From the IMG/VR virus record IMGVR_UViG_3300017963_000188, positions 248,001 to 312,000 of that record: a stretch of DNA of 64,000 nt; one strand, written 5' to 3'. Position numbers and translations under genes: made by a program. Below the pieces are notes generated by a model. The model was given only the letters and a program-made list of their open reading frames with translations. It was not told where the DNA came from and did no database searches. Each line of letters starts with the position of its first letter. Position 1 is the stretch's first letter. Shown piece by piece: positions 1-64,000 of the stretch. Origin of the DNA: a virus.

Positions 1-55
1 TTCAGATATTGTAGAGGGTTTTGAGGTAGAGACCCCGAACATAGGGAGAAAATAA
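1..55 (+). CDS. C-terminal end of an upstream gene (partial)
   Basis: An open frame enters from the left edge (first full codon at base 2) and ends SDIVEGFEVETPNIGRK followed by TAA at 53-55. The stop overlaps the ATG of the tape measure gene as TAATG, the same coupling used by many genes here. In tailed phages the gene just before the tape measure is often a tail assembly chaperone, but 17 residues are too few to tell. A purine-rich AGGGAGAAAAT stretch at 43-53 inside this end is the likely ribosome binding site for the next gene. Confidence 0.6.
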   Translation, partial: SDIVEGFEVETPNIGRK

Positions 56-3000
56 TGCCTGCGGTTGAAAAAGAGATTTATGAACAGATATATAAGCTGT
101 CTACTGAAGGTCATGATAAGGTTCTCAATAATCTTGGTGATATTCATAAGGCAGTTTTGGGTATTGCTGAAGATGTAGCTTTTAAACCATTAGGTTTCAA
201 AACTCTCATATCAGAAGCAAAGAAAGCTAAAGCTAGTGTTGATGGCATTTCCAAGTCATTGCAACAGATTCCGAAAAATATTGCAGGTACTATCAAGAAA
301 GATTTCGCTGAAGGTTTTCGTGGGTTACGTAAGGATATAGCAAAAGAAGCTAAAGCAGCAAGTTCGTTTTGGGGTGAAGCTTTTTCAGGAAAATCAGTGG
401 GGAAAATAAGCCCTGCTGTTCAAGCTGCTATTCAAGATGCTACAGAAAAAGGTTTAAAAGAAGGTGTTGATGATAGTGCTGCTTCTATAAGTAAGGCTCT
501 TGAGACTCTCTTAAAACATGCTCCTACTATAAAGCCTGAGTTTGACCCTAAAGCTATGGGTCTTCCTTCTATTGAAGTGCAACCAGATATAGAGACTGCT
601 ACGATGATTGAGCAGTTTGAAGTTTTTAAGGATATGGCAGCTACTGGAGGAAAGGAATTCCAAGAAAATTTAGAGGATGCTTTTCAAAGAGGTGAAGACC
701 TTATCGAAGATATGAAGAATGCAACTGTTAATGATAAGAACCTAGTTGGCTTACAGAGATCTTTTAGGGATACTGTAAAAGGCATTCAAAAATCATTCGA
801 AAAGGGTTCTGAAGGAACCACTAAGGATTTGAAAGATGAAGTGCCTAAGATTATGAAGGGTGGTTCTGATTTCATATATGATGCCTTCCATGCCTTAGAA
901 AGTCCAGAAGCTTTTTTCCAAGGTATTGGTAAAGCTGGTGAATTTTTACAGAAGAAAGTTCCTGCTGGACTTGAAAAATGGTCTCGTTCTCTTGACAAGA
1001 AAGGTGGTTTGTTAGGTAAAGGAGCAAAAAAAGCTGCTGGTAAGGGTGCAGGAGCCGCAGCAGGTGGTGGTGGTGCTGGAGGTGCAGCTTTATCTGGTCT
1101 TGGTAAAGTAGCCATGGTTGCAGGTGCTGCATTAGCAGCAGTGGCAGCTATTGGAGCCCTAGTGAAGCTCTTGTTAGAAGCTGATTCTGCTATCAAAGAT
1201 TTTAACAAGTCTATGTTAAGTAATGTTGGTGCTGGTAATTTGATGGCAGCTACATTTTTGGAGGGTAAAGATGCAGCCAGTGCTTTTCACGATGGGTTAG
1301 ATACTCTTTATAAAGCAGGTAACGATTTTGGTTTCTTTTTAAGAACTGGGATTAAGCATGAAGAATTTGCAGCAGCTTTAGGTGCTATGTCAAAAGCTGG
1401 TTGGACATTTGCAGATGTTACAGGCCAGGCTGGAGATGATGCTAAAAACTTACAAGATGCTGTGAATTTAGCTAATGTGGCAAGTAAGAATTTTGGTATT
1501 GGTCTTACTGAAGGAGCTGAGACAATCGGTGATTGGAGAAAAAATCTTGGGATGTCTACTGAAGCAATTGCTATGACATTTGCTCAGATACAACAGGATG
1601 CTCTTGAAGCTAATATGGATGTTGGTAAATTTTTCAATACCGTGAAAAATGTGTCTTCTGATTTTGTTTTGTTTGGTGTTCGAGCCCATGAAGTTTCTGG
1701 TATGCTGGAACTTCTCGGTAAATCTGTTGGCCCAAAAAAAGCTGCTGAGATGATAGGTGGGCTCGTTGGTCAGATGAAAAATATGGGTGAGCAAGACCGT
1801 ATCCGTATTGTTGCTCTAGCTGGTCATAAGAAAACGTTAGATGCTTTACGTGGATCTCAAATGAGAGGTTTGAAGTCATTAAAGGATCAAAATGGTGCTT
1901 TCTTTGCCAGTGCTGGTAACCAAGACTTATATAATAAGGCTTTGCAAGGGAATGTTGGTGCTATAGAAGAACTTCAAAAGAAAGCTGCTGGCACAAAAGG
2001 TATGGATGAGGTAGCCAGAAGATTGTCAACCTTTGCAGAAGTTGCTAGAGAGGCCAAGGCAGGTCTTGTGGGGGCTGCTACAGGTATTGCTAGTGCTGAC
2101 CTTCAGGCACAGGTAGAAGTCCAATTCTCGGCTATTGAGCGTTTTACAGGGCCTATTGCTCAGGCATCTGGTATTCAAGCTATGGTTGCTCGTCAACAAT
2201 TAGGTCTTTCATTGGAACAGTGGAAGGCAATTAAGGGACTTGATGCTGGTATGCGTAGTGCTATGGAAAAACAAACAAAAGAAGCAGTTAAATATGGTGG
2301 TTCTTTAGCACAACTTCAAAAAGAGACAGGTATTAGGAATGAATATCTGAAAATAGGTAACACCCTTTATAAGCAAACTGCTGATGGGACTTGGAGGCAA
2401 GCTAAGAAGACTGATTTCATGTCTGATAAACTAAAAAAACAAGTCGCTAATATGGATACTCAGCAGACTGTGGCTGAAAAAGCTGCACAAGCTACTATTA
2501 GCATGTCGGAGGTAATGAAAGAAGGTTTCAAAAATGTCCTAAGGTCTTTAGGACATATGATCTCAATTATTTTGAGAGACCTTTTACCTCCGATTTTGGA
2601 TCTTGCTGGTGTGACTACACCTTACATGAAAGCTCAACAGAAGATCAAAGATGTGGGTAAGATTTTTGATGAAAAAATGGGAGGTTTTGCAGATCAAGGT
2701 GTGGTTAAAGATCTCAAAAAGGGTCTAATGACATCTGGAGCAGATGCTACCGATTCTGATATGATCACCAAAGGTGTCTCAGAGGCTTTAAAAGGTGCGG
2801 AGTTCTCCCCTCAAAAATTAGTTGATGTACTTACAGCTAGAGGTTGGGATGAAGAAGATATAGATGTAGGAGCATTTGATCGGTTGTTTGAAACTATGAA
2901 GAAAGGTGGAATTGAAGCTGAAAAAGCCAAAGATGAGTTTGCTAAATCTTTAGGTGATATGACCGAATCTGATTTGAAAGATTTCACATTTGCATTAAGT

Positions 3001-3852
3001 GCAGCCAGAAAAGAATCTAAGCTTCTAAAGAGTATGAAAGAAGAACCTGAGCGCAGTAAAAAAGAAGCTAAAAAGATGCAGGATAAATACAAAGCTCAGT
3101 TTGAAGCAACTCATGGTAAAATTTATATGGGTAGAGGGGATACTGGTATACAAAGAGCACCAAAAGTAGTTATGCCAAAAGTTAAAGAGGAAACAAAGCC
3201 TTCAAAAAAATTGACACCAGCTCCTATTGAAAAGAAAGAACCTGTTGTAACAAAATCACCTGCTCAAGATCCTGTAACTGTAGCAAAGAATACATATAGG
3301 AATGCTCAGACACAATCAAAGACATTGAAAAAGATGGCTACTGATGGGATCAAATTAGTTTCTAAAGATAAGAAATCGTTTGCAGATGCAGTGTTTGATG
3401 GTTCTTTCAGGGCTTTGATGGCTTATGGTCTTTTGAAACAATTAGGTGCTGGTTTTGATGATGTCACTAACCTGAAAGAACGTTTAGGTTCTACTGAAAA
3501 GATGTTGAAGTGGACTATGAAAGGTCCAGCTTCGGCAATGTCTGGGGAACCTGCTACTCATGACATGTTGGTTTCAAAAACAGGGTATGTCAAGTTATCT
3601 GCTGGTGATATAGCATTCAATCCTTCAGAAGCTGCTCGTGGTATGAGAGCACCAGCAGGAGCTTTGGCAGGTAAAGCCATGGCTAGATTAGCTACTGCTG
3701 GGGGTGGTGTTGGGGGTGGTAAGCCAGTAAGTATCACTAGGAATCAAAGTAACACTTTCAATATACAAGGAGATCCTGCAAAGGTGAAGAAGGTAGTAAT
3801 GGATGCTTTGGCTGAAGATAAACGTCGAGAAGCTGAGTTGGGAAGAGGTTGA
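55..3852 (+). CDS. Tail tape measure protein
   Basis: A 1265-aa, Lys/Ala-rich, mainly helical protein that should set tail length and be ejected with the DNA. Visible features: an N-terminal helical region; a Gly/Ala-rich hinge followed by a strongly hydrophobic helix at about residues 325-375; a second hydrophobic segment at about 828-852; a charged Lys/Glu region at about 990-1090; and a C-terminal stretch with the SGEPATHDMLVSKTGYVKLS type of sequence common at tape measure ends. No lytic transglycosylase or peptidase motif was seen. It is the first large gene before the hub and spike, the usual place in contractile-tail phages. With the rule of thumb of about 0.15 nm of tail per residue, a tail near 190 nm would be inferred. 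Confidence 0.85.
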   Translation: MPAVEKEIYEQIYKLSTEGHDKVLNNLGDIHKAVLGIAEDVAFKPLGFKTLISEAKKAKASVDGISKSLQQIPKNIAGTIKKDFAEGFRGLRKDIAKEAKAASSFWGEAFSGKSVGKISPAVQAAIQDATEKGLKEGVDDSAASISKALETLLKHAPTIKPEFDPKAMGLPSIEVQPDIETATMIEQFEVFKDMAATGGKEFQENLEDAFQRGEDLIEDMKNATVNDKNLVGLQRSFRDTVKGIQKSFEKGSEGTTKDLKDEVPKIMKGGSDFIYDAFHALESPEAFFQGIGKAGEFLQKKVPAGLEKWSRSLDKKGGLLGKGAKKAAGKGAGAAAGGGGAGGAALSGLGKVAMVAGAALAAVAAIGALVKLLLEADSAIKDFNKSMLSNVGAGNLMAATFLEGKDAASAFHDGLDTLYKAGNDFGFFLRTGIKHEEFAAALGAMSKAGWTFADVTGQAGDDAKNLQDAVNLANVASKNFGIGLTEGAETIGDWRKNLGMSTEAIAMTFAQIQQDALEANMDVGKFFNTVKNVSSDFVLFGVRAHEVSGMLELLGKSVGPKKAAEMIGGLVGQMKNMGEQDRIRIVALAGHKKTLDALRGSQMRGLKSLKDQNGAFFASAGNQDLYNKALQGNVGAIEELQKKAAGTKGMDEVARRLSTFAEVAREAKAGLVGAATGIASADLQAQVEVQFSAIERFTGPIAQASGIQAMVARQQLGLSLEQWKAIKGLDAGMRSAMEKQTKEAVKYGGSLAQLQKETGIRNEYLKIGNTLYKQTADGTWRQAKKTDFMSDKLKKQVANMDTQQTVAEKAAQATISMSEVMKEGFKNVLRSLGHMISIILRDLLPPILDLAGVTTPYMKAQQKIKDVGKIFDEKMGGFADQGVVKDLKKGLMTSGADATDSDMITKGVSEALKGAEFSPQKLVDVLTARGWDEEDIDVGAFDRLFETMKKGGIEAEKAKDEFAKSLGDMTESDLKDFTFALSAARKESKLLKSMKEEPERSKKEAKKMQDKYKAQFEATHGKIYMGRGDTGIQRAPKVVMPKVKEETKPSKKLTPAPIEKKEPVVTKSPAQDPVTVAKNTYRNAQTQSKTLKKMATDGIKLVSKDKKSFADAVFDGSFRALMAYGLLKQLGAGFDDVTNLKERLGSTEKMLKWTMKGPASAMSGEPATHDMLVSKTGYVKLSAGDIAFNPSEAARGMRAPAGALAGKAMARLATAGGGVGGGKPVSITRNQSNTFNIQGDPAKVKKVVMDALAEDKRREAELGRG

Positions 3853-3855
3853 TAG

Positions 3856-4419
3856 ATGACAAATATCCCAGGAGCTTTTACAAAAAATGAACGACGTATT
3901 GACAGGATACCTGTGATCTTTGGGATTATGTTACCTACCGGTGATCCTTTGACGAGTTTCTTTTTGATTTCTCATGTTAATCCAACTACTCTTGAAGAGA
4001 GGATGGTCCAAAAAATTGAAAGGATACAGACAAAAGGGGGTTGGGTAGAACAGCATTGGGGTCGTGAGATGGATGAAATATCAGCATCTCAAAGTACAGG
4101 AGCTTTCATGGATGTCAATTATGGATTGACAGGTGAAAGTCTTTATCGACGTAATGCTATAGCTTATGATAAATTTAAAGATTTGCTTGAATTATATAGA
4201 AATAATGGTAGTTTTTATGATGCTAATGGGCAAATCCTTTTTCAAGGACGTGTCATTATTAATTACTCTAGTGCTGAAAGGGCTGAGAAAAGATTTGAAG
4301 GGTATTTCATTAACTTCAATGTGAGTGAAGATGCTACTAAACCATGGGCATTTGAACTTTCATGGTCTTTCAAAGTGGAAAAAAGTGAAAGAAGTGTTGG
4401 TTATCAGGAGTTGAAATAG
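3856..4419 (+). CDS. Tail/baseplate hub-proximal protein, paralogue of the next gene
   Basis: A 187-aa protein of unknown exact role. Its centre carries a G-G-W-V-E-Q-H-W-G block (residues 61-69) followed by an ISASQSTGAF segment. The next gene has the same arrangement (Y-V-R-E-H-W-G, then a Ser/Gly-rich stretch and G-F), so the two are paralogues. Both also share a late segment of the type YRNNGSFYDANG...V...FNVSEDATKPW. This pair sits between the tape measure and the hub, where myoviruses encode tube-initiator or LysM/hub-associated proteins; that role is inferred from position. A 3-bp gap separates it from the tape measure gene, and its stop overlaps the next start. Confidence 0.7.
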   Translation: MTNIPGAFTKNERRIDRIPVIFGIMLPTGDPLTSFFLISHVNPTTLEERMVQKIERIQTKGGWVEQHWGREMDEISASQSTGAFMDVNYGLTGESLYRRNAIAYDKFKDLLELYRNNGSFYDANGQILFQGRVIINYSSAERAEKRFEGYFINFNVSEDATKPWAFELSWSFKVEKSERSVGYQELK

Positions 4420-5249
4420 TGGCTAATAAACGAGACTTTAATCCATCTATACTTAAAAGTCTTGAGGAGTTGCTCCCCAAGCCTATGAACAACTATGGTA
4501 ATTTCATTGTTGTAGAGGATGAGTCTATATATCCACTTAAAGGTAGTGTTCCATCTATAGCTCCTATGGTTTTTGCTTTGGTCCCACCAGATATACCTTC
4601 AACTAAACCACCATCAAATATTGAAAACTGGGTGAAAGATAGCAAAGCAGATCAGGATAAAAGACGTACACAGTTTGAGATAGATGAAGTGAAAAGTAAT
4701 GCTGAAGAGTCATTGAAAAATTTGAGATCAAGTAGAGATAATATTGATAAGATCACAAAAAAAATGAGTGAAGTACCTCCTCTTGTATTGTTGATAAACC
4801 CATCTACTTTTAGTCATGATATGTCTAAGTTGATTATAGATGGGTCTTTTACACGGTCAGGGTATGTTCGTGAGCATTGGGGGGAGAATCTTGATACTGT
4901 GAGTTGTGATGGTACAATAGGTGGTTTTTATGGTATTCAAATGCAAGGGGGGAACCTTAAGCATCAAGTAATGATTACTCGTTCACATAAGAAAGCATCA
5001 CTTTCATTTCAGAATTTAATGTCTCTAATTATGATATACGAGAATAATGGTCGAGTGTATTCTGACCTTTACGACCGTAGGAGGGTTGTTTTGGTTGGTT
5101 CTGTTATGATGTTTTGGGATGGGAATGTGTATATTGGGAATTTCAATAATTTTACTGTTTCTGATCGTGAAGAAAATCCATATAATACTCCATACTCGTT
5201 TGAATTTGCTGTGAGTTCAATAATTGACGCTTATGGGCGAGGTAACTAA
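4419..5249 (+). CDS. Tail/baseplate hub-proximal protein, longer paralogue
   Basis: A 276-aa protein starting at a GTG that overlaps the previous stop (taGTGg). Residues 1-120 are unique, with a charged helical stretch at about 70-115. From about residue 120 it is a paralogue of the 187-aa protein: an LVLLINPSTFSHDMS segment, then YVREHWGENLDTVSCDGTIG with H153-W154-G155, then YENNGRVYSDL and a FNNFTVSDREENPYNTPYSF ending. The N-P-[ST] start of the shared domain followed by the HWG block suggests a conserved tail fold. The added N-terminal part implies a distinct partner. The role is inferred as a baseplate/tube junction component. Confidence 0.7.
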   Translation: MANKRDFNPSILKSLEELLPKPMNNYGNFIVVEDESIYPLKGSVPSIAPMVFALVPPDIPSTKPPSNIENWVKDSKADQDKRRTQFEIDEVKSNAEESLKNLRSSRDNIDKITKKMSEVPPLVLLINPSTFSHDMSKLIIDGSFTRSGYVREHWGENLDTVSCDGTIGGFYGIQMQGGNLKHQVMITRSHKKASLSFQNLMSLIMIYENNGRVYSDLYDRRRVVLVGSVMMFWDGNVYIGNFNNFTVSDREENPYNTPYSFEFAVSSIIDAYGRGN

Positions 5250-7858
5250 TGGGTGTAGGATGGGAAAGACCCCCTTTATTTAAGGGGACATATAGATCAA
5301 AGAAGATAGTTAGGGTAGCTCCAGATGCTTTTGTACGCATCAATGGTAAAATAGATCTTGCTCAATGTGTCAAATGTGAACGTAGCTTTGATATAAATCC
5401 ATATGTGAATAGTATTTCTATTGATCTCAATATTGATTCAGTTCCAGGTAGTGCTTCGATATCCCTTTCTATACCAAGGCATGACATTAATAATTTCTAC
5501 GGTGATGGTCATTTCTTGATTACAGAAATGATGGAAGTTGAAATTTTTATGAAAGGATACTTCAACGTATATGGGGTGCCTCAATACTACCCTGTTTTTT
5601 GGGGTCTTATCACTCAGGTATCTGAAAGTTACAGTTCTGGTGAACATTCTATTAGTTTGTCTTGTGCAGATATTTTGAAATGGTGGGAAAAGACAAGGTT
5701 GAATGTGACTCCTCATCTTTTTGAAGCTGGTATGACTAGAGCAGGGTACATACCATTGCTTGGTAATATCTTTGCTGGTGCTAATCCATATGATATCATT
5801 TTTTCATTGTCTCGAAATGTGACTGGGGATTTGTTTTTAGGTCAAAGGTCATTGCAATCTGGTCCTATTGATGCTTTCTCTCAGAAAGGTCAAATGGCAG
5901 TAGCTTCTATTATGAAGTATTGGAGAGAAAGGTTTGCTCGGTTTAAGAAATCTCTTGTTTTATATGGTATTAATGGTGCTAATTTGAGACCTTCAGCTTT
6001 ATATGAAGCTGCTGACAAGTTAGAACAAAAGATGGCTACGACTAAGAATAAAAGGTTGAGATCAAAACTCAGTAAAGAATATCGTAGATTAGCTAGTGAT
6101 GCATTACATAAGTTGAAAAACGAAGATACCAACAAAAATTTCTTGGACCCTACTAGTCCTGAAATAGTTGGTTGGAAAAATATGTTCACACAGGCTGGGC
6201 AAGTGAACCTGTGGGAATCTGAATATATGAGTAAGTTAGAAATAGCAAATCATATCAAAGATGTGATAAACTATGAATTCTTTATGGATACTACTGGAGA
6301 TATCGTATTCAAGCCACCTTTTTGGAATCTTGATGTTCGAGGAAATTACCCTATAAGTTGGATTCAAGATATTGACGTGATTGATTGGGATTTTACTTCG
6401 TCTGAATCTGAAGTATATACAATGCTAACTATGAAAGGGTCTTATAGTTCCAGATCAGAATATGGTATTGCTTCAGAGATTTGTCCTTCGTGTACTGTGA
6501 CTGATTATAAGTTACTATCCAAATATGGTTTAAGGGCACATGATTACACTTCAGAATGGATCACAAGTCCAAAAGCATTATTCTTTCATGGCTTAGATGT
6601 TTTAGATCATGCCAATGCAAGAAGGTGTACTGGTTCTGTTACAATCCCACTTAGACCTGAGCTGCGAATGGGGTTCCCTATCTATATTGAGTCACGAGAT
6701 GAGTTTTGGTACGTATCTGGTATTTCTCACACCATATCATTTGGTGGTAGAGCTACAACTACATTGTCTCTTATGCAAAAAAGAGGTAAATTCATAGCTC
6801 CAAAAGATTTTGCTACTAGTGTTCCAGAACTTGAGAAAGCAAAGACCACTACTTATCAAAATAGAAGTTCTGATACTCCTAGAGATTCAAAGACTGGTCG
6901 TATTGAAGGGCATAAAAACATTGTGATGGTATATCATAAAGGTGCTCATGAAATTCCAGATAAAGAATTTGAGGCTATGCTAGGAGGCCAGACTAAAACA
7001 AAAAAAGGAAAGAAAGTATCATCATCGGTATTTGCTAAGCATGCAAAAGCAATATACAACCTTAGCTTAGAAGATATGTCTAAAGAAGATGCTATGGAGT
7101 TTTTGCATTCCTGGGGTAATCCAGGTTTAGGACAATATGTTTATGCTCAGGTAAAGTCTGATTTAGCAAAACAAGCTGGTACTGTGAATATTGATTTGGC
7201 TCTTGATGGTCGTGAAACAGATGGGAAGCCACGTAAAAATGTGAAAGCTAAGAATGAACTTCCGGCAAGAAAGAAAGCTGTTCGACTTGTATTTCCTGTG
7301 TCAGATAATTATGGGTATGAACATATTGGTAATTACTCCTATGGAAGAGGATTGACTTTGAGTGGTGGTGGGATACGAGAGCCTTCTGGAGGTATTTCTT
7401 TGGGGCAAACAGAAACACCAGATCTGTCAAGATTTTCTGATGTCATCAATTCAAGGGGGCTTGAGAATTTTCTCACTATGTCCCCTAGTAGTGATACTGA
7501 TTTGGAAAGTAAACAAGCTTCAAGGAGAGATGTTGGGACTCAGGGTGTGTCTACTTATACTATTGATGATCCACTCACTGTTGAAGTGGATTCTGTGTCT
7601 AAGGGTGTGGCATATACCAATTTGAATCCAATACAAGAAAAAGAAACTCTTTGTGATTGCACCTTAAGTAGAATGGAACTTGATTTCATATCTCTTCTAT
7701 CAAATCGTGAAGGAGAGGGGGATTGGCAAAAAGTACGTGGAAGAGCTTCTACTAAAAGAGGTATGTCCGAATTATTAAGAGACATTTTTGCAGAAGATGA
7801 TGCTCATTGGGATGAGCATGCTAAGTACGAAAAAGATATACGGAGTAGTGATAAATGA
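5249..7858 (+). CDS. Baseplate hub protein (gp27/gp44/gpD-like)
   Basis: An 869-aa protein. Residues about 35-160 match the hub pattern: a beta-rich segment with SIDLNIDSVPGSASISLSIP, then a G-x-I-T-x-V stretch (FWGLITQVSESYSSGEHSIS) and LSCADILKWWEK, as in T4 gp27 and Mu gp44 type hubs. Residues about 200-300 form a charged helical insertion. Residues about 320-530 hold the second hub part, with GFPIYIESRDEFWYVSGISH and a following beta hairpin. The last 330 residues are a low-complexity, Ser/Lys-rich extension that I do not recognise. It is followed at once by the spike gene (ATGA overlap), as expected for a hub that carries a trimeric spike. The start ATG overlaps the preceding TAA. Confidence 0.8.
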   Translation: MGVGWERPPLFKGTYRSKKIVRVAPDAFVRINGKIDLAQCVKCERSFDINPYVNSISIDLNIDSVPGSASISLSIPRHDINNFYGDGHFLITEMMEVEIFMKGYFNVYGVPQYYPVFWGLITQVSESYSSGEHSISLSCADILKWWEKTRLNVTPHLFEAGMTRAGYIPLLGNIFAGANPYDIIFSLSRNVTGDLFLGQRSLQSGPIDAFSQKGQMAVASIMKYWRERFARFKKSLVLYGINGANLRPSALYEAADKLEQKMATTKNKRLRSKLSKEYRRLASDALHKLKNEDTNKNFLDPTSPEIVGWKNMFTQAGQVNLWESEYMSKLEIANHIKDVINYEFFMDTTGDIVFKPPFWNLDVRGNYPISWIQDIDVIDWDFTSSESEVYTMLTMKGSYSSRSEYGIASEICPSCTVTDYKLLSKYGLRAHDYTSEWITSPKALFFHGLDVLDHANARRCTGSVTIPLRPELRMGFPIYIESRDEFWYVSGISHTISFGGRATTTLSLMQKRGKFIAPKDFATSVPELEKAKTTTYQNRSSDTPRDSKTGRIEGHKNIVMVYHKGAHEIPDKEFEAMLGGQTKTKKGKKVSSSVFAKHAKAIYNLSLEDMSKEDAMEFLHSWGNPGLGQYVYAQVKSDLAKQAGTVNIDLALDGRETDGKPRKNVKAKNELPARKKAVRLVFPVSDNYGYEHIGNYSYGRGLTLSGGGIREPSGGISLGQTETPDLSRFSDVINSRGLENFLTMSPSSDTDLESKQASRRDVGTQGVSTYTIDDPLTVEVDSVSKGVAYTNLNPIQEKETLCDCTLSRMELDFISLLSNREGEGDWQKVRGRASTKRGMSELLRDIFAEDDAHWDEHAKYEKDIRSSDK

Positions 7859-9924
7859 GTGTTCAGCCACGATCTTCTAAATTTCTTACCGATGCAAGAT
7901 CCAAATATGAGTTCTTACGTATTGGTCAGATCGTTAGAGTAGATTATGAGACATTACTGGCTGACATTGAATTTGTAGATGCCTCTGGTACTCGTTCTGA
8001 AGTGCCATTGTCTCAACCTATGGCTGGAGCCCGTTCTTTCTTGGGTGGTATCCCCGAAGTAGGGAGTATTGTAGTAGTTGGATTTAAACGATTCGTAAGT
8101 GGTCATGGTACTCCTATGATACTTGGGTATTTACCTAAGGGGTACTTGTCACAATTGAATTATGATCCTGTGGCTGTAGCCAATCCTAACGAAGCTCCCC
8201 TAGAAGACTTTCCAGCATTGTTTGGTACTACTAGATATAAACTCAGGAAAATATATCCTGGAAACATACTAGCTAGTTCCAGTCAAGGATCTGACCTTGT
8301 GCTAGATCGGAATGTGAGGCTTTATTCTGCTGCTGGTGATGAGGTATTTCTTCGAGCTGATGATCACACATTCCATGTTAATACTCTTAATTTCAATGAA
8401 GCTTTAGCATCAGGTAGAAGATATAGTGGGCTTATTTCTCGTAGTAAGTTATTACTTCCTGCTGATATATTTGATGAAGATGGTATGGTAAATACATCAC
8501 ATCCTGCATTTGATATACTAGATGATTGGGATTGGTTTGATGATGATTACAATCTTCTTCCAGAGGTGAATTTCAAAGAATTCCCCACCTGTGTTCTTCC
8601 AAATGGTAAACGGTACTATGTGGTTCCAGCGTCTACAGACTACAATTCACCTTATGACAAACAGACTTTTTCTTATGTGGAAGATCGTCTTGAAATAAAT
8701 CATACTTCTGACGGAATACTCCAAGTTTCAGAAGGGGTAGATGGTATAGAAGTTGACTACGATTATCCTCTCATCGAAAGAGTATATGGTACATATGTAG
8801 GGAACAGTATCTATACAGATAAAGATCGAGTCAATTATGGAAAGGTCCTAAGACCAATTCTGTTTGGTGGTAAAGATTCTGTTCCTGGTGATATCACTCC
8901 TTCTCTTGTGCCATGTGCAAGAGGTACAGATAATGAAGATGAGAGACTAGCAGCAGCATTCGTATATCGTCTTATTCGTCCTGACCAAAGAGGTGAAATC
9001 TTTATTGCTCATGATAAGGGTGGGCATGCCTTCTATCACTATCCTGCAACCACAAGTGCTCATCCATTAGGTGAGGGAAAGTCTGTTTCTTTTAACACTC
9101 ATGGTAATGTGAAGGCTGTCATAGGCAAGGATGGTGAGGGTGCAAAGAGCCTTGATATAACTACAGGTGGGTCAATTGACCTGAATCTTGGTAAAGATGC
9201 TGCTGGGTATAGTTTCAATCAAACCCTGACTGGATCAGCAAATATTGAGATTCGAGGTAAGGACAATGATGGTAACGGGTACCGATTTGTCTGTGAAGGT
9301 ACCTGCGTTGAAAGTTTGAGAGGTGGGAAGTTTTCCACTGTGTTTGGGAACTTCAAGGAAGAAGTCAGTGGTACGAAAGATGAGCGTTACAATAAAATAA
9401 CCCAAAAAGTGATAGGTGAGCATTCAACTTTTGTGGGTGAAAAGAAAAGTGTTACTGTTAAAGGTAATGTGGAAGCTACATATGCTGAAGGCATAAAGGA
9501 AACTATAATAGAAGGAGATTTTGAACGAGAAAATCTGATTGGGAATTCAAAATTAACCCTAGTCGCTGGAGACCAAATAGCACTCCTCACCTTAGGGAAC
9601 CTTAAAGAGACTTTGACTGCTGGGGATCGAGTCACAGAAATTGTAGCTGGTAATTGGAAAGTAAGTGTCACAACAGGAAGTGTTGCTATTAATGTCACTT
9701 CAGGTAATATAGATATCAAGACATTAGCTGGTAATGTGACATTGGATGGTTTACAAGTGAATGTGGTAGGAAAAGTAAAAGTAGTGATAGATGCCCCACT
9801 GGTCGATATTGGTAAGGTATTAGCAGGTGGTGTGGTTTCTGGTACAGGCCCACCCAACCCAGGAGGTCATCTTGATTATATGACGGGTATGCCACTTATG
9901 GGCTCCCCAACTGTAAAGGTGTGA
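7855..9924 (+). CDS. Baseplate central spike (gp5/gpV/VgrG-like)
   Basis: A 689-aa protein that should form the trimeric cell-puncturing spike. Residues about 18-100 look like the OB-fold: GQIVRVDYETLLADIEFVDA, then PEVGSIVVVGF and GTPMILGYLPKG. A large middle part (about 110-430) is unfamiliar. Residues about 430-655 contain short beta repeats of the type GNxK-x-T-x-x-AG-D (for example GNLKETLTAGDRVTEIVAGN), the signature of an intertwined triple beta-helix. The end, GGHLDYMTGMPLMGSPTVKV, resembles the apical tip of phage spikes. No lysozyme domain is seen. The small repeat protein just downstream may cap it. Confidence 0.85.
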   Translation: MSVQPRSSKFLTDARSKYEFLRIGQIVRVDYETLLADIEFVDASGTRSEVPLSQPMAGARSFLGGIPEVGSIVVVGFKRFVSGHGTPMILGYLPKGYLSQLNYDPVAVANPNEAPLEDFPALFGTTRYKLRKIYPGNILASSSQGSDLVLDRNVRLYSAAGDEVFLRADDHTFHVNTLNFNEALASGRRYSGLISRSKLLLPADIFDEDGMVNTSHPAFDILDDWDWFDDDYNLLPEVNFKEFPTCVLPNGKRYYVVPASTDYNSPYDKQTFSYVEDRLEINHTSDGILQVSEGVDGIEVDYDYPLIERVYGTYVGNSIYTDKDRVNYGKVLRPILFGGKDSVPGDITPSLVPCARGTDNEDERLAAAFVYRLIRPDQRGEIFIAHDKGGHAFYHYPATTSAHPLGEGKSVSFNTHGNVKAVIGKDGEGAKSLDITTGGSIDLNLGKDAAGYSFNQTLTGSANIEIRGKDNDGNGYRFVCEGTCVESLRGGKFSTVFGNFKEEVSGTKDERYNKITQKVIGEHSTFVGEKKSVTVKGNVEATYAEGIKETIIEGDFERENLIGNSKLTLVAGDQIALLTLGNLKETLTAGDRVTEIVAGNWKVSVTTGSVAINVTSGNIDIKTLAGNVTLDGLQVNVVGKVKVVIDAPLVDIGKVLAGGVVSGTGPPNPGGHLDYMTGMPLMGSPTVKV

Positions 9925-9925
9925 T

Positions 9926-10519
9926 ATGCCCCTGACTCCTCCAGGACTTATGGGGCTATTGTCCCCTCTTATGAGTGGTGCTGGGTTTGCTGGCACAATG
10001 GCTCAACCTATGGCATTGGCTATTTCCAATGCTGTCACAACTTATCTTCTATCTCTTCAAGTGAAAACAACTGATGTTGGTACTTTTGGGACTGGTGTTG
10101 GTACAGGGAAAGTGATAATCACTCCACCTCAACTTGTGGGTCCCCTTCTTGGTGCTGCTACAGCAAACAATTTGAAGGGTACATCAACTCCTGGGCTCAT
10201 GACAGCTATCGGGAATGCTGTGGCTTCTTTCATAGCTTCAATGGCTATTGTGCAGACACAACATCCTACTGTAGCTGTGGGGTCAGGGATAGGGCAGTTA
10301 TTGATTATAGGAGGACCAGCCCCTTTACAGGGGCAGCTAATGGGTATGCTTTCAGCAGGGGGTTTTGCGGGACAATCTACACCCTCTTTTGCAACTGCCG
10401 TGGCTCAAGGATTGACACAAGGGTTAGCTACTGCTCAGATAATTCAGGTGATTGCTGGATCTCCAGTTGTACCTCCACCAGTACCATCATCTGGAGTTGG
10501 AATTGGGAAAATGTTATGA
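9926..10519 (+). CDS. Three-fold tandem-repeat protein next to the spike
   Basis: A 197-aa protein made almost wholly of three repeats of 63-64 residues (residues 7-69, 70-133 and 134-197). Each starts with a [LV]xGxL segment, continues through a Gly-Thr/Ser-x-P turn and an Ala-rich helix (such as ALAISNAV, TAIGNAVAS or ATAVAQGLT) and ends with a Gly-rich motif (GTGVGTGK, GSGIGQLL, SGVGIGKML). It starts one base after the spike stop and overlaps the next start as ATGA. I do not recognise the family. The pseudo-three-fold build directly after a trimeric spike gene suggests a cap or adaptor by analogy with PAAR proteins, but no PAAR motif is present. Confidence 0.75.
   Translation: MPLTPPGLMGLLSPLMSGAGFAGTMAQPMALAISNAVTTYLLSLQVKTTDVGTFGTGVGTGKVIITPPQLVGPLLGAATANNLKGTSTPGLMTAIGNAVASFIASMAIVQTQHPTVAVGSGIGQLLIIGGPAPLQGQLMGMLSAGGFAGQSTPSFATAVAQGLTQGLATAQIIQVIAGSPVVPPPVPSSGVGIGKML
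9944..10516 (+). repeat. Three tandem 63-64-residue repeats in the spike-adjacent protein
   Basis: Repeat units at about 9944-10132, 10133-10324 and 10325-10516. They agree at the protein level in an L-x-G-x-L start, a G-[TQ]-[SM]-x-[PQ] turn, an Ala-rich helix and a terminal G-x-G-[VI]-G motif. The three units plus six N-terminal residues account for the whole protein. Confidence 0.75.
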
Positions 10520-13500
10520 GTGCTATTGAATTAAATCTTTCAGGATGGGTGCTAAGAAAACCCAAGGTGGCAGAATCGAATTCTCCAAATACCTCTGCAC
10601 CTGATACACAGGAACTTTCAGGGTTCAGTCCTACGGAACGAGCTGATTATATGGTAGCAGCTCTTAACAATGGCTGGATGCATGAAATAGAGTTTGCTTG
10701 GGTAGCAAACAAGGACCGTGGTCAGTTTGGTTTTTCTGATGCAGATCAGAGATGGACACCTTTACCTGGACGTTCCCCTCTTTCGTTGGGATCATTGTCA
10801 AATACTGAAAGGTTGGTTGCAGCTCCTATCCCTACTGATACTTATCCGTATCGATTTTACATTTCAGATCCTAGCAGTTCAGATTTGACTACTTTCAATG
10901 TAGTTTCCTCTTTCACATCTCCAGCTTCTCTTGCAGCAGGGACTGTTGAGATCCATGATACTTCAGGTGAGTTGAATTTTTCTCAGGATGATGTAGATGA
11001 TTTTGAAGGGGATGCAGTTTATTATCAGACTGAAGGATTTGTGAACTATGGGGATGAGAGTAAATACCGTTTAGGGGCTTTAGAAGACCCTCTAGACGCT
11101 TATCGTCTTGCTCTTAATCCCATTCCTTCCCCTACACAGTTTCCAATCATTAGAATTGGAAATAGACTTCCTCTTACCCCTGTAGCTGTGAACACAGAGG
11201 CTAATTTTACTAGTCCTAGTGCTGGTACTGTGCAATGGGCAAAAGACAAGGGAACTTTGAATTTTAGTTCTACAGATATCACTAATTACGAAGGTGATAT
11301 GGTGTATTACTGGGGGGCTTATGATTCTTTTGATAGTCCTGGATCACCTGGATTGAGTGCTAAAACGTATAGTCTTGGTACTATTGACATTTCAAATCCC
11401 GCTAATCCTACTACTACTGGTTCTATGCCTCCTAGTGCTGTGCCTTCCAGTGGTGGAGATGTCATAATTTATTTCACTTTTGCCACAGCTTATCGTCGAG
11501 TCACAGAGACTAATATTGTGTCAAGTTTTTCTACTACGGTGAAATATGGAGAAGTAGAACTCAAAACTGATGGTACTATCAAGTTCAATTATGCTGAGGC
11601 AAGACGATATAAGATTCCTTTATCCTGGAATGTTTATGCTGTGGTCTGTGATTATGATTTGAGTAGTGAAGATGTTGGGGTGCGGTATTTCCGTAGTTTA
11701 GTCAATAAGGATGGTTCTGATTCTGATGTTACAGATCTTAATTGTCTAGTCACTGTAGAAGATCAGACTCTGATTTCAGGTCTTATTGCATCTCCTATTC
11801 AAGCATTGCCAGTATCCCCTATAGAACCACCTCTTTCAGCTCCATACAAAAACCCTTCATTTAGAATTGAGGGAAAGGGGATCACAACATTACAGGACCT
11901 CAAAACTAGTTCTAGTGCTGGTGTGGGTTTTTTGCTTGATTATGAGACAAAAGAATTGACTCTTGCTTACAGGAGGAAGTTTGATATCAGTCTTGACACA
12001 GATGCTTCATTTTACAACTTTGAGGATGTTGGGATTGTTCAGTACGGTTTTGTGTTAAGAGATGGTCCTGAGGCTGGTCCAAATACGGACATGTCAGAAG
12101 GAGATGATTATCTCTTAGAATCTAATGGTGGAGCAATATTCTTTATCAATCGATTTGGTAAGACTCTTGACACTGGAACAAAGGGTCAAGTCACATCGGC
12201 AACAACATTTAGAGATACTACGGCTGATTTCACAGGGTTTGCTGGGAAACAATTAGTGATCTTATCAGGTCCAAATAAGGCTTCCTACCTTATTGATTCA
12301 ATTACTAGTAGTGTTGAATTAGAAATCGAAAGTAGTATTCCATTTCCTTCTACAGGTACTCGTATCGCTTATGAGATATGGGATGAACCAGAGATATTGG
12401 GAGATAGAGTCTGGGAAGAGCTTCAATTGCCTGAAGATTATTTCAAGTTGAAGAAACTTTTTCCTATTGGCACAATATCAAATAGTCCTAGAAGAACAAT
12501 TCCTATTGTAGACATTTCAGCTCGTGTTGAATTTCAGCTAGATGCTGATACTATTGATATTTCCTGGGTTGAAACAAATGGTGATTTTGGAACTCCCAGT
12601 GCTGGTACTGCTGAAGTCTCAAAAGAAACTGGGGATGTAAATTTCTCAGCAGCAGACCTCACTACTTATAGTGGTCAGACAGTATGGATCTCATGGTGGT
12701 TATATCCTTCAGATTACATGGTAAATTCTGGTAATGGAGGTATATATCTCAACACACCTCTATTGAATTGGGAAAGACTGAAGGCTTTTTACTACACAGA
12801 AGAGGGTGGCGATTTACAAGAGGAACACCTTGTAGTTCGTATTTGGGATGAGATTTGTGTGATCACCCCTGGTTCTGTGGATGTGCCATTTAATCCTGAT
12901 GATCGAGAAACAGATTCCAGTTTTGGCATTTTGGTGTACCGAGGTGATGTTACCAGTGGTGTTGGGAGATTCTACAAGTTATCTGATACTGAAACCAGTG
13001 AAAAAGTATCTGTTGATTGGGATACGAATACCCTAACATTCATAGATCCTTTGGCAGGAGATGATGAAGTCACTGTAGAATACTATATCATTGATCCTGT
13101 TGGGGGTGAAAAGTCATTCACTTTATCTACCTACCCAATATTTTTCCCAAGCTATGATTTCGAGGTAGGTACAAATGAATTCATAGCCTGGGGAGATGTG
13201 TCTTCAGTTTTTGTAGCAGATCAGTTTGTGTTTCTGGGTGGGAACGACATTTATAGAGTTTCAAGCTCATCATATGCATCAGGTAAGACCACAGTGACTT
13301 TGGCTTCTTATCTTCGTAAAACATACAAAGTACCAACATTTTTGGTATCAAGCCAACCCCTGGATTCAAATTACTTTGAGCCTGTAACTGAGCGTTTTGA
13401 GAAAACTCAGAAAGGAAGCTATGCTCTAAATTTCAAAACTATTGTGACTGGTATCAGTGTTGGTACTATCCTGACTCTGGGTGGCGATGACTATTTGGTT

Positions 13501-16500
13501 TTGGGTGTAGCTATTGAAGATAACCGTACTGTAGTTCAAGTTGGTTCCAAGTTCCCTTCAGAATATTACTACACACCAGGAGCTTTGGAGCGATCTATCC
13601 GACCTGTGTTTCCAGATCAGACAACAGAATTTGTGACAAGTCTCCCATTGGTTACCACAGAGCCATTTACTCTTCGTCTCAGGAATAAAAATGCCGGTAC
13701 TGTTGAGGAACTAGTTTTGGATACTGATTTGAGTGTATCTGAATCAGGTGCCCTTTTACTACTAACCAAGGCATTAGGTTCCAATGATATTCTTGAATTC
13801 AATTACGCTGGTAGAGAAACGTATGATGAAGACCATGAATTCTCAGGAGAGTATATTTACAGATATGTGCCTGATGATTCAAATCAGTTCTTGGGGGCTT
13901 CTATTATTGCCTCTTATACCGTCTATAACCCAGATACACTGTATTTCAGGGTAGAGCCTTTCAATACCATTGCTCTTGAAGTTTCATCTGCCCTGGGGGA
14001 AGCTGCGGCTTCTCAAGCACCTTCTTCAGGTCCTCCTGGCCCACCACCCCCACCACCAGCTCTAAATGAGAAAGGGAAGAGCACTTTCTACTGGGATTAT
14101 GGTGATACTGTAGACAGTGATGCCGTGGCAAGAAGGTATTTGTTATATTACAATGATGTCTGCAATTTGATAGAAGACCTTTTGGCATATTTTGATGGTA
14201 GAGTTGTGGGGGATATTCACGGGAAGTTCCTTTTTACAGACAGTCTTTACACAACTCCTGTTGAACCAAGTGCTGCTGTGAATCATATCGATAGCATTAT
14301 CTATATTTCACCAGCTTGGCCTGCATTCCCATCCCCTCCTTTCCCACCTGGATTCCCACCACGTCGTTCACAGGCAATGTGGAAGGGTTCAAGATATAGT
14401 CGTCTATATCCTGAATATGGTAAATTCTTTGGTGCTAGCTCTCCTACAGAAGGGGCTGGTCCTGGTTATTCATTCCCTGATGAATTTTTGAAAGAGATTT
14501 ATGAAATTGGTCGTGAGAATTTAGCAAGTATTTCAGGTGTGAAAGACCGTCCAGCTCGAACCAAACTTCTCAATTCAATAGCTTCAGGAGAAAGTTCAGC
14601 TACATTAGAAGTAGAGAGTGCTTCTGAAGATGGTGAGGAATTCATGGTTCCTGGGTTTGCTGTTGATGATGAGGTGATGATAGGACGTACCTCAAATCCA
14701 TATCTTGTGGCTGGGATAGTTACAGCAGTAGATACAGGGTCCACTCCGAATACAATCACTGTTGATTTCGTTTCATATAGCCTTACCCCCACATTACCAC
14801 CCCCCAGTGGTACTACATGCCCTGCTCTTTTACCTAATGACACGGTATATCATAATCCATTTTGGTGGGAAGATGATGGTGGCGGGAACCCAATTGGTCA
14901 TTTCCAAACATATAAGACAGGGCTTGATTTTGCAGTGGATATGAAAGCTGGGAATCTTATCAATATGGGGTTCCCATTCCCACTTCCAGGTCAGACTCCA
15001 ATTCAACCATTGTCTTACCTAGAAGGTAAGATTAGTTACGGCAATGCCCTTACAGAACCATACCGATTCCCAGCTTTGGATGGGCAAGTATACAATGATT
15101 GGAATGACAGAGAAATTCCATTCAAGATCAATGCAACAGCAAACTTTGATTTTGTATTTGAGGGTGAAGAAGATCTTATAGATGCTATTACGGCAAATAC
15201 TCTTGAGGGTGTTCGAGATACTGATGGTGATATTTTGTCAGATCGTCAGACTTTTGAGGGAGATATTGCTGGATACAATCTTGAAGTTAATGATGAGCTG
15301 ATTCTTCTTACAGGTTCAAATACAGGTCGTTATCTTATCACATCTTTTCCAACTTCTGTGCAAGCTAAGGTAGCAGCATTTAAACATCGTCAAGATGGTA
15401 CTGTTGATTATGAGATCTGGGATTCTACTGAAACAACTCTTAGGACCAGTGGGACTACAGCTAATATCCAAACTGACCTTCTGACACTTCAAGACACGGG
15501 TAAAAATTTCCCCGTAGCTGGAGTTATTGTTGGGGATAAACTTATCGTTAATTCAACTTCTGGGTACTACAATAACGGGACATATTGGATACAGACGGTT
15601 GCTACTACCACAGTTTCGGTGCGAGCCTTTAGTACCTCAGAGACTGGTGTTTCATTCGATATCAAACGAGGTACAAGCACTACTGGTCGGGCTTCTGGTG
15701 ATACAGGGTATTTTGACACCACTACGGTTTTCATTGATCCTAATGCTACATGGGAAACAGATGAATTGGTGAAGGGAGATACTCTGGTAATCCCTGAAGG
15801 GAAGAATCGGGGGAACTGGAGAATCAATAGTATTGATAGTGAAACTCAAATGACTCTTCAGGATGCTGTCCGAGTTGCTGAGGATGGGACAGGTGGTAGT
15901 CTAACTGACACAGGGGCAAATGATCGTCTTGATGTTTCTGGCACAGTATTTCAAAGTAGTGATGTGGGTCGTAAAATAACCATCACAGGTACTTCTAACG
16001 GAAATGATGGGACATATACTATTCTATCTTTTATTGATAGCAACAGTATCACAATTAGTGGAAGTTTCCCAGGGACCCTCCCTGATACAGGGAATTGGGC
16101 TCTATGCGTTGATTACAAAGTTGATGATGTGAGACGTGAATCTCAATATATAGCAGATTGGAGAACAAAACTTCTAGAAGAACAGTCTGAACTTCAAGAT
16201 GTTACTTTCCAAGGTATTTTGGATGACCTTTTTGATACTCTATATGATACATCAGCCTTTGTTTCTGGGACTTCCGGTGCGGTGACTGGGGCTCAAACTT
16301 TCCAAGACACTTCAAAAGATTTTGAAGTTCTAGGTGTAGTGAAGGGAGATATTCTAGAAATATCTTCAGGTGTAAATGCTGGTATGTGGTGGGTAGAAGA
16401 AGTCAGTGGAGATACCATTACTATTCCAAGTACAGATGCTTTTCCAAGTACAGATACTGGTCTATCGTATGATGTCTGGCAAGGAAATACTCGATTTTCA

Positions 16501-16863
16501 GAGGATATGCGTAGAACTCTTATGGACTTTTTGAACCTTATCAATGGGGCTCTTAATGACATCACTGCTACTCTGCCATACTCTCAAATCGATACCAACC
16601 CTGATTATGGAGATCCCACAGACACGTTTTTAGGTAATCGTCAGGATGATGTCCAAGATTTCAGAACAGAACTTGCTGAATTCCCAGAGAGATTTGAGAC
16701 AGCTTTACAATATATAGATAAATTGTATGACAAGAGATTTTCTTGGATTGATTATAGAGTAAATCTAGAACAAGGGACTTTACCCACCAAAGAACGGTTA
16801 TTGAATGAAAAAGAGAAGAATGAACGGGATTTAATTAAGAAATTATTAATGGTCCAGGGGTAG
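10516..16863 (+). CDS. Giant 2115-aa repeat-rich baseplate/tail protein
   Basis: A very large structural protein encoded between the spike and the wedge genes. Two internal repeat families are visible. Family R: about four copies near residues 125-180, 225-285, 328-395 and 680-735, with the pattern SAGTxE...tGxlNFSxxDxxxYxGdxVyy. Family S: about six small beta domains at residues 553-625, 1558-1636, 1641-1720, 1720-1788, 1790-1865 and 1914-1991, with an F-x-D...GD-x-L-x-I...G-x-Y/W-x-I pattern. Pro-rich linkers occur near 1171-1190 and 1265-1290, and a DTDGD motif lies at 1568-1572. The C-terminal 120 residues are charged and helical. No enzyme motif was found. A peripheral baseplate or short-fibre role is inferred from position and beta repeats. 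Confidence 0.75.
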   Translation: MSAIELNLSGWVLRKPKVAESNSPNTSAPDTQELSGFSPTERADYMVAALNNGWMHEIEFAWVANKDRGQFGFSDADQRWTPLPGRSPLSLGSLSNTERLVAAPIPTDTYPYRFYISDPSSSDLTTFNVVSSFTSPASLAAGTVEIHDTSGELNFSQDDVDDFEGDAVYYQTEGFVNYGDESKYRLGALEDPLDAYRLALNPIPSPTQFPIIRIGNRLPLTPVAVNTEANFTSPSAGTVQWAKDKGTLNFSSTDITNYEGDMVYYWGAYDSFDSPGSPGLSAKTYSLGTIDISNPANPTTTGSMPPSAVPSSGGDVIIYFTFATAYRRVTETNIVSSFSTTVKYGEVELKTDGTIKFNYAEARRYKIPLSWNVYAVVCDYDLSSEDVGVRYFRSLVNKDGSDSDVTDLNCLVTVEDQTLISGLIASPIQALPVSPIEPPLSAPYKNPSFRIEGKGITTLQDLKTSSSAGVGFLLDYETKELTLAYRRKFDISLDTDASFYNFEDVGIVQYGFVLRDGPEAGPNTDMSEGDDYLLESNGGAIFFINRFGKTLDTGTKGQVTSATTFRDTTADFTGFAGKQLVILSGPNKASYLIDSITSSVELEIESSIPFPSTGTRIAYEIWDEPEILGDRVWEELQLPEDYFKLKKLFPIGTISNSPRRTIPIVDISARVEFQLDADTIDISWVETNGDFGTPSAGTAEVSKETGDVNFSAADLTTYSGQTVWISWWLYPSDYMVNSGNGGIYLNTPLLNWERLKAFYYTEEGGDLQEEHLVVRIWDEICVITPGSVDVPFNPDDRETDSSFGILVYRGDVTSGVGRFYKLSDTETSEKVSVDWDTNTLTFIDPLAGDDEVTVEYYIIDPVGGEKSFTLSTYPIFFPSYDFEVGTNEFIAWGDVSSVFVADQFVFLGGNDIYRVSSSSYASGKTTVTLASYLRKTYKVPTFLVSSQPLDSNYFEPVTERFEKTQKGSYALNFKTIVTGISVGTILTLGGDDYLVLGVAIEDNRTVVQVGSKFPSEYYYTPGALERSIRPVFPDQTTEFVTSLPLVTTEPFTLRLRNKNAGTVEELVLDTDLSVSESGALLLLTKALGSNDILEFNYAGRETYDEDHEFSGEYIYRYVPDDSNQFLGASIIASYTVYNPDTLYFRVEPFNTIALEVSSALGEAAASQAPSSGPPGPPPPPPALNEKGKSTFYWDYGDTVDSDAVARRYLLYYNDVCNLIEDLLAYFDGRVVGDIHGKFLFTDSLYTTPVEPSAAVNHIDSIIYISPAWPAFPSPPFPPGFPPRRSQAMWKGSRYSRLYPEYGKFFGASSPTEGAGPGYSFPDEFLKEIYEIGRENLASISGVKDRPARTKLLNSIASGESSATLEVESASEDGEEFMVPGFAVDDEVMIGRTSNPYLVAGIVTAVDTGSTPNTITVDFVSYSLTPTLPPPSGTTCPALLPNDTVYHNPFWWEDDGGGNPIGHFQTYKTGLDFAVDMKAGNLINMGFPFPLPGQTPIQPLSYLEGKISYGNALTEPYRFPALDGQVYNDWNDREIPFKINATANFDFVFEGEEDLIDAITANTLEGVRDTDGDILSDRQTFEGDIAGYNLEVNDELILLTGSNTGRYLITSFPTSVQAKVAAFKHRQDGTVDYEIWDSTETTLRTSGTTANIQTDLLTLQDTGKNFPVAGVIVGDKLIVNSTSGYYNNGTYWIQTVATTTVSVRAFSTSETGVSFDIKRGTSTTGRASGDTGYFDTTTVFIDPNATWETDELVKGDTLVIPEGKNRGNWRINSIDSETQMTLQDAVRVAEDGTGGSLTDTGANDRLDVSGTVFQSSDVGRKITITGTSNGNDGTYTILSFIDSNSITISGSFPGTLPDTGNWALCVDYKVDDVRRESQYIADWRTKLLEEQSELQDVTFQGILDDLFDTLYDTSAFVSGTSGAVTGAQTFQDTSKDFEVLGVVKGDILEISSGVNAGMWWVEEVSGDTITIPSTDAFPSTDTGLSYDVWQGNTRFSEDMRRTLMDFLNLINGALNDITATLPYSQIDTNPDYGDPTDTFLGNRQDDVQDFRTELAEFPERFETALQYIDKLYDKRFSWIDYRVNLEQGTLPTKERLLNEKEKNERDLIKKLLMVQG
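10891..12720 (+). repeat. Family R beta repeats in the 2115-aa protein
   Basis: Four copies at about 10891-11050, 11180-11370, 11500-11700 and 12560-12720. Shared pattern: a Phe-x-[ST] lead, SAGTxE or a variant, tGxlNFS, a D-x-x-x-[YF]-x-G-D step, then an aromatic strand (VYYQT, VYYWGAY, VWISWW). The third copy is the most divergent. Confidence 0.6.
15190..16490 (+). repeat. Cluster of five family S beta domains
   Basis: Copies at about 15190-15425, 15440-15675, 15675-15880, 15886-16110 and 16258-16490; a sixth lies at 12174-12390. The pattern is F-x-D-[TS]...G-D-x-L-x-I, a Gly/Asn turn, [TG]-x-[YW]-x-I, then a strand such as SITISGSFPGTLPDTG. The same domain is found intact in the 1658-, 1380- and 1387-aa proteins, and split by propellers in the last two. 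Confidence 0.65.
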
Positions 16864-16875
16864 TAGAGGTGATTC

Positions 16876-17082
16876 ATGAATGAACAGGAAGAGAACATTG
16901 CTGAAGAGGTAGAAGAACCAAAGAAGGAGCCTTTCAAGTGGAAGCATAACAATGACATTATGCAGAATATGGCTAGTAAGTTCATAGGTCCTTTGGGAAT
17001 GCTCAAAGATGCTTTGGTAGAGGAAAGAAACAAGCTAGTAAAGAATCGTAACGAATGCAGGAAGCGTAATTTAAATGGCTGA
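16876..17082 (+). CDS. Small charged protein of unknown function
   Basis: A 68-aa protein, acidic at the N-terminus (MNEQEENIAEEVEEPKKEPF) and basic at the C-terminus (ERNKLVKNRNECRKRN), probably mostly helical. It has a purine-rich AGAGGTGA site just upstream and overlaps the following gene by 8 bp, which supports translational coupling. No family is recognised. A small assembly or adaptor role among baseplate genes is possible, but nothing in the sequence shows it. Confidence 0.65.
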   Translation: MNEQEENIAEEVEEPKKEPFKWKHNNDIMQNMASKFIGPLGMLKDALVEERNKLVKNRNECRKRNLNG

Positions 17083-18934
17083 GTGGAAAAGCACATTAAA
17101 CTTGATGCCCGAGGTTGTGCTCGAATCGGCAGATCAAGTATCAAAGGTTCTGAAGAAATTTAGAACCGTGCTCAATATCATTCTGACAATATTAGAGACT
17201 GCCAAGATGTTCCTTATTGACCTTGGAAATCCTTTAAAGGTCATTCTGGAAGGTATTGTGGAGTTTATTGTTGGTATTTTGAATGATTTGAATCAGAGTG
17301 TTGGTATCTATATATTGTTGGTAGGACCTGTTATTCAAGGTCAAAAATTTCTTGATATCAAAGGTGGTATAGCCAATTTCAATCAGAAGTTTGCAGCAGC
17401 TCTTTATGATTCAGCAGATGGTAACCGACCACAATTCACAGATACCTCTGAGGTGCATTCTTTCGTTATAGTTCTAGATTCTGGTAATCTTGCTGGTATT
17501 GTTGAGCAGTTTGTTAAGTTGATAATAGCGATTGGGGAGAGTATCACTCAAAACCTCCCACCCCCAGACAATGTTCGAGCTACCCCTATTGACAAGGATG
17601 ATGGGTTATTAGTGAGTAACCTATCAGTAATGAAACGAGAGGCTGTTGGAGTCCAGATTGATTGGACTCTTGGTGGTGCTGGGGGTACAAATATAGCTGA
17701 TTCGTTTGTACCTTCAAAATGGAGGATTGAACGGTCTAAGACTAGGGCTGGAGAACCTTTTCTGATTGATGAGGAGGTTTACAATGCGGCTGGAGAGAAG
17801 ACCACTATAAAGAAACATGTCTTTGATACCTTTGGTCGTCCCGTATATATTTGGGAGCATGTAGAAGATATCACAGCTAGTGATGCTACGTTCTGGGGTG
17901 GTGTATTTGCTGGGTCTTATACCTACAAAGACAAAACAGTAAATCCAGGGGAAACTTGGTTTTATCGTATCAGGTCAATGATTGGGGACCCTCCCACTAC
18001 GGTTAGTGAAAGTGATGTTAAGGATGGTGTTCTGACTACAAAGGGTCTTCTTGGGACTCCTTGTTCCCCTGTTGAGGTTTACGTGCCAAAGAAAGCAGAT
18101 GGTATGGGAGCTACTGATGATCCAGTAGCTGCTTTAAGTGATACCATTTATGCTGCTCTTATATTGGGATTCCATGTCCCATATAAAGGGACTCCAGCAT
18201 TTCCTGGTCATGGTAGTTTGTATAAGTCCTATCCATGGGTATATCAATATCTGTCAGCACCTGTTGGTATGTACTTTTATGAACTTCGTCTACTCTATGC
18301 TATAAAGTTGGCTGATGTGATTGCAATGTCAATCACCAGATCAAAAGAAATGTTTCAGAGTTTTTGGGATACATACCAAGATAAAAAAGGTTCTGTGAAG
18401 ACAGTCCTAAATTATCAGGGTTCCACTGTTTCTCATCCTTATTTATCTGAAGCTTCTTCATTAGATACATTACAGAATGATGTCTATGCTATAATCATTT
18501 CATTCATGGGAGCCCTAGCTACCAGAGGAGACCCACCCAACTGGATAGCATTCAGAGTGTCCAATCTGATTCCTGCCCCTGTATTTGGTGTAATTCGTAA
18601 GATAGAGGCTGAGATTCGAGGTCTTCTCGAAGCTTATGAAGGTATTGTGAAGGATATCATTTCTTTCATAGAACTGTTAGAGGCTAGGATTGTAGCATTG
18701 AATGACCTTATAGGCTTTGTTGAAGAGATAATTGAAGTTCTGAAGAACTTAACATTCCCTTCTGCGAGTACAGTTTTGGTTCATGGTTCAGGTCTTGGTG
18801 GTATGTTAAATGAGTATCTTGCAGCAACGGGTGGGCCAGAACCTAACGATGATAATTATACCGTAGGTGCTGTGCTGTTGTTTGCAATTCCAGGTCTTGC
18901 ACCTCTTTTTGAATTATTGCAAGGAGGGGATTGA
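17075..18934 (+). CDS. Structural protein with hydrophobic helical ends, unknown family
   Basis: A 619-aa protein. Residues about 20-95 are strongly hydrophobic and helical (TVLNIILTILETAKMFLIDL, then VILEGIVEFIVGILNDL). A middle part at about 160-340 looks beta-rich and FN3-like: it starts PPDNVRATPIDKDDGLLVSN, includes GVQIDWTLGGAG, and ends with a GETWFYRIRSM strand. The last 120 residues are again helical (EAEIRGLLEAYEGIVKDIIS). It lies among baseplate genes, overlaps the 68-aa gene and is followed one base later by the 274-aa gene. A structural baseplate role is inferred from context only. The long hydrophobic helices could pack in a bundle or meet the host membrane. Confidence 0.65.
   Translation: MAEWKSTLNLMPEVVLESADQVSKVLKKFRTVLNIILTILETAKMFLIDLGNPLKVILEGIVEFIVGILNDLNQSVGIYILLVGPVIQGQKFLDIKGGIANFNQKFAAALYDSADGNRPQFTDTSEVHSFVIVLDSGNLAGIVEQFVKLIIAIGESITQNLPPPDNVRATPIDKDDGLLVSNLSVMKREAVGVQIDWTLGGAGGTNIADSFVPSKWRIERSKTRAGEPFLIDEEVYNAAGEKTTIKKHVFDTFGRPVYIWEHVEDITASDATFWGGVFAGSYTYKDKTVNPGETWFYRIRSMIGDPPTTVSESDVKDGVLTTKGLLGTPCSPVEVYVPKKADGMGATDDPVAALSDTIYAALILGFHVPYKGTPAFPGHGSLYKSYPWVYQYLSAPVGMYFYELRLLYAIKLADVIAMSITRSKEMFQSFWDTYQDKKGSVKTVLNYQGSTVSHPYLSEASSLDTLQNDVYAIIISFMGALATRGDPPNWIAFRVSNLIPAPVFGVIRKIEAEIRGLLEAYEGIVKDIISFIELLEARIVALNDLIGFVEEIIEVLKNLTFPSASTVLVHGSGLGGMLNEYLAATGGPEPNDDNYTVGAVLLFAIPGLAPLFELLQGGD
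18921..18929 (+). promoter_or_regulatory. Ribosome binding site fixing the start at 18936
   Basis: AAGGAGGGG lies 6 bases before ATG 18936. An upstream in-frame ATG at 18867 would give 23 extra residues, all within the previous gene and without such a site, so 18936 is preferred. Confidence 0.8.
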
Positions 18935-18935
18935 T

Positions 18936-19760
18936 ATGGCTTTTGATTTTCTAGGTACATTTACATCTGGTCAATATATGCGACTAGAGGAATTCCTTGA
19001 ACTTCAACAAGGAGACATACAAGGTCGCATAAATTATCTTCAAGGTGAAATTCGTCGCACAGGTGTCTTAGTGGTTACTTTTGATATCAACACTGGATAT
19101 ATAGAATCTATAGAAGCTAGTCCTGACAAGAGTCTCATAGGGAAATTGTTTTCAGCTTACATTCTTCAGGGAGGTGAGCCTGAAAAAGAACTACCAATAC
19201 GATCTTTTAATGATCCTATATATTTACCACAGGGATCTGCTCAGGCAATGCCAACAGAATTCAGTAATAAGAGACAGATTCGAGAATCATATAGATATGA
19301 TTCTTATATGTCTTTAATTATTCATTCTTTAAAGGAATGGGTATTGGAGAGCATAAAGTTCAAAAGAGAAGATTTAGAGTTCAAAATGAAGAAGTTAATG
19401 GATTGGTCAGATCAGTGTGCATTTGAAGCGATCACATTAGGTGTTGTTGGAGATATCAAGGTAGAAGAGCAGAGTGAGGAAGAAATAGATAAGAAGGTTC
19501 CAGATGGAGCCCAGGATTATTATATGGAGAAATATGCTCAGATAGCTCAGGCTGAATCAGAAGATCCAATGAAGAAAATGGTGGTTCTGTCATCCTTGAC
19601 TGCAATGATAGAAGAGGCCAATACAGAAGTTTATTCTGGAGACCATGGTAGTGTAACGATAGAAGATGGTGATGTATTTGGGTTGACGGCTGGTAAGATT
19701 AGGAAGACCATGGAATCTGATAAGGATGTAGAGGATGATATCCCAATAGTAGGTGCATAA
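18936..19760 (+). CDS. Hypothetical baseplate-region protein
   Basis: A 274-aa, acidic, mainly helical protein starting MAFDFLGTFTSGQYMRLEEF. The start is chosen by the strong AAGGAGGGG site. Residues 10-45 form a likely helix, 45-60 a beta segment (GVLVVTFDINTGYIESIEAS), and about 135-190 a long helical stretch. The C-terminus is acidic. It lies between the 619-aa protein and the gp25-like gene, whose ATG overlaps its stop (taATGa). I do not recognise the family. A wedge or hub assembly component is possible from position. Confidence 0.65.
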   Translation: MAFDFLGTFTSGQYMRLEEFLELQQGDIQGRINYLQGEIRRTGVLVVTFDINTGYIESIEASPDKSLIGKLFSAYILQGGEPEKELPIRSFNDPIYLPQGSAQAMPTEFSNKRQIRESYRYDSYMSLIIHSLKEWVLESIKFKREDLEFKMKKLMDWSDQCAFEAITLGVVGDIKVEEQSEEEIDKKVPDGAQDYYMEKYAQIAQAESEDPMKKMVVLSSLTAMIEEANTEVYSGDHGSVTIEDGDVFGLTAGKIRKTMESDKDVEDDIPIVGA

Positions 19761-20833
19761 TGAGTTATGATTTCAGATTAGATGCTATTTGCCCACACCA
19801 GGTTGTGTTTGAGGAACTTGGTCTTGTGGACTATCAGTATCTTCATCCTATTAGTCCTATATCTACATCGAAAGTAAAGGTGTTTGTAAATGAAATGGAA
19901 GTGCCTAAAGAAGGTCTCCATTCTAGGGCACATTCATTTTTCACCCATACCGGATTTTCATCTATTGTGTCTGGCACTAATGATGTAATCAAATTGGCTG
20001 TAGATTCTGGGTCTGAGCAAACAATTATTCTTGAATCTGGGGTGTTGACAATAGAACAAATAGCTCAAGATTTGAAAAACAAAGTTAGTAATGTAGATAT
20101 AGAGGTGAGTAAAGGTTATTTGAGTATTACTTCAAAAACATATGGTTCAGGGTCAAAACTTATATGGGGGGATGGAACAGCACATTCAACTTTGGGTGTG
20201 CCTGTTGATAGAATTTATACAGGTAAAGAATTGTATCCTGGATGGGACTTAGTTGTTGATGAGAACTCTGTAGGGTTACGAATGGTGTCATTCAATAGTC
20301 CTTTCATGAGTTCAGATAATATCATTGAGATGACATATTTCACTTCATCTCAATATTGTCGTCGATGCCAGGGTTTGAAAATTGAAAATGACTTCAGGTT
20401 TGATACTCTGGGAAGAAAAATTAAGGTCAGAGATGAGAATCTACTACAACAAGAAATAAACAAGATTCTTCTTACCATCAAAAAATCAAATCTTTTCCAT
20501 CCTTGGTACGGAACAAGATTGAGTTCTTTGCCTGGATCTAAGTATATTGATTTTATAAAATCTGAGATTCTATCTGAAGTAAAAAGTGCTTTGGATAATA
20601 TGCGAGATATAAAGTTGCAGCAGGCTCGGTTGCAAGAAGTGACTCCTGGGGAATTTCCAGAATCGTTATCTGTGACAAAGTTTTCACAGCCTGATAATGA
20701 CCCTACAATACTAGATCTAGAAATAGATGTTTTGAGTAGGCAGGGAAGGAAAGTAACAATCAATCAGTTGATACGACTACCCAAACCTGAAGTGATTAAT
20801 CAATTACCTCAAGGTTTTTCTAGAAGAGGTTAG
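19760..20833 (+). CDS. gp25/gpW-like baseplate wedge protein with an extra N-terminal domain
   Basis: A 357-aa protein. The C-terminal part (about 220-345) fits the gp25/gpW wedge family: a helix with QQEINKILLTIKKSNLFHPW, then YGTRLSSLPGS, a long helix, and a final strand pair (LEIDVLSRQGRKVTINQLIR). The N-terminal part is extra. Residues 72-135 resemble the flagellin hook IN-type pattern (NDVIKLAVDSGSEQTIILES, then LTIEQIAQDLKNKV and YLSITSKTYGSGSKLIWGDG). Classical gp25 proteins are about 130 residues, so this is a fusion. A CRRC motif occurs near residue 197. The baseplate J gene follows two bases later, as is usual for gp25-J pairs. Confidence 0.75.
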   Translation: MSYDFRLDAICPHQVVFEELGLVDYQYLHPISPISTSKVKVFVNEMEVPKEGLHSRAHSFFTHTGFSSIVSGTNDVIKLAVDSGSEQTIILESGVLTIEQIAQDLKNKVSNVDIEVSKGYLSITSKTYGSGSKLIWGDGTAHSTLGVPVDRIYTGKELYPGWDLVVDENSVGLRMVSFNSPFMSSDNIIEMTYFTSSQYCRRCQGLKIENDFRFDTLGRKIKVRDENLLQQEINKILLTIKKSNLFHPWYGTRLSSLPGSKYIDFIKSEILSEVKSALDNMRDIKLQQARLQEVTPGEFPESLSVTKFSQPDNDPTILDLEIDVLSRQGRKVTINQLIRLPKPEVINQLPQGFSRRG

Positions 20834-20835
20834 AT

Positions 20836-23800
20836 ATGGCTATAAGTGCTCCAGAGATATATTTACCAGATGGGTCAGAAACCTCGACCTATATTGTATT
20901 TTCTTCTAATGTGAGAGAGCATTTTTTTGAAGGTTTTGTTGATCCCAACACAATTGATGTTCAGGTGCAGATAAGAGGTGGTGGTTTTGTTTCTGATCCT
21001 ACTTTAGTCTATTTGGATCTTCCTAATTTTACAATCCCAAATCCTGCTAGTTATCCAGATGGTCTTTCTTTACTACCTGGTGAAAATCGTATTGATATTC
21101 GAGCTATTGATGTTGGTGGTAATACTAGTTCTGTGTCTTCAATTCTTGTCACGTATGTTACTGATAAAGAACTTTCTCTTCAAGTCACAGCTCCTACGGG
21201 TATCACTGTATTCCGACACAAAGATAAGGTCACATTAGCTACTACTCAGAACCCAGAATCAGAAGTGGTAGGGTATAACTTTTATGCTTCTAGGGAGAGT
21301 GGTGGTACTGTTACAGGTTATTTCAAACTTAATGATGAGTTAGTCACAGATAGTTATCTTGAGACTGAGGATGTAGATACTCATGATGAGGAAATTTCCT
21401 TCACACATGAAAATAATTTCCTCAGGATAACGGTGCAAGAAGAAGATGAAGATGGTGTCTTGGTACGAGAAATTTCAGATTCTGTTGTTGATATGGCAGA
21501 TGCTATTCCAGACCAGATTCTTTCTCTTGACCTCACTGGTAAGAAATCTGCCCAGCATTTCTATTTTGACCATGACCGGTTGGCTGAAGAAGCAGATGGC
21601 ACAATAAATAATGATCAGTTCCTCGATATCCCTGATGATCAACCTCTGTATTATGTTATTACGGCAGTTGGTTATGATTCGAGATATCGTGAGTATGTAG
21701 AGAGTAAGTATAGTTCTGAATTGGTAGGGTTACCTCTGATCATTGACACTACTATCAAGGATATGACCCCCAGGACAAGTCAGGACATTATCCTTTCTGA
21801 GATAGAGCAAATCCAGAAGCATGATCCTTCTGTTAGCTTGATACCTGGTTCATCTACTAGAGATATACACTTAGATCCACCTGCTACTGAGATAGAACGT
21901 GTGAGTTTCATAGCAGACTTCATTCATAGGTCACAGAGCTTCTTAACATTGATGGCTCTTGATGATGCTGATGGGGATGGTATCAGTGATGATGTGAGTG
22001 TCTCACCATATAAGAGAGCTTTGAAGAGTGCTCTTCTTTTGGATCGTGATGAGGATGTTCAGATCATCATTGATGATGCATTTGATAAAAAAGCTGGTGA
22101 CTATTACGTCACTAGACAAGGGGCTATTAGATCTATAGGACAGGCTGTTTTTTACCTTACCACTAAACCCACTAGAGACCTGGTGGTTGAACGTGGTGCT
22201 ATTATAGCAACTACTCCTGATGAGGAATTAGGTATCCCAGCTTTCTCATATGAAGTGACAAGTCAAGTCACTATGGCTATTGATAATGTAGATTCCTATT
22301 ATAATGCTTCAAGAAGACGCTGGGAAATTGTTGCTAATATCAGGGCTCTAGATTCAGGTTCAGATGGCAACCGTCCCGCTAACCAGATCAACAAGGTAGT
22401 ATCAGGAGCTTCTGGCTTCTCTGTGATCAACCTTGAGCCGACCCAATGGGGTTCTGATATTGAGAGTAATAGTTCTCTTGCAGAACGATCTATGTTAGCT
22501 CTTGTGTCTGTGGACTCTGGTACAACAGGTGGTTATTTGGCTACTGCTAACAAAACTCCTGGTGTGCAAGAGGCTTTGATAATCGAAGCTGACAATGATC
22601 TGATGATGCGTGATTGGGATGATGTTAGAGACAAGCATATTGGTGGCAAGGTTGATATTTGGATCAAAGGTCTAAATGAACAGGAAGTTACAGATACATT
22701 TGCATTCCTGTTTGATATAAAAGAGAATCAGGCTTTTGATATTATTGATGCTGTGAACCTTGTTTTCAGATCTACTGATAGCAATTTGTCTGAAGATAAT
22801 CCAATATCTGAAATGCTTGATGACCCTTCAAAAGGATGGGGTTTCAGAAATATCACTAAAGGGACTGACTTTGATTTGGCTGGAGTAACCATCCAGGATT
22901 ATAGAACCATCCAATTGGATAATGGTATCAGCCAACCAACATTCGATGTAGATGATGTGATTGTTGGTGATTATCGATTCCAGTCTACAAATACCTTCAC
23001 ACCGACTCGACAACCTGTGAGAAGAATTGTGAGTGTTGTGGGTGAGGTATCAGGGACTTTGGATGCTACAAATGGGTATGAATTGTATAAGTTAGATGAC
23101 CCTCTTCTTTATGGTGAGAGTACCAAGGCAAATGATTATGTTAAGGTTATCCCATATGGTGGACTTCCATCAGGTGCTGTTATTTCAGTGAATGATGAAT
23201 CTCATATCTTGGTTGGTACTAGACATGAGCCGTTAGATTCAATTGGTGTGGACATCACATCTATTCGGGTATTCAACGTAGCCAGAACTATTGAGTATGA
23301 TGGTCCTGAATCTTCGAGTCCAGATTATTTGATTTCACCAGGGTCTTCAACTGAGCCAACAACTATTGTGAGGGTGTCTTCTGGAACTATTGCTAATGGT
23401 CAGGAAGTAAGTGTTGACTATCAACATGACGAGAATTTTGAGGTTCGTTATGTAGTGAATGACCTGATTCGTCAGGTGCAAGAAAACATATCTGTGAAGA
23501 AACATACTACAGCAGATGCTTTGGTAAAACAGGCTATAGAGAATTCCATCAATATTGAAAACACAGTTATTCTTGAGTACGGTGTGGATCGACCACAAAC
23601 AGATTCAAAGATAAGAACCAGGGTTGCTCAAGAAATTAATAGTCGTCCAATTGGTGGTGGTATCAGGCAAAGTGATGTGATCCATGTTGAGGAGGCTGTT
23701 TCAGGAGTTGATTATGTGATCGTTCCATTTTCTCAAATGGTTTGGGCTGACGGTTCTCAGATTCTCAGGAATCCATTGCTGAGTAACTATGTAGAACTTT

Positions 23801-24264
23801 CTTCCCTGCATGCTGGTACAAATAAAGCTTATATTCTTATCACAGCTCTGAATGCATCAACAACAGATGGTGGTGGAGCAACTTCACGGCATAGAGGTGT
23901 TTTCCAAGATGATCAGCCAATGGAGTTGGTGACTACTTTAGCTAATGTGACAACTTCTCCCGATCAATCCTTTATAATTGGTAAGGATGGGGCTTCAATC
24001 ACAGGGTATTCAGACGATGCCACTCTTATCAGTGAAGGGTATACTGATGCAGATGAGATTGAGGAAGAAAGAAAGAACCGAACAGGTAATAGAGTGGTTG
24101 TTTCTTTGACCTCCATACCTGAAGATGACTTACCAACAGACCATACATACACTTGCTCATATGTTGTGAGTGGTGACTCTGGAGCAAGAGATTTGACAGC
24201 CAATAAGCTGGAATCTATTACGGTAGGTAACTTCAATATTATCTACAGTGAGGAATCATTATAA
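20836..24264 (+). CDS. Baseplate J-like protein (gp6/gp47-like)
   Basis: A 1142-aa protein. Residues about 290-700 fit the baseplate J family: TIKDMTPRTSQDIILSEIEQ, an ERVSFIADFIHRSQSFLTLM helix, ALDSGSDGNRPANQINKVVS, NSSLAERSMLALVSVDSGTT, then the GGYLATANKTPGVQEALIIE and GGKVDIWIKG strands. The N-terminus (about 1-280) carries Ig/FN3-like beta domains, and about 400 residues follow the J core; both are extensions compared with P2 gpJ. A D-rich DADGDGISDD motif (residues 377-386) suggests calcium binding. The protein should form the wedge ring with the gp25-like product. The gpI-like gene overlaps its stop. Confidence 0.85.
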   Translation: MAISAPEIYLPDGSETSTYIVFSSNVREHFFEGFVDPNTIDVQVQIRGGGFVSDPTLVYLDLPNFTIPNPASYPDGLSLLPGENRIDIRAIDVGGNTSSVSSILVTYVTDKELSLQVTAPTGITVFRHKDKVTLATTQNPESEVVGYNFYASRESGGTVTGYFKLNDELVTDSYLETEDVDTHDEEISFTHENNFLRITVQEEDEDGVLVREISDSVVDMADAIPDQILSLDLTGKKSAQHFYFDHDRLAEEADGTINNDQFLDIPDDQPLYYVITAVGYDSRYREYVESKYSSELVGLPLIIDTTIKDMTPRTSQDIILSEIEQIQKHDPSVSLIPGSSTRDIHLDPPATEIERVSFIADFIHRSQSFLTLMALDDADGDGISDDVSVSPYKRALKSALLLDRDEDVQIIIDDAFDKKAGDYYVTRQGAIRSIGQAVFYLTTKPTRDLVVERGAIIATTPDEELGIPAFSYEVTSQVTMAIDNVDSYYNASRRRWEIVANIRALDSGSDGNRPANQINKVVSGASGFSVINLEPTQWGSDIESNSSLAERSMLALVSVDSGTTGGYLATANKTPGVQEALIIEADNDLMMRDWDDVRDKHIGGKVDIWIKGLNEQEVTDTFAFLFDIKENQAFDIIDAVNLVFRSTDSNLSEDNPISEMLDDPSKGWGFRNITKGTDFDLAGVTIQDYRTIQLDNGISQPTFDVDDVIVGDYRFQSTNTFTPTRQPVRRIVSVVGEVSGTLDATNGYELYKLDDPLLYGESTKANDYVKVIPYGGLPSGAVISVNDESHILVGTRHEPLDSIGVDITSIRVFNVARTIEYDGPESSSPDYLISPGSSTEPTTIVRVSSGTIANGQEVSVDYQHDENFEVRYVVNDLIRQVQENISVKKHTTADALVKQAIENSINIENTVILEYGVDRPQTDSKIRTRVAQEINSRPIGGGIRQSDVIHVEEAVSGVDYVIVPFSQMVWADGSQILRNPLLSNYVELSSLHAGTNKAYILITALNASTTDGGGATSRHRGVFQDDQPMELVTTLANVTTSPDQSFIIGKDGASITGYSDDATLISEGYTDADEIEEERKNRTGNRVVVSLTSIPEDDLPTDHTYTCSYVVSGDSGARDLTANKLESITVGNFNIIYSEESL

Positions 24265-25064
24265 TGACAAATATGCTCCAAAGTCCATATCCATTGGTAG
24301 ATGATGGGAAGCAGTATCGTACCAGATTGAAAGCTGAGGCAGACCAGATTTTATCAAATCTGTTAGCTATGCTTCCTTCATATTACATGTCGGAGACTCC
24401 ATCTACAAATTATGCTTTGGAACTTCGAGCTTTTGCAATAGAGCTAGCGAAAATCAAAATTACATTGGATGACATTTCAACAGATGGTAATTTTATAAAT
24501 ACACGTTCAGAGTTTCTATATCAAATCATTGGGTACTTGATTTTCTTGAATGGTCAACTTCCCACTACTGAATTTAATGACCATGAATTCAAAGAGTTTC
24601 TATTAGCTATCATCAAGATCTATTTTCAAGGTTCTACCACTCAATCTATTCAAGATGGTATCCAGTTATTTACTGATCGTGTTGTGACTATTGTGGAGAA
24701 TTACTTAGAAGTGGAAGCTGGTGCTGAAGGATATGATATCAGTGACCAGTTCACGTTTGGTGTGAATTTTGAAATAGAGGGTGAAGAGATCCCTCAAGAC
24801 TTTGTGACTCTTGATGCAAATATTAACTTGATACTTAGGATCATAAAACCTGCACACACACTGTTTCGGATCAGATATATATTTTCTGATGATTTTGACA
24901 CTACAGATCCCGTTGATGGGGTCTCTGATGAGTATCGGTTTGAATTGAGCGATTATCATTATGATGATGTAAGGAAGAACTGGTTTGGTCTCAAAGATAA
25001 AGACCGACTAGGAGCAAAGGAAGAAGAGAGTGTGATTGGGGAAGATGTTTCGTACCAATTTTAA
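24264..25064 (+). CDS. gpI-like baseplate/fibre-attachment protein
   Basis: A 266-aa protein directly after baseplate J, with its ATG inside the J stop (TAATG). Residues about 25-130 are helical (LSNLLAMLPSYYMSETPSTN, then LELRAFAIELAKIKITLDDI), a pattern seen in gpI-type proteins that link fibres to the wedge. The middle contains TQSIQDGIQLFTDRVVTIVE, and about 190-215 the strand NLILRIIKPAHTLFRIRYIF, typical of the family end. Position after J and before the first long adhesin fits P2-like J-I-fibre order. The exact family is not certain. Confidence 0.65.
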   Translation: MTNMLQSPYPLVDDGKQYRTRLKAEADQILSNLLAMLPSYYMSETPSTNYALELRAFAIELAKIKITLDDISTDGNFINTRSEFLYQIIGYLIFLNGQLPTTEFNDHEFKEFLLAIIKIYFQGSTTQSIQDGIQLFTDRVVTIVENYLEVEAGAEGYDISDQFTFGVNFEIEGEEIPQDFVTLDANINLILRIIKPAHTLFRIRYIFSDDFDTTDPVDGVSDEYRFELSDYHYDDVRKNWFGLKDKDRLGAKEEESVIGEDVSYQF

Positions 25065-25074
25065 TGAGTGAGAT

Positions 25075-28000
25075 ATGACTACTTATGACACAACTGGGAA
25101 CCCTATTTTACCTGCTGGGGTAGAAGAATTTTTAGATGGGAACCCCTCTACTTTCATAGACCGATTCATTCGCACTAGGTTTGGACCTATTGTTAAGGGT
25201 GATGGCGAGGGGAAGATTGCAGATGATCCTTCAGATGTGACTGTCCTGGTGAATAGTACCCCAGCTACTGTAAAGGCTGTACTAGGTCTTATCGGTATTG
25301 TGGTTTTGGAGGATGCACCATTACCAACTGATACAGTAAAGATTTGGTATGATCATTTAAGTCGTCCACGAGTTGAGTTTAGGCGTTTGAATTCAGTTGA
25401 GTTTGTCTTAAATGCAGATGGTAATAGAGCTTGGGGTTATCAGCGATATCTTTATGAGAATGTGTTGATAGATCCTTCTATTGACAATCCTCTTGGTTTC
25501 CAAGGAGGTGCTGTAGGTACTGATCCAGAGCTTTTTGGATACTTCTATCGAGCCTATGAAAGAGCATATTCCATAGCTCTGAATGACCCAAATCTGTTGT
25601 TGTTGAATTCACCACACCATCGTATCGCATATCCTCCATTTTCGAGAGGTCTTTACGAGACTTTGGTGAGCTATGATGGTAATGTTCTTCCAGAGAATCA
25701 TGTCACTTATCCATGGGATTCTGCTGGTTCAGGGATATCTTCTGTAGATGGTCGTTTGACCATTGAAGATAACAGTAGTGGAGCTTTTCCCACAGGGAAA
25801 GGTTACTATTACTATCGTCCAGAAGACCTTTCATTTCAGTATACAATGTCGTTTTCATATCGTTCAAAAGTGACATCTTATACTTTGACAGGTTGTTTTT
25901 CAGGGGTGGCTTCTGGGTTCATTGATGGTAGGAATCTTTGTCTCATAGCATGTATAGAAGATTCTGGTACAAAATATATTGGCATACTGAAAAAAGGTGG
26001 CGATGAAACAATATTTTCATCTTATGAAAGTTATGAGTTGGATTGGAGTGAGTATCATATCTTCAGACTATATCGTACCATTGATCAGGTGCGTCTTTAT
26101 GTAGATGGTGGTGCTGCACCAATACTTACTGTTTCCACTTCTGACTTAGCTGATCCCAATGAATTAGAACTCCAGATTGACTTTATAACGGGAACATTTT
26201 TTGGGAGTATGAGCCGGAATTCAGTCAATGTTTCTGAATGGGATTATCTAAGATATCTGATTACTCCTATCTCTCCAAGTGAGTCGGCTCATTATGTTAA
26301 TGTCTTGTATGAGGCAAATTCTCTTCCTACTGAGGCAGGTTCACCTTGGTTTAAGATAGGGGCATTTGGAACTGAGAGATTACTTGGTATCGAAACTCTT
26401 TTGTTGAACAAGATATCAGCTTCTGAAGAGCCATATTCTTCTGAGGGAGGTTTAATTTCGGGGGAAGTGTTTGGGTATCATCGACCCGAACCATTCCTCT
26501 CATCTCAATCTGTGCTCGCTTTAGACTGGAAAGTGAGAGGGTATAGTTGGACTCATGGTGTTTCTGAGAGATCTCTAGGTGTATTTGCAAATGATTATGA
26601 TAGGCTATTAGCTATATCATTCTTCTCAGATGTTGAATTACCATTGTTATCATATAATGGGCAAGTTACTCCTGATACTGATCCAGAAACTCCTTGGACA
26701 CCAACTGGAACAGCTACAATTGAGGTGGTAGATAATATCCTCAATATAGATGATAGTTCTGATACTGGAGGTATCTTATATGGCAGAGAAGATGTAGCTA
26801 ATAATATTCTGGGGCATGATCAGAATTATATCTATGAATTCAGAGCAAAGGTAAATTCATATTCAGCAGATCCTTCTGGGTTTATAGGTGTCTTGACTGA
26901 AATTTTTGATGGTGTGCCTGGTACTGACTCTGGTCCTTTGATTGCTAGTCTCACAGATCTTCCTGTATCAGATAGTTTGACAGTTACAGGGCTGTTTAGT
27001 CCTGATGATGTAGATAAATATGTTACAGTCACCAATTCGACTCAAGGTAATAATGGTACTTATCAAATTGTAAGTTATATTTCAGCAGATCAGGTTCAGG
27101 TATCACCTTCATTCCCAGGTACAATTCCTGAGACAGGAACTGGTGTTCGAGCAAATATGTTAGGGGGGTATCCTGGTCGTAACATACAAGTGATGTTGAG
27201 AGAAGAAGGTGGTGGGACCAAGGTAATTTCATTCGCTTCTGAAGGCACTGTTTTATCTTCTATAGCTTTTACTTGGAACGATAGTGAATTTCATACCTAT
27301 CGAGTCATTGTCAATCAAGATAGTGACCTAGTAATGCTTATGGTTGACGGTCTTTCAAAGGGAACATTGGCCTATACTTCTTTCACTGAGAGTGCTGGTG
27401 ATACTGCTTATTTTGAGTTTGGATCTTCTGGTCCTTCATCTGATGAGTCCATTTCTAATGTTGATTGGGATTATTTCAATTCATATCCCATAAGAAGTTC
27501 GAGTAATGAATATGTTGGTATTTACAAGGGTGGTGATGTCACCGATATAGATAATTATGAGAAAGTATCTGTAGATTTCTCTTCTTATCATGAATATAGA
27601 GTAGTCAGAGATCCTAATGGCTCAGTTAGTCTTTTCATTGATGGGGCTTTAGCTATTTCATTTTCTTATCTGGATTTGCCGGATGCTTATGGCACATTCT
27701 TTGATATTGAAGGTGGGGCTGGATCTGGGGTGTATTGGGGTTCTTTTGACGAGTCAGCTCTTGTTTTAAGTGAGTGGGATTATCTCAGATTCACTATTGC
27801 TGGTGCTAAGGGATTTGATGTCATAGCACCTCACCATGAAATCTTGAATCAACAGAATGTCATTGCAAGTCCAGATCATATTTATGGTGATGTGGCAGAT
27901 CATAGCCATACCAATTTCTTGTCTTCTTCTACTGGTATCCCCACTCCTATAGAAGATTATTATGATAAAAAAGAAGTGATTGATGCTTACACTCAGTTGA

Positions 28001-30051
28001 ATCAAGACACACCTCCTGTGCCATTGACAGAAGAGGCGTTTCTTACAAAAGTTGAGTCTTTTATTGTAGTTCTTAATGACCCATTGTTTGTACTTAATGA
28101 CTTTAAGTTCTTAATCAATGATGCTTCTAAATCAGTTGAACTGCAAGTCAACGAACGAGGGCTTTACAATGCTCTTGATCTTAGGTCAAAGACTACAGGA
28201 AATATTGACGACCATATCTACCCAGCTTTTGACAAGGGTTTGGGAGAGATGGAAATTGATTTCACTGGCACTCTTTGTTTTGAGTATGATGGTACTGTTG
28301 TACCTGAAGATACAGTTTATCCAAGTGGAGTTCCAGATTGGGGGTTAGAAGGGACTAGTGACTACCAATCATATGCTTCTGATGGTAAATTGACATTTTC
28401 AAGTTGGGGTTCTGGAACAAAGAGTTACGTAAATTACAACCCTATATTTGGAGCTAGGTTCCCAGTTGACCTTGAATTTTCATTAAAGGTTACACAAGAT
28501 ATTTCTTCTGGAGCTGGGGACACTCTGATTAGATTTGAGCTGCGAAACGATGTGTTTCCGATTCGATTTGGTTTGGCAACATCTCCATTAGGAGAGAAAC
28601 TTGTAAAACTGTTTAGTGTGTCTCTTCCAAGTGAAGAGGAATCTATCATCGGTAATATTAGTTTCAATTGGGATGATGGTAGTGCTCATATCTTCAAACT
28701 TCACATTAATCCTTATTATGAAATGATAAAGATCTTTATTGATAATGGTGAAAGATCTTATATGGACATACCATTTTCAAGGCTAGAAGAGTTCCCATCA
28801 AGCATTACAGACACTACTTCTTTGAGATTTACACCAAAAGTAGATGTTGCAAATCTGAATCTTTCAGAAATTGAGATTGACTATATCAATTTCTGTGTGG
28901 CTAGAAATGATAGTTATGAAATACCAGTTCCTATAGATCCACGATTCTTTTATCTCAATGCCTATGATGATTTCACATATTCAGGTGGTTCTGGATATAC
29001 TGTCTTGGCTAAGAGTCTCATGAATTCTACTGATTCAATTATGTACCCAGGTTCTAAATTCAGTGAGGCTTTTCCATCGACTAGTATTGATGGTCAGATA
29101 GAAGAGATTTATGATGCTATTGATGACTTTGTGGTTCAAGATGAAGTCGTTTTGACATATCCCTTTGGTGGCAACCGTATGAATGACCCAGATAGCACTA
29201 TGGAATTAGATATGGTTACTGGGTTCTTGTTGAATGATGCTACACCAGGGTATTCTGAATATCCTCTTGTTTTAAATCCTTTGATTGATGATGTTTGGTT
29301 TGATTCTATAACAATTGATGGATCTGGTTTGATATATGGTTCTCCCAATGGTGATCATGGGACTCATAGTGTAATCATCACTGGAGATGGGGCTCGGACC
29401 TTGACTGGCCCAGATATCATATCTGGTGGTGGTACATGGACAGACACTCAGATTTACATACCAAATTCATTGGTTCCAGGGATTAATATTGGATCTACTG
29501 ATGTGAAAGTTATCATTGGTAGTTATGAGAGTAATGTTGAAGTATTGAAATCAAGGATTGTTCCCGCTGCTGATCCAACTTCAGATGTCTCCAGTGGATC
29601 GTATGACTCAGCTCAAAGTGTCACCTTATCAACTACAACTCCTGGAGTAGATATTTGGTACACTCTTGATGGTAGTGATCCTGTTCCTACTACCAATGGT
29701 ATTCAATACACAACACCTATTGATTTGCCTGGTGACTATAACCCAGGTGAAAGTTACGTCTTAAAGGCTATCACAGCGGGTGATGGTGTTGATTATTCTG
29801 ATAGTAATATCGTTACTTGGAATATTGATATCCTTCTCCCTGAATATGTGGAATTCAGTGCTTCATATAATGACACTGGAGGTGAGCTAGAATCCTTTGA
29901 AGAAACAGCAGATGATACTGGTGATGCTTGGTATTGTCCTTATCTACGGATTCCTGGACTATATACCAGCGATGACCCGCCTGGAGCTTGGGATTTTGCT
30001 ACAGTGACTCAGGGTGATGTTGAAGACTTTGAGACTGGTTGGAGTTTGTAA
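25075..30051 (+). CDS. 1658-aa multi-domain adhesin with lectin-like domains
   Basis: First protein of the fibre region. After a conserved-looking N-terminal head (about 1-190) it contains concanavalin/LamG-like units at residues 194-399, 516-806, 809-909 (second half of a unit only) and 1062-1282. Each ends with a pattern such as Y-H-x-[FY]-R...V-x-L-[FY]-[IV]-D-G followed by S-x-W-D-Y-L/F. Unit two is interrupted at about 619-697 by a family S beta domain. Residues about 1402-1495 look IPT/TIG-like. Residues 1496-1583 fit the chitobiase/hexosaminidase C-terminal pattern (VSSGSYDSAQSVTLSTTTPG then IWYTLDGSDP). A role in binding surface glycans is inferred. It starts at ATG 25075, 10 bases after the gpI-like stop. 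Confidence 0.75.
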   Translation: MTTYDTTGNPILPAGVEEFLDGNPSTFIDRFIRTRFGPIVKGDGEGKIADDPSDVTVLVNSTPATVKAVLGLIGIVVLEDAPLPTDTVKIWYDHLSRPRVEFRRLNSVEFVLNADGNRAWGYQRYLYENVLIDPSIDNPLGFQGGAVGTDPELFGYFYRAYERAYSIALNDPNLLLLNSPHHRIAYPPFSRGLYETLVSYDGNVLPENHVTYPWDSAGSGISSVDGRLTIEDNSSGAFPTGKGYYYYRPEDLSFQYTMSFSYRSKVTSYTLTGCFSGVASGFIDGRNLCLIACIEDSGTKYIGILKKGGDETIFSSYESYELDWSEYHIFRLYRTIDQVRLYVDGGAAPILTVSTSDLADPNELELQIDFITGTFFGSMSRNSVNVSEWDYLRYLITPISPSESAHYVNVLYEANSLPTEAGSPWFKIGAFGTERLLGIETLLLNKISASEEPYSSEGGLISGEVFGYHRPEPFLSSQSVLALDWKVRGYSWTHGVSERSLGVFANDYDRLLAISFFSDVELPLLSYNGQVTPDTDPETPWTPTGTATIEVVDNILNIDDSSDTGGILYGREDVANNILGHDQNYIYEFRAKVNSYSADPSGFIGVLTEIFDGVPGTDSGPLIASLTDLPVSDSLTVTGLFSPDDVDKYVTVTNSTQGNNGTYQIVSYISADQVQVSPSFPGTIPETGTGVRANMLGGYPGRNIQVMLREEGGGTKVISFASEGTVLSSIAFTWNDSEFHTYRVIVNQDSDLVMLMVDGLSKGTLAYTSFTESAGDTAYFEFGSSGPSSDESISNVDWDYFNSYPIRSSSNEYVGIYKGGDVTDIDNYEKVSVDFSSYHEYRVVRDPNGSVSLFIDGALAISFSYLDLPDAYGTFFDIEGGAGSGVYWGSFDESALVLSEWDYLRFTIAGAKGFDVIAPHHEILNQQNVIASPDHIYGDVADHSHTNFLSSSTGIPTPIEDYYDKKEVIDAYTQLNQDTPPVPLTEEAFLTKVESFIVVLNDPLFVLNDFKFLINDASKSVELQVNERGLYNALDLRSKTTGNIDDHIYPAFDKGLGEMEIDFTGTLCFEYDGTVVPEDTVYPSGVPDWGLEGTSDYQSYASDGKLTFSSWGSGTKSYVNYNPIFGARFPVDLEFSLKVTQDISSGAGDTLIRFELRNDVFPIRFGLATSPLGEKLVKLFSVSLPSEEESIIGNISFNWDDGSAHIFKLHINPYYEMIKIFIDNGERSYMDIPFSRLEEFPSSITDTTSLRFTPKVDVANLNLSEIEIDYINFCVARNDSYEIPVPIDPRFFYLNAYDDFTYSGGSGYTVLAKSLMNSTDSIMYPGSKFSEAFPSTSIDGQIEEIYDAIDDFVVQDEVVLTYPFGGNRMNDPDSTMELDMVTGFLLNDATPGYSEYPLVLNPLIDDVWFDSITIDGSGLIYGSPNGDHGTHSVIITGDGARTLTGPDIISGGGTWTDTQIYIPNSLVPGINIGSTDVKVIIGSYESNVEVLKSRIVPAADPTSDVSSGSYDSAQSVTLSTTTPGVDIWYTLDGSDPVPTTNGIQYTTPIDLPGDYNPGESYVLKAITAGDGVDYSDSNIVTWNIDILLPEYVEFSASYNDTGGELESFEETADDTGDAWYCPYLRIPGLYTSDDPPGAWDFATVTQGDVEDFETGWSL
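26930..27165 (+). repeat. Family S beta domain nested in a lectin-like unit
   Basis: Encodes LTVTGLFSPDDVDKYVTVTN, then QGNNGTYQIVSYISADQVQV and SPSFPGTIPETG. It lies inside the second LamG-like unit of the 1658-aa protein. The flanking sequence, from FIGVLTEIFDG to GRNIQVMLREEGG, would be a continuous strand pair in the uninterrupted units. Confidence 0.65.
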
Positions 30052-30052
30052 T

Positions 30053-30820
30053 ATGGCAAAGGCAGATTGGTCTCATTTTTGGACCCCCGGATTTATAGGT
30101 ACTGGTTCTCAAAACTATACTTTTGCAGGTAGAACCAATCTTATAGCACCTGGAGCAGGGTCTTCTAATATAGCTTTTTCAACTGGTAAAGGAGCCTCCC
30201 CAGCAATAGCTGGTTTTCTATATGATGGACCTACAATATCAAAATTCCCAGTTCAGGATGGTATTATCAGTTTTGCTGTCCGTAATGGTGAAAGTGACTA
30301 TATAGTAGGTACAAGCATTATTGGTGGATTGTGTAGATTCCAAGGTCTTTATTCTGGGCAATACTCTGGGACAGATCAAGTGTTGGGGTATATTGTTGGA
30401 ACCAAAATGGCTCAGACTGTCTTCCGTAGCACAACAGCAACAGCAATTTACAAGCTAGTTGGTAGCTCGTCGGCAACACTTGTTGCCGATGCTTTAGCTG
30501 TTTCTACCATTGATGATGGTACTACATATTACATCCAAACAGAGTTTGCATTGAAAAATAATGGGGGTAATGTTGAATTTTACCAACGAAATAATAATAC
30601 AAATACAGGTGTTTTAGGTCCAGAGGATGCTGGATGGTCGTCTTGGAATTTGGTTGCTACTGACACTTCTCCAGGAGCGTTGATAAATCCTGGTTATTGG
30701 GGTTTTGGAGTGTATATGCATACTGGATCAATGACTAGTAGCTCTCGGAATTTTGATAATATCAGGTTTGATGATGTTAGAATAAAGATTGATAATTTAG
30801 GTGATATTGGTGGAGATTAA
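30053..30820 (+). CDS. Lectin-like tail protein (short fibre subunit)
   Basis: A 255-aa protein starting MAKADWSHFWTPGF at ATG 30053, one base after the preceding stop. An in-frame ATG at 30014 lies inside the previous gene and is rejected. The sequence is beta-rich and low in charge. It ends with GYWGFGVYMHTGSMTSSSRN and FDNIRFDDVRIKI, a jelly-roll/LamG-like closing strand. It is a paralogue of the next protein: both have a D-W-x-x-x/W-V opening, an AGW..W strand (GPEDAGWSSW against EPGSAGWEVW) and the F-D-x-V-R-I-x end. A receptor or glycan-binding role is inferred. Confidence 0.65.
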   Translation: MAKADWSHFWTPGFIGTGSQNYTFAGRTNLIAPGAGSSNIAFSTGKGASPAIAGFLYDGPTISKFPVQDGIISFAVRNGESDYIVGTSIIGGLCRFQGLYSGQYSGTDQVLGYIVGTKMAQTVFRSTTATAIYKLVGSSSATLVADALAVSTIDDGTTYYIQTEFALKNNGGNVEFYQRNNNTNTGVLGPEDAGWSSWNLVATDTSPGALINPGYWGFGVYMHTGSMTSSSRNFDNIRFDDVRIKIDNLGDIGGD

Positions 30821-30825
30821 TAGCA

Positions 30826-31602
30826 ATGTCTCAAAGTGATTGGATATGGGTAGCTTGTGAACCAAGCGGTACTTTTGAGCAAAGTATTGTTGCAAGTAGT
30901 CCTCCTAACTATAGTGGTGGGACAGATTATGGTGCTAATACATTAAGATTCCATGCTGACTTGGCTTCTGCAAGTGCTAATCAATTTTATGGTTATCGTT
31001 ATAATGGGTCTGAAAGTGGTAGACATCATATAGCTCTTTGTGATTTTGCTGTCCGAAAAGAAGGTTTGATGGGTCAGCATGTGTTTCCTGGGTTTTTAAT
31101 CACATATGAGGCTCTATCTGGTAGTGTGGCTCGTGCTGATGTAAAAGGTATTTGGGCAGGTTTGGGGTATTCAGGTAGTGATAATAGATGGATGATGGAT
31201 ATCATTGACAATTGTTATCCATCATCTACATCAATAGCTTGGACAGAACGGTGGGCTTACAATTCAACTGATAATGGTTGGTTTCAAGGGCAGTTTTTGT
31301 TCAGTGCCCATCCAAATGCTTATGGTAAGGTTGGTGGAATACAAGTATTGTTTCGGTATAATGATGCTGCTGGTGGCCCAATCACAGAGCCTGGTAGTGC
31401 AGGTTGGGAAGTGTGGAGAAGATTTGGGTATATTGATTTCTCTCTTTCTAATTTCAGTTCGTTCTATGATTCAGTAGCAAATCTATTGAATAGTGGGTTT
31501 TATGTGTATTTTGGTGCAATTCGTTATGGCTCATATAGCAATACTGGGAGTCATTACATCCAATTTGATCGAGTTCGTATACAATTCCCTTCATTCTCTT
31601 AA
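30826..31602 (+). CDS. Lectin-like tail protein, paralogue of the previous gene
   Basis: A 258-aa beta-rich protein starting MSQSDWIWVACEPSGTFEQS. It resembles the preceding 255-aa protein along its length: an early SDW motif, HIALCDFAVRKEG (against ISFAVRNGE), EPGSAGWEVWRRFGYID, and a final HYIQFDRVRIQFPSF strand. It is rich in Trp, Tyr and Phe (14 Trp or more by eye), typical of carbohydrate-binding jelly rolls. Five bases separate it from the previous stop. Tandem duplication of the gene pair is inferred. Alternating or hetero-oligomeric short fibres are possible. Confidence 0.65.
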   Translation: MSQSDWIWVACEPSGTFEQSIVASSPPNYSGGTDYGANTLRFHADLASASANQFYGYRYNGSESGRHHIALCDFAVRKEGLMGQHVFPGFLITYEALSGSVARADVKGIWAGLGYSGSDNRWMMDIIDNCYPSSTSIAWTERWAYNSTDNGWFQGQFLFSAHPNAYGKVGGIQVLFRYNDAAGGPITEPGSAGWEVWRRFGYIDFSLSNFSSFYDSVANLLNSGFYVYFGAIRYGSYSNTGSHYIQFDRVRIQFPSFS

Positions 31603-31611
31603 AGGTACGTC

Positions 31612-32169
31612 ATGGAAGCAAAGCAGTTATATAATGGTGAGTGGATTAATTTGGTGAGTTGGAACAACTATGAGTTTGTCGATGAAGCTTCAATCGTGTT
31701 AGTTGTTCTGATCCGTAAGGATTCAGAAGAAGTTTTATATGGGATTCGAGAAGAGTATTGCCCACCATATTTCTATGATTCAGAATCTCCTGACAGTGCA
31801 ACAGAAGAACTTTACTATACCCTCATCACTGGAGGTATCGAAGAAGGAGAGGATGCAGAGGATGCTCTTTATAGAGAAATTGAAGAAGAGGCTGGTATCC
31901 AAATTGTACCTGGACAATCTCAGATAATTGCTCTGAGTGGTTCTATTCCAATGGTGAAATTTGCTTCCACACAAGTCTATCCTTTTGTAGTAAATCTAGA
32001 ACCAGGATCTTTCAAGGTTGTAGAAGCTATTGGTGATGGTACAGAAAATGAAAAGAAGAGCAAAACTTCATGGGTCACTGCTGAGGAAGTAAATCACATC
32101 ATAGAAGAAGGTAGAAATTTTGATTTTTTCTTTCTTTTTTTGAAATATCTTATAGAATATCCAAGATGA
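31612..32169 (+). CDS. Nudix hydrolase
   Basis: A 185-aa protein with a full Nudix box, G-x5-E-x7-R-E-U-x-E-E-x-G-U, at residues 74-96: G74, E80, R88, E89, E92, E93 and G95, with Ile at 90 and 96. The fold order is right, with an opening strand (ASIVLVVLIRKDSEEVLYGI) before the box and a substrate-side strand (FASTQVYPFVVNL) after it. Nudix enzymes cleave nucleoside diphosphates linked to another group; the substrate here (NTP, NAD-type cofactor, capped RNA or sugar nucleotide) cannot be read from the sequence. It lies among fibre genes, is preceded by AGGTACGTC, and is probably co-transcribed with them, which is an odd place for a soluble enzyme. Confidence 0.9.
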   Translation: MEAKQLYNGEWINLVSWNNYEFVDEASIVLVVLIRKDSEEVLYGIREEYCPPYFYDSESPDSATEELYYTLITGGIEEGEDAEDALYREIEEEAGIQIVPGQSQIIALSGSIPMVKFASTQVYPFVVNLEPGSFKVVEAIGDGTENEKKSKTSWVTAEEVNHIIEEGRNFDFFFLFLKYLIEYPR

Positions 32170-32193
32170 TGCTTCATTGATCTTTTTGTATAT

Positions 32194-32199
32194 AGGGGA
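32194..32199 (+). promoter_or_regulatory. Ribosome binding site fixing the start at 32207
   Basis: AGGGGA lies 7 bases before ATG 32207. A TTG at 32177 is in frame but lacks a site, so the shorter protein is preferred. Confidence 0.7.
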
Positions 32200-32206
32200 T
32201 ACTGAT

Positions 32207-32866
32207 ATGATCGTAAGAGAATTTTATAGAGGACCAATCGAGGGTGCAAAAATGAGACTTCAAACCAATGACCAGACTAATGGCCCCACAGGAGATTTCT
32301 GGGGGTTTATGGGTCCTGATTTAGGAGCTGATGCTTCTTTAAAGAATTTTCTAGAAAGTCCTGACCATAAGTTGGTATACGAGAAGAGGAATCTTATTGT
32401 CAAAGACATGTCAATTCTTTTGGCTCGTTTGGTGAAGGACAATCAGGAACCACCTCAGGGAGCCTATGTCCTTGCTGTAGGGACTGGAGATACTGGTTGG
32501 GACCCTATGAACCCCCCAGCAGCTACAGATGAGCAAAGGGCTCTAGAAAATGAGATTGAACGTAAGACATTTGCTGACACTCAATTCATTGATTCTGGTG
32601 GTTCTCCAGTAGCGTATCCAACAAAAATTGTAGACTTTATCACTACATTTTCAGAATCAGAAGCTGTAGGACCTCTGGTAGAAATGGGTCTTCTTGGTGG
32701 GAACATTTCGACTAACTTGTCTATCAAGAATCCTGTTCCTGCTGGAGCTTATGATGATACTGTTGACCTGACTAGCTACGAAACCATGTTAAATTATTTA
32801 ACATTTCCGGTAATAAACAAACCTGCGACAGCTACGTTGACTTGGGTTTGGAGGCTTACTTTTTAA
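32207..32866 (+). CDS. Conserved-type tail protein, unknown function
   Basis: A 219-aa protein starting MIVREFYRGPIEGAKMRLQT. The middle has AYVLAVGTGDTGWDPMNPPA, a charged helix (DEQRALENEIERKTFADTQF), then FITTFSESEAVGPLVEMGLL and a C-terminal YLTFPVINKPATATLTWVWR strand. The ordering of a GTG-x-GW-D motif, a helix, an EAVGPLVEMGL motif and a Phe-Pro-x-x-x-K-P end recalls a family common in tail clusters of large phages; this is from memory and is not a database result. It lies between the Nudix gene and the 858-aa protein. A structural adaptor role is inferred. Confidence 0.65.
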   Translation: MIVREFYRGPIEGAKMRLQTNDQTNGPTGDFWGFMGPDLGADASLKNFLESPDHKLVYEKRNLIVKDMSILLARLVKDNQEPPQGAYVLAVGTGDTGWDPMNPPAATDEQRALENEIERKTFADTQFIDSGGSPVAYPTKIVDFITTFSESEAVGPLVEMGLLGGNISTNLSIKNPVPAGAYDDTVDLTSYETMLNYLTFPVINKPATATLTWVWRLTF

Positions 32867-32878
32867 TAAGGATGCGTC

Positions 32879-35455
32879 ATGGATAAGAATTTTGATGGTT
32901 CTGTTTCGGGTTATCTAGATCCTGAAGAAAGAGCCTGGGAAACAATAGTTTACCAAAGCTCAAAGCCAATCTTGGATGTGGAGCAAAACTTACTTCAAGA
33001 TGCAAATTTTGAAGCTGCTCTTCGTAGGGTATCAGTTCCCAGTGGTTGGTTAAAGGGTGATTTCCTTGGTGGGAATATTGATTTTGAATACAGTAGCTCT
33101 ACAGCTAATGAATTCAAGTTGGTCAATAAACCAGTAGCTTTGGTGAATGGTTGGAAAGTAGTTGTCGAGTATACTGGCACTGATACAGCAAAAGAAAATA
33201 TACTTTCATTGTCAGCACCTCCAGCTACAGGTTGGAGAACAGACTTCGTGTTTTTAGAGGTCTGGAGGGCTTTGTTGAGTGCTAGTCCAGACACAACCAA
33301 TAAATCTGCTGGTGGTCGTGTCTATAGACATGGTAATGTAGGTATTGATCCAGCTCATGACGCTACTTTGAACTTTACAGATGATATTTTGCAGACTCCT
33401 CCTGGAGCTGAAACTTCTAAGAGAGTTCAGATTCAATATCGAATCAGAGTTGTAGATGGGATCAATATTAGTAGTTTCCCAATGGGTATGAACGATCCAA
33501 ATGTTGAGGCTCAGGGCACACAAGGATCTCCTGTAGGCACCTATACTTTTACTAACATGGGAGCTACTGCTGGTGATTATGGTCTATGGAGAGCCGGTGC
33601 TGGTGATACAGCGTCTCAGACAGCTCTTGGGACTGTGGATGGGTATAGTTATGCTATCCCCATTGCTGCTGTGTTTAGACGGAATACAACTGCTTTCTCA
33701 CAGTCTACTAATCATAATGGTGGTGTCCTGATAAGTGCTGGTACAAGTGACCGTCCAGATGATTTGTTTTCTGATGAGATTTCAAATGGTGATGTCCTTG
33801 ATATGAGACAGGGTACATCTCTTGTGGGTTGGGACCTTGATGAAATCTTGGAAACAAGCTTTTCAGCTTTGCTTGATAATACTTTATCTCAGGTAGAACA
33901 GAACACTAATAGTGTTCCTGGTTACACCTATGGGATGGTAGGGACTACTGTTCTACATGCTGATGAGATTGGTCCTGCTGGTACAGGTGGTTTGGGAGGT
34001 ATGAATATAGGGGAGCAGGATGCTGTCAGAAGGCGTTTCTCTGATAGAGCTATAGTAGAGCATCCCATAGTCATAAAAACCCCTACAGGAGCAACCTGGG
34101 TGAGTGACGAGGTTGTTACAATCAATCTTGGTAACTTCAATCCATATCCATTTGATGAGGGTTCAGGGTTTGACCTTGCATCAATGAGCCCTGCAAATAC
34201 GGTCATTACCGATATTCGATCTGCCTATTTTGATCATCCAAATACAACTACTGGTAAGGTCAAGGCATTTTTCAGTGAGATAAAGGGTATTGGTTCAAAT
34301 ATTGTCACATTGACTCTTGCGGATGGGGTGTGGACAGGTAATAGTCCTGATCTATGGCTCGAAGTTGAAATATCCTACCCACCTGGGAATGGTTTGACTG
34401 CAACTCCATCCAATGATTTTGGAGATACTTGGAATTCTGGTGCAGGTGGACCATTTACTTTGGAAGATGACCCCGCTGGTAGTCGTCCCGCTGACTTCAA
34501 TGACTTTGTAAATCTTGAAGTGGTGAAAAATAACCGTGAAGTTCAGGTTTTGTATGAGACAACAGATAAGACACTAGATGTATATGCTAAGGATGTGAAC
34601 ACTATAGTCCTTCCAGATCGTGTTGGTTCTGTGACAAGTGTAACAGAAGATCCATTGGGCACACCTGTTGGTCATTCATTTACTTTTACAGCAAATGATC
34701 CAGATAGGGAGATTTCAACATCTGTTGATCCACTTTCAGATCCAGATGCTTTAGTCAGAGTGGTCTATAAAGCTCTTAGACCTATTCCAAATACAGTAGG
34801 GTACTATCAAACAGTTTTTTATCAATCCAGAGCATTACAGCCTGTGAAAGATAGTATGCTGCCGAATAGTTTATTGTATCGTACCTTGTATGTGAGCCCA
34901 TATATATACGCTTTGACTGGTGGGACGGGATCATTTGGAGCTACTTATCCATATGAAGTTCCTCATGTCCACATCCCTGTATATATCAATGGAGCAGCTC
35001 CATATGTATTCAATGGGGAACATGAATTAGACTCTCCTCTTGACACCTTTACTGATGACTTTGATGCTGCTTCGGGATTTTTAAGAGTTTCTCAGAATAT
35101 ACCTCTTGTTCCGATGGCTTCAGCAGAATTACAACGGACTGCTGTGACTGATGTTGATCCTGAACAACGGGCTTTTTACCCAGAAGTACCAACATCAGAA
35201 TATCGACCCGCAGCATTTGGTAAGAACCTTTCTTTCCCACAGCGGCATAAAGTGTTCTTTCCAATTATAGCAGAACTTTTAGATGACTATGATTTCGGTA
35301 ACAAAGGCACATTGGTAATGATTGTCTTTATCCGATGGGCTGAAAATGACAATGAGAACAATGTCAGATTCGTAGATACTCCTGCTGATGATACTAGTTG
35401 TGCTGCTGTTTACCGACTCAAGGGGAATCTGTTACTGAATAGACGGAGTGTCTAA
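32879..35455 (+). CDS. Structural fibre/baseplate protein, paralogue of the 1334-aa protein
   Basis: An 858-aa protein. Its N-terminal 330 residues are a clear paralogue of the 1334-aa protein at the far end of the fibre region. Shared blocks include FDGSVSGYLDPEERAWETIV against FGSGVSRTLEAKDRQYSTVV, then RTDFVFLEVWRA, RVQIQYRIRVV, YGLWRAGAGD and DGYSYAIPIAAVFRRN. The rest is beta-rich. A DTTADDTSCAAVYR-type end follows a strand with KVFFPIIAELLDDYDFGNKG. It starts at ATG 32879 after TAAGGATGCGTC, a usual site here, and its stop overlaps the next ATG (TAATG). The role is inferred as a fibre-collar or fibre-scaffold protein. Confidence 0.7.
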   Translation: MDKNFDGSVSGYLDPEERAWETIVYQSSKPILDVEQNLLQDANFEAALRRVSVPSGWLKGDFLGGNIDFEYSSSTANEFKLVNKPVALVNGWKVVVEYTGTDTAKENILSLSAPPATGWRTDFVFLEVWRALLSASPDTTNKSAGGRVYRHGNVGIDPAHDATLNFTDDILQTPPGAETSKRVQIQYRIRVVDGINISSFPMGMNDPNVEAQGTQGSPVGTYTFTNMGATAGDYGLWRAGAGDTASQTALGTVDGYSYAIPIAAVFRRNTTAFSQSTNHNGGVLISAGTSDRPDDLFSDEISNGDVLDMRQGTSLVGWDLDEILETSFSALLDNTLSQVEQNTNSVPGYTYGMVGTTVLHADEIGPAGTGGLGGMNIGEQDAVRRRFSDRAIVEHPIVIKTPTGATWVSDEVVTINLGNFNPYPFDEGSGFDLASMSPANTVITDIRSAYFDHPNTTTGKVKAFFSEIKGIGSNIVTLTLADGVWTGNSPDLWLEVEISYPPGNGLTATPSNDFGDTWNSGAGGPFTLEDDPAGSRPADFNDFVNLEVVKNNREVQVLYETTDKTLDVYAKDVNTIVLPDRVGSVTSVTEDPLGTPVGHSFTFTANDPDREISTSVDPLSDPDALVRVVYKALRPIPNTVGYYQTVFYQSRALQPVKDSMLPNSLLYRTLYVSPYIYALTGGTGSFGATYPYEVPHVHIPVYINGAAPYVFNGEHELDSPLDTFTDDFDAASGFLRVSQNIPLVPMASAELQRTAVTDVDPEQRAFYPEVPTSEYRPAAFGKNLSFPQRHKVFFPIIAELLDDYDFGNKGTLVMIVFIRWAENDNENNVRFVDTPADDTSCAAVYRLKGNLLLNRRSV

Positions 35456-38400
35456 TGCCGACTAAAGTAGACCCAGGCACATTAGCCATTGGGAATGGTA
35501 AAGCAGCACAGGATTCTGTGTCTGTATCTTCCCTTGACTTTGCTCATGTAGTGGATTTCCAGGCTGCTCTATCAGGGCATCTCAATGATCCAATAGGTGC
35601 TCATCCAGCCACAGCTATTTCAACTCAGGATACCTATGGTAAATTCGATTGGACCCATGTCGAAGGGTCTTTGAATGAATTATCAGATCTCATGCCAGAT
35701 CTGATCAATACTTTGGGACAAGAGCAAGAGGGAGTCCCAAATAGTGGTGTGCCTTATTGGGGTACATTGGAAGATACTTACGATAGAATTGGAACCACTC
35801 AATCAGGTGGTTTTACTTGTACTACAGCAAATCATGCTCATGCTTCATGGAGTGGTGGGAATCAGGGGGGTACTCCTGGTAATTGGTTAGTAGAGACTCA
35901 TTGTTTACTTCAAAGTTCTATCACTACCTTTGATCTTTCTGGTATTTTGTACCCTGCTGACAGAGGGTATTTAGTATTGCTATATGCAAAGAATGGTGTC
36001 TTTGATAATACTGTGAATACAATTGAAGTTGGGGAACTTGATCTAGAAGCTAATTTCAGTGAGTCTTATAGACGTGTTCCCAATTATCAACAACCTAATT
36101 ATGTGGGTGTAGATACACATGATTCTGGGCCTGATATTTTCACACTAACATATCGACTCCCAGCTCTTAAGGAGTACAGTGCAGGAACACCTTATGAGCC
36201 ATATGATTTCAATTATCTGCAATTTCAGTTGGCTTATTTCAGTGTATCTATTGATCTCACATTATCACCATTCAATATTGGGGTTGATGTAGATTTTGGT
36301 TCTTTGAAACTGTTTCATTTCAAGACCTACAGTAATGTTGCTACAGCAGACTATAGTGCTTCAAATCTGTATGGGTCTCATGGTAAGTATGATATCTATA
36401 GTGAAGTCGATCCTGGACTGCCTGTTATTGGGACTCCTGGGACTGATTATATAGTTGAACCTACTTTTCCAGTTGGTACTGAAACACCTCCTGGTGGTAG
36501 TTATAACTGCGATTTGGCATCTCCAAATGATTTCACAAGTGCTTCAGCAGTCTTTGCAGGAGATGCTACTGATAGAGGGAAGATACTTACAGTCACAGGA
36601 TCAGTGAATGGTAACAATGGGGACTACCAAATATTAGTCGAAGATACGACTACTCATGTCAAGGTATATCCTGATTTTCCGGGGTCTCTTCCAGAAACCA
36701 CATTGAATTTTAGTATTTCTGCTCCAAATATTTTCAGATTGTCTGGTATATATCACTATGGTTCTGATAATGGATTTTGGTTGAAGTCAAGTATTGCAGG
36801 AGCAGTTTCTGGACTATGGAATCTCTCATATCTTACTGGGGTAGAATCAGATAGTAAGGTTTCTTCTGGATATCTTAGTGATAAATCTCCTTTGAAATAT
36901 GACCTTACAGATTTTGGTGCTGGGACTAGAGAAATCCCATATCATTTGTTAGATAATAATGATGCTATCAATCCTACTGATGGGTGGGATTTGAGTAAGG
37001 GAAATGGTCCAGGGCAGAGTGATGATGCAGAATACATAGGGGTTCTCATCAGCGGATCATCAGGTGGTGGTGTGAGTGACGATGCAAAAGTAAAAAATAC
37101 AATACGCACACCTTTTGCTTTGACAGAACTCGATGCAATCACTCAAACTGGTAATAAAATTCTGACAAATGCTTATGAACAGATTATAACTGGTAGATCA
37201 CAGATCGAAGATTTCACTACAGAGTTATTCAGGTATCATTTTGATGTGGCTCAAGATGAAAACACAGATTTGTTTGAACATGAGAGATACCCTTTAGTTC
37301 CTTATACTAGAGCTACTCCCAATATTGGTAATGATGGGGTGGTTTCTTCTACCAACACACTTACTTCTGCTACTGCAAATTTCACCAGTGGTGATACTGG
37401 GCGCACAATATTGATTTCTAGTGTGAAACTTTATTGGTCTGATAGTACAGCAAACAAAATACAAAGGTCCAACATTGATGGTTCGAGTGTTGAGGATGTT
37501 GTCACTGGTATTGGAGATGCTGCTGGTTTAGCACTCGATATTAATGGTGGGAAAATATATTGGGCCAATGCAACGGATCAGAAAGTACAACGAGCTAATT
37601 TTGATGGTTCAAGCATTGAAGATTTGGTGACTGGTCTTGGCACTAAGGTGTTTGCTGTTGCTTTAGATTTAGCTGTTGGGAAAATGTACTGGGCAGATTC
37701 GGATGCTGATAAAATACAACGATCTAATTTAGATGGGTCTGATGTTGAAGATGTTGTTTTAACGGGGGTAGGTAATCTTCAAAGCCTCGCTTTAAATCAC
37801 AATCTCCAAAAAGTATACTGGTCTGATCAAGGGACTTCAAAAATACAACGAGCCAATTTTGATGGTTCTGATGTTGAAGATGTTATCACAGGTGCTTCAG
37901 GTCCTAATAATATTGCTTTTGATTATACTGAAGGGAAGATGTACTGGACTGAGACAGCAGGTAACTCTATACGGAAAGCGAATTTTGATGGTTCAAGTGC
38001 AGTAAATGTCCTTACAGGATTGTCATGGCCAAGAGGTATGGCAATAAATGTTGAAGAAAGGAAGATTTATTGGTTTGACGGGAGCACCAACAATTTAAGG
38101 CAAACAGATTTCGATGGTAGCTACCTTTTGACTTTGAATTCAGGGATTTCGAATATGCCTCATATAGCATATTATGATAATCCTGTGTACGATGGTAGTT
38201 ACAAAGCTACATATGTTAGTTCTACTCAAATTACAGTGGAACCTGATTGGCCTACTCATATAGAAACTTCTGTGTCTTGGTACTTCCCAACAGTCTGGGA
38301 TTCTGATCTTGCTTTAGGATCACATATCCAGAACGAGCTTCAAGTTTTGGATGGTAAACTTGTTTACCCACAGACTAATTTCACTGCTGGGTATTACCCT

Positions 38401-39597
38401 AGTAATGGTCAGCAAAATTACGCTACGTTGTTTGCTGCTGATGTTGCTAATACAATTCGATGGTATACTCGACTTATTGACACACAATCTCCAGCAAATA
38501 GTGGTAAAATTCGTATCAAAGGTATTTCTGATTCTGCTTTTGCTGCTGGTGTTTACACAGGGGATTTGGTAGCAGACCATTCAGGTGGGGCTGTGGTTTT
38601 GATGAAAGTTCCTGGTGTGACAGGGTGGCTTGATTTGGGTCGTTATGATGGAGATCCAAATTCTGATAAGACTCAAGATTACTATGGTTGTTTAACATTT
38701 GCTTTTTACACTCAGGATATACAAACAGGGGTAGGTACCACATATGGTATAGCTCTTGATACTGATTCTGAAAAGATATATTGGGCTGATAGTAGTAGTG
38801 GGGATATTAAACGATCTGATTTTGATGGTAGTAACATTGAAACCATTCATACAGGACTTGGATCTCTTCGAGGTATTGCCATTGATGCAAATGGTGGAAA
38901 ACTCTATTGGGTTGATTTCACTGGTTTCATCTATCGTTCAAATATAGATGGATCAAATATTGAGACAATAATCTCAGGGTTGTCTTTTCCCAGATGTCTT
39001 GCTCTAGATATAGATGCAGGTAAGTTGTATTATGGGGGTAATGGTGGGATAAAACGATCCAATCTGGATGGCTCTGATATTGAAGATATTATCATTATAG
39101 GGACTGTAGGTGGGTTGTCTCTAGATACAAATGCCGAGAAAGTGTATTGGTTTGATATTCTTGGCACAAAGAAAATCCTACGAGCCAATCTTGATGGTAG
39201 TTCGGTGGAGGTTCTTGTAGATTATGGGATTGACCCTACTGGTATTGCTGTTGATGCTGCTGGAGGGAAAATATATTGGGTTGATACTACAGGCACAGAT
39301 TATGTTAAACGTGCTAACCTAGATGGTTCTGATATTGAAGATGTTATAGGTCTAGGGAGTCAGAACCCTACTGCTATAGTTTTAGATGTTTCTGATAATA
39401 TTATGTATTGGGCAGAGGATTCCAGTAGTAAGATCCGAAGAGCCAACATGGATGGTTCAGGTATTTATAGTTATAACACTGAATTCTACACTCAAGATAA
39501 TGGTGATGGGGGATGCCCTATTGCTATTAGGATAGGTTTCATCAAAGATGGTACGGGTGAAAACCATGAGGTTGAATCCATTGAATGGTTACCATAA
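35455..39597 (+). CDS. 1380-aa fibre protein with two inserted YWTD beta-propellers
   Basis: Starts MPTKVDPGTLAIGNGKAAQD at an ATG overlapping the previous stop. Residues 1-330 are a head shared with the next protein. About 340-430 is an intact family S beta domain. From about 630 a second S domain begins (TSATANFTSGDTGRTILISS) and is interrupted by a six-bladed YWTD propeller (about 657-908) before it resumes (YDGSYKATYVSSTQITVEPD). A jelly-roll-like part follows. A second six-bladed propeller lies at about 1089-1342, inserted in the last domain and flanked by FYTQD on both sides (residues 1084-1088 and 1344-1348). The protein ends IRIGFIKDGTGENHEVESIE plus WLP. A receptor-binding role is inferred. 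Confidence 0.8.
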   Translation: MPTKVDPGTLAIGNGKAAQDSVSVSSLDFAHVVDFQAALSGHLNDPIGAHPATAISTQDTYGKFDWTHVEGSLNELSDLMPDLINTLGQEQEGVPNSGVPYWGTLEDTYDRIGTTQSGGFTCTTANHAHASWSGGNQGGTPGNWLVETHCLLQSSITTFDLSGILYPADRGYLVLLYAKNGVFDNTVNTIEVGELDLEANFSESYRRVPNYQQPNYVGVDTHDSGPDIFTLTYRLPALKEYSAGTPYEPYDFNYLQFQLAYFSVSIDLTLSPFNIGVDVDFGSLKLFHFKTYSNVATADYSASNLYGSHGKYDIYSEVDPGLPVIGTPGTDYIVEPTFPVGTETPPGGSYNCDLASPNDFTSASAVFAGDATDRGKILTVTGSVNGNNGDYQILVEDTTTHVKVYPDFPGSLPETTLNFSISAPNIFRLSGIYHYGSDNGFWLKSSIAGAVSGLWNLSYLTGVESDSKVSSGYLSDKSPLKYDLTDFGAGTREIPYHLLDNNDAINPTDGWDLSKGNGPGQSDDAEYIGVLISGSSGGGVSDDAKVKNTIRTPFALTELDAITQTGNKILTNAYEQIITGRSQIEDFTTELFRYHFDVAQDENTDLFEHERYPLVPYTRATPNIGNDGVVSSTNTLTSATANFTSGDTGRTILISSVKLYWSDSTANKIQRSNIDGSSVEDVVTGIGDAAGLALDINGGKIYWANATDQKVQRANFDGSSIEDLVTGLGTKVFAVALDLAVGKMYWADSDADKIQRSNLDGSDVEDVVLTGVGNLQSLALNHNLQKVYWSDQGTSKIQRANFDGSDVEDVITGASGPNNIAFDYTEGKMYWTETAGNSIRKANFDGSSAVNVLTGLSWPRGMAINVEERKIYWFDGSTNNLRQTDFDGSYLLTLNSGISNMPHIAYYDNPVYDGSYKATYVSSTQITVEPDWPTHIETSVSWYFPTVWDSDLALGSHIQNELQVLDGKLVYPQTNFTAGYYPSNGQQNYATLFAADVANTIRWYTRLIDTQSPANSGKIRIKGISDSAFAAGVYTGDLVADHSGGAVVLMKVPGVTGWLDLGRYDGDPNSDKTQDYYGCLTFAFYTQDIQTGVGTTYGIALDTDSEKIYWADSSSGDIKRSDFDGSNIETIHTGLGSLRGIAIDANGGKLYWVDFTGFIYRSNIDGSNIETIISGLSFPRCLALDIDAGKLYYGGNGGIKRSNLDGSDIEDIIIIGTVGGLSLDTNAEKVYWFDILGTKKILRANLDGSSVEVLVDYGIDPTGIAVDAAGGKIYWVDTTGTDYVKRANLDGSDIEDVIGLGSQNPTAIVLDVSDNIMYWAEDSSSKIRRANMDGSGIYSYNTEFYTQDNGDGGCPIAIRIGFIKDGTGENHEVESIEWLP
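37423..38180 (+). repeat. Six-bladed YWTD propeller 1 of the 1380-aa protein
   Basis: Six consecutive blades starting KLYWSD, KIYWAN, KMYWAD, KVYWSD, KMYWTE and KIYWFD. Each is followed by an [IL]-[QR]-[RK]-x-[ND]-[FIL]-DGS strand and an IALD/LALD-type strand. The spacing of 38-42 residues per blade matches LDL-receptor class B repeats. Confidence 0.85.
38704..38718 (+). repeat. Left copy of a short FYTQD direct repeat flanking propeller 2
   Basis: tttTACACTCAggat here and ttcTACACTCAagat at 39484-39498 both encode FYTQD. They bracket the second propeller exactly. The DNA copies differ at two bases of 15 within the codons. Confidence 0.65.
38725..39480 (+). repeat. Six-bladed YWTD propeller 2 of the 1380-aa protein
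   Basis: Begins with the TYGIALDT strand, then blades KIYWAD, KLYWVD, KLYYGG, KVYWFD, KIYWVD and IMYWAE, each with a DGS strand. It ends after the third strand of blade six. Its ends are therefore permuted relative to propeller 1. Confidence 0.85.
39484..39498 (+). repeat. Right copy of the FYTQD direct repeat
   Basis: Encodes FYTQD at residues 1344-1348, just before NGDGGCPIAIRIGFIKDG. The equivalent place in the 1387-aa protein reads YYTQDNGLGEYPIAIRIG, so the right copy is the conserved original and the left copy is extra. Confidence 0.65.
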
Positions 39598-39609
39598 TGA
39601 GGTATTTCG

Positions 39610-42600
39610 ATGCCAACTAAAGTAGATCCAGGTACTCTTGCCATAGGTAGTGGTAAGGCTGCTCAAGATAGTATTTCAGTATCTTCTCTTGATTTTGCTC
39701 ATTTGATTGATTTTCAAGCAGCTTTGTCAGCTCACGTCAATGACCCTGATGGGGCTCATCCAGCTTCTGCTATTTCGGTGCAGGATGTTTACGCAAAATA
39801 TGATGGTGTGAATGCTGAAATCGTGTTTGATGAAATTTCTGATCTTGTTCCAGATTACCCTAATGCTATTGGTGAAAGTCGATCAGTTCCAAATTCGGGA
39901 GTGCCTGATTGGGGTGTTTTGGATACATACTCTAAGACAGGTGGTTTCACTTGTGATACAGCAAATCATGGTCATACATCGTGGGGTGGTGGGAATCAAG
40001 GAGGCACCCCAGGGGATTGGATAGCAGAGACTCATTGTTTGATTCCTGATACAGTCACAGGCTGTGTAATTACAGGTACACTGTACCCTGCTGATAGAGG
40101 ATACCTTGTGCTATTGTATGCTACAAAGGGTGTGTTTGATAATAGTGGGGATACAATAGAAGTTGGAAAGCTGAATCTAGCTTCTAATTTTGATGAGCTT
40201 CGTAGACGAAACCCTGCTGTGGGATACCAACAACTTGATTACACAGCTTCTGAAAATCATTGGGACCCTGGCACAGATATATTTTCACTAACGTATCGTC
40301 TTCCAATGCTAAAGGAATATGATGCTGGAGTACCTTATACTACATATGATTTCAATTATCTTCAGTTCCAATTAGCTCGATACACAGCCACATTGGATTT
40401 GACGGCTACTCCATTTGATATTGGTACTGATGTAGATTTTGGATCTCTTAAATTGTTCCATTTCAAGTCATATACAAATGTGGCTGGAGCTAATTACAGT
40501 GCTTCAAATCTGTATGGGTCACATGGGAAATTGGATATTTATTCTGACACTTCACCAGCAGCTCCAACTTTAAATGAAGCTGGTGGTGAGGTATTAATCA
40601 ATGCTGCATATCCTTTGGGTACAGAAACAACGTCAGTAGTAGCAAATGCTGACCTCACAACTCCGAACAATCTGGCTGCTGGTACAGCAATCTTTGCTGG
40701 AGATTCTACAGACCGTGGCAAGATACTTACCATTACAGGTTCTAGTCAGGGGAACAATGGTACTTACCAAGTTTTGAATGAGGTAGACGCCTCGAATGTC
40801 AAGGTATACCCTAATTTCCCTGGCACATTGCCTGATACAGTGACACCACAAGTGCAGATAGAAGGTGCTAATGTAGTACGTCTTTCAGGAATAGCACATT
40901 ATGGTCCTGATAATGGTTTTTATGTAGACCAGACTTTTATCACCACTCCAGATTTTTGGAATAATTCATACCTAACCAGTGATGTGGCTGATCCAAAAGT
41001 GTCTTCGGAGTATTTAAGTGATAAGTCACCTCTGAGTTATGACTTTAGTGATTTCGGAGTTGTTGTAAAAGACATACCTTACCATTTGGATCTTTCTTCT
41101 GTTAGTTTGAGTAAAGGAGATGGACCAGCAATAGATACTTCTGCTAGTCATCGAGCTACATTCATAAGTCAAGAATCTTTAGTAGTAAGAAAGGGTGGTA
41201 GTTCCTATTTGTCTAGAGTATCACATATAGTACGTTCTCCTTTCACCACAATGCAAGATTACAGCTCAAATCCAGTTGGTATCCTTTTGGTAGACGTTTA
41301 TGGGCAAGAAATATCTAGTAAAATGAAAGAAGAATTTTACACAGAGCAGTATAGATATGATCTTGGTACAGATCTCTTAGAGTTCATCAAGTATCCAATA
41401 ATTCCTTATGATCGTAGTGCTCCAAATTTTGGGGATGATGGTGTTGTTTCAGGGTCAAATACCTTTACTTCAGCTACAGCTAGTTTTACTTCAGCAGATA
41501 CTGGTAGAATAATAAATATTGCTAAAAGGCCAAAATTATATTGGACTGACCGTCAGGATGACCAAATTCAAAGATCTAATCTTGATGGAGCATTTGTCGA
41601 GACCGTGTATTCATGGGGACAGAATCCAAATGGTATAGCTTTAGATACTGTTAATGGTAAAATTTACTGGGCTGATTTTAATTACCAAGAAGTAAAGAGA
41701 ATGAATTTTGATGGTAGTGGTTTTGAGACAGTATGGTCGGGACAGCAAGTATATAAAATAGCACTTGATGTAGATGCTGGTAAAATTTATTACTCAGACA
41801 GAGGAGACCATTGGATAAAACGAGCAAATATGTCAGATGGTTCTAGTAAAGAAAGTCTTATTAATTATGATGATGTCGATTGTGTGTTTCTTGATATCGA
41901 TGCAGGTAAAATATACTATACTACAGGAAGCCCAGGATTAAATACCATCTCTAGAGCTAATATGTCTGATGGTTCTAGTATTGAAGTTTTGTATACTGTA
42001 ACCAGTCCTGAATGGATACCTGATTTTGCTTTTGACTTAATACATGGATATATTTATTTTACAGTTATTGGTCCTTCAGGTAGAATTATGCGGTGTGATT
42101 TGGATGGTTCAAATGATGTCACAATAACACCATCAGTAATGGCTTACAATATTGAAATTGATGTTGATGGTGGTAAGTTATATTGGAGTGATGTGACTTC
42201 CAATGTCATTAAATGGAGTGACTTGGATGGTTCTAATATTGAAAGTATTATTTCAGTGACATCAGGGTCCGAATCTGTGAGGGATATGGCTCTGATGTTG
42301 GAATCTTCTTTTGAGAGTTATACTGCTACTTATGTCAATGGTACTGAAATAAGTGTGAGTCCCGATTGGCCTTCAGTAGATGGTGTTATGCGGGAATGGA
42401 GATTTCCAGTGCAATTTGATTCAGATGCAGATCTTTCAACATTCACACAAAAAGAACTTCAAGTTGCATCTGGGCAATTAGTAGTGCCAGAAAATGATTA
42501 CACCGCAGGTTGGGCTTTACCAAGTGCTGGTCAGTTTGATTATAGTGGTTTAGCAGGTGGGGACCCTGCTGATACAATTCGATGGTATACAAGACTTTTT

Positions 42601-43773
42601 GACACTGGAGGACCTACTAATGTAGGTAGATTCCGAATTAAAGGTATACATCAAAAAGATTTTGGAGTGACTGGGCCTTTCACTGGTGATTTACCTACAG
42701 ATCATGAAGGTGACACTATATCTGGTGAGGGTGGATCAGTAGGGGGTGGTGTAGTTGTTTTGGTGAAAATACCTGGTGTGACAGGTTGGTTGGATCTAGG
42801 TCGTAGTAATGGTGATCCTAACATTGATAAGACAAAAGATTACTATGGATGTCTGGTTCAGTCTAACCAAATTGAGAATCTGGTAGATGGTCTTACAGAT
42901 TCAAATGCCATAGCTCTTGATATAAATGCTAGTAAGATGTATTGGACTGACACAGTAACTTCAAAAATACAACGATCTGACCTTGATGGATCGAATGTTG
43001 AAGATATTTACACAGCATCAGATGCTTGGGGTATTGCTCTGGATACTAATGCTGATAAAATGTACTTCACTAGTCCAGGCGCAAATAAGATTAGAAAAGC
43101 AGACCTAGATGGTAGTAATGTAGAAGATTTAGTAGATACTGGGTCAGGATTGCCTACAAGTATTGCTTTGGATATCAATGCTGGTAAAATGTATTGGATC
43201 AGTTTTGGACCTCCAAATCATATCTATCGAGCAAATTTAGATGGCTCAATGGTAGAAACTCTTGTATCAAATATTGGTGCTAATCCTTATGGTATAGCAT
43301 TAGATGTGGATGCTGGATATATGTATTGGTCTGATACAGCAGAGAGTTATATTAGACGAGCTGATTTGGATGGTTCTTTTGTAGATATCGTGGTGGAAGA
43401 TGCTTTGAGTCCAAATGGAATAGCTCTTGATCTAGAAGAAGGGAAGATTTATTGGCAAGGTCTGAGTCAAATCAATAGATGTGACCTTGATGGTTCTAAT
43501 AGGGAAGATTCTATAACACCCAGAGGATTGACTAAAGGGAAAGGTTTGGCTTTGGATACGGATTCTCGTAAGATATACTGGACCAATTATAATCACCATA
43601 AGATACAAAAGACAAGTATGGATGGTATGAGCATATATACTTACACTACAGATTATTACACTCAAGATAACGGTTTGGGAGAGTATCCCATTGCTATTAG
43701 GATAGGTTTAATAAAAGATGGTTATGGTTACTGGAATGACGTGGTAACTATCGAATGGCTACCGTATACATAA
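39610..43773 (+). CDS. 1387-aa fibre protein with two YWTD propellers, paralogue of the previous
   Basis: Starts MPTKVDPGTLAIGSGKAAQD, nearly identical to the start of the 1380-aa protein. The head and jelly-roll parts align along the length (for example QGGTPGDWIAETHCL against QGGTPGNWLVETHCL, and LYGSHGKLDIYS against LYGSHGKYDIYS). An intact family S domain lies at about 345-435. A split S domain holds propeller 1 (about 642-900), resuming at ESYTATYVNGTEISVSPDWP. Propeller 2 (about 1087-1350) sits in the last domain before YYTQDNGLGEYPIAIRIG. The left FYTQD copy found in the 1380-aa protein is absent here. The heads are conserved while the propeller surfaces differ, which is expected if the propellers contact variable host receptors. 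Confidence 0.8.
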   Translation: MPTKVDPGTLAIGSGKAAQDSISVSSLDFAHLIDFQAALSAHVNDPDGAHPASAISVQDVYAKYDGVNAEIVFDEISDLVPDYPNAIGESRSVPNSGVPDWGVLDTYSKTGGFTCDTANHGHTSWGGGNQGGTPGDWIAETHCLIPDTVTGCVITGTLYPADRGYLVLLYATKGVFDNSGDTIEVGKLNLASNFDELRRRNPAVGYQQLDYTASENHWDPGTDIFSLTYRLPMLKEYDAGVPYTTYDFNYLQFQLARYTATLDLTATPFDIGTDVDFGSLKLFHFKSYTNVAGANYSASNLYGSHGKLDIYSDTSPAAPTLNEAGGEVLINAAYPLGTETTSVVANADLTTPNNLAAGTAIFAGDSTDRGKILTITGSSQGNNGTYQVLNEVDASNVKVYPNFPGTLPDTVTPQVQIEGANVVRLSGIAHYGPDNGFYVDQTFITTPDFWNNSYLTSDVADPKVSSEYLSDKSPLSYDFSDFGVVVKDIPYHLDLSSVSLSKGDGPAIDTSASHRATFISQESLVVRKGGSSYLSRVSHIVRSPFTTMQDYSSNPVGILLVDVYGQEISSKMKEEFYTEQYRYDLGTDLLEFIKYPIIPYDRSAPNFGDDGVVSGSNTFTSATASFTSADTGRIINIAKRPKLYWTDRQDDQIQRSNLDGAFVETVYSWGQNPNGIALDTVNGKIYWADFNYQEVKRMNFDGSGFETVWSGQQVYKIALDVDAGKIYYSDRGDHWIKRANMSDGSSKESLINYDDVDCVFLDIDAGKIYYTTGSPGLNTISRANMSDGSSIEVLYTVTSPEWIPDFAFDLIHGYIYFTVIGPSGRIMRCDLDGSNDVTITPSVMAYNIEIDVDGGKLYWSDVTSNVIKWSDLDGSNIESIISVTSGSESVRDMALMLESSFESYTATYVNGTEISVSPDWPSVDGVMREWRFPVQFDSDADLSTFTQKELQVASGQLVVPENDYTAGWALPSAGQFDYSGLAGGDPADTIRWYTRLFDTGGPTNVGRFRIKGIHQKDFGVTGPFTGDLPTDHEGDTISGEGGSVGGGVVVLVKIPGVTGWLDLGRSNGDPNIDKTKDYYGCLVQSNQIENLVDGLTDSNAIALDINASKMYWTDTVTSKIQRSDLDGSNVEDIYTASDAWGIALDTNADKMYFTSPGANKIRKADLDGSNVEDLVDTGSGLPTSIALDINAGKMYWISFGPPNHIYRANLDGSMVETLVSNIGANPYGIALDVDAGYMYWSDTAESYIRRADLDGSFVDIVVEDALSPNGIALDLEEGKIYWQGLSQINRCDLDGSNREDSITPRGLTKGKGLALDTDSRKIYWTNYNHHKIQKTSMDGMSIYTYTTDYYTQDNGLGEYPIAIRIGLIKDGYGYWNDVVTIEWLPYT
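41533..42310 (+). repeat. Six-bladed YWTD propeller 1 of the 1387-aa protein
   Basis: Blades start KLYWTD, KIYWAD, KIYYSD, KIYYTT, YIYFTV and KLYWSD. Most have an RSNLDG, RANMSDG or RCDLDG strand. Blades three and four carry an inserted Ser (NMSDGSS). The ends are cut at the same strand as propeller 1 of the 1380-aa protein. Confidence 0.8.
42870..43660 (+). repeat. Six-bladed YWTD propeller 2 of the 1387-aa protein
   Basis: Starts with the SNAIALDI strand, then blades KMYWTD, KMYFTS, KMYWIS, YMYWSD, KIYWQG and KIYWTN. It ends with TSMDGMSIYTYTTDYYTQD. It has the same permutation as propeller 2 of the 1380-aa protein. Confidence 0.8.
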
Positions 43774-43785
43774 GGATGTTTAGGC

Positions 43786-46700
43786 ATGGCAACATTCAAC
43801 GACCATTTCAAAGATCTCTTAAATCTTGTTGCCAAGAGAGTTTTGGGTCGGGAGCACACTTCTGATATTCCTATTGACTTGGAAGGAGCCTATCGTCCCT
43901 ACAATCAAATAACTCCATTTGATAAGATTGAAGATACAGGTCTTAGTGAATTTAAGTATACTTCTGGTATCAGGAAGTCAAACGCTACTCAGCCAGAAGT
44001 TAATCTTTTCAGTTTTTCTGATAATATTTCTGATAATGCTCAAGGACGTATTGCTACTATTTACGGTATTAAAGAAGTAAGCTATTCAGATACTGATGGT
44101 AGTGACGTTGGGTATGTAGCTGATAACTACAGATTCATTCACAGGACGTTTGATTTCCCTGACCAGGGGGTCAGTGCTGGGGATGTTATGTTTGTGCCTC
44201 TGACAGGTAGATTCTACGTCTCAGATGCAGTTATTACAGGAGATCCACCTAATACTGGACTTCAATTTCCTGTAGATACTTTTTCAGAGCCTACATTCAC
44301 ATTTGGTTCAGATATTGATGTTCTGATTCTTCAGAGAAATGCTGTTCAACTTTTCACTGTATCTGGACCCAATGTAGAAGTAGGTCGAGAACAAACCTTT
44401 TTTATGGTTACTCCTGATGTGGTTCAAAACCCAAGTCCTTATCTTGCTGACTTAAATTTGCTATCTCCAAAACGTCTACGTCCCTTGATGCCTCATAGGA
44501 AGAGTACCAAGATTGATTCAATCTTCACAAAAGGAGTGTTGGGTCTCAAATCAGATTGGGATTTTATGCTGGTTCTTTATCCAGATGATGGTGCTGGAAA
44601 TCCAGATTACACAAAACCAATCATAGGACCGAGACCTATAATCGATAGCTCTATCTCTGATGAACAGGAAATGATTATTGACCATATGAATGGTTCTGTT
44701 CATTTTACAGTGCCTCCACGTCCAGGAGATGAAATCAATCCAAATGCTGTGACCGGAGCACCCCTGAAACTGTGGGCTATCTTTGCTACCATAACAATGG
44801 GCACTAGTGTATCTCAGACAAATTCAAATAGTCTTGTTCGAGGTGTCAGTGATTTCAACCCAGTATTGGTTGATGATAAAACAAGCACCCCTTCATATTT
44901 CAGATATGACCAGAATAGAAAGATTTGGTCGTTATTTTCAGGAGAAAAATATCTAGAAACAGATCCAGCAAATCAACCAGCTCAAGGGTTTGAGGTTGGT
45001 GAGCTAGGAGTAGAGAAAACCAACAGAGCAGGTTTCAGATTAAATCCAGAGAATGAAACTTGGGAAGTGTGTTCTATCCCTTCTGATTCTGATTTCATAC
45101 CGTTACGACTCACTTCAGGAGAAGTTGGGGGTACTCATCCTGGTATCAGTGTGGACGCTCCAGGATATACAGGTGGTTTCTTTTATAACAGTGGTGAAGA
45201 TAGATGGGGTTTGGATAAAGACCTATACATGGTTACTGCTGTTGAGGAATTAGGTTCTGATTCTTTACCTAATAGTTCGAATGTGAAAGTGGCTGTGTCT
45301 GGTAATTTTGCATATATTATCAGGAATGTGTCTGGTGATGGGTTCCTTTATGTATATGATATATCAGATCCTAATGCTATTGTTATGAGAGATTCTGAAG
45401 TTGTTGCAGGTCGTGAATTTCTAGACATAGATATATCTGGAACCAATGTTTTTGTCCTTATAACAAATGAAATTCAAGTCTACAATGTTTCAAATCCAGA
45501 TAGTATCTCATTGACAGATGGGTACCCTGCTGGTTCAGATGTGTATTTCCAAAGATTAAAAGTAATTGGTGATTATGTTTATGTTGTTGTACTATCATAC
45601 TTTACAGAATTATTCAATTGGGGATCTAGTCTATGGGTTCTTGATTTTAATGTGACAACGGCAGATGAACTCACTTATAGAGATGATGCTAATGTTCTTG
45701 GTCCACATGATCCACCTGGTCCTGGTTATGTGTCAGTGACAACAACTGATGTTTCTATAATAGCTACTATGATGTATAAAGAAGTTTTGTATACAATTGA
45801 TGTCACAGATCCAGATTCTGTATCTGTTCTTGATAGCGTTGTTGTTACAGATGGAACAGAAGTTGATGTTGAAAGAGACATAGTTGCAGTGTTATGTCCT
45901 GATGAATCTATAGATACTTTGAGGTTGTTTGATATTTCCAATCCGTCTTCCATACAAGTTAGAGATACTACAACATCTGGTTTGGATTCACCTGTTGATG
46001 TGATTGTTTCTCGTGGATATGTTTGGGTAGCTAATAGTGGTGATATGACACTTCTCAAATTTAGTGCTGTGAATCCTCTTAATATTGTGTTAGATAATTC
46101 ATATATCCAAACAGGTAATGGATTACTAGATCTAGATCTTAATAATAGTAAATTAGCTGTGTTAACAAGTAGTCCAACTACTGATATTCTGAAAATTTAT
46201 AATGAAATAAATACACAAGTACAGTTCCATCAAATAATATCTTCTTCAATTGATACTGATTATCTTGATTCTGAAACGGCAGTCATTGAAGATTTGACTG
46301 CAACAATAGTCAGGACAAATACTATTGATGGTGGCAGTTCTTTATTGTCTGTAGATGCTAATACTGAAATAACAGGTTCACTAATAACTAATGGTGTGAC
46401 CAATTCTGGTATTGTGCGGAGTTCTGATTCTAATATACCAATCCAAGGAAGTGCTACTGGGTCATATTCATCTAGTCAGATAGTAGGTTCTCAGCTCGCT
46501 CCTTGGGGTGTTGATATCGATTACACTACTGGTAAAGTCTATTGGGCCAGTTATGGTAGATCTTCTGGGCAAGATATCATTCAAAGAGCTAATCTAGATG
46601 GGACGAATGTTGAAACAATAATTGGTGGCTTGCAGCAACCATATGCTTTAGAGTTAGATGTTCCTGGAGGAAAAGTCTATTGGTCTGATATGTTTACCAA

Positions 46701-47415
46701 TGGTATTCATAGAGCTGATCTTGATGGGTCAAATACTGAACAAATAATAACAGGACAAGATGAACCTCGTGATATAGCTCTTGATTTAGTTGGGGGAAAG
46801 GTGTATTGGACAGAATCTGCTGGGAATGTAGTGAGAAGAGCTAATCTTAATGGTTCTTCTGTTGAAACTCTTGTCTCAGGTCTTTCGCAACCACAAGGGA
46901 TAGCGGTAGATCCAGCAAATGGTAAGATGTATTATTCTGATGAAACTCTTGCAAAGATAGTGCAGGCCAATTTGGATGGTTCTTCACCTGTAGATATTTT
47001 AACAACTATAGATGCTCGTAATCTTGTTGTTAGGCATAATAAATTATTTATTTCGGAGTATGTTTCTGATCGTATTAGAATGTCTAATTTAGATGGTTCT
47101 AATCTTGTATATATTAAATCAGGTGTGAATCTGACTCCATGTGGTATTGGTGTGAGAGACCATTTATTGGTTTGGACATCAACATATAATGATAATGTAA
47201 GTAAAATACCATTAGTTGTGTCAGGTATTTTAGGTGAGGCAGAAGATGGTTATGGTGGATACTTTTTTGGGACAAGTACCAGAGCACCTATCCATGTTGA
47301 AGGTATGAGTGCTTTACCATCAAGTGCAATGCAAGGTGATATTGCAGTTAGAGATAGTGATAACACCGTACATATATACCTGAATAGTGCTTGGAGACAG
47401 TTCACTGTCACATAG
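43786..47415 (+). CDS. 1209-aa fibre protein with LVIVD-type and YWTD propellers
   Basis: Residues about 1-470 are a head shared with the next two genes: HFKDLLNLVAKRVLGREHTS, RPYNQITPFD, GRIATIYGIKE, then SPKRLRPLMPHRKSTKIDSI, MNGSVHFTVPPRPGDEINPN and KIWSLFSGEKYLE. About 485-801 is a seven-bladed propeller of the LVIVD type (LYVYDISDPN, IQVYNVSNPD, LRLFDISNPS and similar). About 800-890 is a linker. About 895-1150 is a six-bladed YWTD propeller with a degenerate last blade. The C-terminus (DGYGGYFFGTSTRAPIHVEG, then QGDIAVRDSDNTVHIYLNSA and WRQF) is a common fibre ending. It starts at ATG 43786 after AAGGATG. Receptor binding is inferred. Confidence 0.8.
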   Translation: MATFNDHFKDLLNLVAKRVLGREHTSDIPIDLEGAYRPYNQITPFDKIEDTGLSEFKYTSGIRKSNATQPEVNLFSFSDNISDNAQGRIATIYGIKEVSYSDTDGSDVGYVADNYRFIHRTFDFPDQGVSAGDVMFVPLTGRFYVSDAVITGDPPNTGLQFPVDTFSEPTFTFGSDIDVLILQRNAVQLFTVSGPNVEVGREQTFFMVTPDVVQNPSPYLADLNLLSPKRLRPLMPHRKSTKIDSIFTKGVLGLKSDWDFMLVLYPDDGAGNPDYTKPIIGPRPIIDSSISDEQEMIIDHMNGSVHFTVPPRPGDEINPNAVTGAPLKLWAIFATITMGTSVSQTNSNSLVRGVSDFNPVLVDDKTSTPSYFRYDQNRKIWSLFSGEKYLETDPANQPAQGFEVGELGVEKTNRAGFRLNPENETWEVCSIPSDSDFIPLRLTSGEVGGTHPGISVDAPGYTGGFFYNSGEDRWGLDKDLYMVTAVEELGSDSLPNSSNVKVAVSGNFAYIIRNVSGDGFLYVYDISDPNAIVMRDSEVVAGREFLDIDISGTNVFVLITNEIQVYNVSNPDSISLTDGYPAGSDVYFQRLKVIGDYVYVVVLSYFTELFNWGSSLWVLDFNVTTADELTYRDDANVLGPHDPPGPGYVSVTTTDVSIIATMMYKEVLYTIDVTDPDSVSVLDSVVVTDGTEVDVERDIVAVLCPDESIDTLRLFDISNPSSIQVRDTTTSGLDSPVDVIVSRGYVWVANSGDMTLLKFSAVNPLNIVLDNSYIQTGNGLLDLDLNNSKLAVLTSSPTTDILKIYNEINTQVQFHQIISSSIDTDYLDSETAVIEDLTATIVRTNTIDGGSSLLSVDANTEITGSLITNGVTNSGIVRSSDSNIPIQGSATGSYSSSQIVGSQLAPWGVDIDYTTGKVYWASYGRSSGQDIIQRANLDGTNVETIIGGLQQPYALELDVPGGKVYWSDMFTNGIHRADLDGSNTEQIITGQDEPRDIALDLVGGKVYWTESAGNVVRRANLNGSSVETLVSGLSQPQGIAVDPANGKMYYSDETLAKIVQANLDGSSPVDILTTIDARNLVVRHNKLFISEYVSDRIRMSNLDGSNLVYIKSGVNLTPCGIGVRDHLLVWTSTYNDNVSKIPLVVSGILGEAEDGYGGYFFGTSTRAPIHVEGMSALPSSAMQGDIAVRDSDNTVHIYLNSAWRQFTVT
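46500..47225 (+). repeat. Six-bladed YWTD propeller of the 1209-aa protein
   Basis: Blades KVYWAS, KVYWSD, KVYWTE, KMYYSD, KLFISE and LLVWTS. Typical DGS strands (RANLDGTNVETI, RADLDGSNTEQI, RANLNGSSVETL) appear in the first three; blade six has lost the DGS motif. Confidence 0.75.
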
Positions 47416-47418
47416 GAA
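47414..47418 (+). promoter_or_regulatory. Ribosome binding site fixing the start at 47426
   Basis: AGGAA directly after the TAG of the previous gene, 7 bases before ATG 47426. An in-frame ATG at 47387 within the previous gene has no such site. Confidence 0.7.
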
Positions 47419-47425
47419 TAGATTT

Positions 47426-50400
47426 ATGGTAGATTTCAATGAACATCTTAAAGATCTGTTAGACCTAACCTCAAAGAAGGTTTTGGGTCGTGAGCATACT
47501 TCAGGAGATCTTTCTCCTGAACTTGAACAGATCCGTCGCCCATATAATCAAATCACACCATATGATTATGTTAAAAATACAGGTCTTGAGAACCTTAGCT
47601 ACACAAGAGGTATTAGGAAACCATCTGGTCAAAATCCACAAAAGAATTTGTTTAACTTTTTGAAAAACTCCGGTTCAGATGCCATTGGTCGAATTGCTAC
47701 CATAGTTGGGATAGAAGAACTAGGTTCTTCAGATGTGGATGGAGCTAGCAAAGCTCAATTCTTGAGTGGTCCTGATAGATTGGTGCATGACACTGCAAGT
47801 TATTTCTCAAACCAAGGAGTGACGGCAGGAGACTATTGTTACTTCCCATGGAATAGGAAGTTTTATCGTATCTTCAGTGTGGCTGCCGATACAATTCAGT
47901 TTGATGGTACTCCTCTTAGTGATAGTGGGTTTGTTGCTTCTACATATTATGATGCCCTGATCCTTACATTACAGCCTGAAAAATTATATACGGTTCCTGG
48001 CATCCTTGGACAAGAACAGACATACTTCATGATGAGACCTGATAGTCCTCCAATCATTAATTCAGGAGATTATGCTTCAGATCCTCACGAGTTGGAAGAA
48101 TATCGGTTACGACCATTGATGCCATATCGAAAGCCTGTTCGAATTGATGCTATCTTCAATGAGGCTTTAGGAAGTGAAGATTTAAAAGAGAATTGGGATT
48201 TCCAGATTGTACTATTTCCCGATGATGGATCAGGTTCTCCTGATCTTACAAAGCCTATTGTAGAGGGTCCTGTTGTTATAGACAGTGAGAAATCACTAGA
48301 TGAACAGGCTATGATTGTGGATCATGCTAATGGTTCTGTTCGGTTTACAGTACCCCCTCAACCTGGAGATGCTATAAATCCAACTTCTATCACTGGTCAA
48401 TCTTTGAAGCTTTGGGCTGTATATGCTGTTATCACACCAGATCCAACTCATTTTTCAAATGGTGATGTGTCTGGATATAGTAATATAGCAAGAGGTCTGA
48501 CAGATTATCCTGCAATTGATGTTGAGTCAGGTCTATATGATTACCCTTCATATTTTCAATATGATCGTAATCGTAAAATCTGGTCACTATTTTCTGGATC
48601 TAAATATCTAGACCCAAATTCTGAGGACCAACCAGTCCAAGGTTTTGAGATTGGTGAAATGGGTAGGGGAAAAGATAATAGTCCTGGATTCAAGTTAGAC
48701 CATGTGAATGGTAGGTGGGAAGTTAGATCAAAAGCATTAGATGCTTCTGAGGACATTACTCTATTTCTAAGTTCTGGTGAAGATGGTGTATCACAACTTG
48801 GGATTGGTGCTCTTCAAAATGGATCAAAGTTAAGTGACTTTGGATATGATGAGTCTGATGATAGATGGTCTTTAACAAGTAATTTGAGATTGAAAAAATC
48901 TCTTGATGCATTCACTCTACAGACATTGGGATCAGATAATTTGGATACATTTGCTGATCCTGATATGATTCGTATTTATAACAGTAATTGCATTTTAGCA
49001 TTGAGAAACAAAGGTACTTATACAGCAGAAATTGGTTTGTTTCATGCCGCAGACCTTGATACAAATTCAGTGACTCTTAAGGATACCATTACAGTTCCGA
49101 ATGCAGTGAGTTTTGTATTTGCGAATTGGAATGGTTATAGACTGTATGTTGCTTTAAGCAATGGTGATATTGCTAGATATAATATTCTTCCAACTATATA
49201 TGATGCTGGAGCTACGTTTAGTTATGTTACCACATATACAACAATACCTTATGGATATACAGTTGTTGAGGTGAAAGATATTCAGTATGAAGGGACACCT
49301 AGACCTCCAAGTGATCCAGATCCTTTTGGAGAATCATTTCATAGAGTATTGGTTTCTGTTATTATAGATGATGCAGGGGATCATAAACTTACTTTTGGTG
49401 GTGTTGAGCTTCAAGTTGGTGGTGGTGATTACATACCAACCACTGTTTTCCGTACCTTTGGTGCTGTCCTAACTTCAGATACTGATCCAGTTGGACAATA
49501 TATATTTGTAGATGGGCTTTCAAATGATTATTCACATGAAGACAATGACCATATCTATGCTATAACAAATAATGGTGTTGATTGGTATACATCCACAGAT
49601 TTCCCTGATTCTACAGATTTTATTGTTGGGTATCGTGATTTTGAATCTATATCAAATGTAATAGCTCAATGCTATTATGACCGAGTTTTGTATGTAGTTT
49701 CATCTACAGCATTACGTGTCGTTGATGTTCCTGATGATGAGACATACACTTTTATAACCAGGGGATCAACTACAGATGGTATTGAGACTCCAATAGATAT
49801 TACTATTGATGGGCCAAATTCTATTGTTTACATTTTGAATTCAGATTCAACAGTGTCTATCTATGATGTGTCAGATCCTGATACACCTACATTCCTTAGG
49901 ACTCGTCCAGTTAATTTCTCCTCAACTCCACGTCAGATAGAGTTCTTTGATTACACTGGTAATGCTTTAGCATTAGAGCAAGGTGATGATAATGGTGGTG
50001 TGGTTTCTTTGATTGGTGATGAGACGTATCTATCAACTATCGATAATTTACGTTCCAGCTCTATAAATACAGATGTTATAAGTACAGACTTATTAGAGTC
50101 AAATGACCCTACTGATATTTTGAAATTGAATGTAGCAAAAATTATGTCAGGGGAGTTTGTAACTATCGGAGATGGTACCAATACATTTGGGCATTACAAT
50201 GGTACTGATGAAACTCCATTTTCAGATGCTGTGACAAAACTCCCAAATGGTGGGACTATATTTGTTTTTCCTGGGACATATACTTTTGGTAGTAATGTCA
50301 ATTTACCCAATGGTGTAAATTTGATTGGATCTGATCCAAACAATTGTGTTATAGAAATTGGTTATAATGGTTCTTGTTTCACAGGGCTAGGTGACCAATC

Positions 50401-52294
50401 ATTTAAAAATCTAACCTTCGATTTGAATTATGCATTGACTTCTATAGTTTCAATTTTACAATGTTCTGGAGACACTATAATAGAAAACTGTGTTTTCAAA
50501 ACAACTGTAACTTCCATCACTGGGGCTTGTCGTCATGTGGAATTTTCTAGTGTTTGGAACATAGTTATTCGAGATTGTAAGTTTATTGATTCTTCAAGTT
50601 ATGTCAGAGATATTTATGTGTATTATTGCAATAATGTCATGATTGATAATTGCACTTTTGCATATAGTACAGGTAATCCAAGTCAACAGGGGATTTATTT
50701 AGAAAACTCTAATAATGTTGATGTTCGTAATTGTTACATTGATGCAGAGTATGCTAGTGGTGGTGACTGGATATTCATTTATAATTGTACTATGGTTAAT
50801 GTGCTGCACAACCATGCTCATACAGATTTCAGTGACTGTTTTGTTGAATTAGCTGGTACTTGTAGTGATGTGAATATAATTGGTAATAGATGTCAATATA
50901 CAGCATCTTCTACGGCTATCAATACATTGTTCTCACAGGCTAATTTGACCAGAGTAAACATTAGTGACAATTCTTTTGTGACTATTACATTCTGGGGTGG
51001 TACTCTTTCTAAAGTACACATTAAAAGTAATGATTTAAGAGGTTTGTATGACACCTCCAATATTTATGTCAGTGCTTCTGTAACTTCAGCACAAGAGGTT
51101 TTTATTCTAGATAATGACATATATAGTGCTCAGGATGGGAGTTTTGGTGCTCTCTCTCTTCGTGGTACAGGGGTCAGAGACAAGTTCTTCATAGTAGGTA
51201 ACCGTGTGCAGACTACACATTATTATGCTCATGGTATAGAAATAGGGTATGATTTTGATAATACTGTGATTCGAGGAAATGATATACGATTTGTTATTTC
51301 AAATACGAGTTCTTTTGGTGGTTCCGGTATTTATATTAAACCTGAGAGTTCATCAGCTACTACAACTATGATTATTGAAAACAATGTAGTTGCTGGTAAT
51401 TATCGATACGGTATGTTTTTGAGTAGTCTTAGATATGGTTCTGTTAAAGATAATGAGGTGTCTGGTTGGAAAGAGAAAGGTATATACTGGGAAAATTCTA
51501 GTGCTGAGGGTTTTGTGATCGGTAACAATGTGCATAGTAATGTGGGTTCAGTAACATCCGGTGACTTAGTGGCAGGATTAGATATTTTGTATCAAGAAAG
51601 AATGATAGTTTCTGATAACCAAGTACATAATTTATCTCATATTGGTGGTGGTGGAAGTCTATATGGTATTCGAGCATATTTTACAGAATTTACATGTGAA
51701 GTGAAAAGGAACCGTCTTTATGATTTTACTATGAGTGGTACTGGTGAAACTAGATGTATTGATGTTGATAGTGGGGTGGTAAGTTCTAATCATGTTTCAA
51801 AAATAACATCCACGGGTGGGGGGTCTGTTTATGGGTTGAATGTTTTTCCCACAGGGGATACTACACATATTACTGATAATTTCATATCCCAATTATCTAC
51901 AGCAAGTGATGGGTATGGTATCACTATTGGTATCAGTTTTGGTTCTGTAGGTATGATTGTTTCTGGTAATAAGGTGCAAATTACAGAAACAGGGAGTGGT
52001 ACAGCTCGTGGTATAGCTATATCATTTTTAGCTTCTACTACACTTTTAGCTATAACCAATAATGTATGTAGTGCTGGTCCTACTGGAAGAGCATTGGAAT
52101 TTTTTGGCACTTTAACCAATATTTCAGATTCTATTTGCAATAGTAACATTTTCAATGGTTCTACTTCAGTGTATAAAGGCACAGGAGTTGTAGATATGTT
52201 GTTTATTGGTAATTGGGCTCAAACTATATCTGGTGGTGGATCATTTGCAGACTTTGCCGCTGGTGATGGTGGTCACTACCATAGGGAATCATAG
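47426..52294 (+). CDS. 1622-aa tail spike-like protein: shared head, propeller, beta-helix
   Basis: The start is ATG 47426 (MVDFNEHLKDLLDLTSKKVL). Residues about 1-490 are the head shared with the 1209- and 698-aa proteins (GREHTS, RPYNQITPYD, RLRPLMPYRKPVRIDAIFNE, NGSVRFTVPPQPGDAINPTS). About 511-865 is a divergent propeller, LVIVD-like in its later blades (STVSIYDVSDPDTPTFLRTR). About 915-1600 is a right-handed parallel beta-helix of the pectate-lyase class. It opens with the FSDAVTKLPNGGTIFVFPGT signature and continues with many turns such as NNVMIDNCTF, NNVDVRNCYI and MIIENNVVAGNYRYGMFL. Beta-helix tail proteins often bind or degrade surface polysaccharide; no catalytic residues can be assigned. 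It ends GDGGHYHRES. Confidence 0.8.
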   Translation: MVDFNEHLKDLLDLTSKKVLGREHTSGDLSPELEQIRRPYNQITPYDYVKNTGLENLSYTRGIRKPSGQNPQKNLFNFLKNSGSDAIGRIATIVGIEELGSSDVDGASKAQFLSGPDRLVHDTASYFSNQGVTAGDYCYFPWNRKFYRIFSVAADTIQFDGTPLSDSGFVASTYYDALILTLQPEKLYTVPGILGQEQTYFMMRPDSPPIINSGDYASDPHELEEYRLRPLMPYRKPVRIDAIFNEALGSEDLKENWDFQIVLFPDDGSGSPDLTKPIVEGPVVIDSEKSLDEQAMIVDHANGSVRFTVPPQPGDAINPTSITGQSLKLWAVYAVITPDPTHFSNGDVSGYSNIARGLTDYPAIDVESGLYDYPSYFQYDRNRKIWSLFSGSKYLDPNSEDQPVQGFEIGEMGRGKDNSPGFKLDHVNGRWEVRSKALDASEDITLFLSSGEDGVSQLGIGALQNGSKLSDFGYDESDDRWSLTSNLRLKKSLDAFTLQTLGSDNLDTFADPDMIRIYNSNCILALRNKGTYTAEIGLFHAADLDTNSVTLKDTITVPNAVSFVFANWNGYRLYVALSNGDIARYNILPTIYDAGATFSYVTTYTTIPYGYTVVEVKDIQYEGTPRPPSDPDPFGESFHRVLVSVIIDDAGDHKLTFGGVELQVGGGDYIPTTVFRTFGAVLTSDTDPVGQYIFVDGLSNDYSHEDNDHIYAITNNGVDWYTSTDFPDSTDFIVGYRDFESISNVIAQCYYDRVLYVVSSTALRVVDVPDDETYTFITRGSTTDGIETPIDITIDGPNSIVYILNSDSTVSIYDVSDPDTPTFLRTRPVNFSSTPRQIEFFDYTGNALALEQGDDNGGVVSLIGDETYLSTIDNLRSSSINTDVISTDLLESNDPTDILKLNVAKIMSGEFVTIGDGTNTFGHYNGTDETPFSDAVTKLPNGGTIFVFPGTYTFGSNVNLPNGVNLIGSDPNNCVIEIGYNGSCFTGLGDQSFKNLTFDLNYALTSIVSILQCSGDTIIENCVFKTTVTSITGACRHVEFSSVWNIVIRDCKFIDSSSYVRDIYVYYCNNVMIDNCTFAYSTGNPSQQGIYLENSNNVDVRNCYIDAEYASGGDWIFIYNCTMVNVLHNHAHTDFSDCFVELAGTCSDVNIIGNRCQYTASSTAINTLFSQANLTRVNISDNSFVTITFWGGTLSKVHIKSNDLRGLYDTSNIYVSASVTSAQEVFILDNDIYSAQDGSFGALSLRGTGVRDKFFIVGNRVQTTHYYAHGIEIGYDFDNTVIRGNDIRFVISNTSSFGGSGIYIKPESSSATTTMIIENNVVAGNYRYGMFLSSLRYGSVKDNEVSGWKEKGIYWENSSAEGFVIGNNVHSNVGSVTSGDLVAGLDILYQERMIVSDNQVHNLSHIGGGGSLYGIRAYFTEFTCEVKRNRLYDFTMSGTGETRCIDVDSGVVSSNHVSKITSTGGGSVYGLNVFPTGDTTHITDNFISQLSTASDGYGITIGISFGSVGMIVSGNKVQITETGSGTARGIAISFLASTTLLAITNNVCSAGPTGRALEFFGTLTNISDSICNSNIFNGSTSVYKGTGVVDMLFIGNWAQTISGGGSFADFAAGDGGHYHRES

Positions 52295-52303
52295 AGGATT
52301 GTC

Positions 52304-54400
52304 ATGGAATCATATTATCAGAATTTACTCTTGAAGGCTCTTAAAGCTACTCAGGGAAAGATTCAAATATCTAGTGGAGCTTTGATAGGTCAAGAAGGTC
52401 TTACGATTCCTGTGAGCCAATCTGTGCCTTTTGGGAATGAGTTTGGACATGCCTTAACGGATCTCGAAGTTCAAGCTACGTTCAGAAAACCATGTAGTAC
52501 ACAAGCTCTCAAAAATCTGTTTACTACCTTTGAGGGAGAGTCTTCATATGGTTATAAAGGTCGGTTAGGAACTTACTATGGTATCCAGGAATTGTCTTAT
52601 TCAGATCGTGATACAGCCGATTATGCTACGATTACAGCTACCAATCAGTTGACTCATCAGACCTTTAGTTGGGGTGATGATGTTACTGCTGGTGATATGC
52701 TTATTGTTTCTGATCTCAATCCCGTATCAGGTACAAAAACTGGTGTGAGACGTATTTCTGGAGGTGCTGCAACTGTTATCAGCACATATTCAGGACTTGG
52801 AGTCTCCACTAATCAAGTAGATGCTTCTGTACTTAGACTTAAGCCAGTGCAACTTTTCACAGTACCTAGTCCAAATGGAGCAGGCACTGAACAGTTGTTT
52901 TTGACTGTTGATCCTAATAGTGATGCTGTGTCCAACCCTGAATATTTATCCAATTTGGGGCTGGTCAATGAACATCGTGTCTATCCTTTAATACCACCTA
53001 GAACTGGGGAAGAACGGGCTGATGGTATTTTCTATAGGATTTCGGATTTAAAAGGTATGGGGGAGAATGACCTCAGGGCTGATGAGTGGGGTTTTAGGAT
53101 AATTCTGTATCCTTCCAATAGTGGTGGGACCAGTCCAGATCTCACAAAACCAATTGCTTCTCTTAATCCTGTTATAGATAGCACTAAACCATCTGATGAG
53201 CAAGATATGCTCATTGATTATGCTACTGGTTCGGTGTATTTCACTACCCCACCTCGACCTGGAGATGCTATCAACCCAAATAGCTATACAGATGGTCCTA
53301 TCAAGTTATGGGCTGTATTTGCTGCATTTAGTCTTGAATCAGAAACAGGGGATTCTACGGTTCATAATACAGCTCGTATGATTATGGATCTACCATCTGG
53401 TGCTGATGCTGTATATGACCATCCTTCGTTCTTGAAATATAACAAGACCAAAAAGTTGTGGGGATTCTATTCAGGAAAAGGGGCTTTGAAAACAGCAGCA
53501 GGAGACCAACCTGTCCAGGGGTTCGAGTTTGGGGATGATGTTGCTACTGAAGAAACAGTTCGTATGATATTGGACCAAGTAAATGGTAGGTGGGAAATTT
53601 GTTCAGTTCCTACAACATCAGCAAATTATCAAGGTCTGTTCCTTTATTCAGGTGTTAATGGTGGTCAAAACCCTGGTTTAGGTTTCAATATTGGTGGTAC
53701 AGAATATGGCCTACGGATTGATAATTCTACTTTGGGTTGGACTTTTGATGGGGCAAGTTTTGTCTTCAATCAAGGTGCTTCTGGTAACATTGCCATTTCA
53801 ATAAAGGGTGATGGTATAGCTCATGGTATGACTGGGCATGTGCCAACTGATGTGTTTGGGATCATTACTCGACAGCATTCAACAGAAGGTGGGTTGATGG
53901 TAGCAGCATGGTCCAGTGGCACACGATCATTGGAGTTAACTGGTTCTTCTACCACTGCTGATACATCAACATCAATTTCAGCAGCAGCTCCAATCCAACT
54001 TTCAGGCCAAAAAAGAGACACTACTACTATCCAAGCATTAGCAGACACTGAAAATGTAGTGGTAATGCAGAATTTCTTCTCTTCCAAATGGATTCTAAAA
54101 GGCAATGGAGATCAATATATTACTGGGGCTTATGCTAATTACGATTCTGAATCAGATGCTTTAGCCTGTCAAGATCTTGCTTATGAATTGTCTGGCTTGA
54201 CAGATAAGGTGATTCAATATAATCGTAAGAAGTTGGAGAAAATCGGTGTGATGAAAAATGGTTTCATTCACCTTAACAATATGCTAGGATTGCAACTTGG
54301 AGCTATTGGTGAAGTATTCCAGATAGTTGAGATTTTATGTGACAAAATGGGTCTAAGTTATGAAGAACTACGACAAATGATTCGTGGTCAGGAGATGTGA
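52304..54400 (+). CDS. 698-aa fibre protein, shared head with a distinct C-terminus
   Basis: Residues about 1-440 are the head shared with the 1209- and 1622-aa proteins: SSYGYKGRLGTYYGIQELSY, EHRVYPLIPPRTGEERADGI, YATGSVYFTTPPRPGDAINP and KLWGFYSGKGALK. No propeller or beta-helix follows. Residues about 450-600 are a beta-rich stalk (GFNIGGTEYGLRIDNSTLGW). The last 90 residues hold NYDSESDALACQDLAYELSG, KLEKIGVMKNGFIHLN and LQLGAIGEVFQIVEILCDKM, a helical C-terminal module seen in phage fibres. It may be the basic form of the family to which others gained modules. It starts at ATG 52304 after AGAGGATTGTC. Confidence 0.75.
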   Translation: MESYYQNLLLKALKATQGKIQISSGALIGQEGLTIPVSQSVPFGNEFGHALTDLEVQATFRKPCSTQALKNLFTTFEGESSYGYKGRLGTYYGIQELSYSDRDTADYATITATNQLTHQTFSWGDDVTAGDMLIVSDLNPVSGTKTGVRRISGGAATVISTYSGLGVSTNQVDASVLRLKPVQLFTVPSPNGAGTEQLFLTVDPNSDAVSNPEYLSNLGLVNEHRVYPLIPPRTGEERADGIFYRISDLKGMGENDLRADEWGFRIILYPSNSGGTSPDLTKPIASLNPVIDSTKPSDEQDMLIDYATGSVYFTTPPRPGDAINPNSYTDGPIKLWAVFAAFSLESETGDSTVHNTARMIMDLPSGADAVYDHPSFLKYNKTKKLWGFYSGKGALKTAAGDQPVQGFEFGDDVATEETVRMILDQVNGRWEICSVPTTSANYQGLFLYSGVNGGQNPGLGFNIGGTEYGLRIDNSTLGWTFDGASFVFNQGASGNIAISIKGDGIAHGMTGHVPTDVFGIITRQHSTEGGLMVAAWSSGTRSLELTGSSTTADTSTSISAAAPIQLSGQKRDTTTIQALADTENVVVMQNFFSSKWILKGNGDQYITGAYANYDSESDALACQDLAYELSGLTDKVIQYNRKKLEKIGVMKNGFIHLNNMLGLQLGAIGEVFQIVEILCDKMGLSYEELRQMIRGQEM

Positions 54401-54693
54401 TGGGAATTTCTAGAGTTCTAGATTTTACTAGTCAGGAAGCAGGAGAATTTTTAGAGAATTTACTTGAAGGACCTGCACCGGATAATTTTTCAGAGGTAGA
54501 AATTGATGCTCTAAACAGCATCAAACAGGTTCGAGTCAAGTCTGACAAGATAAAACAGAGTATATTACAACACAAAAAAGAGATTGGAAATCTAGAAAAA
54601 GAGATCCAATTTCTCGAAGGTCAGTTCAATGCCTACTTTAATCTATTAGTATCTGCTGAGAATAGGCGTAGAAATGAAATAACGGAGAGCTAA
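54400..54693 (+). CDS. Small coiled-coil protein
   Basis: A 97-aa protein starting MGISRVLDFTSQEAGEFLEN at ATG 54400, which overlaps the previous TGA and has AGGAG five bases before it; GTG 54397 is too close to that site. Residues about 40-95 have heptad-like hydrophobics in KSDKIKQSILQHKKEIGNLE and KEIQFLEGQFNAYFNLL, so a coiled coil is likely. It is wedged between fibre genes, and a fibre-assembly chaperone or linker is possible. No family is recognised. Confidence 0.65.
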   Translation: MGISRVLDFTSQEAGEFLENLLEGPAPDNFSEVEIDALNSIKQVRVKSDKIKQSILQHKKEIGNLEKEIQFLEGQFNAYFNLLVSAENRRRNEITES

Positions 54694-54694
54694 G

Positions 54695-55366
54695 ATGCGA
54701 TTTGTTGTGGATAGATTTGATAAGAGAATAAAGGGAGCATATCCTGAGGTGGATTTCCCTATCAATGGGAATTTCATCGTCAAGATACCTTCTACAGTAA
54801 GTGTTGACATTGAGCCAGATATGGACCTCGATGATCTTCAAGATAAGAAATCAATCGGAATCTTAGCTTACTACCCCAGTTTTTCTGATATCATTTTTGA
54901 GGATTTCCTTAACAGTTCTGGTGTTGAAGTACCTGGAAGTCCAGACCCAACTGTGTTATTTGCTGGTATAGGAGACACCTCTCCTGTAGGTTTTTCCCCT
55001 CATTCCAATATTCTACTACCTTATGATGGGACCAATTATGGTCTCCTCACTTCTACTGGTGTAGATATGGGTGGTATGCCAGCCAATAATGATGTGATTG
55101 TGATTTGGGAATGCTTTGAAATCACCAGTGCTGAATCAGATGTTGATGGGGTGTCTACAATATTTTTCAATGAGTTAGATCCTGATGTTGTGAAATGTGA
55201 ACTCTCATTTGATGATAACGTAACTCCTAGTTGGGAACAGGTATATCATAATTCTTTTCATCAGATGACTCCTACAGGTCAGTGGGCTCGTATTAGGTTC
55301 ACAAATAATCTTACATACTCAGACAAAAAAGTATGGCTAGGATCATACTCTATTTTGCATAATTAA
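54695..55366 (+). CDS. Hypothetical tail-region protein
   Basis: A 223-aa protein starting MRFVVDRFDKRIKGAYPEVD one base after the previous stop. It is beta-rich, with VDFPINGNFIVKIPSTVSVD, an acidic DIEPDMDLDDLQDKK stretch, and EQVYHNSFHQMTPTGQWARI near the end. The C-terminal part (KVWLGSYSILHN) looks like a jelly-roll strand. It lies just before the 1334-aa protein. No family is recognised; a virion protein is inferred from context. Confidence 0.6.
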   Translation: MRFVVDRFDKRIKGAYPEVDFPINGNFIVKIPSTVSVDIEPDMDLDDLQDKKSIGILAYYPSFSDIIFEDFLNSSGVEVPGSPDPTVLFAGIGDTSPVGFSPHSNILLPYDGTNYGLLTSTGVDMGGMPANNDVIVIWECFEITSAESDVDGVSTIFFNELDPDVVKCELSFDDNVTPSWEQVYHNSFHQMTPTGQWARIRFTNNLTYSDKKVWLGSYSILHN

Positions 55367-55379
55367 GAGGTGAATAGCT

Positions 55380-58300
55380 ATGTCAGAAAATTTTGGAAGT
55401 GGTGTTTCTAGGACCCTTGAAGCTAAAGATCGTCAGTATAGTACCGTTGTGTGGCAGAAAGGAAAGCCACCTCTCGATAGTGAGTTGAATCTGATTAGCC
55501 AGATCATCCAAGAGACATATGATAAGCTCTCTGAGGCTTCAACTCCATCTGGATGGGTTGGAGATCCTATTCGTATCACAGAAGACTTTATCACTAATTC
55601 TTCATGGTCAAACCGATTCAGATTTGGTACTCAGAGAAACAGTGAAAAGAGAGGTTTTCCAATCGCTGTGGTGAATGGTTGGGTAGTCCCTGTTGTAGCT
55701 ACCAGGGTAGGTGACCCACCGACTTCTCCAAATGATACTGATTTCTTCAATCAAATTGATCTTGATCCACCTCCCAGTGGTGTAGGTGACTTCAGAACTG
55801 ATTTTGTTTTCTTGGAGGTTTGGAGAGCACAGTTGAGTCCTGGAGGGACAACTTCCAAACCTACAGCAACTGAAATATACAAGTTTGGTAACACTGAACA
55901 TGGTGGGACAAACCTATCAGATGACATTCAAGACCCAGCAATTGGTTTTGAGACCACAGAACGAGTCCAGGTTCAATATCGTATACGAGTTGTTTCTGGT
56001 GTGAGTCTTTCAGGTCATAATGATGGGTTTGATGATTCTGCTGTGTTTGCTCGTGGGGCATCTAGCACCAACACAGCTTTCACTTTTGAAAATATGCGTG
56101 AAGAACTTGGTGATCCAGGTTTGTGGAGAGCAGGGGATGGTGATTACACCAACTCATTAGGTGCTGTAGATGGATATAGTTTTGCTATTCCTATTTGCAG
56201 TGTTTTCAGACGTAACTCTCAAGCATATGCTGCTGATTCAAATCAGAATGGTGGGGTTAATAGAAATCTTGCTGCTACAACAAGGGATGATGCTACTGAA
56301 TTCATCAACACACCTACTCTAGATACAGCAATTGATGATGATGATGTGAGTTTGGATCTTGTGACTATCACCAGCACTGGTTTGCCAAATGTGCAAAGTG
56401 TGATTCGTATTGATGATGAAATCCTTACCTATGCTGGTATCACAAGTAATACCCTGACTGGTCTTGTGAGAGAGGCTTACAACTCTGCACCGCAGGAACA
56501 TAAAGCAGGGGCTACAGTCACATTGCTCCCAATGCGTCCTGATGGTTTGTTTTCAGATCAGGTGGCCAATAAGGACATTTTTGATCTGAGACATGTTGTG
56601 TCTCTTGAGTCAATGGACTTTCAACGTTTGTTATCTCACAATTTCACCAAGCTGTTAAGAGGTGAGTTGAAATCTACTTGGAAGAGATCCGGTGCTTCTG
56701 GTATTCGAGGTCCTGAGATTCTTTTCGTAGATAGATTAACTTCTACCTCCCCACCAGCAGGTGTCTCTGAACTAGATGATACAGATAATCATCGTATTAT
56801 CTTTTCTGATGCAGCTTTGATGCAACCTGGGAATATTTGCATGGTAGCACCCCCTGCCACAGATGGTAGTGAGCAATCAGCTACTTTAGCAGGTTTTGGT
56901 CTAGAGGTTACAGCTACTGCTCAGGTTGCTACAGCTAGTACCTGGACTGCGGGAGATTGGATCAGAATCCCTATATCTCAGTTCAAAAATGGGTTCCAGG
57001 GTGGGCATGATGACAGTGTTCGATTCCTTGCTGATTCTGAATTAGAGACTACTGTTAGAATCTACATTGATGGGGCAGAGACTGAATACACAGCAAATGG
57101 TGGTGGTAATGATTACTTCACTGCTGAAGCTTACACTGGTGGTGGTGTGCCTGATCCTGATGATGATTTAAAGATTACCTTTGGGGGTGATTGGCCTACT
57201 ACCGCAGATACTAATCTGATCATTTCATTTGTGCTTCAATATGGTCCAGGAAGAGGGTTGAGTAGGACTCCTAATTTCATGCACGAGATTAACTTCTCAA
57301 CCTCTACTACTGATATTCTGACTAGATACTTCAACAAATTGCATATGGAACCTATCCATCTTTGGGGTCGTATCAATCCTGAGGGGTATAGAGAAGAGCC
57401 AGTTAAGAACAGTGAAGCCTATATTGACCTTGGTTCTAAGACAGCAATCATTAGTCCTTGGCGTAGGTTGGGAGTACCTGACATCAAGGTTATTGACGGT
57501 TCTGGTTTCAACGGTGGTAGTGGTCTTATGCCTGTAGGGGCAGCTCCTAAGGATGAGGTAGATCCATTGGATCTGTTCAAGGGTAGTGATAATGGTGCTA
57601 CTCAGCATTGTGTGAGTTTCCCTCATGATTGGATCTGTTTCCCTCGGACAGGAGATGTGTATGTACCCATTCTTCATGAGACAGTAGGCAACTTCTATCG
57701 AGGTATCAACTTCTTCATGTCATGTTCTGAAGGTGCTCATGCTACGTTAGACGACAGTGAAAAGAATTATGTCAACACCTCATATGCTGACTCACAGCAG
57801 TTCTTCAGCACCTCAACTGATGGTTCTACCCCAGCAGCTTACAACCGTAAGATCACAACAGGTACTGGTGAAATTGCTGCCCATAGTGTAGCTGGGATGA
57901 GAAAATATAGTAGTGGAGATAGAGAAGGTTTAGAACTTCCACCATTCTATGGTGTAGCTCGTCTATTTGCTGTGTATGAAGGGGTTGATTTTGAAGCTAA
58001 TGGTTCTGCATTTGATACCACGACAAGAGCACCTCTTGCTGGTGGTGCTGTAAATCTTCTCCGACCAGAGTTTGATGGACCACCTATTTTCATCATAGAA
58101 GATGATGATGGGGATTGCACCTTTGTATTGAATGCAGAAGCCATTGACTTGAATCAGCTTGCTTCACCACCAGCATCTTTTGCTGATGGTGAGTATGTAC
58201 TTGAAGCTTCTGTGTTTGGTTTTGACCGTGGGTTCTTGACCGACAATTGTCGGTTGGTGCTCAGTCGAAGTGTGGCTCATGTGGTAGGGGACGATATTGA

Positions 58301-59384
58301 TTCTCCAAATTACATTCTTCAATCACCAGTATCGTCAACAGTAGATATTGACATTGCCTACTCAAGGACTCCATACCAAGGAGACCCATTTGGTAGTCAA
58401 GAAAATCATCTAGATCGTCTTTATAGACCTGGGTGCATGTCTAGTGCTGATGTTCGGAATATTCTGGATAACCCACTGGATTATGATACTTTGACTCTTG
58501 ACAATCAAAAGTCGTTTGAGGTGTTAGAAGGTCTTTCGTTTGCCACCACTTTGGGATCTGGTACCCTTTCATTCCCAAAGACATTCTATAGCAATAGTGA
58601 TGTTTTGGTGGGGTACGAGGAACCAACATCTTGGCCTCCTACATTACCCACTGATCCAAGACCTTTGGTTCAAATCAATGCTACAACCACTGGTTTTGAG
58701 ATTTCAAAACCATCTGATACAAACATCATTGAACGGTTGCCATTAGGGTCTCTGTTTAGAGACAAAGATTTCCTTGGTATGCTGATGGAATCTCTCAATG
58801 GTTCTATATCTAGTAACTTCCGTCTCTGGCATTTCATGCCTGAACATAGAGTTTTGGTGGAACTTCCTCGTTCAAGTCAGTTTTTGAATGATGGAGAGAA
58901 TGTTACTGGTCATGAGTATAACAATTTTGATGGTGTTGGTTCTTATCTCACCTTGGTTGATGGGATCATTGATGACCTATCAAGCACCACAAAATTCAAG
59001 ACAGAACGAGGTGGTTCTGCTTATGTTTCCTCTCGACCAATTCCAGGTGGGCCTATTGAGAATTATCTGGGTATTTTGGATCTCACAGCGGCAAAAAGTA
59101 GTGTCATGATAGGTCATGCCTTGTTGGTGAGGTCTTATCCTGAAGAGGTATCTGGGAATGAAGTAACTGCTGGAGATGAGCTTCAGATGGTGGTAATGAC
59201 ACATTGCTACAAGCCTTCACAGATCTCTTCTTCAGCAGAAGTTTCTATTATGAACTCTCCTACAGGTACTGGTGAAGGATACTCAGCAGTGGACAGGTTC
59301 CGATTGGAAGGACACCCATTGATTCTGAATAGGACTCGTTACGAGCCTGATACCAGTGCCGTGACATTAGCTAAGAAGGTGTGA
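55380..59384 (+). CDS. 1334-aa structural protein, paralogue of the 858-aa protein
   Basis: The N-terminal 380 residues are a paralogue of the 858-aa protein (RTDFVFLEVWRA, ERVQVQYRIRVV, GLWRAGDGD, DGYSFAIPICSVFRRN), and both later carry DGLFSDQVANKDIFDLRH or the similar DDLFSDEISNGDVLDMRQ. A small extra domain is inserted here at about residues 305-380, with VIRIDDEILTYAGITSNTLT and LVREAYNSAP; the 858-aa protein lacks it. The remaining 850 residues are beta-rich with an unusually high content of Pro, Asp and Gly. It starts at ATG 55380 after AGAGGTGAATAGCT. The pair brackets the whole fibre array (32.9 and 59.4 kb), suggesting a shared structural role. Confidence 0.7.
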   Translation: MSENFGSGVSRTLEAKDRQYSTVVWQKGKPPLDSELNLISQIIQETYDKLSEASTPSGWVGDPIRITEDFITNSSWSNRFRFGTQRNSEKRGFPIAVVNGWVVPVVATRVGDPPTSPNDTDFFNQIDLDPPPSGVGDFRTDFVFLEVWRAQLSPGGTTSKPTATEIYKFGNTEHGGTNLSDDIQDPAIGFETTERVQVQYRIRVVSGVSLSGHNDGFDDSAVFARGASSTNTAFTFENMREELGDPGLWRAGDGDYTNSLGAVDGYSFAIPICSVFRRNSQAYAADSNQNGGVNRNLAATTRDDATEFINTPTLDTAIDDDDVSLDLVTITSTGLPNVQSVIRIDDEILTYAGITSNTLTGLVREAYNSAPQEHKAGATVTLLPMRPDGLFSDQVANKDIFDLRHVVSLESMDFQRLLSHNFTKLLRGELKSTWKRSGASGIRGPEILFVDRLTSTSPPAGVSELDDTDNHRIIFSDAALMQPGNICMVAPPATDGSEQSATLAGFGLEVTATAQVATASTWTAGDWIRIPISQFKNGFQGGHDDSVRFLADSELETTVRIYIDGAETEYTANGGGNDYFTAEAYTGGGVPDPDDDLKITFGGDWPTTADTNLIISFVLQYGPGRGLSRTPNFMHEINFSTSTTDILTRYFNKLHMEPIHLWGRINPEGYREEPVKNSEAYIDLGSKTAIISPWRRLGVPDIKVIDGSGFNGGSGLMPVGAAPKDEVDPLDLFKGSDNGATQHCVSFPHDWICFPRTGDVYVPILHETVGNFYRGINFFMSCSEGAHATLDDSEKNYVNTSYADSQQFFSTSTDGSTPAAYNRKITTGTGEIAAHSVAGMRKYSSGDREGLELPPFYGVARLFAVYEGVDFEANGSAFDTTTRAPLAGGAVNLLRPEFDGPPIFIIEDDDGDCTFVLNAEAIDLNQLASPPASFADGEYVLEASVFGFDRGFLTDNCRLVLSRSVAHVVGDDIDSPNYILQSPVSSTVDIDIAYSRTPYQGDPFGSQENHLDRLYRPGCMSSADVRNILDNPLDYDTLTLDNQKSFEVLEGLSFATTLGSGTLSFPKTFYSNSDVLVGYEEPTSWPPTLPTDPRPLVQINATTTGFEISKPSDTNIIERLPLGSLFRDKDFLGMLMESLNGSISSNFRLWHFMPEHRVLVELPRSSQFLNDGENVTGHEYNNFDGVGSYLTLVDGIIDDLSSTTKFKTERGGSAYVSSRPIPGGPIENYLGILDLTAAKSSVMIGHALLVRSYPEEVSGNEVTAGDELQMVVMTHCYKPSQISSSAEVSIMNSPTGTGEGYSAVDRFRLEGHPLILNRTRYEPDTSAVTLAKKV

Positions 59385-59385
59385 T

Positions 59386-59571
59386 ATGGGACAAAGAACT
59401 CTTTCTAAAACAGCTCTGCCAAAAGAGGCTCGTCTTAGTGGTCTGAGCATTGAAGTAAATCGAATCAAGAATCTTCTCTTGAATCCAGCCTTAGGTTCTA
59501 CTGAACGAGATAGTCTTCAGACCAAGCTGGAATCGTTGCTTCAAGAAAAACGTGATGTTGAACAGGAGTAG
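59386..59571 (+). CDS. Small helical protein of unknown function
   Basis: A 61-aa protein, MGQRTLSKTALPKEARLSGL then a helical stretch with IEVNRIKNLLLNPALGSTER and LQTKLESLLQEKRDVEQE, a likely coiled coil. It starts one base after the 1334-aa stop. Small coiled-coil proteins follow fibres twice in this region (also at 54400), so both may be assembly factors; this is inferred only. Confidence 0.6.
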   Translation: MGQRTLSKTALPKEARLSGLSIEVNRIKNLLLNPALGSTERDSLQTKLESLLQEKRDVEQE

Positions 59572-59577
59572 ATCCTT

Positions 59578-60000
59578 GTGCTACAGATCAGAAAAATAGC
59601 CTACTCTGTAGCGTCACGTATCCCTATATATGAAGACCTCCAACCAATCAAATTAGACAAGTCGTATACTGAAGAAGAATTGATCCGTATGGATACTGAA
59701 GACCTCGATATGATGGCTTTTGGGTTCCATTCAGGTGATTTGCTTGAGGTACATCCAGAAAGTCTTACTGTAATCTATGATGATGACCTTGAAAACGCTA
59801 GGGACCAAGCTGAAAGGGAAGGATGGGAATTATGGGCTAAAAAAGTTGACCTTTCAGATCCAATTGAAGTAAAGTTGAAGCACGGAAGATTGCAAATAGA
59901 GGATGGTCATCATAGGTATTTGGCAGCCAAGATTTTGGGATCTTCACTCTTAGCTATCGTAGAGATATGGGATAATCCCATAGAGAAAATACTTATGTAG
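59578..60000 (+). CDS. ParB/sulfiredoxin-fold protein
   Basis: A 140-aa protein starting at GTG 59578, with AGGAG about ten bases upstream. Residues 97-120 contain the ParB/Srx-type motif IEDGHHRYLAAKILG (D109, G110, H111, H112, R113) after a DPIEVKLKHGRLQ strand. In this superfamily the G-x-H/R-R motif binds nucleotide or phosphate. The N-terminal half, with a YTEEELIRMDTEDLDMMAFG segment, is unfamiliar. Family members include ParB CTPases, sulfiredoxin and small phage nucleotide-handling proteins; the role here cannot be chosen. It is the first non-structural-looking gene after the fibre region. Confidence 0.7.
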   Translation: MLQIRKIAYSVASRIPIYEDLQPIKLDKSYTEEELIRMDTEDLDMMAFGFHSGDLLEVHPESLTVIYDDDLENARDQAEREGWELWAKKVDLSDPIEVKLKHGRLQIEDGHHRYLAAKILGSSLLAIVEIWDNPIEKILM

Positions 60001-60009
60001 GAGACTATT

Positions 60010-60432
60010 ATGTGGTGGGACAAAGTAAAGACGTTCTTCTGGGCTTTTGTAGCCGGTGTTGGGGCTGTGTTGGTGTTTCTTTTCATTCGTCATACCCAAA
60101 AAGAAACAAAGGTTGTGAATGACATTCCAGATGATCGAGTAGATGATAATGGTAACCCAATTCCTATTGGTGAAGAAGATGATAAAGGTTTCACCCAATG
60201 GGAAGTGAAAGAGTTTGATGTTGGTATCACTAAAGGTCAGGCTTCTTCTGTTACCGTTAAAGGAGATGATGGTAAAAAAGAACGTATTAACCTTCCAAAG
60301 GGTGTGAAGGCAAAGGATGTGAAACATGTGATTCAAGTAGAACCAAACACTCTTGTTGTATCCGTAAAGGATAAAACAGGTGTGGATGCTGGTTCAATCC
60401 TTGATGTGTTGGAAGGTAAAAAAGATGCTTAA
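60010..60432 (+). CDS. Single-TM membrane protein
   Basis: A 140-aa protein starting MWWDKVKTFFWAFVAGVGAV, with one strong transmembrane helix at about residues 8-27 and an Arg/His-containing stretch after it. The rest is charged and hydrophilic (DIPDDRVDDNGNPIPIGEED and so on), ending in a compact KVKHVIQVEPNTLVVSV-like beta part. A clear AGGAG lies 7 bases before the ATG. Its last codons overlap the start of the next gene by 8 bp. Being followed by a secreted or outer-membrane-like product suggests a cell-envelope pair. A spanin-type role is possible, but the domain is not coiled coil and the order of topology is unproven. Confidence 0.65.
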   Translation: MWWDKVKTFFWAFVAGVGAVLVFLFIRHTQKETKVVNDIPDDRVDDNGNPIPIGEEDDKGFTQWEVKEFDVGITKGQASSVTVKGDDGKKERINLPKGVKAKDVKHVIQVEPNTLVVSVKDKTGVDAGSILDVLEGKKDA

Positions 60433-60991
60433 TATCATATTGATTTCAATGCTTCTTACCGTAGATGGTAATACGGATCAAAAGTGCATCCCAAAAAAGA
60501 CTTTTGATGAAATAGTTACGGTAGTGAAGAACTATAAATGTCTGCAAGAGAACAAACCCAGTATCAAGATAGATGAATGGGTGGTACTTGTAGATGAAGA
60601 GGGTCGTATCTTCAGCGGTCCAAGTGATGGGAGCACAGACATTGGTGGGAAGATAACCTGGTGCCCATTCGAAGTGGACTTCAAATTCAAGCCTAAACTC
60701 CAAATGCACACCAAAAAGAAACCAAAAGGTGGGTTTCGGTTCCGATTCAAAGCTTATGTATACGGAAAATTTATCTATATAAAAACCCCCAAAGAAATTC
60801 TAGATGCTGGGATAGGTATAGATTTTCTGTATTACAAGAGATTCAATGTCCAAGTTATTACGGGTATCTTGTCTGTGGGTATTGCTATAGGCTGGGATAT
60901 CACTAAGAACTTTGGGGCAGTTGTGGGGATGACAAATCCTTGGTGGGAATTCCGACTATCTCCGATGGCTGGTCTATATTTTGGTTTCTGA
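60425..60991 (+). CDS. Secreted or outer-membrane-like protein
   Basis: A 189-aa protein starting MLNIILISMLLTVDGNTDQK at ATG 60425, which overlaps the end of the TM gene; an in-frame ATG at 60380 would lie inside it. Residues 1-16 look like a short signal peptide, followed by two Cys near 20-40. The later half (about 95-189) alternates hydrophobic residues (FRFRFKAYVYGKFIYI, FNVQVITGILSVGIAIGWD) and ends in SPMAGLYFGF. A terminal Phe after alternating strands is the classic signal of an outer-membrane beta-barrel. No family is recognised. A lysis or superinfection-exclusion function is possible but unproven. Confidence 0.6.
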   Translation: MLNIILISMLLTVDGNTDQKCIPKKTFDEIVTVVKNYKCLQENKPSIKIDEWVVLVDEEGRIFSGPSDGSTDIGGKITWCPFEVDFKFKPKLQMHTKKKPKGGFRFRFKAYVYGKFIYIKTPKEILDAGIGIDFLYYKRFNVQVITGILSVGIAIGWDITKNFGAVVGMTNPWWEFRLSPMAGLYFGF

Positions 60992-61090
60992 TCTTTGTAA
61001 CAAAAATAAATCATGGTAAAGTATCGTTACTTACTTCGGAGGGGGTATTAGTCTACTGATCTGATTAAAACCCTCCAGACAGGATTGGAT
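60992..61090 (+). other. Module-boundary intergenic region
   Basis: The longest intergenic gap of the window (99 bp), between the last envelope gene and the helicase gene. It contains TTGTAA (60995) and TAAAGT (61017) 16 bases apart, a weak sigma-70-like pair, and an inverted repeat GGAGGG/CCCTCC (61038-61043 and 61071-61076) with a 27-base loop. There is no T-run and so no clear terminator. It may hold a promoter for the replication module. Confidence 0.4.
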
Positions 61091-62710
61091 ATGGCTTTGC
61101 AAATACCTAAGGTTTACAATCATTTAAAGGATATTAGAGGTAGATCCAAAGTTGAGTTGAAGCCAACTTCATTACTAAAAAGTGAAATTGTAAATGAATC
61201 TGGGGACACTGTAGAATTTAAACTCCGTAATTACCAATCAATTGGAGTTTACAACCTTTTGACCATGAAAAGGTTTATCCTTGGTGATGATACTGGCTTG
61301 GGGAAAACTATTGAGACATTGACGACTCTTTCATATCTCTGGGAAAAGGAAAAGGGTTTCAAGACCATTATCGTCGCACCTAAAAGTGCATTGATGCAAT
61401 GGCAAAAAGAGATGTCTCGTTTCTTGGTGGGCCTCAAAGGTATAGTAGTGAAAGGTTCTGCAAAGAACCGCTACAAGATATATGAATCTTTCTTTTTGAA
61501 ACAAGATCATTTCGCTCTCATAATGAATTACCACATCTTAGCTAGAGACTGGGATGCAATTCGATATTGGATCGTTGATGAAGAAGAAATAAAAGAAAAA
61601 GGAAAGAAAAAGAAGGTCTATAAAGTCAAGATGCGTATGGCTACTATCTTTGATGAAGCTACGGCTTTCAAAAATACTCGCACCAAGACTCATGATGTGT
61701 GCTACCAATTATCAAAGCTCTCAGATCGAGTCTATGGTTTAACTGCTACATTGCTCAAGAACAATCTTATGGAAGGTTTTGGGATATTCCGAGTCATTGT
61801 TCCAGGGCTCTTCAGGACCAAGACAGGGTTCATGAAAGAGTTTTGCCATACCCAGTTACAACATGTGGGGAGAGGTAGAAAAATACCTATTGTGGTGGGA
61901 TACAAGAACTTGAAGAAATTTAGATCTGACATAGACCCATATTTCCTGGGACGACCAAAGACAGAAGTTTCAGAAGAGTTACCTGAAGTCATTACAAAGA
62001 AGGTGCATCTAGAGTTCACGAAGATCCAGAGGGACAAGTATGCAGAGGCATTATCTGGATTACTCCTTCTGGAAGATGACGAGAAAGAAACCACCAAGCT
62101 CACATCTATGATTTATTGTCAACAGATCGTAGACAGCCCACATCTTATAGAAATACCTGGTCCATCTAACAAAGAAGAGGAACTGTTCCGTATCTTAGAG
62201 GATGAGCTGGACAAAGAAAAAGTGATTATTTACTCCAACTTTAGGAAAATGGTGGATCGTCTGGGGGTACTTCTAGAGGAAAAAGGTATCCCTTATACAA
62301 GAATCACAGGTGCTGAGAATAAAGATGTGGTGAGGGAGCAGAACCGAAGTCGATTCCAAGATCCAGAAAGTGGTGTAAATATAATGCTGATCACGAATGC
62401 AGGATCAGCAGCCATTAATCTTCAGGCAGCTTCAGCTCTGATTTTCTATGATTCTCCCTGGAGCTATGGTGATTATAAGCAATTATTGGGTCGTATGGTA
62501 CGTATAGGGTCCAAGCATACAACGGTCTTGGCTCTTCATTTGGTAGTTGAGGGGTCGATTGATATGCACGTTTTAAAGACGTTGAAGAAAAAGAAAGGGC
62601 TGATTGATCCTATCTTGGGTGGCTCAGAAGAGACCTTGAGTTTTGACAGTGAGTCCGAGATCGATGATGTGTTTAGAGCACTAAAAGAAGATGCTAGGAG
62701 AAGACGGTAG
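61091..62710 (+). CDS. SNF2-type DNA helicase/translocase
   Basis: A 540-aa superfamily 2 protein of the SNF2 type starting MALQIPKVYNHLKDIRGRSK at ATG 61091; TTG 61085 is in frame but less likely. Motif I is G-D-D-T-G-L-G-K-T (65-73), the usual DEMGLGKT in variant form. Motif Ia follows (IIVAPKSALMQWQKEM). Motif II is D-E-A-T (188-191) with A-F-K-N, and motif III is LTATLLKN. The second RecA lobe has IIYSNFRKMVDRL, then MLITNAGSAAINLQAASALI, and motif VI QLLGRMVRIGSK with G467, R468, R471 and G473. All core motifs are present, so it is likely active. SNF2 proteins in phages often act in replication, recombination or protection of DNA. It opens the non-structural module. Confidence 0.85.
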   Translation: MALQIPKVYNHLKDIRGRSKVELKPTSLLKSEIVNESGDTVEFKLRNYQSIGVYNLLTMKRFILGDDTGLGKTIETLTTLSYLWEKEKGFKTIIVAPKSALMQWQKEMSRFLVGLKGIVVKGSAKNRYKIYESFFLKQDHFALIMNYHILARDWDAIRYWIVDEEEIKEKGKKKKVYKVKMRMATIFDEATAFKNTRTKTHDVCYQLSKLSDRVYGLTATLLKNNLMEGFGIFRVIVPGLFRTKTGFMKEFCHTQLQHVGRGRKIPIVVGYKNLKKFRSDIDPYFLGRPKTEVSEELPEVITKKVHLEFTKIQRDKYAEALSGLLLLEDDEKETTKLTSMIYCQQIVDSPHLIEIPGPSNKEEELFRILEDELDKEKVIIYSNFRKMVDRLGVLLEEKGIPYTRITGAENKDVVREQNRSRFQDPESGVNIMLITNAGSAAINLQAASALIFYDSPWSYGDYKQLLGRMVRIGSKHTTVLALHLVVEGSIDMHVLKTLKKKKGLIDPILGGSEETLSFDSESEIDDVFRALKEDARRRR

Positions 62711-63454
62711 ATGGAGAGAAACAGACATGCTAACCCAAATTGTCCAAAATGTAAGGGCAAAGGAAGCATTTATCAGTATGACGCTGATACGAATACTGAA
62801 GAATTCAAAGAGTGTGTCTGTGTGTATCGTAGTATGATAGTGTCCAAACTGAAACGTATACATCCAGATCTATTATCATGTGGCTCTGATATTGATAGAA
62901 CCTCTCTTTTTGATATGCGGGACGATGACGGTAATATAAAAAATTTGGTGGTGATGGGAGATTACAATCAAGTTCTTAGACACATCAGGAAATTCTTGAT
63001 CCAAACGTATACTAACATAGACATAGAGTTTAATTGCAGATTTATAGATGATTTGGATGTTACAAATAAACGATTTTCTCATAATCGTGCAGAAGGTGAG
63101 GATGAGTTTCTAGACTCTCTAAAAATACCAGACCTATTAGTTATTCTTGCTGACCGAGTACACCATAAAAACTCATTGCTTCCAGATTATTTTTTGGAGG
63201 CACTCAAAAAAAGACCACGAATGCATGGTACTTGGGTTTATTTGCCACGACCTCTTAGTAACAGAAATCATTTTTTCAGTACAGAATTAAGAGAGCATCT
63301 ATACAAATATTTTGAAGAATATAAGATTACTTCCACTATGGCTGTAGTAAAAAATGAAGAAACTGGTGAAGTTATGGAAACTAACAGTGGAAGTGCTAAT
63401 GTGAAGAAGGTTATATCTAAATCTAGTATTCTGGATGGATGTCCAGATGTTTGA
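62711..63454 (+). CDS. Zinc-finger protein, possible helicase loader
   Basis: A 247-aa protein starting directly after the helicase stop. The N-terminus has C11-x2-C14-K-G-K-G, then C35-x-C37, a DnaJ-type or zinc-ribbon Cys set. The rest reads like an AAA+ loader core without its Walker A: NLVVMGDYNQVLRHIRKFLI where a P-loop would be, then LKIPDLLVILADRVHHKNSL, reminiscent of Walker B, and HGTWVYLPRPLS where loader proteins have a sensor-1 strand. The partial next gene resembles a replicative helicase N-terminus, which supports a loader role. The absence of a P-loop means it would not hydrolyse ATP in the usual way. Function is inferred. Confidence 0.6.
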   Translation: MERNRHANPNCPKCKGKGSIYQYDADTNTEEFKECVCVYRSMIVSKLKRIHPDLLSCGSDIDRTSLFDMRDDDGNIKNLVVMGDYNQVLRHIRKFLIQTYTNIDIEFNCRFIDDLDVTNKRFSHNRAEGEDEFLDSLKIPDLLVILADRVHHKNSLLPDYFLEALKKRPRMHGTWVYLPRPLSNRNHFFSTELREHLYKYFEEYKITSTMAVVKNEETGEVMETNSGSANVKKVISKSSILDGCPDV

Positions 63455-63464
63455 CGGTTAGTAT

Positions 63465-64000
63465 ATGAAACGTATTGTAAGATCCATAATTAACGTACCC
63501 GATAAGAATGGGTATGCTTCAATTCCTGAAGAGGAATTAATACGTAACTATGCTGTGTTACGTGATTCAGGTTTTGAGTTCAATACTGAAGAAGATCAGA
63601 AAATTTTAGAGTGGGTTACTTCATACTTTTATCGATACACCGAGATACCAAATCTTAATAGCACATTAGATTTTTTCGAGGCAAATCAAGAACAAGCAGT
63701 TGTAGATCGTGTTGAAGATGTAAAACATACTAATCCTTATATGAAGGCTGACTTTGAGAATCTTCTCAGAGATTTGGTATCTAAACAGAAAGATCTCAAG
63801 TGTAGGGACATATTACATACCGCTGCTGAAATTCTACACCAGGGAGTGACAATATCAGCAGGGAAAAGCAAGACATTCAAGAAAGGTATGCGAGATGCTC
63901 TTACCTTTGTGATGAGCGAATCTGATAAACTACTCAGCCCAGAATTGGGTAATACTAGGTTGAGGGGTGATGTCAGGGATGATAGGCAAGAGCTAGAGCA
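63465..64000 (+). CDS. DnaB-type replicative helicase, N-terminal part (truncated by window end)
   Basis: An open frame from ATG 63465 runs off the window edge. It reads MKRIVRSIINVPDKNGYASI and so on. The visible 178 residues are helical and resemble the N-terminal region of phage DnaB-type helicases: a DQKILEWVTSYFYRYTEIPN stretch, then LDFFEANQEQAVVDRVEDVK, and FENLLRDLVSKQKDLKCRDI. The RecA core, which would prove it, lies beyond the window. The order zinc-finger loader-like protein then helicase fits a replication module. A recombinase or other helical protein is an alternative. Confidence 0.55.
   Translation, partial: MKRIVRSIINVPDKNGYASIPEEELIRNYAVLRDSGFEFNTEEDQKILEWVTSYFYRYTEIPNLNSTLDFFEANQEQAVVDRVEDVKHTNPYMKADFENLLRDLVSKQKDLKCRDILHTAAEILHQGVTISAGKSKTFKKGMRDALTFVMSESDKLLSPELGNTRLRGDVRDDRQELE

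Follow-up and report, generated by a model that had tools for sequence, protein, structure and literature searches.

Why does a Nudix hydrolase gene lie among the fibre genes of a large phage, and does its place there tell what the enzyme does? The gene, putatively of the ADP-ribose/NDP-sugar pyrophosphatase type, occupies 31612..32169 on the forward strand of a 64,000-nucleotide stretch (the window) of a 358,038-base virus record, starts with ATG and encodes a protein of 185 aa. The Nudix box has the consensus GX5EX7REUXEEXGU and, with the U positions read off the translation, a pattern scan found an exact fit at G74-I96 (codons of residues 74-96 at 31831..31899, forward strand). The protein also matches the Pfam NUDIX family PF00293 (E=3.6e-9, 37.2 bits). 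Since this score is above the curated cut-off of 21.1, the box is no chance box, and the complete box reported in the initial annotation is confirmed. No second PF00293 match was found in the virus record at E<=1. Against NCBIfam the protein gave 19 rows at E<=1, all far under cut-off and mostly box-sized.

A likely ribosome binding site, AAAGG (31601..31605, forward strand), lies 6 nt 5' of the ATG and overlaps the stop codon of the upstream gene; the spacing between the two genes is 9 nt. The start context is similar to that of the gene at 32879 (AAGGATGCGTCATG), in agreement with the earlier remark that the ribosome binding site is of the same type as those of the neighbours. With a GC content of 36.9%, the Nudix gene is within the range of the other window genes, as it is in codon usage. 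A terminator-like pattern at 31919 falls inside the gene; there are four such patterns against a shuffled mean of 2.1 (sd 1.6), which is near the shuffled count.

The predicted model of the protein (pLDDT 93.8, pTM 0.87) was compared with solved structures. VIA-align listed 50 entries, every one of them a Nudix protein, and nearly all of their titles name an ADP-ribose pyrophosphatase, an NDP-sugar or GDP-mannose hydrolase, NUDT5 or NUDT14. The best matches are the NDP-sugar hydrolase 5c7q_B (Z 17.9, rmsd 1.9, 159 aligned residues), the GDP-mannose hydrolase YffH, 3o61_D (Z 17.8, rmsd 2.3, 167 aligned), and the Thermus thermophilus ADP-ribose pyrophosphatase 3x0o (Z 17.5, rmsd 2.2, 154 aligned), followed by NUDT5 and NUDT14. 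The structural matches span model residues 1 to 185, N-terminal strands included. The top rows of Foldseek were the T. thermophilus ADP-ribose pyrophosphatase (1v8m, E=2.9e-11), and the best PDB match of a profile made from a 41-row alignment of the family was NUDT5 (E=9.4e-9), aligned through GDGEFVE, the late-loop glutamate of which we take to be catalytic. This profile alignment places the GDGxxxE loop of the window protein at residues 141-147 (32032..32052, forward strand). Fold and profile together point to a Nudix fold of the ADP-ribose/NDP-sugar pyrophosphatase branch, so that the functions offered earlier, namely clearing of nucleotides, removal of RNA caps and action on sugar nucleotides or NAD, can be narrowed to this branch. 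Judged from sequence and model, the gene most likely encodes an active ADP-sugar-type pyrophosphatase.

Within the branch, the structural matches to NDP-sugar, GDP-mannose and ADP-ribose hydrolases lie within 1 Z of each other, and the fold, as predicted, cannot separate ADP-ribose from other NDP-X substrates. ADP-ribose pyrophosphatases are marked by a proline about 15-16 residues past the Nudix box; P113 lies 17 residues past I96 and this position is a proline in 8 of the 41 rows, that is, it is not conserved. The T. thermophilus enzymes of the 1v8/3x0 series and NUDT5 share with the window protein the whole-length fold with its N-terminal strands and the Nudix box, and NUDT5 the GDGxxxE loop as well, but identity in the structural alignments is about 15-25%, and R46-x-E48-x-x-P51 together with K116 is specific to the window family as compared with these enzymes. 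Bdellovibrio 5c7q and Escherichia coli YffH (3o61) share the fold at an identity of 12-13%. T4 NudE, whose annotated activity covers FAD, diadenosine polyphosphates, ADP-ribose and NADH, has 151 aa as against 185, and hhalign aligned it over 59 columns from the box onward (probability 94.3).

These comparisons bear on a housekeeping role, in which the enzyme would sanitise damaged nucleotides as MutT does, cleave diadenosine polyphosphates or remove RNA 5' ends. Matches to MutT, RppH and Ap4A hydrolases were indeed obtained, the lupin Ap4A hydrolase being aligned also at a second stretch over the GDG, and one family member lies between genes for a DnaB-like helicase and a ribonucleotide reductase (RNR). 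However, most of the MutT, RppH and Ap4A matches cover little beyond the box, the NCBIfam scores are those far below cut-off, the structural matches that run over the full length are to enzymes of the ADP-ribose type, and the RNR large subunit of the window phage itself is encoded about 75 kb away. We therefore consider a housekeeping role highly improbable.

In a first viral scan for relatives of the protein, one locus (L003, 35% identity) was found besides the same virus, and tblastn added two records of metagenomic phages, one of 634 kb (31%) and one of 642 kb (27%). An alignment-based scan then gave 61 viral loci, the nearest of which outside the same virus is 42% identical. The 41-row alignment consists of the window protein and 40 of these loci; left outside it are L069 (the same virus) and L120-L126, the near copies L071-L073, L088, L097, L098, L101, L111 and L115, and the other Nudix or partial loci L118, L119, L127 and L128. 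R46, E48, P51, G74, R88, E89, E92, E93, G95, D142 and G143 are invariant in all 41 rows, K116 and E147 are found in 40 (the remaining row has D in place of E147) and G141 in 36. In the tree, the window protein belongs to a supported clade of nine (98/96), in which the nearest row is L070 by a weakly supported join (86/62). Another 25 rows, many of them on large contigs of up to 508 kb, are grouped together (99/99) and have recurring neighbours of their own, including what appears by eye to be a ligase-like protein.

On contigs of cellular genomes at least 43 loci were matched at 21-71% identity, often over short stretches. The family profile, whose source rows include the window and L003 genes, gave at most 43 bits among the cellular matches listed versus 183-275 bits for the window protein, L003, L004 and L005, and no family match was found in plasmids. 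As far as the matches listed go, then, the family is seen here only in viral records. The nudix hydrolase families phrog_1198 and phrog_19657 match 39 and 36 of the 41 aligned members, respectively, at E<=0.001, but they match the window protein only in part (68-160 and 27-97), at E values of 7e-8 or worse; because of this, no PHROG looks built from the window Nudix family. As a separate observation, phrog_15528, which is called a portal protein, matches five of the 41 members (best E 0.00022), and the window protein aligns weakly with its positions 548-623 (E 0.087); these phrog_15528 matches are possibly portal proteins that bear a Nudix domain.

The Nudix gene is embedded in a run of forward-strand genes of baseplate and fibre type, and in this respect the earlier description of a gene among structural proteins was correct. 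Of the 33 ORFs called in the window, 32 are on the forward strand; the sole reverse one (130 aa at 16752, overlapping larger genes) is probably spurious. All genes of the run named here are on the forward strand. Upstream there is a sheath-initiator-like protein (PF10934, 26.7 bits, under the cut-off of 32.9), followed by a baseplate wedge protein (20836..24264, phrog_6 E=3.3e-21), which is the left landmark of a conserved gene order, a conserved 266 aa protein (24264..25064), which is beside the baseplate gene in relatives too, and a fibre-like protein of 1658 aa with CHB_HEX_C_1/Fn3_assoc matches (25075..30051). The last of these forms the left edge of a slot of variable content. Besides the Nudix gene, the slot holds genes for a 268 aa protein (30014..30820, for which ATG 30053 may be the true start) and a 258 aa protein (30826..31602; predicted model pLDDT 33.5). 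Neither has a family match in PHROGs or Pfam; their products are 23% identical over 136 aa (E=0.001), and their position and this mutual similarity weakly suggest fibre genes. The right edge of the slot is a phrog_5417 protein (32177..32866), a relative of Bacillus phage G gp190. The ORF tool started it at TTG 32177, but ATG 32207, preceded by AGGGGA, is the likelier start. A protein of 858 aa (32879..35455), conserved in relatives, lies downstream of the slot. Among the phages encoding relatives of the baseplate and phrog_5417 proteins are Bacillus phage G, Tunturiibacter phage Tunturi_5 and a metagenomic phage of 485 kb.

Is the address of the Nudix gene conserved? We searched 32 loci (563,054 bases in total; 25 found via the baseplate protein and seven via the phrog_5417 protein) with profiles in six frames. 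The gene order of wedge protein, 266 aa protein, long fibre protein, variable slot, phrog_5417 protein and 858 aa protein is found again in relatives with baseplate proteins that are 35-49% identical. Both slot edges are held by nine relative loci, namely L007, L008, L016 and L032-L037; the left edge is weak in L034, and L007 and L008 have the same gene set and are probably one virus. None of these nine carries a Nudix gene in the equivalent slot by the six-frame profile search, and the PF00293 matches present in their records are all outside it. Of the other loci, 21 of the 32 stop before the right edge or never reach the slot. The Nudix gene was found in L006 and L031 only, which are one contig matching the window at 99.995% over 20,555 bases; two further rows of the slot search (E 1.3 and 6.3) were treated as noise. 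A conserved synteny of the Nudix gene with the fibre operon is thus rejected.

The initial annotation had named, as what would refute its reading, that the gene be found only as a sporadic recent insertion lacking a conserved location. Much of this holds, since the gene is sporadic, being absent from all nine relative slots. A recent arrival, however, is not supported, because codon usage and GC are like those of the neighbours and the best identity outside the same virus is 42%. The lineage carrying a Nudix gene in the fibre slot may be thinly sampled. Taken as it stands, the address in the fibre cluster looks incidental. We also considered whether the Nudix gene travels together with genes 30014 and 30826 and dropped the idea, as searches with the latter two gave only the same virus and a weak partial relative (L179). 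In L010 and L012, the homologue of the 266 aa protein is followed by several reverse-strand ORFs (at about 14720-18300) instead of the fibre gene; therefore the region varies in other phages too.

Where, then, do other members of the family sit? Their neighbours were scanned in part with family models at L003/L075, L070, L074, L076, L077, L079, L109, L110, L112, L114 and L117. In L070 the order is prohead protease (PF03420 E=4.2e-21), DUF5661 protein, Nudix protein with a tail that looks coiled-coil-like by eye, 222 aa protein and major head protein (phrog_138 E=2.1e-58). This position is presumably comparable to that of the scaffold gene of T4, and L070:7929-9158 is a candidate Nudix-scaffold fusion. 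The Nudix gene is downstream of the portal gene in L075 (on a contig shared with L003) and L076, and, by gene cluster, in L079; head-protease-like matches in these three are weak. It is directly 3' of a head maturation protease gene in L112 (phrog_18299 E=1.9e-14) and one gene ahead of terminase and portal in L109, where a sigma-factor-like gene lies on the other side. Elsewhere the setting differs: the helicase-RNR member mentioned above is L074, L129 lies with replication or nucleotide genes by shared neighbour clusters, and L077 is near a peptide deformylase gene, as L078 is by shared clusters. In L110 a tail-fibre-like gene (phrog_7049 E=9.6e-13) lies upstream of the Nudix gene. Two of the head modules hold further enzymes beside the Nudix gene: a protein of 1265 aa bearing a Fic/Doc domain (L076:9054-12851) and a papain-family protease together with a HAD-type phosphatase (L079:7162-10815). 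A suspicion, raised by eye, that the L114 fusion protein ends in an ADP-ribosyltransferase was dropped, as it was unsupported by Pfam or by sequence search of solved structures.

It had been assumed that phage Nudix genes usually sit with nucleotide-metabolism genes. Some members of this family do lie with replication or RNR genes, as L074 does, but as a rule the statement does not hold: T4 nudE is near the lysozyme gene e and the internal head protein genes ipIII and ipII, and the accessible text of PMC9503650 places T4-like NudE in late clusters or in fusions with head proteins. The same text proposes that many phage Nudix, Macro and NADAR proteins are packaged, so that virion-associated phage Nudix proteins are, to that extent, already in print. 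Similar points about jumbo phages and about multidomain proteins that are injected are raised in the accessible parts of PMC7824862 and PMC5512222.

A rival explanation, in line with the packaging proposed in PMC9503650, is a virion cargo. The enzyme would be packaged in head or tail, delivered with the DNA, and would act from the start of infection on NAD-derived immune signals. Six relatives lie by head or packaging genes (L070, L075, L076, L079, L109 and L112), and the nearest row in the tree, L070, is the head-module fusion. The window copy, however, is unfused to any structural protein and stands outside the head module among neighbours of the baseplate or fibre type, its join with L070 is the weakly supported one, the clade members L074 and L077 are located elsewhere, and the other neighbour of L109 is sigma-factor-like. 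As far as the sequence goes, packaging of the window enzyme is possible, and we regard the cargo explanation as a whole as unlikely.

A functional tie to the fibres would be given if the enzyme hydrolysed NDP-sugars and so, late in infection, reduced the sugar nucleotides and thinned the surface glycans of the host, so that released progeny are not trapped. That the gene lies amid adhesin-type genes and that 5c7q and 3o61 top the structural list would fit this explanation, as would the place of the Nudix gene in L110 after the tail-fibre-like gene, with a gene for an HD_4 domain protein (L110:5595-7895) between the two. On the other hand, the two structural rows tie with ADP-ribose pyrophosphatase, relatives of the same gene order do without the Nudix gene, and L110 alone has a tail-fibre match among the 11 loci whose neighbours were partly scanned. 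This makes the explanation very unlikely.

We hold it somewhat more probable than its negation that the gene is an accessory one in a variable fibre slot, encoding a working ADP-ribose/NDP-sugar Nudix enzyme that clears or recycles ADP-ribose-type products late in infection. Computation gives its presence, position, fold family and conserved active site, and activity, substrate, timing and role are proposed from these as follows. The protein would form a dimer with swapped N-terminal strands, as expected from solved relatives. E89, E92 and E93 of the Nudix box would hold Mg2+, R46 and K116 would grip the diphosphate, and E147 on the GDGxxxE loop would aid catalysis. The substrate, either ADP-ribose or some similar NDP-X (an ADP-ribose conjugate or an NDP-sugar, for instance), would be split into nucleoside monophosphate and sugar phosphate. 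The gene may have settled as an accessory gene in the variable fibre slot of one phage lineage. From its neighbours only, we infer late expression; if the gene is read from the transcript of the fibre genes, large amounts of the enzyme would be present late in infection, when it could clear ADP-ribose-type products arising from an NAD-based defence of the host or salvage them as AMP.

The virus record also encodes a Macro protein (G000 121833-122162, E=2.6e-15) and a NADAR protein (G000 150713-151117, E=4.3e-32), both outside the window and 128-158 kb distant from the Nudix gene. The accessible text of PMC9503650 groups Macro, NADAR and Nudix as ADP-ribose-targeting and considers that the phage versions counter ADP-ribose-derived signals. 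At E<=0.001, NADAR was matched in 8 of the 12 other records that carry the family versus 5 of 14 baseplate relatives that lack it, and above the Pfam cut-off in 7 of 12 versus 4 of 14, a comparison confounded by kinship. Macro occurs in one of these 26 records, and that one is without the Nudix family. Co-occurrence of the three therefore lends weak support to a role in ADP-ribose handling. NAPRTase, the NadV-type enzyme of NAD salvage, was not found in the virus record at E<=0.1. According to the accessible part of the preprint PMC13232231, phage proteins convert cyclic ADP-ribose signals into linear ADP-ribose. In our reading, a Nudix enzyme of this type could cut the latter next. The same source describes phages that rebuild NAD from ADP-ribose (NARP1), so that a phage does not in every case profit from destroying ADP-ribose. 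In the accessible text of PMC9503650 the words baseplate, fibre and fiber are absent, and among the papers found on Nudix together with Thoeris, or together with phage tail fibres and virions, no title or abstract opening describes a Nudix gene in a fibre operon.

A wider reading would make this a phage family of ADP-ribose-pyrophosphatase shape, apart from T4 NudE, that has repeatedly moved into virion modules (the scaffold-like coiled-coil fusion, the places beside portal, terminase and protease, and the fibre slot) and that, assembled with the particle or carried in it, acts upon arrival to destroy immune signals or products of the linear ADP-ribose type. We think this quite unlikely. If the family is delivered with the virion, a sequence-distinct enzyme of ADP-ribose-pyrophosphatase shape joins the phage side of the NAD/ADP-ribose arms race. 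If it is not, the locus warns against reading a structural or fibre-linked role from the location of a gene in a structural operon, since cargo can gather in variable slots among fibre genes. Judged from sequence and model, the protein is most likely an ordinary enzyme with a mildly interesting address, handling ADP-ribose-type nucleotides either late or at entry.

The genes beyond the slot show some features of their own. The N-terminal 294 aa of the 858 aa protein are 39% identical to the N terminus of the product of 55380-59384. The downstream adhesin-like proteins are 1.2-1.6 kaa long and related in pairs, and the one at 35455, the single protein scanned, has LDL-receptor class B repeats (PF00058 E=1.2e-41). 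Two adjoining adhesin-like proteins of about 1380 aa (35455-43773) are 48% identical along their length, a probable fibre duplication. Shortly past the structural run there is a gene for a SNF2-family helicase (61085-62710, PF00176 E=2e-33).
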